Positions 1 to 34,131 of a stretch of 34,131 nucleotides of DNA are shown here, piece by piece (positions within the stretch are counted from its first letter, which is position 1; every line of letters starts with the position of its first letter). Origin of the DNA: a virus; IMG/VR virus record IMGVR_UViG_3300042556_002710, positions 1-34,131 of that record. One strand, written 5' to 3'. A program made the translations under genes and the position numbers. Below the pieces are notes generated by a model. That model did not search any database. It saw nothing but the letters and a program-made list of their open reading frames with translations, and had not been told where the DNA came from.

Positions 1-57
1 CCTAGATTTGCTATGTCTTCTATAGATGAAAGAGATCTAGACAAGAAAAATAAGTAG
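1..57 (+). CDS. C-terminal tail of an upstream gene (partial)
   Basis: Frame 1 is open from the window edge to a TAG at 55-57. It gives only 18 residues, rich in charged amino acids (SSIDERDLDKKNK). The piece is too short to assign a family. A strong terminator follows at once, so this is probably the last gene of the preceding, likely structural, transcription unit. Reading it as coding rests on the open frame and the terminator position only. Confidence 0.45.
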   Translation, partial: PRFAMSSIDERDLDKKNK

Positions 58-69
58 TAGCTATAAAGC

Positions 70-109
70 GCAAACGGAGTAGAAATCTCTACTCCGTTTT
101 TGCTTTTTT
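70..109 (+). terminator. Rho-independent terminator
   Basis: An 11-bp perfect stem, AAACGGAGTAG (72-82) with CTACTCCGTTT (89-99), encloses a 6-base loop. It is followed by T-rich sequence, TTGC then six T (100-109). It separates the upstream unit from the oxygenase cluster. Confidence 0.88.
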
Positions 110-113
110 AATG

Positions 114-125
114 TAGAATTTAAGT
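114..125 (+). promoter_or_regulatory. Putative -10 element for leaderless start of the oxygenase cluster
   Basis: TAGAAT at 114-119 fits the actinobacterial -10 pattern TANNNT and ends six bases before the ATG at 126, which has no Shine-Dalgarno. This would place the transcript start at or next to the start codon. No clear -35 is seen. The terminator just upstream supports a new transcription unit starting here. Confidence 0.45.
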
Positions 126-932
126 ATGCCTACAGCAAAAGACTCAAGCCCAAACATAAAGTGGCCACTTCCCCCGGGGAGGCCGGCTTTTTCTGTAAAA
201 AATTTTTTTCCGGTTAAAATTTATGAGTCAATTAGAGAGACTATAAAAACTAATGCAATCTGGGGGCCGGAACATCGGAACAATCCAGCCTGCGAGCCAT
301 ACCACACGATGACTGGTAGATGGACCACTGAAGTATTTTTTTCAGGAGAGATAAAAAATTTTTTAGAAGATTCTGCAAGAAAAAAATGGAAGAACAATAA
401 AATTAAATTAAAAAGCATATGGTTAAGCAGGTACCAACAGTATCAAGGAGTAACACCTTATTTATGGGAGCATATGGACCAAGGTCCCGCTCAATATGAA
501 ATTGACGTTTGTATAGAATCAAACAAAATAAACAATTGGGGGCTAATAGTAGACGGTCAAAGATTTGACGAGGAAGAAAATAATGCAATATTTTTTATGG
601 GACAACAACAGGCCCACGGGCGGCCACCCTATCCAGTAGATGATGAAGAAGCATATGTAATATTGCTTTTTGCCATGTTTGTAGATCCAAGTCATTGGAT
701 GTACGAAATAGATGCATACGCCGAGGAAGACGCCCCAAAATGGGATAAAGCCATAAAAAAATACAAACTCGACGGGGATATTAGGTATTACGAGTATTCT
801 GGCCATGCCCCCAGGTATGACAACAAACCCGACGGAAATTATCTATGCTCCAGAGGAGAATGCGGCCCCTGCACGGTAGTGCCAGAGAATTTTATAGATG
901 AAATAGACGGGTACATCAGACTTGACGAATAA
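126..932 (+). CDS. Divergent 2OG-Fe(II) oxygenase-like protein (paralogue 1 of 2)
   Basis: This 268-residue protein is probably a cupin-fold 2-oxoglutarate/Fe(II) oxygenase. A candidate metal triad is H116-x-D118 (EHMD) and H164 (QQAHGR), with R166 as a possible 2OG-binding residue. The stretch around 138-190 (WGLIVDGQRF, FFMG, AHGRPPYP, DPSHW) aligns by eye with the product of 1935-2537 (WPLIIEGREF, FMGG, MHSRGDMPYP, PEDHW), so the two are paralogues. They flank a glycosyltransferase gene. The C-terminus carries C241, C246 and C249 (CSRGECGPC), absent from the paralogue. It lacks the YEGGE signature of the seven P4H-like neighbours. The start is an ATG without Shine-Dalgarno behind a TAGAAT element. 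The substrate is unknown; the fibre proteins downstream are candidates. Family assignment is good, specific function unknown. Confidence 0.62.
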   Translation: MPTAKDSSPNIKWPLPPGRPAFSVKNFFPVKIYESIRETIKTNAIWGPEHRNNPACEPYHTMTGRWTTEVFFSGEIKNFLEDSARKKWKNNKIKLKSIWLSRYQQYQGVTPYLWEHMDQGPAQYEIDVCIESNKINNWGLIVDGQRFDEEENNAIFFMGQQQAHGRPPYPVDDEEAYVILLFAMFVDPSHWMYEIDAYAEEDAPKWDKAIKKYKLDGDIRYYEYSGHAPRYDNKPDGNYLCSRGECGPCTVVPENFIDEIDGYIRLDE

Positions 933-1929
933 AAAAATTCTTGTGTCGATGATTGCGTATAGAGAAAAATATTTAGCGGAGTCAGTAAAAGATTGCTACA
1001 AAAAAGCTAAAAATCCAGAAAATTTATTATTTTCTATAGTTTCAGAGCAAAGCAAAAAGGAACTCCACGCAAATTTAGATTTTATTCCAGAAAACCAAAT
1101 AATTTATAGAACATACGAGCTTACAGAATACCGAGGCGTTCTATGGTCTAGAGCAAAAACTTTAGAAGTAAATTTTGACTATGACTACATTTTGTATACG
1201 TGCGGCCACAACAGATTTGTAGAAGATTGGGACGAGAAAGTTTTTATAGAATATGAAAAATCAACAAAAAAAGCAGAAAAATCTTTAATAACAATTGCAG
1301 CCCCAGAGTATCGAGTTGGCAAAAACGGAGAAGCAATTACAGATGAGGATTGGCTTAGGCAATCTAATGTTAGACGACCAAAACTACATAATGGCTATAT
1401 TCCAGGCCACGGTTGGGCCAATGTTATTTCATTCTCAGACGGAGAAACCGATCTTTCTGAAGAATGCTATTTGCAGTTTAGCTGGGTATTTGCACCTAAA
1501 AAATATGTAGAAGAAGTTCCTTTAGACCCAGATATGAACTATCACGGGGAGGAAATTTATACGACTGTCCAAACTTGGTGTAGGGGGTGGAGAATGTTTA
1601 CTACTCCTCAAATTCTTTATTATCATGATACCTATAAAGAGTATTATGGCGAAGAAGAGTCTAGGATGACCACCCACAGACCATGGAGTGACACAAACAA
1701 AGACGCATTTTGGAAGCAATCTGACGAATCTATGTTGAAGTTAAATAAGCTGCTATCCGGAAATTTAGAGGGTAAGTACGGAAACATCTCAAAATCTTCC
1801 GTTTTAGAGTATTGTAATTTTTCCGGCCTTGACCCAAAATGGTGCGAGTATGATGAAAATTTTAATAGGCTGACAGTAAAAAGACATGCCGAAGATTTTA
1901 GATATGCTAACCCCAAGACAGAAATTTAA
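922..1929 (+). CDS. GlcNAc-transferase-like glycosyltransferase (Skp1 Gnt1 / PF11397-like)
   Basis: This is a 335-residue GT-A glycosyltransferase. Strand 1 is KKILVSMIAYR (4-14). It is followed by RGVLWSRAKTL (71-81), ILYTCGHNRFVEDWD (90-104), VPLDP (199-203), GEE (209-211) and H235 in ILYYHDTY. From memory, this order matches the family of the Dictyostelium Skp1 hydroxyproline GlcNAc-transferase (AR, DSHxRF..WD, VPYDP, GEE, H). The usual DxH metal motif reads C94-G-H96, so the Asp is replaced. The start is a TTG overlapping the previous gene by 11 bases; the next Met would remove the first beta strand. Family precedent plus ten surrounding oxygenases suggests it glycosylates hydroxylated residues on a phage protein. 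A DNA or cell-wall acceptor cannot be excluded. No signal peptide or membrane segment, so cytoplasmic. Confidence 0.75.
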   Translation: MTNKKILVSMIAYREKYLAESVKDCYKKAKNPENLLFSIVSEQSKKELHANLDFIPENQIIYRTYELTEYRGVLWSRAKTLEVNFDYDYILYTCGHNRFVEDWDEKVFIEYEKSTKKAEKSLITIAAPEYRVGKNGEAITDEDWLRQSNVRRPKLHNGYIPGHGWANVISFSDGETDLSEECYLQFSWVFAPKKYVEEVPLDPDMNYHGEEIYTTVQTWCRGWRMFTTPQILYYHDTYKEYYGEEESRMTTHRPWSDTNKDAFWKQSDESMLKLNKLLSGNLEGKYGNISKSSVLEYCNFSGLDPKWCEYDENFNRLTVKRHAEDFRYANPKTEI

Positions 1930-1934
1930 ATTTT

Positions 1935-2537
1935 ATGCATTTTGAACCAGTATTAATAGAAAATATATTTTCTATGGAAGATAGAAATAAGTTAATTGAA
2001 GTTTTAAAAACTAGCACCCCAAATAAAAATTGGCTAGACCCAGACAAAAATAGGGAAGTTAAAAAATACACCGAGCTAGAGACCTATTTTAGTAAAAAAT
2101 TAGAGCCAATTGCAAGGCAAATATTTAAAGATTCTTCGCTAAAAACTAGTTATTCAGTTTATTTAAATTACAATAAGCCAACCTCTAGTTTGCCTCCACA
2201 CAAAGATAATAATGCTTGCACGTATACAATAGACTATTGCGTATCACAAAAGACTCCCTGGCCCCTAATAATCGAGGGTAGAGAATTCCAGATTCCCGAA
2301 AACGCTGGCCTTGCATTTATGGGGGGGCATGACATGCACAGTAGGGGCGATATGCCCTACCCAGAGACAAATATTGTAGAGACAATAATGTTTCATTTCT
2401 GCCCAGAAGATCACTGGTACTTTACAGAAGGTCCAGAGTACGGCTATTATTTGCTTGATAATAATTTACTAGAAAATTTTGAATCTTACTATTTAAGCCC
2501 CCAGAGGAAACCAAAAGGAGATAGACTGTACCTATGA
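1935..2537 (+). CDS. Divergent 2OG-Fe(II) oxygenase-like protein (paralogue 2 of 2)
   Basis: This 200-residue protein has a likely Fe(II) triad of H89-x-D91 (PPHKD) and H135 (DMHSRG), with R137 nearby as a possible 2OG anchor. Family-like elements follow the HxD: YTIDYCV, WPLIIEGREF, then FMGG before the distal His. It is shorter than its paralogue at 126-932, mainly lacking the N-terminal 20-30 residues and the Cys-bearing tail. It begins five bases after the glycosyltransferase stop with an ATG lacking a clear Shine-Dalgarno, so it may be translationally coupled. It ends four bases into the next gene. Substrate unknown. Confidence 0.62.
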   Translation: MHFEPVLIENIFSMEDRNKLIEVLKTSTPNKNWLDPDKNREVKKYTELETYFSKKLEPIARQIFKDSSLKTSYSVYLNYNKPTSSLPPHKDNNACTYTIDYCVSQKTPWPLIIEGREFQIPENAGLAFMGGHDMHSRGDMPYPETNIVETIMFHFCPEDHWYFTEGPEYGYYLLDNNLLENFESYYLSPQRKPKGDRLYL

Positions 2538-3265
2538 GCGATTGGTTTACAAAAGACAGGTCAGAGACAGCGTCTAATAGAATGCCAGACAGGCAGTTTG
2601 CCCATACTACTGTTTTAAACCCAGCGTTGGGAATAAATGTATATAGAAATGCATTCCCCGAAGGGCAATGTAAAAAATTTATAGACACATTAGAGTCAAG
2701 TTTAAACGGCCAAACCCAGTGGGGCTGGAATGGAGCACACGTCACCACCTCTGAAGAAGTAGATTTAGAGTCTAGAAATGCAAAAGATTTTAAATTTAAT
2801 TCAGTGGGTCTAGGACCACGCACAGAAGAAAATTCTGCTTTGTATGACATGCACTCAGAAATTTTCAACACTGTCAGAGCCTGCGTAGATGACTATGGCC
2901 GCTACTGGGGCGTTGGAATTATGTCATATGAAGCATTTAATTTTGTTAAGTATGAGGGGGCTGGAACCCACTTCAAAATTCATGCTGACCATGGACCAAC
3001 ATATGTTACGACTGTATCAATAGTTGTCTACTTAAATGATGACTACGAAGGCGGCGAAATTTGGTTCCCAAGATTTGATTTAATCCATAAACCAAAAGCT
3101 GGCGACATTGTCGTATTTCCATCCACCTACATTTATGAGCACGCATCTCAAGATATGATTTCTGGGACTAAGTACTCTGTCGTCATCATGAGTGACTATA
3201 ATGACAGAGATAACGTTAACCAGAGAGTCCCACAAACCATTCAACAATATCAACTTAAGTACTAA
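2534..3265 (+). CDS. Prolyl 4-hydroxylase-like 2OG-Fe(II) oxygenase (copy 1)
   Basis: This 243-residue protein has the full P4Hc pattern. Y140 and G144 lead to H150-A-D152 (iron), then YLNDDYEGGEIWFP (166-179), KPKAGDIVVFPS, distal H203 (YEHAS) and K213 (SGTKYSV), the expected 2OG carboxylate anchor. P4Hc enzymes hydroxylate peptidyl proline, or related side chains, using O2 and 2-oxoglutarate. The N-terminal 30 residues look disordered; VLNPALGINVYRNAFP starts the fold. It starts at an ATG (ATGAGC) overlapping the previous stop by four bases, behind AAAGGAG. The likely substrates by context are the collagen-like fibres downstream, but this is inferred. Motifs are intact, so it should be catalytically active. 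Confidence 0.9.
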   Translation: MSDWFTKDRSETASNRMPDRQFAHTTVLNPALGINVYRNAFPEGQCKKFIDTLESSLNGQTQWGWNGAHVTTSEEVDLESRNAKDFKFNSVGLGPRTEENSALYDMHSEIFNTVRACVDDYGRYWGVGIMSYEAFNFVKYEGAGTHFKIHADHGPTYVTTVSIVVYLNDDYEGGEIWFPRFDLIHKPKAGDIVVFPSTYIYEHASQDMISGTKYSVVIMSDYNDRDNVNQRVPQTIQQYQLKY

Positions 3266-3278
3266 ATTGGAGAATAAA

Positions 3279-4061
3279 TTGTCAGAACAACTAGCTCAAG
3301 TAGATAGCGAATCATCTGCAGAGACTTCCTTGTCGAGGGAAGAAAAAGGAAAAATTGAACAAGAGCAGATGCAAGATAGACTCAGAAAATGGTACACAAT
3401 TGATGAAGTAACTTGGAGCTCTGCCGAAGAAGTCGTGCCAGGCTCCGGAATCTGGGTATATCACGATGTAATAACTCCAGATATGAGCGTTATTGATCGT
3501 CTAGAAGAGGTATTGATCAGTGACGATAATAACTACGAATACCAAGAAGCAATGGTTGGGTACTCCATGAAAATTCCCGAGTATCGCGACTGCGTAGATT
3601 TTAAATATAAAGAGCATGATTTTGACAACGACCAGAGCGAGTGGGGAGATAAATTAAGAAAACTAGCTCAAGAAACAAAATACAAGCAGCTACAAGTTGT
3701 AAAAGACTACACCAGAAGGTATAACATTGGTGAGCTTAGATATTGGGAAGCTACCAACTACGTTAAATATGGCCCGGGCCAACACTTTCAAGAGCACCAC
3801 GACCACGGGTACTCTTATAACTGCGTAGTTTCTTTGGTGGCTTTTCCCAACGACAACTACGAGGGCGGAGAACTATACTTCCGGCTACAAAATGTTATGG
3901 CTAAACCAAAGGCCGGAGATGTTTTTATCTTCCCATCAAACTTTATGTATCCACACAGAGCCATGCCGGTAAAGTCTGGAACTAAATACTCAATGGTAAC
4001 AATGCTTGACTATTCAGACAAGTTTCATGATGGAGTATTTTTAGAAGAAACAGGATCATAG
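3279..4061 (+). CDS. Prolyl 4-hydroxylase-like 2OG-Fe(II) oxygenase (copy 2)
   Basis: This 260-residue protein has Y164, G167, H173-H-D175 (EHHDHG), FPNDNYEGGELYF (189-201), KPKAGDVFIFPS, H226 (MYPHR) and K236 (SGTKYSM), a complete P4Hc active site. It is closest by eye to copy 1 (DHG after the HxD, matching SGTKYS and PKAGD blocks), which suggests tandem duplication. The frame is open further upstream to 3192, but the TTG at 3279 is preferred: GGAG sits eight bases before it and it avoids a 74-base overlap. The first 35 residues are polar, low-complexity and probably disordered. The substrate is not shown by the sequence. Confidence 0.9.
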   Translation: MSEQLAQVDSESSAETSLSREEKGKIEQEQMQDRLRKWYTIDEVTWSSAEEVVPGSGIWVYHDVITPDMSVIDRLEEVLISDDNNYEYQEAMVGYSMKIPEYRDCVDFKYKEHDFDNDQSEWGDKLRKLAQETKYKQLQVVKDYTRRYNIGELRYWEATNYVKYGPGQHFQEHHDHGYSYNCVVSLVAFPNDNYEGGELYFRLQNVMAKPKAGDVFIFPSNFMYPHRAMPVKSGTKYSMVTMLDYSDKFHDGVFLEETGS

Positions 4062-4062
4062 A

Positions 4063-4785
4063 TTGTCAGTAATCTCTGTAACTAGAGCATACCCGGACGC
4101 AGCTAATATTGAACAGCTACAAGCTCGCCGTGAGTGGATGGACGACACCCCAGAAAAGCACGCCTACATGTGCTTTCCGCTCAATTTAACAAATAGATTG
4201 GGTTGGGGGGTATCTTTCCCCGAGGAGATTAGATTTGTTTGGGACGGCATAACAGACACAACGCCAGACCACATAACTATTTTATCTGGGGAAAAATATG
4301 TTTATACCGGTAGAGGTAATGCAACAATTAGTTTTAATACTGGATTAATTTTTAAAACCGACAAGCAAACAACAATGCTCACCATGCCAGTTCCAAACTT
4401 ATTTATTAGGGGTGCTCAGTGTTATACAACCTTGATAAGCACTTCTTTTTATTTTCACACTCTGCCAATAGCGTGGAGAATTACAGAGCCAAATATTGAA
4501 ATAGTGATTCCAGCAAATATGCCAATTGCAACTGTTTTGCCGCTGTCTCTAACTCAGCTAGAAAACAATTATGAACTACAAATTAGCCCAGATTACCCAA
4601 CTGAAGAGTACTGGCAAGAAGTGAGAAAATACGGAGATGCGGCAGAAATCAAAAATGGCGTTGCCGACTGGTCAAAAATGTACAGAGATGCCGTAGATTA
4701 TCGAGGAAATTCAGTGGGCGCTCACGAGACAAAATCAATAAAATTAAAAACTTCTGTTTGTCCAGTAACCGGGAGGAGCTTATAG
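4063..4785 (+). CDS. DUF6065-like protein of unknown function (paralogue 1)
   Basis: This 240-residue protein starts at TTG 4063, two bases after the previous stop, behind AGGA. Conserved-looking blocks are YMCFPLNLTNRLGWGVSFP (35-53), a Trp/Asp-rich turn, MPVPNLF, TLISTSFYFHTLPIAW and IVIPANMPIATVLPLSL. From memory this resembles the DUF6065 family; I could not check it. The beta-rich pattern suggests a jelly-roll or cupin-like fold, but no HxD...H iron triad is evident. The next gene shares the pattern (P-x-N, LPF/LPI, IPA..P.A.ILP), so they look like a diverged pair. Placement inside an oxygenase operon suggests an accessory or substrate-handling role, which is inference. Confidence 0.6.
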   Translation: MSVISVTRAYPDAANIEQLQARREWMDDTPEKHAYMCFPLNLTNRLGWGVSFPEEIRFVWDGITDTTPDHITILSGEKYVYTGRGNATISFNTGLIFKTDKQTTMLTMPVPNLFIRGAQCYTTLISTSFYFHTLPIAWRITEPNIEIVIPANMPIATVLPLSLTQLENNYELQISPDYPTEEYWQEVRKYGDAAEIKNGVADWSKMYRDAVDYRGNSVGAHETKSIKLKTSVCPVTGRSL

Positions 4786-4787
4786 CC

Positions 4788-5528
4788 GTGGAAACTAAAA
4801 AAATTAGATTTGTAAAAAATAGACCATGGTTATCAGAAGAGAGTAATTCTACACCGAAACCAGTTATGAAAACTCTTCCAGACTGGTACAGAAAAGCAGA
4901 TCGATTTGCTATAAACCCTATGACTCAAAAGCCCTGGGAGATGCCAGATGGTAGCGGAAAAATTCCAACCTGGAAAGCGTGTCCAGCGGTTTTTGATGTT
5001 ATGGGCAGCGGATATGTGTATAGAACCCCCTGCGACATAGAGTTTTATGAAGATTCAATGGGCCAGATAAATGCAAAAGTTTTAGACAATCAAAATAATG
5101 ATTTTCTTCAAGTAAGACCCCCAATGCCACAGTTTGTGGCTCCTCAGGGATATCATGAAAAACACTTTGCTTGGTGGGCCGATTGGGCAGTAGAGCTGCC
5201 AGATGGATACAGTGCTCTGTACACTCAGCCAATGAATAGGTTTGAACTCCCTTTTTTGACAACCAGCGGGATTATTGACAATGACAAAGTTAATCTTCCT
5301 GGCACAATGCCATTTTTTGTAGTTAAGGGTTTTACCGGAATATTGCCAGCCGGAACCCCCTACGCGCAAATTTTGCCATTTAAGCGGGACCACTGGGAGT
5401 CTGAAATTGATGTTTCTTTAGAGTATGAAGAGATGGCAGAAAAAAACCAAAAAAATAGCGATAAGTATCGAGTACCAGACGGCGGCGTCTACCAAAAAGA
5501 GGTCTGGGAAAGGAGAAAGTATGAATAG
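4788..5528 (+). CDS. DUF6065-like conserved phage protein (paralogue 2)
   Basis: This 246-residue protein starts at GTG 4788, three bases after the previous stop, behind the strong Shine-Dalgarno GGGAGGAG. The open frame extends 30 bases further upstream, but that would overlap the upstream gene and lose this site. Notable blocks are KTLPDWYRKADRF, IPTWKACPAVFDVMGSGYV, YTQPMNRFELPFLTT and ILPAGTPYAQILPFKRDHW. The last two correspond to the end of the upstream DUF6065-like protein. It looks like a soluble beta-rich enzyme or binding protein, with no signal peptide or transmembrane segment. I recall similar PDWYK/CPA proteins in cyanophages and pelagic phages, but have no function for them. Its exact role is unknown. 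Confidence 0.6.
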   Translation: METKKIRFVKNRPWLSEESNSTPKPVMKTLPDWYRKADRFAINPMTQKPWEMPDGSGKIPTWKACPAVFDVMGSGYVYRTPCDIEFYEDSMGQINAKVLDNQNNDFLQVRPPMPQFVAPQGYHEKHFAWWADWAVELPDGYSALYTQPMNRFELPFLTTSGIIDNDKVNLPGTMPFFVVKGFTGILPAGTPYAQILPFKRDHWESEIDVSLEYEEMAEKNQKNSDKYRVPDGGVYQKEVWERRKYE

Positions 5529-5542
5529 GGTAGGATATAACC

Positions 5543-6223
5543 ATGTCTGATGAATACACAAATAATAGGTCTGGAGAGTTTGAATCCACCACCCCGTCTG
5601 GCTTTTTCGGGGACTCTGCAGACAACATTGTCGCTATTGAAGACTTTATGACAGAAGAAGAGCTGACAATTCTAAATGAGTTTGCTAGAAAAAACACTAT
5701 TTGGGACGTAACAGAAACACACTACGACGATGACGGAGTTGTGATTTACGACTCTGGTTACTGGGACCACAGGGTTGCCACCGAACCAACTCTAAATATT
5801 GCTGACCCAGAAATACCTAAAGTTATTAAAAATATGCAAAATAGATTAAAAACTAGAGTTGACGAATTTTTTAGTGTTGATGCCCATCCAACAAGCCCAG
5901 CAATTGTTAGATGGCTACCGGGACAGCGCCAACAACCACACGCAGACAAAGAACTACACGAAGGCGAAAACCGCGGAAAGCCTAATGACTTTCCCTACTA
6001 CGATATCGCAGGACTTTTTTATATAAATGATGACTACGAGGGAGGGGAACTTTACTTCCCAAATCAGGGTCTTCAATTTAAACCAAAAGCTGGAGCTGCT
6101 TACTTTTTCCCAGGTGACATGAATTATATCCACGGCGTCACAGAAATCAAGTCAGGAATAAGATATGTTTGTCCATTTTTCTGGACAATTAAATCCCACA
6201 CTGGCCCTCGGAAACCAGAATAA
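5543..6223 (+). CDS. Prolyl 4-hydroxylase-like 2OG-Fe(II) oxygenase (copy 3)
   Basis: This 226-residue protein has IVRWLPGQRQQPHAD, with iron ligands H133 and D135, then FYINDDYEGGELYFP (159-173), FKPKAGAAYFFPG, distal H197 (YIHGV) and R207 (SGIRYV). Arg replaces the Lys of copies 1 and 2 as the 2OG anchor. The fold begins at IVAIEDFMTEEELTILNEF (29-47), the helical start typical of P4Hc proteins. The ATG at 5543 follows TAGGAT, whose AGGA can act as Shine-Dalgarno; the hexamer also fits a leaderless -10 six bases upstream. Fourteen bases separate it from the preceding stop. An intact active site makes an active enzyme likely; the substrate is inferred only from neighbours. Confidence 0.9.
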   Translation: MSDEYTNNRSGEFESTTPSGFFGDSADNIVAIEDFMTEEELTILNEFARKNTIWDVTETHYDDDGVVIYDSGYWDHRVATEPTLNIADPEIPKVIKNMQNRLKTRVDEFFSVDAHPTSPAIVRWLPGQRQQPHADKELHEGENRGKPNDFPYYDIAGLFYINDDYEGGELYFPNQGLQFKPKAGAAYFFPGDMNYIHGVTEIKSGIRYVCPFFWTIKSHTGPRKPE

Positions 6224-6266
6224 AATATAGTAAAATAAATTAAACGCGAAAAGGTTAGGACCTACA

Positions 6267-7046
6267 GTGCATTTAGCTCAAAAACTTCATGAAGAAGTAT
6301 ATTTATATGAAGATGTAATCGATGATCCAGCAAAGCTTGTGTCCCTCATCGAGGACCTAGACGGGGATGAAACCGTTCACTCTGTTATTCCCGAGTGGGG
6401 GTTTTGGTTCTCTAATAGCGCTGATGGTCACAGTTTTGGTAGCAAAAAAGATTTTAATCTAGATTCGCTTGATTCACTACAAAGTCCAAGAGAAGAAGAT
6501 GTTAAATATGTAGTTGGTCAAATCCGCGGGGCAATAAAAAATGTTTCTGAGGCCTACTACCGCGACCGAGGCCTTGAAGGTGAGCCAAACATTTCTCCGT
6601 TTGCTGGAGTAATGAAGTACCGACCAGGCTGCGAGATGGGAGCACATTTTGATGCTCAGGCTGGCGACCAAACTCTTAAGTACTCGATTGTTGTGTATCT
6701 GAATGATAACTATGAGGGCGGAGAAATTTCTTTTATTATTAGAAAAGCAGACCTAAGAAACCCAAAAAATTCTCATCTTCGTCCAGTAGCAGATCTAAAA
6801 GATCCACACAATGAGGGGCTAATTGATTTCTCCTTAAAACCAAAGCCAGGATCTGCTTTAATCTTTCCATCTACCCACCCGTATAATCACCAGGTGCACA
6901 AGATTTATTCTGGAGATAAGTATATGTTCCCCGGTTTTGTATTTATCGATGAGTTTGATATTTCAAATCCAGAACACCGCGAAAAGTACAACGCCGGCTC
7001 ATCAATAGCTCAAGAGACCACGAAGTACCTAGACGAAGAAGATTAA
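6267..7046 (+). CDS. Prolyl 4-hydroxylase-like 2OG-Fe(II) oxygenase (copy 4)
   Basis: This 259-residue protein has YRPGCEMGAHFD (iron ligands H127, D129), YLNDNYEGGEISF (144-156), KPKPGSALIFPS, distal H208 (PYNHQVH) and K218 (SGDKYM). Between YEGGE and the KPKPG block there is an insertion of roughly 30 residues (about 159-187), as in copy 6 and unlike copies 1, 2, 3, 5 and 7. That loop often borders the active site in this fold, so a different substrate is plausible. It starts at GTG 6267 behind GGTTAGGA. The 43-base AT-rich spacer before it carries TATAGT at 6226-6231 as a weak promoter candidate. Confidence 0.9.
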   Translation: MHLAQKLHEEVYLYEDVIDDPAKLVSLIEDLDGDETVHSVIPEWGFWFSNSADGHSFGSKKDFNLDSLDSLQSPREEDVKYVVGQIRGAIKNVSEAYYRDRGLEGEPNISPFAGVMKYRPGCEMGAHFDAQAGDQTLKYSIVVYLNDNYEGGEISFIIRKADLRNPKNSHLRPVADLKDPHNEGLIDFSLKPKPGSALIFPSTHPYNHQVHKIYSGDKYMFPGFVFIDEFDISNPEHREKYNAGSSIAQETTKYLDEED

Positions 7047-7047
7047 A

Positions 7048-7686
7048 ATGTCACTAGACTATGAAATTCTTCACGAAAATGTTTACTATTTCCCTAAGGC
7101 AATACCAGACATTCAAAATTTATTAATTGACATAGAAAATTTTCATAGTGTAGCCGTTTCTCCTTGGGGCACTTGGTATGCAAATGATACTCCCGATAGT
7201 TATGCTTACGGTGACGTAAAAACATTCATGGTGTCTCTATTAAAAGAAGAGTTAGACCCAGAAAAATACATAAAAGCAGAAAGCATAATTTTTTCTCTTC
7301 TTGGTGCAATTGAAAACACTTGTGCTGAATACCTAAAGAAGCACGGGGCATCTCAAGAAGAGTTAGATTTTTTAAAAAAGTGTTTGTATGAAGATCCGTA
7401 CAGATTTGGGATAAGAAAATATAATCCAGGAGAATCAATGGGGCCACACCAGGACATGGTAGACCCAAATAGAGACACAATTACTATTTCTGTGTATCTA
7501 AACGATGAATACGAAGGCGGAGAAATCGCTGTAGTCGAGGGGGACTTAAATATTGCGATTAAAGCAAAAGCTGGAAGTATTGTAATATTTCCGTCAAACT
7601 ATCGACACGAGTCAAGGTTATTAAAATCTGGTAGAAAAATGTTAATTACTCATGTGCATATGCCAATTGACAGGGTAATAAAGTGA
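7048..7686 (+). CDS. Prolyl 4-hydroxylase-like 2OG-Fe(II) oxygenase (copy 5)
   Basis: This 212-residue protein is the shortest of the canonical copies. It shows RKYNPGESMGPHQD (H134, D136), YLNDEYEGGEI (150-160), AKAGSIVIFPS, distal H187 (YRHES) and K197 (SGRKML). The N-terminal half (EILHENVYYFPKAIPD, then SPWGTWYAND) parallels copy 4 (HEEVYLYEDVIDD, then PEWGFWFSN), so copies 4 and 5 look like a duplicated pair. The ATG lies one base after the previous stop and has only a weak GAAGAAG upstream. It overlaps the next gene by four bases, so it is likely translationally coupled in one operon. Confidence 0.9.
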   Translation: MSLDYEILHENVYYFPKAIPDIQNLLIDIENFHSVAVSPWGTWYANDTPDSYAYGDVKTFMVSLLKEELDPEKYIKAESIIFSLLGAIENTCAEYLKKHGASQEELDFLKKCLYEDPYRFGIRKYNPGESMGPHQDMVDPNRDTITISVYLNDEYEGGEIAVVEGDLNIAIKAKAGSIVIFPSNYRHESRLLKSGRKMLITHVHMPIDRVIK

Positions 7687-8528
7687 AAATTGTAGAACCA
7701 TTAACCTATTCTTCGTTGGAAGAATTAAAGTCTGACATTCAAAAAATTAAAACCGAGCTAAAAACTTTTCCAATTGTAGGAGTTAGAGGATTAAAAATCT
7801 CTAAAGACGAGCAACTTCAGCTAGCAAAAGATTTAGGAGATTTATTTAATTGGACTCCAAATAATACCACCGAGTTTAAGCACGAGTATACTGAAAACCA
7901 CTCTACTAATCCACAGCTGGAAAAATCTCTGGGACAAGAAATAATGCTAAATTGGCATTTAGAGCACGTAGATTATGATAACTACTCTCCTCTTGTAGTC
8001 GGGGTTTGGAATATGTATAAATATACCTGCAGCCCAGAAGTCGGGATGACTTATTTTATCGATTCCAGAGAAATATATAGTCTTATATATACTGAAGACG
8101 AAAAGTCATTTTTAAGAAATTGTATTTATTCTTGGCTACAGCCCTACCCCAATGACTTAACTTTAGAGAACACAGCAAAAATAGTTTCAACTCATTGGCT
8201 AGACGGCAGAGAGCAAATTAGGCTAGAGATGCATCACCTAAGCACTTTAAAACTGCTTAAATATGAAAACTCCGACCCAACAGAAGACCAAAAAAATATT
8301 TTTAATGGTCTAGTAGCACGATTTGTGGATGAAGTTTATAGCAATGAAGATCTTCGAATTGTCCACAAGTGGCAAGAAGGAGACATATTAATTCCAGATT
8401 TATATGCGCTAGCTCACGCAGTAACTGGAGGATTTTCACCGGAAGAGAGAGAATTTTCTGGCTACTGGTGTTATCTAAACTCTCCCGAAAATTTAAATAG
8501 TAGTAATGCTCACCCGAGCTGGTCATAG
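7683..8528 (+). CDS. TauD/TfdA-like 2OG-Fe(II) dioxygenase
   Basis: This 281-residue protein belongs to a different oxygenase branch. LNWHLEHVDY gives iron ligands H92 and E94 (HxE rather than the usual HxD). GMTYFIDSREIYSLI (121-135) matches the Gly-x-Thr and Tyr of the TauD fold. WQEGDILIPDLYALAHAV supplies the distal H245, and R256 in PEEREFSGYW is the probable 2OG-binding Arg. TauD-family enzymes usually hydroxylate small molecules or amino-acid side chains, so this one may act on a free metabolite, a residue other than proline, or a carrier-bound substrate. The GTG start overlaps the previous stop by four bases, behind AGGG. Substrate unknown. Confidence 0.8.
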   Translation: MKIVEPLTYSSLEELKSDIQKIKTELKTFPIVGVRGLKISKDEQLQLAKDLGDLFNWTPNNTTEFKHEYTENHSTNPQLEKSLGQEIMLNWHLEHVDYDNYSPLVVGVWNMYKYTCSPEVGMTYFIDSREIYSLIYTEDEKSFLRNCIYSWLQPYPNDLTLENTAKIVSTHWLDGREQIRLEMHHLSTLKLLKYENSDPTEDQKNIFNGLVARFVDEVYSNEDLRIVHKWQEGDILIPDLYALAHAVTGGFSPEEREFSGYWCYLNSPENLNSSNAHPSWS

Positions 8529-8536
8529 GAGCCCAA

Positions 8537-9466
8537 ATGGAAAACATAAAACTAGGTAAATACTCTGTAAAAGTTTTAGATTCAAAAATACTGGTTTTTC
8601 AGGATGTAATAGAAGATCCAGAGGGATTGATTGACTACTACGAAAAAAATGTTGAATGGGACGGCTGGCACGGGTTTGGTACACAAAGTAAAGAGCATGC
8701 AACAAGACTTTTTAGTGACGAGTTCCCCACAGAAGAGCAATACGCAGCTGATTTGATGGACAGAGTGCCAGAAAATCCATACAGAAATAAAATCTATAAA
8801 AATTTTTATGAGCTATCAAAACTATACACCGAGTACACCGGCATTAAACTAAAAAACTGGAGTACTGGCCAATGGTCAGTCGCAAAATACATTCCAGACG
8901 TAAATCATATAAATAATGAATTTAAGTCAATGGGCCACCACACCGACTACCAGCAAGATAGATATGGTCAACCCGGAGAAAAATTTGGGATAACTTCCGT
9001 ATTTTATCCGAACGATGATTACGAGGGCGGAGAGATATCTTTTAGAGTTTTAAATCTAAAAAATTTTTCTGTTGAAAAGGAAATAAATTACAAACCAAAA
9101 AAGGGTGAAGTAATATTTTTCCCATCTACAGAGCCCTACTATCACGGAGTTCTTCGAATATGGGGCAAGCCAAAATATATTATGAGACTTTACTGGCTAT
9201 GGAACGACGAGGGAAAAGATGGCTGGCACGACTTAAGAAGAAAGCACGGCAACGAGGCCTTCGAGCAGATGGAAAAAGATAGAATTAGACGCTTTGATTT
9301 GAGCGTTTATGAACCCGTGCAGCGGCCACTACTAACCTTTAAAGAATACTATGAAATGCTTGAAAACGGCACCCTGCCCCCGTTTATAGATAACGGAGAG
9401 CACGAAACTTTAGTTGCTCTAAGAAATAAAAAACTTAGTGAAGGATTTGAGCCATATGAGCTCTGA
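8537..9466 (+). CDS. Prolyl 4-hydroxylase-like 2OG-Fe(II) oxygenase with C-terminal extension (copy 6)
   Basis: This 309-residue protein is the longest P4H-like copy. The core holds VAKYIPDVNHIN, HHTD (iron ligands H135, D137), FYPNDDYEGGEISF (156-169), YKPKKGEVIFFPS, distal H203 (YYHGV) and K213 (KPKYIM). The N-terminal KILVFQDVIEDPEGLIDYYE resembles copy 4. After the core comes an extension of about 85 residues (225-309), rich in charged residues, that the other copies lack. It could be a substrate-recognition or oligomerisation arm. The ATG has a strong AGGAG six bases upstream. It ends 11 bases inside the start region of the next gene. Confidence 0.9.
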   Translation: MENIKLGKYSVKVLDSKILVFQDVIEDPEGLIDYYEKNVEWDGWHGFGTQSKEHATRLFSDEFPTEEQYAADLMDRVPENPYRNKIYKNFYELSKLYTEYTGIKLKNWSTGQWSVAKYIPDVNHINNEFKSMGHHTDYQQDRYGQPGEKFGITSVFYPNDDYEGGEISFRVLNLKNFSVEKEINYKPKKGEVIFFPSTEPYYHGVLRIWGKPKYIMRLYWLWNDEGKDGWHDLRRKHGNEAFEQMEKDRIRRFDLSVYEPVQRPLLTFKEYYEMLENGTLPPFIDNGEHETLVALRNKKLSEGFEPYEL

Positions 9467-9929
9467 ATTAAATAATTTACATTTAGATATGGTTTCAGAT
9501 TATAAACAAAAAGCGCAGCAAAAACAAGTTGACCACTACATGCTAACAATATCTAGAGACGGCGAGCAGCCAGTGCGTTCCATATATTTTTATGGGACAG
9601 CGCTAGAAGCAGCCAAGGGGTATGAGACATATCAAGACTGGGGATTTGCTAAAGACTACTTAACAGTAGAGCTTTATGAGCCAAATGGACAAGTTCACAG
9701 CAAAATTTTACGCAGACCCAGGGGCGGCGAATGCGTTTTTGAGCGGGCCCAGTATTATCAAATTTCTGATATATTAAACGCCACTAAGCCAAAAATAGAC
9801 GAAGATACATTCAACTACCTGGCTTACGAGTTTGCTAAGCTATTCTCAAAGGATAACCAAAGATTTAATCCAGAAAGATTTTTGTCGGAACTGGGATATA
9901 CAGGAGAAATAAATGACAGACACGTCTAG
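9456..9929 (+). CDS. Unknown protein inside the oxygenase cluster
   Basis: I do not recognise this 157-residue protein. The ATG at 9456 is chosen because AAGGA lies ten bases upstream; an upstream alternative at 9438 would extend it by six residues. It is soluble, with a beta-rich first half (HYMLTISRDGEQPVRSIYFYGT, YLTVELYEPNGQVHSKIL) and an alpha-helical, charged second half (FNYLAYEFAKLF, NPERFLSELGY). No HxD...H triad, zinc ligands or nucleotide motifs are seen. It overlaps the previous gene by 11 bases and the next by 17, so it is tightly coupled to two P4H-like genes. A partner or chaperone role is possible but unproven. Confidence 0.7.
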   Translation: MSSELNNLHLDMVSDYKQKAQQKQVDHYMLTISRDGEQPVRSIYFYGTALEAAKGYETYQDWGFAKDYLTVELYEPNGQVHSKILRRPRGGECVFERAQYYQISDILNATKPKIDEDTFNYLAYEFAKLFSKDNQRFNPERFLSELGYTGEINDRHV

Positions 9930-10647
9930 CATTGCTACGACCGCCACCGAGTTTGGCGATAAAGGGTTTATAAAAGAAGACGTTATTTTCTACAATAACT
10001 TTTTGACCGAGGAAGAGTGCAAAACTATTGTAAAGGTCTTCGAGGACCCAGAACAGCCTTGGAGTATGTCAGCTTTCTTCGAGTCATATGGGATGAGCAT
10101 TATGCCCGAAGATCCAATTTTGGAGCGCTACGGATTACCAATAGATTATTTTGGTAAGCTAGCTGATCGTTTACATAAGGTAGTAGAAGATGCCCACCAA
10201 CGTCCAGTAAAATCTGTTTCAAGTCACGCTCAAAAATGGCAAGAAGGAGCGTTTGCACCATTTCACTCAGATAATACCGACATGGAGGGAAACTGGTCGG
10301 CCTGGGAACGCAGTAAGTTAGTTTGTCTGCTATATTTAAATGAGGATTATGACGGTGGAGAGCTAGATTTTAGGGACCACGACATCTGCATAAAACCAGT
10401 AGCCGGTCAACTAATTACTTTCCCTGGTGGATATCAAAATATACACCAAGTGCTCCCCGTAAAAAATGGTACTCGCCACACAATAGGGGCTTTCTGGGAC
10501 TACGCAGAGTCAGAATACTCTGAAGAGCGCATGAAAGAGTGGGAAGACGAGATTCAAAAGGTTAGGGATGAGCAAAAAGTCCAGCAAGACGAGTGGAAAG
10601 AGCTACTTGCCAGCGGTCAACATCCAATGGATCAGCAGCCCCAATAA
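9913..10647 (+). CDS. Prolyl 4-hydroxylase-like 2OG-Fe(II) oxygenase (copy 7)
   Basis: This 244-residue protein has AQKWQEGAFAPFHSD (H118, D120), YLNEDYDGGELDF (141-153), KPVAGQLITFPGG, distal H178 (NIHQV) and R188 (GTRHTIG). It is the most diverged of the seven: YDGGE replaces YEGGE, and Arg replaces Lys at the 2OG site as in copy 3. FYNNFLTEEECKTIVKVFED (26-45) is the usual P4Hc N-terminal helix. The C-terminal 45 residues form a charged, probably coiled helix (EERMKEWEDEIQKVRDEQ). The ATG has AGGAGA upstream. It is the last gene before the fibre genes, with 62 bases between. Confidence 0.9.
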   Translation: MTDTSSIATTATEFGDKGFIKEDVIFYNNFLTEEECKTIVKVFEDPEQPWSMSAFFESYGMSIMPEDPILERYGLPIDYFGKLADRLHKVVEDAHQRPVKSVSSHAQKWQEGAFAPFHSDNTDMEGNWSAWERSKLVCLLYLNEDYDGGELDFRDHDICIKPVAGQLITFPGGYQNIHQVLPVKNGTRHTIGAFWDYAESEYSEERMKEWEDEIQKVRDEQKVQQDEWKELLASGQHPMDQQPQ

Positions 10648-10709
10648 GTCAATTTAGCCAAATTGAGGTAAAATTATAGGGACTAGTCTATTCCCTGTAA
10701 GGACGCTCG
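10648..10709 (+). promoter_or_regulatory. Spacer between oxygenase and fibre genes with inverted repeat
   Basis: A 6-bp inverted repeat CAATTT (10650-10655) / AAATTG (10660-10665) is followed by TAAAAT at 10669-10674, a -10 candidate, and then AAGGA at 10699-10703 before the ATG. No convincing -35 is seen. It may be a separate late promoter or operator for the tail-fibre genes. The palindrome is short and could be chance. Confidence 0.35.
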
Positions 10710-11086
10710 ATGACGCATCTTCGCGGCAATGTTCACGACCTGATTACAGACCAAGGTTCTACTGTAAATCAAGTATTCACTGTGAAAAATTCTGCACGCC
10801 GCTCAATTGACCTTACAGGCTACGTGGCTCGTATGCAAGTTAGAAGAAGGGACGCTGTGACCAGGGACCCAGCTACCGTTGTTATTGCTAACTACACAAC
10901 TGAAAATGGTTACCTAACCGTTAATGGCCCAGCGGGGACTGTTTCTTTATTAATTCCCCCCGCAGATATGGCAGCATACGAGCCAGGAATTTATGTATAC
11001 GACCTAGAAGTCGAAACTGAAAATGCTGGAGACACTACCCGCATCGTTCAAGGAAAATTTATTGTGAGAGCTGAGGTGACCAGATA

Positions 11087-11087
<1 letters not shown>
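10710..11087 (+). CDS. Small beta-sandwich phage tail/baseplate-associated protein
   Basis: This 125-residue protein shows the pattern [75 protein letters not shown] recall this type of beta-sandwich protein just before or within fibre genes of many phages, where DLTGY, YDLE and EVTR recur; it probably connects a fibre to the baseplate or tail. The ATG follows AAGGA by six bases. Its TAG overlaps the GTG of the first collagen-like fibre by one base, indicating coupling and perhaps assembly of the two products together. The function is inferred from position and pattern. Confidence 0.65.
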
Positions 11088-15893
<4,806 letters not shown>

Positions 15894-15894
<1 letters not shown>

Positions 15895-16799
15895 TGTCTG
15901 GCGTATTGGCCGGATTGATCGGGTCGTACTCTGTTGCGCCACCAAGTGGTGGAACAATCACTACGTCTGGTAGCTACACATACCACACATTTACTTCTTC
16001 TGGAAATTTTGTAAACACAGTTCAAAATTTAAATGTTGAATATTTAATTGTAGCGGGAGGTGGCAGCGCTTCTACTAGTTTTCACGGTGGCGGTGGCGGT
16101 GGTGCGGGTGGTTTACGGACTGGCTCTCTCGCCATCGAGGCAGTTAGTTATCCGGTCGTAGTCGGGGCGGGCGGATCGACAACACCAGCAAGTAACACAA
16201 ATGGATCAAAAGGAAATGATTCATCGTTTGGTTCTTTCCCTGCAACTCAGGCTGCCGGTGGGGGCGCTGGCATTATGAATTGGGAAAATACCATTGCTAA
16301 CGGTGGATCTGGTGGCGGAGCGTGTAATGTTTCTGGTAATCCATCTTTTAGAGGAACTGGAATTTCCGGGCAAGGAAATAATGGTGGAAGTTCTTTTGCA
16401 TCCAACTCAGAGATGTCTTGGCCAGGCGGCGGCGGGGGTGGAGCAGGTCAAGTTGGTCAAAATGCACAGAGCGTAAACTACGGCGGCGCGGGAGGGAACG
16501 GACTACAATACTCGACCTGGGCAACTGCAACTAATACAGGAGACGGCGGATACTATGCAGGTGGTGGCGCTGGAGGAATTAACGGACAAGCTGTTGGAGC
16601 TGGTATTAGCAACGCCATTCAGGGGGGACTGGGCGGAGGCGGAAATAGTGGCGTTTGGTTTGGTCCATCCAACGGATATCCGGGTGATATAAATACGGGT
16701 GGCGGCGGCGGAGCACCCAATTTTGGCAATGGCAGTACTGGCGGAGCTGGTGGTTCCGGCATTGTGATAATTAGATATTTAACAAGTCAGGTCCCATAA
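15894..16799 (+). CDS. Glycine-rich tail adhesin
   Basis: This 301-residue protein starts at ATG 15894 (overlapping TGATG). An upstream in-frame ATG at 15864 is rejected because it would overlap fibre 2 by 31 bases. After YTYHTFTSSGNF and VEYLIVAGGG come repeated glycine runs (GGGGGGAGG, GGGGGGAGQVG, GGAGGNG, YAGGGAGG, GGLGGGGNSG, GGGGGAPNFG) alternating with variable loops. The end is GGAGGSGIVIIRY. From family knowledge, such proteins resemble T-even gp38-type adhesins, whose glycine tracts pack as polyglycine-II helices and whose loops bind the receptor. Location after the fibres fits a receptor-binding tip. No metal or catalytic motif is seen. Confidence 0.8.
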
Positions 16800-16800
16800 T

Positions 16801-17136
16801 ATGGCTCACTTTGCTGAAATAGATGAAAATAATGTTGTACTAAGAGTTGTGGTAGTTCCAGACACCGAGGAAAACAGGGGAAACGAGTTTCTGTCTGTAG
16901 ACCTAGGATTAGGCGGAACTTGGATTCAAACTTCATATAATGACAACATTAGAAAGCAATTCGCCGGGATTGGATTTACCTATAATCCAGAAAATGACGT
17001 ATTTATCAGGCCTAAACCTTATGAATCTTGGGGTCTTGATGCCAATTTTGATTGGCAGCCACCAGTTCCAATGCCAAACCACGGGGCATGGATTTGGAGC
17101 GAAGAATCTATGTCTTGGCTAGAAATAGTAGAATAA
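16801..17136 (+). CDS. Conserved small phage protein of tail-fibre region
   Basis: This 111-residue protein has FAEIDENNVVLRVVVV, GLGGTWIQTSYND, FAGIGFTYNPENDVFIRPKP and a Trp-rich end (GAWIWSEESMSWLEIVE). Proteins of this pattern are common in marine and freshwater phages near fibre genes; I recall them as conserved but functionally unassigned. The ATG lies one base after the adhesin stop with only AGG nearby. Trp- and Tyr-rich beta structure suggests a virion component or a fibre chaperone. The function is unknown. Confidence 0.7.
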   Translation: MAHFAEIDENNVVLRVVVVPDTEENRGNEFLSVDLGLGGTWIQTSYNDNIRKQFAGIGFTYNPENDVFIRPKPYESWGLDANFDWQPPVPMPNHGAWIWSEESMSWLEIVE

Positions 17137-17154
17137 CCAAAATAAAGGATAGGA

Positions 17155-17166
17155 TACAATAAAAGG
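17155..17166 (+). promoter_or_regulatory. TACAAT element six bases before ATG of fibre 3
   Basis: TACAAT (17155-17160) fits TANNNT and lies six bases before the ATG at 17167, as at the other proposed leaderless starts. An AGGATA at 17151 is also present but is spaced unusually far (about 12 bases) for a Shine-Dalgarno. Confidence 0.35.
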
Positions 17167-18168
17167 ATGCCAACAATAAATTTTCCAGATAATCCGCTAA
17201 TAGGGCAGGTGTTTACAAGTGGGTCCCAATCATGGACCTGGAATGGCACGTACTGGGAAGCCAATAAGACAGCTGTTTTGCTCGGCCCTACGGGCCCAAC
17301 AGGGCCAACAGGCCCCACTATTACAGTTAGTATTGGTGATGTAACTCCGGTAGCAGCAGAATTTGCCAATGTGTTTGTTTCTGGAAGTAATGAAAATGTT
17401 ATTTTAAACTTTGATGTGCCTCAGGGACCACCTGGGCCCTCTGGAATAAATTTAAATATAGTTTCAAATGTTCCAGATGTAGATTCACTTCCAGATAATG
17501 ACAATCAATTAAATGATGCATTTATTGTTGAAGAAGATGGTTGTCTTTATGTTTGGACGGGAGAATTTTGGAATAACGCTGGTCAAATTGTAGGGCCTCA
17601 GGGACCTACTGGTGATACAGGTCCTACTGGACCGCAAGGTGACACAGGGCCAGAAGGTGCTGCATCAACAATCCCTGGACCGCAAGGCGAACTTGGACCT
17701 ACTGGACCAACTGGCGCAACGGGACCTGCGAGCAATGTAACTGGCCCAACTGGCCCCACGGGGTCGCAAGGTATTGAAGGCCCCACCGGCCCCACCGGCC
17801 CCACGGGAGCTGCAAGCACAGTCGCTGGTCCAACTGGCGCAACGGGTGTAACTGGCCCCACGGGGTCGCAAGGTATTGAAGGCCCCACCGGCCCAACAGG
17901 AGCTACTGGAGCTGCTAGCACAACGCCGGGGCCAACAGGAGCTACTGGTCCCACAGGGCCGCAAGGTATTCAAGGCCCAACGGGTCCGACAGGCCCCACG
18001 GGAGTTGGCGCTTATTCAGGCACTACACCAGTAAGTATTTCTGGGAGCTCAATCTCTTTATCTGGTGGATATGCTTTTTATCAAGCTGGTAATTCTTACC
18101 CTGTAATATATGTAGGAACAACAGCGCCATCCAGCGCAAATACCGGAGATATCTGGATTAGCTTCTAA
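17167..18168 (+). CDS. Collagen-like tail fibre protein 3
   Basis: This 333-residue, shorter fibre shares the N-terminal cap of fibre 2 ([22 protein letters not shown]). A short GPT tract is followed by a beta module ([20 protein letters not shown]). PQGPPGPSG then leads into a WDG module (nt about 17446-17590; [20 protein letters not shown]). A main collagen tract follows (17591-18003) with ASNVT, ASTVA and ASTTP links. The C-terminal 55 residues ([20 protein letters not shown] to WISF) form a small beta tip. The same cap and module suggest it attaches in the same way as fibre 2. GPP occurs here, which puts a rare Pro at position Y. Confidence 0.88.
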
Positions 18169-18189
18169 AAAGATCGGGCAGGGTAAAAA

Positions 18190-19782
18190 ATGGGTTCTTA
18201 TTATCTAAGAGCTAATTTTAGCCTACGTCCTCAATATTCTATAGATTTAGATGTAACTACTAGCTTTCAAACTTCGGGTGGTGTTACTGGAACAGTAGTA
18301 AACGTAGTTGCAAACGGTGTTAAACACACAACAGTAAACAATGCCCCAACAAGCACCGGGTCCCCCAGATCGTATAACGTACCAAATGGAAGAGTGACAA
18401 ACGTAAACGGTACAGTTACGGCAACAGGTAGCGATAGCGCTTGGGCGTTTACGTTTACAACTGGAGCCGTACCACAAATTCAACCAATTTGGAGTGGTTT
18501 TAACAGATACGTTAGACATTCAGACGCATCCACAATCAGCGTTAGCGTTTCCGCCTCTCATAGCCTTTTAGGGGATGCTACAGCAACCATCAGCAGCATC
18601 CCCCATGTGCATAGAATAACTTTTAATGGTAATGGTGGTACGGCATCCGCGACATCCACTGATGTAGATAGCGGAACTTTTACCCCTCTACCAAGTGCAA
18701 GTAGAAGTGGATTTACATTTAATGGTTGGTATACGGCGTCGTCCGGTGGATCATTCGTGGGTGGAGCTGGAGATGTTTATTTTGTATCAGCAACGACAAC
18801 TTTATTTGCACAGTGGTCGGTCCAGTATAGTCCAGCTTCTATAACTGACGGAGTTGCTAACAGATCTTACAGAGTTGGAGACTCTGTATACGAATACGTT
18901 GCTGCAACAAACACAAACTCTACCTTAGGCACCGGAGGGGCTAGTTTTAGTTTAAGTACTTCTATTCCTGGAATTTCTTTAACTGATTACGGATCTTATG
19001 CTGAAATTACAGGAATAGTTGGAGCTACTTCTACCAGTAACTACTCGGTTTCAGTAACCGCCCTGGGTCCCGGAGGAAACGCAAGCAGCACGGGAAGCTG
19101 GTCAATCAGTCAAGCTTTGCCTTCATGGACTGACACAACTCTAGCTAGTGGTAGAAAAAATGTAGCTTATAGCTCGACGTTTAGGGCTGCTAATGCTACA
19201 TCTTGGAATATATCTGGAGTACCGCCAGGTCTGTCTGCATCAGGAACAACTGGTGCCATGGTAACAATTAGCGGAACACCCACCGGTTTCGGGTCATACT
19301 CAATTACTGCAACACCTAGAAATTCAGATAATACTGATGGCGATACGCAAATAATATCTTTTAATATTTTAGATGCGTCTTTGTCATGGACCGATCAAAT
19401 TTTAGCTACAAGCTTAGCTACTCAAGGAATATCGTACTCAGACGGAGTGTCAGTAGCTAGTGGACCAGTTGTAACCTACTCAATTTTTAGTGGTTCTTTG
19501 CCACCAGGCGTATCACTAAATTCTTCGACTGGAGCAATTACGGGAACTCCAACAACTGCTGGAACTTATAATTTTGCAGTTAGGGCAACAAACGGTTCTA
19601 GCGAAACTATTAACACTAGTACGCTAACAATAACAGTTGCAGCAGCTGGAGGATATGTCAAAGTTTGGAATGGATCTTCCTGGGCAAACGGTACGGCTTA
19701 CGTAAGACAGTCAGGACAATGGGTTCAAGGAACAGTTCAAATAAGAAACGGCGGCAACTGGGGAAACAGTTTTTCTAACTAG
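18190..19782 (+). CDS. Ig-like / InlB-repeat tail adhesin
   Basis: This 530-residue, Ser/Thr/Gly-rich beta protein begins with MGSYYLRANFSLRPQYSIDL and VTTSFQTSGG strands. It carries an InlB B-type repeat at about 143-212 (ITFNGNGG, FTFNGWYTASSGG, TTLFAQW) and then two or three putative Ig (He_PIG) domains, the last with LPPGVSLNSSTGAITGTP. The C-terminus is VKVWNGSSWANGTAYVRQSG, a short repeat ending common in phage tail proteins. It has no signal peptide. CAGGG lies six bases before the ATG. These domains commonly mediate adhesion to surfaces or sugars, so it is probably a virion adhesin. It converges with the next gene, overlapping by eight bases. Confidence 0.82.
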   Translation: MGSYYLRANFSLRPQYSIDLDVTTSFQTSGGVTGTVVNVVANGVKHTTVNNAPTSTGSPRSYNVPNGRVTNVNGTVTATGSDSAWAFTFTTGAVPQIQPIWSGFNRYVRHSDASTISVSVSASHSLLGDATATISSIPHVHRITFNGNGGTASATSTDVDSGTFTPLPSASRSGFTFNGWYTASSGGSFVGGAGDVYFVSATTTLFAQWSVQYSPASITDGVANRSYRVGDSVYEYVAATNTNSTLGTGGASFSLSTSIPGISLTDYGSYAEITGIVGATSTSNYSVSVTALGPGGNASSTGSWSISQALPSWTDTTLASGRKNVAYSSTFRAANATSWNISGVPPGLSASGTTGAMVTISGTPTGFGSYSITATPRNSDNTDGDTQIISFNILDASLSWTDQILATSLATQGISYSDGVSVASGPVVTYSIFSGSLPPGVSLNSSTGAITGTPTTAGTYNFAVRATNGSSETINTSTLTITVAAAGGYVKVWNGSSWANGTAYVRQSGQWVQGTVQIRNGGNWGNSFSN

Positions 19783-20119
19783 CCTTTTTTCTTGATTTTT
19801 TTACAATTGGCTCAACAAGCGGAACAGAGTTACTTGTCTGAATACCCATTGTTACATCTTTGATGAATTCAATTTCTGTAGAAACTTTTACAACATGTTT
19901 TTCAATGTTATTGACGCGGTCCGCCAAAGAACTTCCACTGTTTTCCCAAAGCTGATACTCTACCCTCTCCAGCCTGTCGGCTACAGTTCGGCCTTCTTTA
20001 TCTAACCCAAGGGCTCCGTCAATTCTTTTGGCTAGCCTGTAGATAGCGGCCAAAGACCCAATCAAAACGCCAAACGCCGTTATTGTTGCGCTAATCGCCA
20101 GTAGTAGTTCAGAAGTCAT
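19775..20119 (-). CDS. Single-span membrane protein, holin or DUF2746-like
   Basis: This 114-residue protein has an N-terminal hydrophobic segment, about LLLAISATITAFGVLIGSLA (5-24), then YRLAKRIDGALGLDKEGRTV and a predicted coiled coil (DRLERVEYQLWE, DRVNNIEKHVVKVSTEIEFI). The tail is basic (KKSRKKAS). The layout of one membrane helix plus cytoplasmic coiled coil resembles DUF2746 proteins of actinophages and small holin-like proteins. Lysis involvement is therefore possible, but no endolysin is in the window. Its ATG has AGGA nine bases upstream. It is the only - strand gene between two + strand blocks. Confidence 0.65.
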   Translation of the reverse strand: MTSELLLAISATITAFGVLIGSLAAIYRLAKRIDGALGLDKEGRTVADRLERVEYQLWENSGSSLADRVNNIEKHVVKVSTEIEFIKDVTMGIQTSNSVPLVEPIVKKSRKKAS

Positions 20120-20309
20120 GTATACTAGTCCTAGGAGAGGAAGTAATTAGGTTTGCTTCATCTATTTTACCCTAGTAGGGTATTTCTTATTTGAGCGGTC
20201 TAGCCATTAAATTGGTCACTGTTTTAAATTTTTTCAAGACATTTCTAGTTTTTGATGAAAAAATCATTTCTAGGGTGTATCATTTTTTAAAGTTTTGGAG
20301 AAATAGGCA
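20120..20309. promoter_or_regulatory. Divergent control region with palindrome and direct repeats
   Basis: About 190 bases lie between the - strand membrane gene and the primase genes. Visible are a near-perfect palindrome ACCCTA-G-TAGGGT (20169-20181) and 9-bp direct repeats CATTTCTAG at 20240-20248 and 20265-20273. AT-rich stretches and TGTATCAT (20276-20283), a weak extended -10, are also present. For the - strand, TAAAAT is seen about 50 bases before the start. It could hold promoters for both sides, operators or an origin next to the primase. No gene is seen in it. Confidence 0.5.
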
Positions 20310-20342
20310 ATGACGTTTAGCACTCTTTGGAGATTGTTTTAG
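20310..20342 (+). CDS. Possible 10-residue leader ORF of the primase
   Basis: ATG 20310 with GGAG nine bases upstream encodes MTFSTLWRLF. Its TAG (20340-20342) overlaps the GTG of the primase gene by one base (TAGTG). The same TAGTG junction occurs at fibre 1 and the metallophosphoesterase. Expression is unproven; it could simply couple translation. Confidence 0.35.
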   Translation: MTFSTLWRLF

Positions 20343-23026
20343 TGGCCGGCTGGGAGAGCGCGGAAGGCAGACTAGCCCCGGGCGCAAAATGGTATGCCCA
20401 GAACGGGTGGCACGTACTTCCCGTACATGGGATAAATAAAAATGGAATGTGTACCTGTGGTAAAACCCACAAGGACCCGAAGGAAAATGCTAAACACCCA
20501 GCGTCAGCTAATGGTCAAAAAGACGCGACCACTGATTTATCGGCTATTCAAAACTGGTGGACCGAGAACCCTGATTACAACATTGGAATTTACGCAAAAG
20601 ATTCTGGGATTTTTGTTATTGATATTGATCCACGCCACAACGGACACGAGTCTTTAATTAAACTTGAAGAACGTGCCAACGGAAATTTACCAAAAACCGT
20701 AGAAGCAATTACTGGAGAGTACTCGACTCGAACAGGCCCCATGCGAGGCAGGCACTTAATTTATAGGTGCAACCCAAACGAGAAATTTATTGGAAACTTT
20801 AAAGCCCAGGGGCTTGATGGCATCGATATCAAGCACAATGGTTACATTCTTGTTTCACCATCCAGACACTCAACAGGTCACTGCTACGAGTGGAAGCCCG
20901 GACACGCCCCCTGGGAAATCGAGATTGCCGAAGCTCCTGAAGAACTTTTAAATGTGATCCGAGCAAAGACCCTAAAGCGCTCGGGAAGTTATAGCGGAAG
21001 TAGTTACGAAACTAGCGACTGGGAGTTTTTAAGGGATCTAAACTTTGGAAATACTGGCAATAAGTTAGACATAGATAAAATTTTGCAGGAGGGCATAGAC
21101 GAGGGTGGCAGAGCAGTAGGACTATACCAACTTGCCTGTGCTCTAGCTAATAAATTTGGAACTGACACCGCCGGAAGAACCTCCGTAGAGGCATTAATGC
21201 TTAAGTTTAATGCTGAAATGGTTAGACCACCGTTAGATGTGGAGGGCAGCAATGGACTACTTATGCACACTCGTAGGGCCATCGAGTTTGTCTCAAACAA
21301 TCCAGTATGGGAAAAATGGTGGGATGGCCTTAAGGACTACATCCCAGAAAATGGCATGGAGTGGGCCAAAAAGGCCGAGCAAAATTTTGTAAAGGCCCCG
21401 TCTCCATCAACATCATTTAATTACAGCTATACAGCTGAAGTCGTAGATGAAGACTCTTTAGAGGTTTTTAATTCTGCTAATGCTGTGGGAGATCAGGTAG
21501 CGTCGTTGGCTGCAAAGGGTCGATCATTAAAAGATATTACTTCTGGCGGAAATTTAGATTTACCGAAAGACCCTGACGCAATTAGTGCAGAGGCTGGCGG
21601 AAGACCTGGAGGTCGAAGCTTAACTGATGTCGGCAACGGTAGACGATTAGTTGATTCTTTTGGGTCAACTATTAGGCATACAGACAATGTTGGGTGGTTT
21701 GTTTGGAATGGCAATTACTGGAAGCCAGACGGACAGATGACTCAAATTAGAGAAATCGCCAAGTCTGTATCTACAGTAATTGCGAGAGAAGTAGCAGAGC
21801 TAAAAAGCGCTGATGACCCTAGGGGAGCAGAGCTAGTAAAATGGGCAAACTCAGCGAAATCAAACGCAAGAATTAATTCAACAATAGAACAGGCTACAAC
21901 TGACCCAAGAATTACCATGGACATCGAGGAGTGGGATAAAGACCCATATCTTTTGGGAGTTAGGAACGGCGTTGTAGACTTGCGAACCGGAGCACTTCAA
22001 AGTGGAGACATAGAGTCTCACATCACTAGGGTGTCCCCAATCTCTTACACCCAAGGGCTTACAAATGTCAGATGGACAAACTTCCTTAACGAGGCATTTA
22101 ATGGCGACCAAGAGTATATTAACTGGATTCAAAAAGCCGTCGGGTACACAGCAACAGGTCTAAACAATCAAGACGTCGTGTTTATTATTTATGGCCCTCC
22201 TGGCTCTGGTAAAAACACTTTTATTGAAACAATTTTTGAAGCTCTGGGTAAGGCTCAGCACGCTTGGGCCCTAGATTCCAATGTCCTAGCTCTTGGCGAT
22301 AAAATCAGCAACACAGATGAATACCACATGGCCGAGCTCAGGGGCAGGCGCATGATCTGGGTTGACGAGCTCCCTGAAAATGAGAGAATCAAAGAAAATC
22401 AAGTGAAAAAACTTACTGGATCTGGAACTATTCAGGGTCGTTCACCTGGAGAGAAGCCAATTCAGTTCACTTCTACCGGAAAGCTTTGGATTTCTACTAA
22501 CCACAGACCTATTATTACTGACGAAGCTATGTGGCGTCGTCTACTGCCAGTTCCGCTAACCAACAAACCAGCTAAGCCAGACCCCGGACTAAAAAAGTAT
22601 TTGGCGGATCCAGATGGCGCACTTCCTGCAGTCTTAGCGTGGATTGTAGAGGGAGCAGTTAAATATCTTGCCTCCACCTACAGCCAAGAGAATCCTCTAG
22701 AGATGTGCACAGTTGTAAAGAATGCTCACGAAATCTACCGAAAGAATGAGGATAGAATCGGAGCATTTATGGAGGAAGAAACTATTGCTGGAGACAGTAT
22801 AAATGTCAATGCCTTATACAGAAGATATAAGCAATGGTCTGACTCTAGAGGCGAAAGGCCGATTACTCAAATCTCATTCCACAGAAAGCTTGCCGACCGA
22901 GGACTAGAAGTCATTGGCTCGGGAAATAGAGCAATAATAAACGGAATAGTGTTGGCTCCGCACGAAATAGTTATGGCAGAACAAACAGATTTTGCTACAG
23001 CAGCAAGGTTCTCTTCATCGTTTTAG
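20342..23026 (+). CDS. Primase-polymerase / SF3 (D5-like) helicase
   Basis: This is an 894-residue replication protein. The N-terminus is a Prim-Pol domain: GAKWYAQNGWHVLPV, CTCGKTH, HPASANGQKDATTD and the metal motif VIDIDPRHNG (DID about 94-96). Also seen are RGRHLIYR and NGYILVSPSRHSTGHCYEW. The middle is a linker. The C-terminus is a D5/P4-like SF3 helicase: VRNGVVDLRTG, Walker A GPPGSGKNT (about 618-626), Walker B RMIWVDELPE, sensor KLWISTNHRP and MWRRLLPVPL (Arg finger). Such fusions prime and unwind phage DNA. The frame extends to TTG 20327, but GTG 20342 is preferred because GGAG sits nine bases upstream. A short gap separates it from the next gene. Confidence 0.9.
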   Translation: MAGWESAEGRLAPGAKWYAQNGWHVLPVHGINKNGMCTCGKTHKDPKENAKHPASANGQKDATTDLSAIQNWWTENPDYNIGIYAKDSGIFVIDIDPRHNGHESLIKLEERANGNLPKTVEAITGEYSTRTGPMRGRHLIYRCNPNEKFIGNFKAQGLDGIDIKHNGYILVSPSRHSTGHCYEWKPGHAPWEIEIAEAPEELLNVIRAKTLKRSGSYSGSSYETSDWEFLRDLNFGNTGNKLDIDKILQEGIDEGGRAVGLYQLACALANKFGTDTAGRTSVEALMLKFNAEMVRPPLDVEGSNGLLMHTRRAIEFVSNNPVWEKWWDGLKDYIPENGMEWAKKAEQNFVKAPSPSTSFNYSYTAEVVDEDSLEVFNSANAVGDQVASLAAKGRSLKDITSGGNLDLPKDPDAISAEAGGRPGGRSLTDVGNGRRLVDSFGSTIRHTDNVGWFVWNGNYWKPDGQMTQIREIAKSVSTVIAREVAELKSADDPRGAELVKWANSAKSNARINSTIEQATTDPRITMDIEEWDKDPYLLGVRNGVVDLRTGALQSGDIESHITRVSPISYTQGLTNVRWTNFLNEAFNGDQEYINWIQKAVGYTATGLNNQDVVFIIYGPPGSGKNTFIETIFEALGKAQHAWALDSNVLALGDKISNTDEYHMAELRGRRMIWVDELPENERIKENQVKKLTGSGTIQGRSPGEKPIQFTSTGKLWISTNHRPIITDEAMWRRLLPVPLTNKPAKPDPGLKKYLADPDGALPAVLAWIVEGAVKYLASTYSQENPLEMCTVVKNAHEIYRKNEDRIGAFMEEETIAGDSINVNALYRRYKQWSDSRGERPITQISFHRKLADRGLEVIGSGNRAIINGIVLAPHEIVMAEQTDFATAARFSSSF

Positions 23027-23043
23027 TGAGATAGGATAGTCAT

Positions 23044-23904
23044 ATGAAAATTTTTATTGCAACTCCAATGTACGGCGGGATCGCCAAAAATCCCTACACA
23101 ATTAGCCTACAGAATCTAATAGTAAAGCTCTCGCAGTCGGGTCACTCTATTATGACCACGACCGTTGGAAACGAGAGTTTAATTACTAGAGCAAGAAACA
23201 CTTTAGTGCATAAGTTTATGAAGACAGACTGCGATGCGCTGCTCTTTATAGACGCCGATCATGGCTGGAACTCAGATGATGTACTAAAAATGATTCAGTC
23301 AGGCAAAGACTTTATTGGTGCAATTTATCCAATGAAAGGCCTCAACTGGGAAAATATTAAGGCAGCAGCCTTAATAGGTAGACCAGCATCAGAACTTGAA
23401 AAATATTCCGGGTATTTTGCAATAAATCTTTTACCAGAAAATCAAACTTTTAACGAAAATGAGCCATTTAAGGTAAAAGATATTGGAACTGGGATGCTTT
23501 TTTTGACTAAAAAAGTTTTCCAAGACTTAGAGCCACACTGCAAAAAATATAAAAATAACAATGTCGGAGACACTGGAATTCAGTTTGGCGAAATGGTAAC
23601 TGAGTACTTTACAACTTTTATTGATGAAGACATACTTTTATCTGAAGATTATGCTCTTTGTAGGATGTGGCAAAGAATTGGTGGCGAAGTTTGGTCAGCC
23701 CCCTGGGTAAAAATAACCCACTCTGGTGACTATAATTTTTCAGGCCAATTTGGAAGAATGCTGGAAGCCAACAATTTTAGAAAAATTTTAGAGCTAGCAG
23801 AAGCTGCAAAGCAATCAAATTCAGATGAAAAAGACTCCCCGCTAGAAAACGTAGAACTTCTTGAAAGTACAGAAGTAGAAGAAAAAGAACCTTCCAAGGA
23901 GTGA
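23044..23904 (+). CDS. GT-A glycosyltransferase-like protein
   Basis: This 286-residue protein has MKIFIATPMYGG at the start of a Rossmann-like domain, ITRARNTLVHKFM (47-59) and DADH (70-73), a DXD-type metal/sugar-nucleotide motif. VKDIGTGMLFLTKKVF follows, then a Glu/Ser-rich tail from about 258 that is probably disordered. Phage proteins of this type (ARN, FIDADHG) are commonly assigned as glycosyltransferases. The acceptor is unknown: fibre, DNA or cell wall. ATG after TAGGAT, eighteen bases from the primase stop. It is followed by a hairpin at 23913-23935. Confidence 0.75.
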   Translation: MKIFIATPMYGGIAKNPYTISLQNLIVKLSQSGHSIMTTTVGNESLITRARNTLVHKFMKTDCDALLFIDADHGWNSDDVLKMIQSGKDFIGAIYPMKGLNWENIKAAALIGRPASELEKYSGYFAINLLPENQTFNENEPFKVKDIGTGMLFLTKKVFQDLEPHCKKYKNNNVGDTGIQFGEMVTEYFTTFIDEDILLSEDYALCRMWQRIGGEVWSAPWVKITHSGDYNFSGQFGRMLEANNFRKILELAEAAKQSNSDEKDSPLENVELLESTEVEEKEPSKE

Positions 23905-23912
23905 GAAAATAT

Positions 23913-23935
23913 ATCTAAGGGAGATGCCCTTAGAT
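23913..23935 (+). promoter_or_regulatory. Intercistronic RNA hairpin abutting a ribosome-binding site
   Basis: ATCTAAGGG (23913-23921) pairs perfectly with CCCTTAGAT (23927-23935) over a five-base loop. CGAGG, the likely Shine-Dalgarno of the mini-protein at 23951, follows at once. There is no T-tract, so a classic terminator is unlikely. It may be an RNA stability or processing element or control translation. Confidence 0.55.
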
Positions 23936-23950
23936 CGAGGTAACTGAATA

Positions 23951-24067
23951 TTGGCTAATGTAAAAGACTATATCTGTGCAGTCTGCTCAAAGCAACACGT
24001 TGTCCCCAGTTTGGCAAGAGATTGTGAGAAGAAACACGAAGTAGTAATTTTACGAAAAGCAAGCTAA
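23951..24067 (+). CDS. 38-residue Cys/His mini-protein (zinc-finger-like)
   Basis: TTG 23951, with GAGG 10 bases upstream, encodes 38 residues with CAVC (9-12), then C25 and H29 in DCEKKH. The pattern C-x2-C...C-x3-H is compatible with one zinc ion. It ends with basic residues (LRKAS). It sits between a glycosyltransferase and an HTH-like gene, bracketed by hairpins. It may be a small regulator or nucleic-acid binder. The case rests on the ligand pattern, ribosome site and good fit between genes; homologues are not known to me. Confidence 0.5.
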   Translation: MANVKDYICAVCSKQHVVPSLARDCEKKHEVVILRKAS

Positions 24068-24092
24068 AACTACATTGTTGTAGTAACATAGT

Positions 24093-24109
24093 TTCAACCA
24101 AAGGTTGAA
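24093..24109 (+). promoter_or_regulatory. Second hairpin directly before a ribosome-binding site
   Basis: TTCAACC (24093-24099) and GGTTGAA (24103-24109) form a perfect 7-bp stem with loop AAA. GGAGAGG then follows, the Shine-Dalgarno for ATG 24120. Together with the hairpin at 23913-23935 it is a second stem placed in the same position relative to the start. Confidence 0.5.
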
Positions 24110-24119
24110 GGAGAGGACT

Positions 24120-24398
24120 ATGGCTCTAGCCCAACGACTAAAGACTGCTCAAGACGAGTATGTCAACAACACCACCCTATGTAAGCTCGCGTCTGTCGTA
24201 TTAAGCCCAAGGCTTACGGAGGAAGACGTAGAGTATCTAACCAAAGTAATTAATACGCTTCCTGGTGACGCGGAGTATGTGCCGAACTCACGCATCTCGC
24301 AAGCGCTTCGTGATGAAGGATTTGATGTAAGCAATAGCGCAGTAGACAGGCATAAAGCAAAACGCTGTTCCTGCTACAGAAAGCCAGGAACCAAATAG
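24120..24398 (+). CDS. Small HTH-like DNA-binding protein, unrecognised family
   Basis: This 92-residue protein starts at ATG 24120 behind GGAGAGG; the TTG at 24105 would lie inside the hairpin. LTEEDVEYLTKVINTL and NSRISQALRDEGFDVSNSAVDRHKAKRC resemble a helix-turn-helix: positions, helix-turn and basic end are suggestive. The tail has two Cys (RCSCYRKPG). It ends at TAGTG, overlapping the metallophosphoesterase start by one base, so the two are coupled. A regulator or a small nuclease partner are both possible. The function is unknown. Confidence 0.55.
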   Translation: MALAQRLKTAQDEYVNNTTLCKLASVVLSPRLTEEDVEYLTKVINTLPGDAEYVPNSRISQALRDEGFDVSNSAVDRHKAKRCSCYRKPGTK

Positions 24399-25594
24399 TG
24401 TCAATTTCAGAAAGACTAGAAAAACTACGCTCCCCCGGAGTGAGCGGATCAGATACAAAAGTTATTAAGCAACCAGAAGACTGGCGTCCGAGAATGGACA
24501 TTGACAGTCAGCGCGGCGGATTTGTAGTCGGCTCCCCCAGACCGGAGCACGAAATGGTAGACGCCACTACTGTTCTAACCGAATTCGGATTAAATCCAGC
24601 GGAATGGGCAGTGACATCTCTGAGAAGGGGTAAGTGGCAAAAGTTTGATGGTGAGTGGCTAGAGTCAGTTCGGGTAAATATAGTTCCAGCAAACTATATG
24701 GCTACTGACAATCTTGACTTAGAGCAACTGGTTGATCACATTAAAAAGTGGCGTCCCGCTAAAGGAACTAAAAAATCCACCGGCGAGGGCGCTTTTCTTA
24801 TTGCGCCTAGCGATCAGCAGATTGGTAAAAAAGCTAACGGCGAGGGAACAGGGCAGTCAGTAGACAGAATTTTAACCCTCACGGAAAAAGCCGTACACCG
24901 TTTCCAGCAAAATTTAAAAGCCGGAATAGACCCAGGCACCATTTGTCTAGCGCTACTGGGTGACCACGTAGAAGGAACTACTAGCCAAAATGGAAGGCTA
25001 CAAGGACAAGCAGCATCTGACCTGGGAATGACAGAACAAACTAGAGTAGCTAGGAGGCTTTTGCTTGCTCAAGTTAAGGCTTTTGCTCCTCTAGTAGATA
25101 AGCTAATTGTCCCCGTAATAAATGGAAATCACGATGAAGCTACTAGGCAAGTTGTGACTGACCCAGCTGACGGGTGGAACGTAGAAATTGCATCTGCGGT
25201 TCAAGATATCTGCGCTGAAAATCCAGAGCTAGCTCACGTCGAGTTTAGATATCCAAGTTCTGGCCACCAAACTTTGACGATAGACATAGAAGGAACAATG
25301 CTTGGAATGTTCCATGGACATCAAGCAAACCAAAACAACACACTTAGATATCTATCTCAGCAGGCAGCCGGGCAAACTGCACTTGGTCAGGCAGATGTTT
25401 GGATCTCAGGTCACTTCCATAATTTTAAAACAATGGATATTGGTGAAAGACTTTGGATTCAGGCACCCACCACAGACCCAGGAAGCGAGTGGTTTAGGGA
25501 TCGAGCAGGAATGAATTCTAAGCCAGGTCTTCTTACCTTAATGATTGGTGGAAGCTATGAACCAAGAGAGCACATAAGCGTATTGGCGGTTTAA
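24398..25594 (+). CDS. Metallophosphoesterase (Mre11/SbcD-like fold)
   Basis: This 398-residue protein has the calcineurin-type phosphoesterase motifs in order: SDQQ (138-141, motif I with D139), LLGDHVEG (187-193), GNHDE (243-247), HGH (306-308) and GHFHN (338-342), with the metal ligands intact. An N-terminal stretch of about 130 residues precedes the catalytic domain and is rich in Trp and charged residues (WRPRMDIDS, RRGKWQKFDGEW). Actinophages often carry this kind of protein, sometimes named Mre11-like, with DNA or nucleotide phosphodiester as presumed substrate. GTG start at the TAGTG junction. Confidence 0.82.
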   Translation: MSISERLEKLRSPGVSGSDTKVIKQPEDWRPRMDIDSQRGGFVVGSPRPEHEMVDATTVLTEFGLNPAEWAVTSLRRGKWQKFDGEWLESVRVNIVPANYMATDNLDLEQLVDHIKKWRPAKGTKKSTGEGAFLIAPSDQQIGKKANGEGTGQSVDRILTLTEKAVHRFQQNLKAGIDPGTICLALLGDHVEGTTSQNGRLQGQAASDLGMTEQTRVARRLLLAQVKAFAPLVDKLIVPVINGNHDEATRQVVTDPADGWNVEIASAVQDICAENPELAHVEFRYPSSGHQTLTIDIEGTMLGMFHGHQANQNNTLRYLSQQAAGQTALGQADVWISGHFHNFKTMDIGERLWIQAPTTDPGSEWFRDRAGMNSKPGLLTLMIGGSYEPREHISVLAV

Positions 25595-25596
25595 AT

Positions 25597-26664
25597 ATGA
25601 AAGTTGCAGTTTACACCATAGCCCTTAACGAGGAAAAATTTGTTAAGCGCTGGTATGAAAGTGCTAAAGATGCTGATTATCTTCTAATCGCTGATACCGG
25701 GAGCACAGATGGAACTCAAGAAACTGCAAAATCCCTAGGGATCAATGTCATTGATGTTCGAGTAAGACCTTGGCGATTTGATGATGCTAGAAATGCATCA
25801 TTAGTTGCAATACCAGAAGACGTAGACTACTGCATATCTCTAGATATGGATGAAATTTTACTGCCCGGCTGGAGAGAATCTTTAGAAAAGGCTTTAGAGC
25901 AAAACATAACTAGGCCTAGATATAAGTACACATGGAGCTGGTCAAATGCAGAAGAAACTAAACCAGGCCTTCAATATGGGGGCGACAAAATACACGCTAG
26001 AAAAGGCTATAGGTGGACGCACCCAGTCCATGAAGTACTGAAAACTTATGGAGAAGTGAAAGAGGCCCAAGGCTGGGTAGATTTAGAAATTCATCACCAC
26101 CCAGACAACAGCAAATCTAGGGGGCAATATTTCCCTCTTCTAGCTATGGCCGTAGCAGAAGCACCATATGACGATAGGAACGCCTATTATTACGCTAGAG
26201 AGCTTTATTTTTACGGTAAGTACGAAGAGGCTATAGAAGAATTTAAACGTCACCTAGGGCTTCCTACGGCCAATTGGGCCCCAGAGAGAGCCGCCTCTAT
26301 GCGCTATTTAGCAAAAATAGAAAAAGATAAAAAAGAAGAGTGGCTAGTAAAAGCCCATATGGAGGCCCCCTGGAGGAGAGAAGCCTTAGTGGAGCTTGCC
26401 CAGCATTTTTACGAGCAAGAGTCATGGGCCTCTTGCAACCACTTTGCCAAGAAAGCTATAGCAATTGAAGAAAAGCCGCTGGACTATCTTTGTGAAGATT
26501 TTGCTTGGGGAGCTCTTCCGTACGATCTAGCTGCTATTTCAGCGTATTATTTAGAAAACTATAATGAGGCATATAAGTATGGAAATACCGCATGTCAACT
26601 AAATCCAACTGATAAAAGACTTAAAACTAATCTTCAGTACTATTCTGTTGCAGTTTCTTCTTAG
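25597..26664 (+). CDS. GT2-family glycosyltransferase with TPR-like C-terminus
   Basis: This 355-residue protein has MKVAVYTIALNEE, DTGSTDGT (33-40), PWRFDDARNAS (58-68) and LDMDE (82-86), the DXD metal motif. It is a classic GT2 (GT-A) nucleotide-sugar transferase. From about 190 on it becomes helical, with repeats YYARELYFYGKYEEAIEEFKR and alternating Ala/Tyr, TPR-like, possibly binding the acceptor. The ATG lies two bases after the preceding stop without a strong Shine-Dalgarno. It converges with the WhiB gene with a 38-base overlap. The acceptor is unknown; phage DNA, a fibre or a host glycan are all possible. Confidence 0.82.
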   Translation: MKVAVYTIALNEEKFVKRWYESAKDADYLLIADTGSTDGTQETAKSLGINVIDVRVRPWRFDDARNASLVAIPEDVDYCISLDMDEILLPGWRESLEKALEQNITRPRYKYTWSWSNAEETKPGLQYGGDKIHARKGYRWTHPVHEVLKTYGEVKEAQGWVDLEIHHHPDNSKSRGQYFPLLAMAVAEAPYDDRNAYYYARELYFYGKYEEAIEEFKRHLGLPTANWAPERAASMRYLAKIEKDKKEEWLVKAHMEAPWRREALVELAQHFYEQESWASCNHFAKKAIAIEEKPLDYLCEDFAWGALPYDLAAISAYYLENYNEAYKYGNTACQLNPTDKRLKTNLQYYSVAVSS

Positions 26665-27106
26665 CTTCTATTAAGTGATAGGCATCTACCGCATTTGCGC
26701 TAGTTCTGCTTTGCCAAGTGAAATGACAGCTATCACATCTAACAATTCTCATAGTAGACCATCTACCGCCTTCAGGTCTGTCAACAGTAGCTGTTTTTAA
26801 CTTGTCAGTTTTTGATTTACAGTGAGGGCAAAGAGGAAATCTTTTGTATCTCATTTCCTGTCCGTCCCAATTTACAGACAGAGTATTTCTAATCTGCTTG
26901 TAGTCAAGTCCTCCCCATATTCCCCATAACTGCTTATTATCTAGGGCCCACTTTAAGCAGTCCTTTTTAACTGGACACACCGAGCAAAGCTTTTTAGCTT
27001 CCCATTGCTGGGAAGGCTTATTTGCAAAAAAATTATCAATTTTGTCTTTATTTTCATATTTGGCGCATTCAGCATCTTCATGCCAATCTGGTGAATCAAA
27101 GAACAT
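26627..27106 (-). CDS. WhiB-family regulator with C-terminal zinc ribbon
   Basis: This 159-residue protein has the WhiB iron-sulfur ligands C14, C41, C44 and C50 (ECAKY; LCSVCPVKKDC) and the turn GIWGG (62-66). These are the hallmarks of actinobacterial and actinophage WhiB regulators, which bind a [4Fe-4S] cluster and the principal sigma factor. A second unit (about 91-135; CPHCKSKTD and CDSCHFTW) looks like a zinc ribbon, unusual for a WhiB. It probably controls host or phage promoters, which is family knowledge plus inference. ATG with GAGG upstream, 11-base overlap with the next gene up. Confidence 0.88.
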   Translation of the reverse strand: MFFDSPDWHEDAECAKYENKDKIDNFFANKPSQQWEAKKLCSVCPVKKDCLKWALDNKQLWGIWGGLDYKQIRNTLSVNWDGQEMRYKRFPLCPHCKSKTDKLKTATVDRPEGGRWSTMRIVRCDSCHFTWQSRTSANAVDAYHLIEAKKKLQQNSTED

Positions 27107-27434
27107 ATGGCACCTCTACAAAAGTGGCATCCCATTCGTAGTTAGGGTCTGATTCATCACAGTAGACCGGAAATCTCTCATCTCCGTCGTCAAAATAGAA
27201 TCCAGCCCTAGATATCCAAGAAAGATTAATTAAGTTATAACCCTCAAAAAGAGAGGAAACAATACCTTCACGCTGAAGTTGACGAGCTAGTAATTTCTTA
27301 GCAATGTCATCGGAATCTAAATAAATGTGCTCATTTAAATAAAACACTAAAGAGTCAGAGTCTAGTTTGCGTGGAAAATCGTCGCCTTCCCACATTAGCC
27401 AGACTGGCTCAGCAATAACTTTTTTACGCCTCAT
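27096..27434 (-). CDS. Unknown small acidic protein upstream of whiB
   Basis: This 112-residue protein uses the ATG at 27434 rather than the upstream TTG at 27449. A TACATT element (27441-27446) lies six bases before that ATG, as at other proposed leaderless starts, and neither site has a Shine-Dalgarno. Composition is acidic and aromatic (EGDDFPRKLDSDSLVFYLNEH, FYFDDGDERFPVYCDES). No family recognised. It overlaps the WhiB gene, so the two are probably co-transcribed and may act together. A perfect inverted repeat covers its start. Confidence 0.6.
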   Translation of the reverse strand: MRRKKVIAEPVWLMWEGDDFPRKLDSDSLVFYLNEHIYLDSDDIAKKLLARQLQREGIVSSLFEGYNLINLSWISRAGFYFDDGDERFPVYCDESDPNYEWDATFVEVPYVL

Positions 27435-27457
27435 ACAATAAATGTACAAGGCGTAAA
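27423..27457. promoter_or_regulatory. Operator-like inverted repeat over a start codon
   Basis: Perfect 9-bp arms TTTACGCCT (27423-27431) and AGGCGTAAA (27449-27457) are separated by 17 bases holding the TACATT element and the start codon. Its position over the -10 and start suits repressor binding or a start-blocking RNA structure. Confidence 0.6.
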
Positions 27458-27474
27458 GGTAAGGTTACCGTAAA

Positions 27475-27966
27475 TTACAAAACTGGCCAAATATAGTCAT
27501 AAGACGCCGGACGCGACCCCGTGTCTTCTGGCCAACCAAACTGCGAGTACCACTCGTAGTCTTTACTAAGCAGCGCCATCCTGTGGCTAGACGCAATCTG
27601 AGCAAATAATTCTCTGTCTTTCATCCAAGCAGGGTAGCGATGACTTTCCCTAGTAATGCGGCCAAGCTTAACGGCCTGTATGTATGTAATCAAAGTCTTG
27701 GTGCCAATCGTGGATTTATAGCCACGTTTCTCCCACTCCATGACCATCTTAAGAATGTAGGACACCAAAGCGCCCTCGTGACCTCGCCACATCTTAACGG
27801 CGGGGTGGTTACGCCAGCCCTTGGCTGTGCGGTGATTACCCTGTGGATCCAGTTCTACAAGGTTCATCAGAATCTGCCAGCCTTCTAGGGCTTGCTTATT
27901 TAAACGGGCGCGGTCAAGAACTTGTGCAGTGTCCGCCGAGCCAAATAGCGGTACAAATGTTTGCAT
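27475..27966 (-). CDS. Pyrimidine-dimer DNA glycosylase-like (MSMEG_6728 type)
   Basis: This 163-residue protein has MQTFVPLFGSADTAQVLDRARLNKQ, GWRNHPAVKMWRGHEGAL and YPAWM. From memory this matches the MSMEG_6728/Pyr_excise-like family known from actinobacteria. Pyr_excise members are T4 endonuclease V-type enzymes that cut at cyclobutane pyrimidine dimers, using the N-terminal amine as nucleophile; this copy starts M-Q-T as its relatives do. A UV-repair role would suit a phage in sunlit water. ATG preceded by TACCGT and then six bases, no Shine-Dalgarno. Confidence 0.75.
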   Translation of the reverse strand: MQTFVPLFGSADTAQVLDRARLNKQALEGWQILMNLVELDPQGNHRTAKGWRNHPAVKMWRGHEGALVSYILKMVMEWEKRGYKSTIGTKTLITYIQAVKLGRITRESHRYPAWMKDRELFAQIASSHRMALLSKDYEWYSQFGWPEDTGSRPASYDYIWPVL

Positions 27967-27978
27967 ACCTATACGGTA
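27967..27978 (-). promoter_or_regulatory. Putative -10 element for a leaderless start
   Basis: On the - strand TACCGT (27973-27978) fits TANNNT and is six bases from the ATG at 27964-27966. No Shine-Dalgarno is present. Confidence 0.4.
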
Positions 27979-27987
27979 GCAAAAACT

Positions 27988-28251
27988 TTAAGATTTGTCA
28001 AATCCAAAAGGCTTAGCCACACTTTGCTTTAAAGAGCCATACACTGTAACCACAAATATTCCAGCTTCTACGGCGCTTTCTATCTCGGGTATGGTCTCAG
28101 CCTCCGGATAAGAAATTTTTAGCTCTAAAGATACTTTTTCTTCTACATCTTCTGCTGAAATACCTAAAAACCTGCCAACCTCTGCTATCGCAGTTTTCTT
28201 AGCTTTTTCTAGAGTATTGGCAAGTATTTTTAACTCAAAGCTTGTTCTCAT
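27988..28251 (-). CDS. Unknown 87-residue phage protein
   Basis: No family is recognised. It starts with MRTSFELKILANTLEKAKKTAI, a likely helix, then EVGRFLGISAEDVEEKVSLELKISY and GIFVVTVYGSLKQSVAKPFGF, alternating helix and strand, so probably a small alpha/beta fold. It overlaps the next gene up by one base and has no visible motif for metal, nucleotide or DNA binding. Co-transcription with the KOW-like gene is likely. The function is unknown. Confidence 0.6.
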   Translation of the reverse strand: MRTSFELKILANTLEKAKKTAIAEVGRFLGISAEDVEEKVSLELKISYPEAETIPEIESAVEAGIFVVTVYGSLKQSVAKPFGFDKS

Positions 28252-28685
28252 TACGACTTTCTTATTCGTTTTTCGAGCTTATATGGCGAGTAGTGGACGC
28301 CCCTAAGTTCTGGCTTTTTCCCGTCGGTGTCGTTGAAGATGACGTCTCCATAACGAACCGCAACCACTGTGCCGCGGCGGCCGTTGTGGAGGGTTCCGAG
28401 CTTGTCACTGTAAGCATCTGCTTTAACTCTAACTGTGTCTCCAACTGAGATTTGTCCTGGCTGGAGCGGTGTCCATATGTAGTCATTTTCGTCTTCTTCT
28501 TGTACTAAAACATGTCCTCTAGCGATAACTGGAAAAACAGATAAAACTTCATTTTTCATATTTTCATTAAGTTCAGGGATTTCACTCCAGGCTTCAAGCA
28601 ATTTCATTATTGCCTTGCCGGAGCCAACCTTAACCTTTGCTAGCTGCAGCTGTTCTGCTGCCCAATTTTTGTCAATTTCTGGCAT
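28251..28685 (-). CDS. Unknown protein with KOW/SH3-like C-terminal domain
   Basis: This 144-residue protein has a helical N-terminus (WAAEQLQLAKVK, IMKLLEAWSEIPELNENMKNEV). A beta-barrel-like C-terminus (about 80-140; VGDTVRVKADAY, GTLHNGRRGTVVAVRYGDVIF) resembles KOW/SH3-type RNA- or protein-binding modules. The pairing suggests an adaptor, perhaps with ribosome or RNA polymerase, but no family is identified. ATG with GAGAGG upstream (spacing about 10). It touches the next gene up. Confidence 0.6.
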   Translation of the reverse strand: MPEIDKNWAAEQLQLAKVKVGSGKAIMKLLEAWSEIPELNENMKNEVLSVFPVIARGHVLVQEEDENDYIWTPLQPGQISVGDTVRVKADAYSDKLGTLHNGRRGTVVAVRYGDVIFNDTDGKKPELRGVHYSPYKLEKRIRKS

Positions 28686-29696
28686 TTAAAATCTAGTCCT
28701 CTCTAAGTTAGATACTATCAGAATTTTTTCTACTTCAGCGGAAAGTTCGCTTGTAGATGGCAACGCCTCCAAATAGACGCCCCTCTGGGTAGAGGCAAGT
28801 TGCTGCCTCTGAGCCGGAGACATATCTTCTACCTGATAAGCCAACATAGACCAACTCGGGCTAAACCCCTGAGTGTCAGGCCAGTAGGTGACCAGCGGGG
28901 TAGAAGTATTTAGGGCTTGAATTATTCTATAGTTCCACCAAGTAAGTAAAGTTCTTTCCTGAGGCGGAATAATTAAGCCAACACCGGACCTGATAACTTC
29001 CAGAGCATAGTCATCATCCGTTTTCCTCCCAAGCTTAGTTGGTTCTTTGGGAAAAACTGTTGACTTGTTTACATACTCAAGCCAGCTATTTTTGATGTTT
29101 TCTACTGACCAGTAGTCTTTTCTGCCAATTCTAGGAGTCTCTGGATCTATGAACAAAGAATCAAAGTTCACTCCTAAAACTTTTTTCTCATCCCCGAAAC
29201 CAAGCAGAGAAGCTACCTTCTCATCCGTATTCCAAGGAAGACTCGGGTAAATAATGGTTGGCCATTCAGTAACCATCATGTGAGCAATTGCCTTTTCTAC
29301 AACGGAAGGATTTTTTAAAGCTTTTTGATAACCCTCTCTTTTAGCGTAGAAATTGCCAAAAAGAATAGAAGGATTTTTAATAGACGCAGCTATGCTGTTT
29401 TTATACTGCCAAACCTGAGGGCTGTCCACGACAAGCTTAAGCTTGGGGGAATCAAACATTAGTCCAAGTACGTTTAGCGCTCCATAAAGTTTGTTTGCGC
29501 TCAAGGAAGTCGGGGGAAGCAGACCAAAAATAATTAGATCATACTTTTCTAGATCTTCTAGTTTCCAAGACATCTCTGGGGATGCCCAGGTAATTTCAGC
29601 ATGTTCGGAAAGAACAGTATCTAAAATAGTAAAAAAACTCGTATTAGTTGGTTTTTTGCAATGATGGGATCCCATGCCTGTAAATAAAATTTTCAT
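28686..29696 (-). CDS. Putative GT-B glycosyltransferase-like protein
   Basis: This 336-residue protein has MKILFTGMGSHHC at the start of a Rossmann-like domain, followed by LEKYDLIIFGLLPPTS. A second domain has GVGLIIPPQERTLLTWWNYRI and IQALNTSTPLVTYWP, where the Pro-rich/Glu turn recalls the sugar-nucleotide site of GT-B enzymes. The two-domain layout and length fit. I assign it weakly because no unique family motif is visible. ATG preceded by GGAC, six bases. A stem-loop sits between it and the SSB-like gene. With three other glycosyltransferases, sugar addition seems a theme of this phage. Confidence 0.5.
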   Translation of the reverse strand: MKILFTGMGSHHCKKPTNTSFFTILDTVLSEHAEITWASPEMSWKLEDLEKYDLIIFGLLPPTSLSANKLYGALNVLGLMFDSPKLKLVVDSPQVWQYKNSIAASIKNPSILFGNFYAKREGYQKALKNPSVVEKAIAHMMVTEWPTIIYPSLPWNTDEKVASLLGFGDEKKVLGVNFDSLFIDPETPRIGRKDYWSVENIKNSWLEYVNKSTVFPKEPTKLGRKTDDDYALEVIRSGVGLIIPPQERTLLTWWNYRIIQALNTSTPLVTYWPDTQGFSPSWSMLAYQVEDMSPAQRQQLASTQRGVYLEALPSTSELSAEVEKILIVSNLERTRF

Positions 29697-29717
29697 TTAA
29701 GTCCAAAATTTAGTTTA

Positions 29718-29751
29718 GGCGGGGTGCCTGTAGAAGCACCCCGCCATTTTT
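29718..29751 (+). terminator. Strong stem-loop with T-tract on + strand
   Basis: GGCGGGGTGC (29718-29727) pairs perfectly with GCACCCCGCC (29736-29745) over an eight-base loop. ATTTTT follows on the + strand. On the - strand, where the flanking genes lie, the downstream sequence is TAAACTAAATTTT, a weaker tract. It may be a partial terminator or attenuator for the - operon, or stop antisense transcription. Confidence 0.7.
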
Positions 29752-29752
29752 A

Positions 29753-30298
29753 CTAGAAAGGAGCATCTCCAGTTTCAGCAACAGGCGAAGCCGGAGCAGG
29801 GGCTGGCGCTGGCGCTGGAGCTGGAGCAGGAGCAGGAGCGGCCGCAGCTACTTGCGTAGGGGCTGCCGCTGGCCTACTTGCCGAAGAAGAAGCATAGTAA
29901 TTTTTAATTTCATTACTTGGCTTTCCCTCATAGCTACGAATTGCAACCTTTCCTCGGAAAGTTCTTCCAAGTAGAGCTTGCTCAACCATAGCAGGCGATG
30001 GGTTTGCTAGCCAATATTCCTTACTAAGACCAATTGCTGCAGCCTTCGCAAAGAAAATGTTCATAGCAATTTCGTTATCTGGGCTTACAACCCACTGGTC
30101 CCAGACACGACGCTTGTCGTGAGGGCCACCCTGAACTTCATTGGTTAGCTTAAACATAAGCTTTCCAGTTGAAGCAACGGTAGCTTGAGCCTCGATTACT
30201 TTGAACTCATAATCGCCGTCTGGTAGAGGCTCATAGTTTGTTTTTGCAGCAGCATCTCCAGCTTTCTGGACGAGCGCTGCGAAATTAACAGTAGTCAT
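29753..30298 (-). CDS. SSB-like single-stranded DNA-binding protein (DUF669-like)
   Basis: This 181-residue protein has an OB-like core of 1-135 (YEPLPDGDYEFKVIEAQATV, GKLMFKLTNEV, RRVWDQWVV, LLGRTFRGKVAI). A long Ala/Pro linker (APAPAPAP repeats, about 145-170) and the end AETGDAPF follow. An acidic tip ending in Pro-Phe is the SSB C-terminal pattern that recruits repair and replication partners. It is probably the phage SSB of the recombination block. ATG with AGGAAAGG upstream. The stop is followed by a strong hairpin. The neighbours are Sak4-like and Cas4-like. Confidence 0.75.
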   Translation of the reverse strand: MTTVNFAALVQKAGDAAAKTNYEPLPDGDYEFKVIEAQATVASTGKLMFKLTNEVQGGPHDKRRVWDQWVVSPDNEIAMNIFFAKAAAIGLSKEYWLANPSPAMVEQALLGRTFRGKVAIRSYEGKPSNEIKNYYASSSASRPAAAPTQVAAAAPAPAPAPAPAPAPAPASPVAETGDAPF

Positions 30299-30309
30299 AA
30301 CTGCCTTTC

Positions 30310-31077
30310 CTAGTTTGTTTTCTTAGTTGTTTCTGTCTTCTTTTCGCCGAAGACCATGTCCAGCATGCGTTCGACCCCGAGGTCTCCCTGCTGTACTACT
30401 TTTCCTAGACGTCCCTGGACGCGCTCGCCAGCTTCATACTCAGGGGTACGTTCCACATACATGCGACGTACCTTGTATGGTGGCTGAAGTGGGTCTGGAT
30501 TCGGTTCCGTCTCCACTGTGATTGCACCAAGAATGTCATAGAAATATGGGGCCTGAATCGCTAGCTGGCCCTGTAGGTAAGGACGGTAGACGCCATCCTG
30601 CCCCTTACGTGCCATAGCGGTCAGTACTACAGCCTCAAGAGGCTGAGTTGGGTGCATTGTCAGGTCGCGAAGGTCACGAAGTAGTGCACCCATGTGGCGA
30701 AGTAGCTCTCCCCACTGCTGCATCTTCATCTGCTCTGTACCTGCGATGTTTTCCATGCACTTGACCTGAAGCTCCGAGATGGAGTCAATAATCAAGGACT
30801 TGAACTGGTGTTTTCCTGACTGAAGCCATTGGAATGCCTTGATAACAATGTCATAGCTATTAACTTTGACTACAACAGTGTCCCAGGTCCCATCCGCAAG
30901 CGGTGGCTCTTCAGTTAGGGGGTCCCAATACTTAATGTTGATTGGTAGGAATCTATGCCCACCCTCAACATCGAGCATGAGGCGTGGGTATGGTGCTGTT
31001 ACTGCAAAGCTGGATTTACCAACCTTAGATTCGCCATAAACCATAATTGTTAAACTGCGATCTACTGCATTAGGCAT
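30310..31077 (-). CDS. Sak4/RecA-like ATPase
   Basis: This 255-residue AAA-type ATPase has Walker A GESKVGKSS (15-23) and Walker B LIIDSISEL (95-103), with a RecA-fold layout (FAVTAPYPRLMLDVEGG, AVVLTAMARKG). Phage Sak4 proteins with this pattern are single-strand annealing or strand-exchange recombinases that work with a phage SSB, and the SSB-like gene is adjacent. It lies 12 bases from the next gene. It starts at an ATG after GGGAAG. It very probably functions in genome replication and recombination. Confidence 0.8.
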   Translation of the reverse strand: MPNAVDRSLTIMVYGESKVGKSSFAVTAPYPRLMLDVEGGHRFLPINIKYWDPLTEEPPLADGTWDTVVVKVNSYDIVIKAFQWLQSGKHQFKSLIIDSISELQVKCMENIAGTEQMKMQQWGELLRHMGALLRDLRDLTMHPTQPLEAVVLTAMARKGQDGVYRPYLQGQLAIQAPYFYDILGAITVETEPNPDPLQPPYKVRRMYVERTPEYEAGERVQGRLGKVVQQGDLGVERMLDMVFGEKKTETTKKTN

Positions 31078-32013
31078 TTACTCACTTCCCTTCTCTTTTT
31101 CTATTCCGTAGTATCCGTAAGGGTCGGCGACCTCAAACGCATCGCTAATTGCAGCCTCTGCGGCGCTTCCGTCGTCAACCAACGGGCAAATAGCGAAGAA
31201 TTGGCACTTCCACTTGCAATCCCTAGTCGGGCGTGGATATGCGTGCTTGTAGTGACTTTCTCCAGCATCTAGAGAATCACGTACGCGAAGAATGTCATCT
31301 AGCGTGCCCTCTAGTCGCTCGTAGAAAGAACGAAGCGCAAATCTATTGTGTCTAACTTCAATTTGATCGTAAAAAGGTGGCTTAGCATAAGCACCACGCT
31401 TAACCTTTCGAAGCATAGTAAAGATTCCACCCTCTGAACGCTCACCTTCTTGGTTCTGCGCTTCCTCCAGAATCATGTAGGTTAGAATCTGCTCATTCAT
31501 GTGGGCAATTGATCCAAAGTCAGCAAACGAACCACCAACTGTCTTGAAGTCGCGGAACATGCGGACTCCGTCAATCTTGCGACGAACTCGCATGTCAATC
31601 TTGCCCTGAAGAATTACTCGCCCGTCCATCATTGGGCGCTCAATTATTTCTTCTGTAGAAATCTTTTCTAGTTCAGCGTCGATACCATTTAGCTCTACCC
31701 ATTCTAGGTAGCCTTCAAGCATGACTCTTCCCAGCTCTGCTTCTGTCTCCAAATTAGAGGTGTCTCTAAAAGCATCATTCATCTTTTTCATATCTTCTCT
31801 GACGAGGTCAGCATGAGCCTCTAGAAGATTTTGACCAGTTGAATAGTATCTGTCTAAAGCCTCGTGAATCCTAGAACCTAAAGCTAGAGCTCCGGTATAT
31901 TCTTCAACTTTAGGACGAAGCCTTCGGTAGTAGGTAAACCACCACCGACGACGGCAGTCTTTAAATGTTTGAATCTCAGAGTTTGAAATTCGTACTGGTT
32001 TGGGGGTTGTCAT
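31078..32013 (-). CDS. Cas4/RecB-like PD-(D/E)XK nuclease
   Basis: This 311-residue protein has H50 (GSRIHEALDRYY), GKIDM with D140, and RDFKT with D155 and K157, the PD-(D/E)XK core. C20 (DCRRRWW) and C266, C270 and C276 (CKWKCQFFAIC) are the four Cys of a [4Fe-4S] Cas4/AddB-type nuclease. It is predicted to resect DNA ends, generating single strands for the Sak4/SSB pair. ATG with AAGGACG upstream. It overlaps the helicase stop by one base. Confidence 0.85.
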   Translation of the reverse strand: MTTPKPVRISNSEIQTFKDCRRRWWFTYYRRLRPKVEEYTGALALGSRIHEALDRYYSTGQNLLEAHADLVREDMKKMNDAFRDTSNLETEAELGRVMLEGYLEWVELNGIDAELEKISTEEIIERPMMDGRVILQGKIDMRVRRKIDGVRMFRDFKTVGGSFADFGSIAHMNEQILTYMILEEAQNQEGERSEGGIFTMLRKVKRGAYAKPPFYDQIEVRHNRFALRSFYERLEGTLDDILRVRDSLDAGESHYKHAYPRPTRDCKWKCQFFAICPLVDDGSAAEAAISDAFEVADPYGYYGIEKEKGSE

Positions 32014-33851
32014 TAGGCGTCCTTAAGAATTTTCAATAGCTGTTCTTTATCTTTTACTATTTGCTGGAAATTGTAGTCTTTAGCCCCCAAAGTGTCAATT
32101 ACCTTTTCTTCGACCGTACCCTCGGTCACATAGTCGGTAATGACGATTGAGTCGTGAATTTCCGAGCCAATTCGGTGCACACGGTCTAAAGCCTGCTTGT
32201 AATCTACCAATGACCAAGGACGCTGTAACATCACCAGTCTCCGCGCCGCGGTAAGGGTGACACCTACACCACCCGCCTGGGCAGTGAACAGAATCCACTT
32301 AATTCGTCCTGACTGAAAATCATCAATAGCCTGTTGCCGCTCAAATTCATTTTGAGAGCCAGTAATTAGGCCATGCCTAATTCCCTCTTTAGTCATTCTT
32401 GCACTAAGAAGTTCAATTAGCTGTCTAGAGACGGCACAAACCGCCACCGAATCATCTCCAAAGTCTCCATTCGAGATGTCATCCATGAGGGCATCTACCT
32501 TGCAGGACGGGTCGGAAAGAATCATTTTTTCGCCCGCTTCAGTTAGCTCTATTTGACCATAAGCACTAGCAAACTGAATTAATCTACCCATTTGAACCAT
32601 GGGGTTAGTAGCTACAATAAGGTCACCAGAATATTCGGTCTCTTCCATGGAACCATCGCCCAAGTCACTAGCAGATGTAGACTCAAGCATTGCCATCATG
32701 TTATCTAGCATTTGTCTATAAGCCTTTTCCTGCTTGGAGCCCATTTCGACATCTCTGCGGTCAGTAACAACCTCAGGAAGCCAAGGAAGAACTCGAGCTT
32801 TAAGCATCCTGCGCATTCGAGGATTGATTCCAGCAAAAAATTCGGTTTCCATGGCTGGCTTAAGTCCTAAAACCATTAAGGCACCAAACGCATTAGGAAA
32901 AGTATTCACATAGCGATCAATCCACTTAGTTTTGCTTGGCCACTCCTTTGGGTCCAGCCAGTGCAAAATAGGCCAAAGGTCTACTACGTTATTTGCAATT
33001 GGTGTACCCGTGAGAGCAAATCTAAATTCTGCTTCGCCTGTCGCAGCCCAAAGAGCACGAGTCTGCTTAGATTTAGGATCCTTAGATCGATGAATTTCGT
33101 CTGCTATTACAGAATTAAAATTAATGGTGTTCAGTTCTCTTTGATGAACTTCGCAGCGGGCTGGAGTGATTTTGGAGTCGTGCCCGCCACACTCGGTGCA
33201 GCGTGCCAGGGCAATCGAGCCGTACGACACAAGTCTCGAGTGAGTTCTCAAAGATTCCCAGTTGATTACGTAGACCTGAGCCTCATGGTCAAAAGCTTTT
33301 CTTCTTTGTGTGGCAGAGCCCTTAATTATTTGGACATCAATTCCAGGCCACCAGCGGTCAAACTCACGCTCCCAGTTTGTCTTTAAAGTGTTTGGGCATA
33401 CAACTAACAGCGGAAAAACATTCTCTCCACGCTCATGTAATTTCTTAAGCCCTCTGATTGCCTGAGCAGTTTTTCCTAGTCCTGGTTCGTCAGCTAGAAG
33501 TCCTCGCCTAGCATTTGCAATCCACTCAACACCAGCTCTTTGATGTGGGAATAAGTCCTGGTCACCATCTTCCATTGCCTCTATTTCACGGAGAACATTG
33601 CAGGGGTCTATTCGTCCAGACTTTTCGTTTTTTGCCCAGTCGGCCAGCTTGGGACCAATCTCGAGCTGTTGACCAAAAGTTGATCTGAGAGATAGGCAAC
33701 CAGTCCAAGAAACAGGAATTCGCCACACATTTTTATCGGAGTCCCATTTAGACCCAGGTAGCGCTCTGCAGACCTCTTTTAGCCGCCACTCAGCATTAAT
33801 AATTATGTGATCGCCCTCAAGCTCTACATAAACGCCCAATCGGGACTCCAT
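32013..33851 (-). CDS. SNF2-type DEAD/DEAH-like helicase
   Basis: This 612-residue protein has an N-terminal region (1-95) with WDSDKNVWRIPVSW, HARP-like from memory. Motif I DEPGLGKT (121-128), motif Ia VVCPNTL, motif II DEIH (251-254) and motif III ALTGTPIANN follow. The second RecA-like domain has GLITGS and the motif VI region QALDRVHRIGS. A zinc-finger-like insertion (about 218-236; CTECGGH, CEVH) interrupts domain 1. SNF2-family phage helicases unwind or remodel replication intermediates. The ATG has no strong Shine-Dalgarno, behind an AT-rich region. Confidence 0.9.
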   Translation of the reverse strand: MESRLGVYVELEGDHIIINAEWRLKEVCRALPGSKWDSDKNVWRIPVSWTGCLSLRSTFGQQLEIGPKLADWAKNEKSGRIDPCNVLREIEAMEDGDQDLFPHQRAGVEWIANARRGLLADEPGLGKTAQAIRGLKKLHERGENVFPLLVVCPNTLKTNWEREFDRWWPGIDVQIIKGSATQRRKAFDHEAQVYVINWESLRTHSRLVSYGSIALARCTECGGHDSKITPARCEVHQRELNTINFNSVIADEIHRSKDPKSKQTRALWAATGEAEFRFALTGTPIANNVVDLWPILHWLDPKEWPSKTKWIDRYVNTFPNAFGALMVLGLKPAMETEFFAGINPRMRRMLKARVLPWLPEVVTDRRDVEMGSKQEKAYRQMLDNMMAMLESTSASDLGDGSMEETEYSGDLIVATNPMVQMGRLIQFASAYGQIELTEAGEKMILSDPSCKVDALMDDISNGDFGDDSVAVCAVSRQLIELLSARMTKEGIRHGLITGSQNEFERQQAIDDFQSGRIKWILFTAQAGGVGVTLTAARRLVMLQRPWSLVDYKQALDRVHRIGSEIHDSIVITDYVTEGTVEEKVIDTLGAKDYNFQQIVKDKEQLLKILKDA

Positions 33852-33879
33852 TCGTCATTCTGTCTATTTATATTATCAC

Positions 33880-33907
33880 AAAAATTTTCCGTTTGTCGGA
33901 AATTTTT
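33880..33907 (-). terminator. Rho-independent terminator at end of the right-edge gene
   Basis: A bulged hairpin (TTTCCG with CGGAAA around loop TTTGT, extended by five A-T pairs) is T-rich on both sides. It follows the stop of the cut-off gene on the - strand and precedes the helicase. The AT-rich 33860-33880 region beyond it (GATAAT, TATAAA on the - strand) may be the helicase promoter. Confidence 0.6.
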
Positions 33908-33915
33908 GATAATAA

Positions 33916-34131
33916 CTAAGATTCCAGCAATTTTACTGGTTTCCAGCCAATTTTTACTAATCTCAGTAGGGCGTGTCGGATTGCATCTAATGCGTGTCCG
34001 CCACCTCCTACATACCAGTATTCTAGTTTCTTAAGCTTCTTGTTGTCAAACATTGTCATTGCATCGGCGGGGGCTTGGAAGAAGATGTCATCCATTTGAC
34101 GCCCGTTGTCCTTCAAACACTGCTTAACTAT
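33916..34131 (-). CDS. C-terminal part of an unidentified protein, RNase H-fold-like (partial)
   Basis: The frame stays open to the right edge with no convincing start, so only the C-terminal 71 residues are in the window. They read KQCLKDNGRQMDD, then FFQAPADAMTMF and WYVGGGGHALDAIRHALLRL. The GGHALDAIRHAL segment recalls the last acidic motif of RuvC/RNase H-fold nucleases, such as phage resolvases or terminase nuclease ends. This is a weak resemblance. It may belong with the recombination block. A terminator follows. Confidence 0.5.
   Translation of the reverse strand: MVKQCLKDNGRQMDDIFFQAPADAMTMFDNKKLKKLEYWYVGGGGHALDAIRHALLRLVKIGWKPVKLLES

Follow-up and report, generated by a model that had tools for sequence, protein, structure and literature searches.

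A 2OG-Fe(II) oxygenase array in a freshwater phage and its candidate (FFPP)n-tail substrate

Which proteins does a phage modify when it carries ten 2OG-Fe(II) oxygenase genes in a row? The question is raised by a freshwater phage contig (IMG/VR record IMGVR_UViG_3300042556_002710), whose full 34,131 nucleotides are referred to here as the window. Its oxygenase array lies directly 5' of fibre genes, and the first-pass annotation had read it as a modification system for three collagen-like fibres. Aquatic phages can carry several 2OG oxygenases per genome. Comparison of 80 collected array loci points to a further candidate substrate encoded upstream of the array, a protein whose C-terminus is a (Phe-Phe-Pro-Pro)n tail.

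Gene content and active sites of the array

All array genes lie on the plus strand, in an order and adjacency that are fixed among the mapped loci. The array opens with oxA (126–932), followed by a glycosyltransferase gene (922–1929; PF11397, 73.8 bits, cut-off 21) of the Skp1-hydroxyproline GlcNAc-transferase family, of which Gnt1 is presumably a member, and by oxB (1935–2537). Seven genes match PF13640 at 31.7–50.1 bits in the profile search (cut-off 27), namely P1 (2534–3265; 43.1 bits), P2 (3192–4061; 50.1), P3 (5543–6223; 31.7), P4 (6267–7046; 44.3), P5 (7048–7686; 43.4), P6 (8537–9466; 37.6), and P7 (9913–10647; 43.8), the last oxygenase of the array. The real start of P2 is perhaps 3' of its first GTG. 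A TauD-like gene (7683–8528; PF02668, 53.7 bits, cut-off 27) stands between P5 and P6. P2 and P3 are separated by D (4063–4785), a DUF6065 protein (PF19541, 94.3 bits, cut-off 26.6), and J (4758–5528; phrog_7084, 119 bits), which adjoins D in mapped array loci. The gene u (9438–9929), of no assigned family and matched by 19 open reading frames including that of the window, precedes the last oxygenase in some arrays.

The count of ten oxygenases ahead of three collagen-like genes was right, because it is borne out by the seven PF13640 matches, the TauD-like enzyme, and the oxA/oxB motifs together with the oxA fold. In alignment, all seven PF13640 copies keep the HxD histidine and aspartate, the distal histidine and, ten residues on, a K/R, as originally described. 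The TauD-like enzyme has H92-x-E94, H245, and R256 invariant across 12 sequences, the window included. BLASTP joins the two divergent paralogues, oxA and oxB (1.9e-11), and H116-x-D118, H164, and R166 are invariant in a 21-sequence alignment including both. The Pfam search gave no oxygenase match for either. HH-suite, run with the oxA/oxB, D, and J family alignments against P4H and TauD and among themselves, returned no confident match (best p-value of oxA/oxB against P4H 0.02–0.06, with HxD and H aligned). The assignment of oxA is settled by its AlphaFold2 model (pLDDT 93.5), whose predicted fold is that of a 2OG oxygenase. Foldseek matched this model to 389 PDB chains at E ≤ 1e-3, and the 50 listed are all of the 2OG oxygenase class. 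The accompanying remark that one or two oxygenases per phage are known was mistaken, as PF13640 has five matches in Syn19, five in P-SSM4, and 11 in Sf-FS3 (E ≤ 1e-3). Four, four, and seven of these exceed the cut-off, and they are dispersed along the cyanophage genomes. A 2010 survey gives up to five 2OG oxygenases per cyanophage (PMC3037559).

The oxygenase tree defines a core of three enzymes. The P1, P2, and P3 clades hold exactly one member each from all 16 arrays, with or without collagen, and the long-branch joins flagged by the program lie deeper in the tree than these three clades. All three are present in L156, L179, L303, L318, and L344, loci in which the array has no adjoining collagen. 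The accessory P5 clade (12 rows from seven arrays) occurs in this sample only in arrays bearing B, the small protein that opens the collagen module, and collagen. Mapped arrays carry 2 to 12 PF13640-type genes. The earlier suggestion that each enzyme acts at a different site agrees with the three orthologue groups kept in 16 of 16 arrays and is otherwise only partly supported. Comparison with PDB sequences, which covered the three core enzymes, gave matches at E 3e-5 to 0.03 that include a bacterial prolyl 4-hydroxylase (3itq/5hv0), the PKHD hydroxylase PiuC, and the procollagen lysyl hydroxylase LH3. P1 matches 3itq/5hv0 at E 3e-5, with weaker matches for P2 and P3. This is a kinship of sequence, and 4-hydroxylation of peptidyl proline is their putative activity.

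The window has the PF11397 gene, as do only 15 of the 80 array loci, many of which are cut on that side; in one of the 15 it lies 8 kb from the array. The AlphaFold2 model of D (pLDDT 84.5) has a predicted dUTPase-like fold, with a VIA Z of 11.3 to dUTPase 3lqw, but at 4.4 Å over 125 residues; Foldseek gives TMt of about 0.7 and TMq of 0.4. J has matches in 49 records of a 50,697-record phage collection, nearly all haloarchaeal viruses, and W09, the one J-matching record checked, has no PF13640 and no FFPP. Neither D nor the FFPP protein found a match in this collection, where the BLAST low-complexity filter may hide the tail.

The FFPP-tail protein and its co-occurrence with the array

Window bases 1–57 (plus strand) are the final 18 codons and stop of the gene 5' of the array, translating to PRFAMSSIDERDLDKKNK before the stop. 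The contig begins just 3' of the expected repeat, and the first-pass annotation missed the protein because the contig breaks inside its gene. Proteins of relatives end alike (PPRFGMSSIDERELDAENEEPQKEE in L141, PPRFAITSIDERELAKEADSVEDTEEDPKEPKAE in L143), and from these endings we infer an FFPP tail for the window phage. The protein consists of one or more fn3 domains followed by the C-terminal tail, and an Mtd_N-type protein usually adjoins it. Its gene lies upstream in 57 of the 58 array loci that extend 800 b or more on that side (22 of the 80 were not evaluable); in the exception, L165, the tail is a degenerate FFP one. The gap to the array has a median of 63 b and a maximum of 157 b (55 measured). 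The 53 distinct tails contain 45% Phe, 42% Pro, and 5.5% Tyr. Third bases of their proline codons vary (A 674, G 449, T 260, C 11), so conservation acts on the peptide and not on the DNA. One feature counts against a link with the array, an intrinsic-terminator-like hairpin at 72–99 (plus strand; 12-pair stem, then a T-run) that separates the two. A terminator scan of positions 1–18400 returned 20 sites against 18.0 in shuffles, so that this hairpin is weak evidence alone.

The repeat and the array accompany each other in both directions. Among relatives retrieved through a replication gene, the loose FFPP pattern occurs in 8/8 array-bearing and 1/19 array-free records (Fisher p = 4e-6, for contigs that are phylogenetically non-independent). 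The exception, G022, carries its repeats within a He_PIG protein that adjoins collagen. These relatives are a subset of a larger set, in which this pattern was present in 23 of 23 records with PF13640 and 1 of 27 without. Conversely, IMG/VR records retrieved by the FFPP DNA pattern alone contained PF13640 in 47 of 50 cases (46 over the cut-off). In 49 of the 50 the pattern lay in an open frame that spanned no fewer than 60 aa and held four or more motifs, the other being cut by the locus end. A YFPP pattern retrieved 50 new records, 42 with PF13640 and 46 with the open frame. Contigs lacking PF13640 measured 19–38 kb (3/50, FFPP) and 5.7–25 kb (8/50, YFPP). A Pro-Ala-repeat control gave PF13640 in 1/50, and in that record an FFPP gene lies directly 5' of the array. 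Oxygenase number correlates weakly with FFP motif number (Spearman 0.35, n = 28, p = 0.07).

PF13640 alone does not imply FFPP, since the pattern was not found in three cyanophages with 5–11 scattered PF13640 matches or in three marine single-cell viruses with 1–4. A GTDB scan covering the genomes of 84,980 species gave 17 FFPP DNA matches, eight of them inside an open frame of 60 aa or more that contains four or more motifs. Gene calling kept four; oxygenase, D/J, or Mtd_N genes adjoin three, and on account of these neighbours the matches are probably viral contigs in MAGs. The AAA_24 replication-gene tree intermixes array-bearing and array-free records, and with 1/21 inner branches well supported it is too poorly resolved for array gains and losses to be counted.

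Candidate substrates of the oxygenases

Gene content, intact active-site motifs, conserved order, and the two-way FFPP–array co-occurrence with its control were observed directly. On this basis, we consider it rather probable that the array is a cassette for post-translational modification of host-recognition proteins (tail adhesins) that the phage itself encodes, with the upstream FFPP protein as its main and most general target. P1, P2, and P3 would form a conserved core that hydroxylates repeat prolines with O2 and 2-oxoglutarate, perhaps with a separate position or repeat context for each enzyme. P4–P7, the TauD-like enzyme, and oxA/oxB may add further hydroxylations on the tail or neighbouring fibres, perhaps including the collagens. 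Where present, the PF11397 enzyme would place GlcNAc on hydroxyproline, like Gnt1 on Skp1. Such hydroxylation would make the tail, a very hydrophobic run of aromatic residues and proline, polar, sticky, or glycan-bearing. The FFPP protein would thus be both substrate and virion component, and the modification might serve adhesion. We advance a broader version tentatively, as something that may well prove too ambitious. Phages of aquatic bacteria would employ oxygenases numbering from the core three to around a dozen, DUF6065-family helpers, and sometimes a hydroxyproline glycosyltransferase, in a dedicated system that hydroxylates several distinct positions of an (FFPP)n virion protein. The product would be a hydroxyproline-rich, mussel-foot- or extensin-like tail adhesive, and a prokaryotic virus would possess a hydroxyproline-rich (glyco)protein pathway of its own.

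An unlikely alternative is that the array chiefly hydroxylates the collagen-like fibres, at X-position Pro or at the Thr of Gly-Pro-Thr, stabilising the triple helix. In the window, the collagen module opens with B (10710–11087; phrog_1084/phrog_3304, phrog_1084 75.1 bits), a small tail-fibre-associated protein. Fibre 1 follows (11087–13393; 180 bits; 154 triplets, X-Pro 73, Y-Pro 1), then fibre 2 (13393–15894; 174 bits; 142 triplets, X-Pro 75, Y-Pro 1) and fibre 3 (17167–18168; 54 bits; 41 triplets, X-Pro 24, Y-Pro 0), all on the plus strand. Gly-Pro-Thr is prominent, as had been noted, at 128 of 337 triplets. Proline in position Y is the classical P4H site, and the collagen P4H system's substrate position holds proline in 2/337 triplets, which speaks against this alternative. 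The restriction of the P5 clade to collagen-bearing arrays in the 16-array sample favours it. So does the proline content, with X-Pro at 0.19–0.51 in 24 array-bearing loci (0.14–0.35 in L177, L182, and L180, array loci with only 13–17 triplets) and Pro-free collagens (0.01–0.03) only in array-free loci, one of which, L235, has a single PF13640 gene. Yet X-Pro composition is not diagnostic of the array, because several array-free phages have Pro-rich collagens. DSL-LC01, a complete array-free relative of 129,469 b, encodes five collagens (X-Pro 0.56, top triplet Gly-Pro-Thr) without PF13640, and G023 and G007 likewise carry Gly-Pro-Thr collagens without it.

The survey of related phages that the first annotation had called for gave a divided answer. 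Collagen lies within 3 kb downstream in 22 of the 32 array loci with at least 2.5 kb on that side, the window included, which favours the collagen reading. The array occurs without it in the other ten, an outcome that the annotation had itself named as refuting its reading, and a gene of ~1230 aa lies downstream instead. In the 16-array sample, the core enzymes of arrays without adjoining collagen belong to the identical groups. In G048, the one record looked at, this gene is followed by portal and head genes, and one short collagen-like gene stands apart from the array. G055 (30.6 kb; ten PF13640 matches, nine over the cut-off) has no collagen gene in L296 and L210, which overlap and cover all of it. 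All these array records are fragments, and collagen may therefore lie elsewhere in the genomes. Among the replication-gene-found relatives, collagen occurs in 8/8 array-bearing and 11/19 array-free records (Fisher p = 0.06, again for phylogenetically non-independent contigs). Moreover, a prophage collagen domain lacking prolyl hydroxylation reportedly does not melt below 42 °C (PMC3368898). Collagen as sole substrate was rejected as a general explanation, given the arrays without adjoining collagen and the array-free collagen phages.

We give little credence to the reading in which the oxygenases modify Mtd_N-type receptor-binding or large neighbouring tail proteins, with FFPP and collagen just sharing the adhesin locus. 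Mtd_N accompanies the array (7/8 array-bearing against 0/19 array-free replication-gene-found records), and among the 38 array loci that offer 4 kb or more of upstream sequence, every one has there either an Mtd_N-like gene or another of at least 400 aa. However, in the examples compared, Mtd_N-like proteins contain 2.1–3.6% Pro against 10.6–16.8% in FFPP proteins, and FFPP is kept in seven array loci without Mtd_N (L100, L127–L130, L133, and L134; four apparently one population). The original notion of a fibre-modification system is supported for host-recognition proteins as targets, by position (an Mtd_N-like gene within 6.5 kb upstream in 31/38, FFPP in 57/58), and its specific collagen link is weak. 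Action on nucleobases, glycans, or small molecules, as mere cargo of a variable region comparable to cyanophage hypervariable regions, is similarly improbable: a sub-threshold Tet_JBP match of P3 (E 0.005, 16.6 bits, cut-off 34.9), the predicted dUTPase-like fold of D, the glycosyltransferases and TauD in the array, and the DNA repair proposed for cyanophage 2OG genes (PMC3037559) are consistent with it, but one specific Pro-rich repeat accompanies the array (47/50 against 1/50), gene order and adjacency are fixed, and the solved-structure matches of the core enzymes are mostly protein hydroxylases.

Comparison with known hydroxylation systems

The FFPP link offers a concrete and simple candidate peptide substrate, with collagen fragments as a ready control. 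If true, it would define a virus-encoded pathway of proline hydroxylation, perhaps also of glycosylation, that acts on virion adhesins and relies on O2 and 2-oxoglutarate in the host, as well as a new natural repeat material. Among open-licence PMC papers, none was found on FFPPFFPP, and no title on phage prolyl hydroxylation appeared among the matches listed.

Cyanophage 2OG-Fe(II) oxygenases (phrog_61) belong to the same superfamily and also occur several per genome (Sullivan 2010, PMC3037559). Unlike the array, they are spread along the genome, and the three genomes tested lack FFPP. The Dictyostelium Skp1 system likewise pairs a P4H-type enzyme (PhyA) with a hydroxyproline GlcNAc-transferase (Gnt1), the phage counterpart being assigned by family, and Gnt1 acts on hydroxylated Skp1 (PMC3515798). 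In contrast to the phage arrays, only some of which carry the glycosyltransferase, Skp1 is a eukaryotic signalling protein modified at one Pro (PMC3515798).

The animal collagen P4H, P3H, and lysyl hydroxylases share the 2OG chemistry, and many phage arrays have nearby collagen genes. The window's collagens, however, are nearly without classical X-Pro-Gly, and the array is kept in loci without adjoining collagen. The mimivirus collagen hydroxylase is another 2OG/collagen system for comparison. Plant and algal hydroxyproline-rich glycoproteins, and the P4H of chlorella virus PBCV-1 with its Pro-rich repeats, offer a further parallel. There too, P4H-like enzymes go with Pro-rich repeats, and in PBCV-1 both enzyme and repeats are viral. 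The phage arrays, whose activity is putative, differ from these systems in their 2 to 12 PF13640-type genes, their aromatic FFPP repeat, their DUF6065/phrog_7084 partners, and their tail-adhesin setting.

Gene content and conservation of the array

The first-pass annotation described a row of ten 2OG-Fe(II) oxygenases ahead of collagen-like fibres, and this description is borne out. Positions 126-10647 of the 34,131-base IMG/VR fragment encode these enzymes together with a PF11397 glycosyltransferase (GT, 922-1929), the DUF6065 protein D (4063-4785), the phrog_7084 protein J (4758-5528) and one unknown. All ten oxygenases keep their active-site residues in alignments, and the divergent enzyme oxA (126-932) is predicted to adopt the fold of 2OG oxygenases. 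A small fibre-associated gene, B (10710-11087), lies 3' of the array and is followed by the collagen-like genes. Two further genes lie 3' of the fibre region: one, at 23044-23904, looks like a glycosyltransferase by eye but has no Pfam match, and the other, at 25597-26664, is of the GT2 family.

The AAA_24/RecA-like gene of the fragment shares 81% identity with its counterpart in Actinomycetia phage DSL-LC01, a lake phage of 129,469 b, and 66-69% with those of Microbacterium phages of 186-195 kb. A WhiB gene is also encoded, which fits an actinobacterial host.

Relatives of the array were collected by scanning IMG/VR with the oxygenase P2 (3192-4061), and the best 80 of 317 loci were used. Gene order among these 80 is strikingly constant: oxA, GT and oxB (1935-2537) as a variable leading group, P1 (2534-3265), P2, D, J, P3 (5543-6223), variable oxygenases, often a TauD gene and gene u (9438-9929), B, and collagen. 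In the mapped loci, D and J are neighbours and separate P2 from P3. Residues 1-178 of D are modelled with a dUTPase-like fold (VIA Z 11.3); for J, the phage collection contains 49 records with a match, almost all of them from haloarchaeal viruses. Where upstream sequence reaches 4 kb or more, 31 of 38 loci encode an Mtd_N-like domain protein on that side of the array. Whole-record searches of P2-scan and replication-gene-anchored records detected PF13640 in 30/49, with 4 to 15 matches each, and collagen in 38/49. The cultured cyanophage Synechococcus phage Sf-FS3 has eleven PF13640 matches, seven of them over the cut-off, and the Phe-Phe-Pro-Pro (FFPP) pattern was not found in its genome.

Phylogenetic analysis of 122 PF13640-type proteins, drawn from 16 arrays, separates a conserved core from accessory enzymes. 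Each of P1, P2 and P3 falls in its own supported clade, to which every array contributes a single member whether or not it has collagen; most later enzymes show longer branches and patchier membership. This pattern fits core enzymes that each act on a different, non-redundant site of a common substrate, and the accessory enzymes would serve variable substrates. Members of the accessory P5 clade (7048-7686) occur only in arrays with B or collagen behind them, and this clade is the strongest candidate for an enzyme directed at collagen.

An FFPP-tail protein upstream of the array

A gene encoding a protein of about 180-460 aa adjoins the array on its upstream side. The product ends in a tail such as ...PPFFPPFFPPFFPPYFPFFPPFFPP.... 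In some members the tail is followed by a Cys-rich end or by a domain resembling Hint/intein, the latter on sub-threshold Pfam matches. The Hint/intein-like ends (L099:7775-9151, L128:7720-9057 and L145:7758-9146) suggest self-cleavage after the repeat. Among eight array-linked FFPP proteins scanned, seven have fn3 domains over the Pfam cut-off. The gene is present at 57 of 58 array loci having at least 800 b upstream, and the 58th carries a degenerate version.

Window bases 1-57 code for residues matching the end of this protein. Hence, the repeat is probably where the contig broke, which placed the gene outside the view of the first-pass annotation. Relative G002, a 154-kb contig, carries aromatic-Pro repeats of the same strand at its two ends and may be an otherwise near-complete genome that likewise broke at the repeat. 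In some relatives, a second FFP-repeat protein is encoded within the collagen block or next to it (L185:4483-5463 and L184:10976-11809, both on the minus strand, and L175:1564-2526), with a He_PIG domain in both members scanned (L185 and L175). The translation of the window He_PIG protein (18190-19782) contains no FFP repeat.

Co-occurrence of FFPP repeats and oxygenases

Co-occurrence was assessed in 50 records, of which 27 were picked by a replication gene alone and 14 by P2; the remainder were picked by B, apart from the record of DSL-LC01 itself. A loose FFPP pattern matched 23/23 PF13640-positive records against 1/27 PF13640-negative ones, the sole exception being a 32.7-kb fragment (G022); a backward control pattern also matched four PF13640-positive records, 2 to 5 times each. 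Within the replication-gene subset, the FFPP pattern separated array from array-free records (8/8 versus 1/19, p=4e-6), as did Mtd_N (7/8 versus 0/19, p=9e-6), and collagen gave 8/8 versus 11/19 (p=0.06); these p-values are merely indicative because the records are not independent lineages.

The reverse test scanned IMG/VR for the FFPP DNA pattern alone. At least 120 stretches match, and PF13640 was present in 47 of 50 records taken from the 80 matches listed (all at least 16.7 kb). A YFPP DNA pattern gave 42/50 (50 of the 55 records that were new); the eight records without a PF13640 match span 5.7 to 25 kb, and a custom profile detects an oxygenase locally in three of them. A Pro-Ala-repeat control gave 1/50 (50 of 80 listed records, mostly the longer ones, at least 10.8 kb), and in the single positive record an FFPP gene immediately precedes the array. 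The match falls within an open frame carrying four or more motifs in 49/50 FFPP and 46/50 YFPP loci.

Substrate of the array

Glycosylation offers a lead. PF11397, the family whose prototype is Gnt1, is represented in the window and at 15 of the best 80 of 317 P2-scan loci (at one of these the gene is 8 kb from the array), and thus in a minority of arrays. Its presence within a prolyl-hydroxylase-like cassette is suggestive of glycosylation. Gnt1 modifies the hydroxyproline that PhyA makes on Skp1, according to PMC3515798.

Collagen hydroxylation is possible as a secondary function. Of the 32 array loci, window included, for which 2.5 kb or more of downstream sequence exists, 22 have collagen within 3 kb. 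The other 10 carry a gene of about 1230 aa in its place; portal and head genes come next in G048, the one annotated record. In the window fibres, Pro occupies X in 172/337 triplets and Y, the classical P4H site, in 2/337. DSL-LC01 (L186 and L190), a lake actinophage, has five Pro-rich collagens with Pro at X, and PF13640 was not found in its complete genome. This phage carries a TauD gene elsewhere in the genome and a gene annotated as tryptophan halogenase beside the collagens. PMC3368898 reports that a prophage collagen domain lacking prolyl hydroxylation melts at 42 C, and remarks on the missing Y-Pro preference. Near-Pro-free collagen-like genes (X-Pro 0.01-0.03; GTT, GAQ and GTQ triplets in those printed) occur at loci without the array (L216-L222, L227, L229, L234-L236 and L254), one of which (L235) has one PF13640 gene. 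The scarcity of Pro at Y, the DSL-LC01 collagens without PF13640 and the prophage collagen domain speak against collagen as the sole substrate, as do the 10 of 32 loci without collagen within 3 kb.

The earlier collagen reading probably mistook the substrate, because nearly all of the adjoining FFPP gene lay outside the window. Precedents are known for the two ingredients, the oxygenase chemistry and Pro-rich repeats in viruses; none was found, in searches of open-licence PMC papers, for a multi-enzyme phage cassette tied to an FFPP-tail protein.

Follow-up and report, generated by a model that had tools for sequence, protein, structure and literature searches.

A phage GT60-like glycosyltransferase with an altered metal motif, encoded in a 2OG-oxygenase cassette next to proline-rich tail and collagen genes

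The window analyzed here is the whole 34,131-nucleotide stretch of viral record IMGVR_UViG_3300042556_002710. It carries a GT60-like glycosyltransferase (GT) gene in a cassette which, with a probability of about 0.4, serves to modify post-translationally the phage's own proline-rich adhesion proteins, namely an FN3-(PPFF/Y)n tail protein and collagen fibres. In the proposed pathway the 2OG oxygenases, with f126 (the product of gene 126-932, directly upstream of the GT) as usual partner, would hydroxylate the repeat tail at proline or at a residue next to it, and the GT would then attach a sugar to the hydroxyl made by the cassette. The evidence consists of sequence and predicted structure, and the contigs compared are fragments. 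The relevant features are the following.

1-57 (+): end of an FN3-(PPFF)n tail-protein gene, comprising its final 18 codons plus stop; the contig begins inside this gene
72-108 (+): intrinsic terminator at the boundary of tail gene and modification cassette; 12-bp stem, 4-nt loop, T-run
126-932 (+): f126, predicted partner 2OG oxygenase; Pfam-silent, assigned by fold and HxD...H
922-1929 (+): GT gene, PF11397 / GT60-like glycosyltransferase; predicted GT-A fold nearest polypeptide GalNAc-transferases
1201-1209 (+): C94-G95-H96, standing where the family has the D-x-H metal motif
1546-1554 (+): GEE motif, G209-E210-E211; E211 invariant
1624-1626 (+): H235, C-terminal metal-ligand His position; invariant in 20 relatives
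1935-2537 (+): another 2OG-like gene without a Pfam match; HxD...HxR as seen in the sequence, PHROG 2954
2534-3265 (+): P4H-like 2OG-Fe(II) oxygenase; PF13640 8.6e-11, H150xD...H203...K
3192-4061 (+): P4H-like 2OG-Fe(II) oxygenase; PF13640 5.7e-13, H202xD...H255...K
4063-4785 (+): DUF6065 protein, constant cassette member; PF19541 1e-26, conserved order
4758-5528 (+): protein without Pfam match, constant cassette member; conserved order
5543-6223 (+): 2OG-Fe(II) oxygenase; PF13640
6267-7046 (+): 2OG-Fe(II) oxygenase; PF13640
7048-7686 (+): 2OG-Fe(II) oxygenase; PF13640
7683-8528 (+): TauD/TfdA-type 2OG oxygenase; PF02668 3.6e-14
8537-9466 (+): 2OG-Fe(II) oxygenase; PF13640
9913-10647 (+): 2OG-Fe(II) oxygenase; PF13640
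11087-13393 (+): collagen-type fibre protein, Gly-Pro-Thr rich; PF01391, triplet counts
13393-15894 (+): collagen-type fibre protein, Gly-Pro-Thr rich; PF01391, triplet counts
17167-18168 (+): third collagen-type ORF; PF01391 (whole-record search), triplet counts

The glycosyltransferase and its metal motif

ORF 922-1929 encodes 335 aa from a TTG start and overlaps the stop of gene 126-932; its relatives have ATG at the matching position. The original prediction had placed the product in the Skp1 GlcNAc-transferase family (PF11397) on the basis of the motifs SRA, GHxRF..WD, VPLDP, GEE and YYHD. All are present, as SRA (residues 76-78), GHNRF (95-99) with WD (103-104), VPLDP (199-203), GEE (209-211) and YYHD (233-236), and the profile search which it had asked for returned PF11397 with E=2.4e-20 and 73.8 bits (curated Pfam cut-off 21). 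Since this score lies far over the cut-off and 20/20 GT relatives, in a divergent alignment, match the same profile, the assignment is far from chance. PHROGs places the GT in a phage glycosyltransferase family. A sequence search against solved structures gave no match for the GT, and NCBIfam gave none for the GT, f126 or the 1935 gene. In the cultured-phage collection GT relatives were found only at 22-24% identity (XacN1, CM1, RAS14), no 2OG gene was found in the GT neighbourhoods of XacN1 and RAS14, and f126 had no relative.

An AlphaFold2 model of the GT, built on 8 sequences, shows a GT-A fold (pTM 0.82, mean pLDDT 76). The best solved fold match was to the polypeptide GalNAc-transferases of family GT27, with Z 20.6 for GalNAc-T2 (rmsd 3.4 over 266 residues), and the next-best other fold scored Z 16.2. 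In an analysis of GT-A enzymes, GT27 was grouped with GT60, both having DxH rather than DxD (PMC7185993).

The metal motif of the window's GT is CGH and not the family DSH, the catalytic Asp being replaced by Cys. CGH was present in 27/27 non-redundant members of the clade, and the remaining 46 sequences comprised 45 with DSH and one with DAH. On a quick tree built from the alignment minus the motif columns, the Asp-to-Cys replacement mapped to one change (clade support 92). The bacterial-genome relatives in the tree have DSH, so the CGH form could not be traced to a bacterial source among them. The profile match, the GT-A fold and the C-terminal His of GT60 were all found. Since the defining DxH motif is changed to CGH, the enzyme is, judged by sequence, only GT60-like, belonging to a divergent clade and not a canonical member. 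Across 20 relatives at 27-62% identity H96, E211 and H235 are invariant, which together with the invariant CGH speaks for a constrained active site. For glycosyltransferase enzymology, the replacement of Asp by Cys in a catalytic metal motif across a whole clade is interesting in its own right.

The cassette, its upstream tail gene and its downstream fibres

The GT gene sits among seven PF13640 2OG-oxygenase genes, together with TauD-type and DUF6065 genes, upstream of three collagen-type ORFs. Against solved structures the array profile matched viral and Bacillus prolyl 4-hydroxylases (P4H) first (5.6e-10), then prolyl 3-hydroxylase 1 and LH3, and the HxD...H and distal Lys/Arg (iron and 2OG residues) are present in the array enzymes. 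The true start of gene 3192-4061 is probably downstream of 3192, because relatives are about 250 aa long.

Window-clade relatives (49-62% identity) have the order f126-GT-(1935)-2OG-2OG-DUF6065-4758 with minor variations. The 1935-type gene is missing in some of them, and its family also adjoins DSH-type GTs. Whole-record searches identified between 2 and 15 PF13640 genes per window-clade contig, with collagen on most of the longer contigs. The array, as one of P4H-like genes, and the embedded transferase of the original prediction are borne out by the seven PF13640 genes with their match to P4H structures and by an embedding conserved in all window-clade relatives. The phage fibres which it had invoked are encoded downstream as collagens, accompanied by an upstream tail-protein gene which the prediction had not seen.

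The more distant CGH relatives (loci L027-L053, 39-46% identity) are located between RuvC-like resolvase and terminase genes, and on these incomplete contigs no 2OG or collagen match was found. One of them, L049, has four 1935-type 2OG-like genes in a row beside the CGH transferase (3428-5959) at a locus without PF13640 genes. Sister DSH-type transferases (L055-L063) are located in related 2OG cassettes, adjoining proline-rich proteins; relatives of 4758-5528 also adjoin these transferases. Two of these loci (L057, 5952-7781; L062, 507-2192) encode an FN3 protein that carries repeats of TPTAP or PPTPP and whose C-terminal end, as read from sequence, looks like a Hint-type self-processing domain.

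The f126 product is predicted to be a 2OG oxygenase, based on the double-stranded beta-helix fold of its model (pLDDT 92; structural matches 2OG oxygenases, best Z 13.2) and on HxD...H; residues H116, D118, H164 and R166 are invariant in 18 relatives. It is the usual partner of the GT. Among 70 loci complete in the interval, 11 had GT and f126, 5 had f126 only, 3 had GT only and 51 had neither; a test for correlated evolution of the two genes, with 4 well-supported independent pairs, was not significant. In L022 the GT is followed directly by an f126-PF13640 fusion, the sole PF13640 match on that 39-kb contig. Ser-Arg-His-rich upstream extensions of f126 (L127, 2341-3369; L106, 836-1840) were rejected as a real domain, being the (PPFF)n gene read out of frame.

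In frame 1 the window's first 54 bases read PRFAMSSIDERDLDKKNK followed by a stop, and the tail proteins of relatives end at the matching place (...FPPRFAITSIDEREL in L017, ...FPPRFGMSSIDEREL in L136). Full-length relatives are fibronectin-III proteins whose C terminus is a (PPFF/PPYF)n tail, about 55-90 residues long. The (PPFF)n repeats are known from these relatives, the window covering the last 18 codons of the gene. The terminator at 72-108 has an MFE of -23.9 kcal/mol (z -6.1).

In loci chosen by the 2OG gene only, with at least 2.5 kb of upstream sequence, a (PPFF)n tail gene was located upstream of the array in 39/41. In the GT clade it was present in seven of eight loci, the eighth (L021) having SPPGFF repeats. 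It was found at 0/20 CGH loci without 2OG arrays and at 0/18 far DSH loci. For 72/72 (PPFF)n genes, overlapping loci being counted repeatedly, the next gene on the same strand was a cassette gene, at a median gap of 67.5 nt. A scan of viral contigs for the repeat DNA gave at least 120 stretches, and among the matches listed 2OG genes accompanied many and a GT few. Based on the 39/41 linkage and on the 51 of 70 complete loci without GT and f126, the 2OG array and the (PPFF)n tail are the basic pair, to which GT and f126 are added in some phages; from the same 51 loci it follows that the tail does not need the GT. FN3 proteins with such (PPFF/PPYF)n tails, encoded immediately ahead of 2OG arrays, occur widely (L170-L249 and others), for the most part in loci without the GT. 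No published description of them was found.

The downstream collagens contain 341 triplets, of which 201 have Thr and 2 have Pro at position Y; Pro is almost only in X. Pro in X with Thr in Y is the ordinary composition of bacterial collagen (PMC8968730). Position-X Pro may still be a target, since both X and Y are hydroxylated by the B. anthracis P4H, which favours Y (PMC8968730). Beside the collagen genes are genes for a glycine-rich protein (15864-16799) and for a putative Ig-domain protein with a Listeria-Bacteroides repeat (18190-19782).

A WhiB gene is present at 26627-27106(-). Since WhiB, considered a marker of actinophages (PMC10202952), was found in 18/28 records, a set made up of the window and related contigs, the hosts are probably actinobacteria. 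Three further possible sugar-handling genes encode a GT-A-like protein with a DAD motif (23044-23904, PHROG 1574), a GT2 with TPR-like repeats (25597-26664, PHROG 13126) and a 336-aa protein (28686-29696(-)); they might function in glycan extension or DNA modification.

Candidate acceptors

The acceptor of the GT is probably a phage structural (tail or fibre) protein. A two-step reaction of the hydroxyproline (Hyp) type, in which the sugar goes onto a residue that the cassette has hydroxylated, is possible at somewhat below even odds, and the sugar would, by analogy with the family, be HexNAc. The order hydroxylation-then-glycosylation is plausible on the gene content. From the two-step route of the original prediction the family, the array, the embedding and the fibre genes stood. 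Its Hyp acceptor did not follow in the same way, because the acceptor cannot be read off from PF11397 membership: some GT60 enzymes act on Thr, the predicted fold is nearest the Thr/Ser transferases, and CGH relatives occur without nearby 2OG genes.

In favour of Hyp are the composition of the repeat tail, which has Pro, Phe and Tyr, the partner f126, a predicted hydroxylase, and the location of the sister DSH transferases, likewise in 2OG cassettes beside proline-rich proteins. The repeat tails contain no Thr, no Lys and 0-2 Ser, so that a sugar there would need hydroxyproline or Tyr. Tyr of PPYF is unlikely as a general acceptor, some GT-positive tails having a single Tyr (L016, L018, L020, L101), and a Lys acceptor in the manner of Mimivirus hydroxylysine was rejected, Lys being nearly missing from both collagen triplets and repeat tails. 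Precedents are Gnt1 for sugar on hydroxyproline (PMC6939170) and Mimivirus L230 for viral hydroxylation followed by glycosylation, on Lys (PMC9614988). Against a strict need for 2OG enzymes are the CGH relatives L027-L053, which on incomplete contigs lack nearby 2OG genes. The strongest version, true hydroxyproline O-glycosylation outside eukaryotes, in which f126 and P4H-like enzymes and the Cys-x-His GT would act on (PPFF)n and yield an extensin-like glycoprotein adhesin, is a tentative and rather unlikely proposal.

It is also somewhat unlikely, but has to be weighed, that the GT directly O-glycosylates Thr (or Ser), chiefly in the Gly-Pro-Thr collagens or in FN3 domains, with the 2OG enzymes acting separately and no sugar linked to Hyp. 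The collagens offer Thr at Y in more than half of their triplets, and the fold is nearest to Ser/Thr GalNAc-transferases. C. difficile SgtA places beta-O-GlcNAc on Thr of BclA3 collagen peptides (PMC7157674), and TcOGNT1 of family GT60 forms GlcNAc-alpha-Thr (PMC9472816). The protein adjoining the sister DSH transferases contains TPTAP/VTPTA repeats. However, Thr-rich collagens are equally common in GT-free relatives, whereas f126 does track the GT, and the nearest proline-rich protein, encoded directly upstream, has a Thr-free repeat tail. Between GT-free and GT-positive relatives Thr at collagen position Y differed little (0.57 against 0.51), an uninformative contrast; Thr supply thus does not track the GT.

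Quite improbable is a non-protein acceptor, either a host surface glycan (superinfection exclusion, receptor change) or a small molecule, the adjacency to 2OG genes then reflecting a variable host-interaction island. This would fit the CGH relatives without 2OG genes in the replication/packaging region and the proposal that glycosyltransferases of freshwater actinophages alter host cell wall or DNA (PMC10202952), but the characterized GT60 and GT27 enzymes considered act on polypeptides, and this reading leaves unexplained why the GT gene is conserved beside f126 and the tail gene. A CGH form without normal catalysis, serving as a binding or scaffold protein as COSMC does to T-synthase, is very unlikely: Cys has taken the place of the catalytic DxH Asp throughout the clade and COSMC did lose its motifs and turn chaperone (PMC7185993), but H96, E211 and H235 remain invariant down to 27% identity, CGH itself is invariant in 27 lineages, and some GT-A families (GT14, bacterial GT6) are active without DxD or metal (PMC7185993).

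In 2022 a survey of viruses from the Baltic Sea stated that the use of abundant viral prolyl 4-hydroxylase genes "remains cryptic" (PMC9301287). With 2OG arrays placed tightly behind it, the (PPFF)n gene supplies a concrete candidate substrate, and mass spectrometry could put this question to the test. In the open-licence literature no paper was found that links prolyl hydroxylase and collagen with phage tail fibres, nor anything useful on PF11397 and phage, nor anything on hydroxyproline in phage tails. Should the GT act on hydroxyproline, a phage would possess a hydroxyproline-glycoprotein pathway, and its attachment to the host would likely be affected.

Comparison with known systems

The 2OG array has its best solved sequence relatives in vCPH of Paramecium bursaria chlorella virus and the P4H of Bacillus anthracis. 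These are single enzymes, whereas here arrays of up to 15 occur with a GT and a (PPFF)n tail gene. The polypeptide GalNAc-transferases (GT27) are the closest solved fold of the GT, at Z about 20, and share the C-terminal His position; the window's GT differs in having 13% identity to them, no lectin domain, and Cys for the Asp of the metal motif.

Trypanosoma cruzi TcOGNT1/2 belong to the same CAZy family, GT60, and act on mucin Thr without hydroxylation. As expected of a Thr-type system, a Thr/Ser-rich candidate acceptor is encoded nearby in the window (the Gly-Pro-Thr collagens), equally so in GT-free relatives. C. difficile SgtA/BclA3 likewise combines a GT gene with an adjacent Gly-Pro-Thr collagen gene, and the BclA3 collagen carries sugar, but its acceptor is Thr and no hydroxylase cassette has been described. 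Mimivirus L230 likewise provides a viral hydroxylase and glycosyltransferase for a collagen-type protein; it differs in acting on Lys, as a single bifunctional protein with a GT of another family.

Skp1 Gnt1 (GT60, PF11397) of Dictyostelium/Toxoplasma, with the P4H PhyA, has the same Pfam family and motif layout and acts after a prolyl 4-hydroxylase; P4H-like genes, the seven with PF13640, lie in the same cassette as the window's GT. Its acceptor is the cytosolic regulator Skp1, with one Hyp, and its DxH is canonical. The window's enzyme, in contrast, has CGH, is phage-encoded, and is accompanied by many 2OG enzymes and by repetitive tail or collagen proteins.
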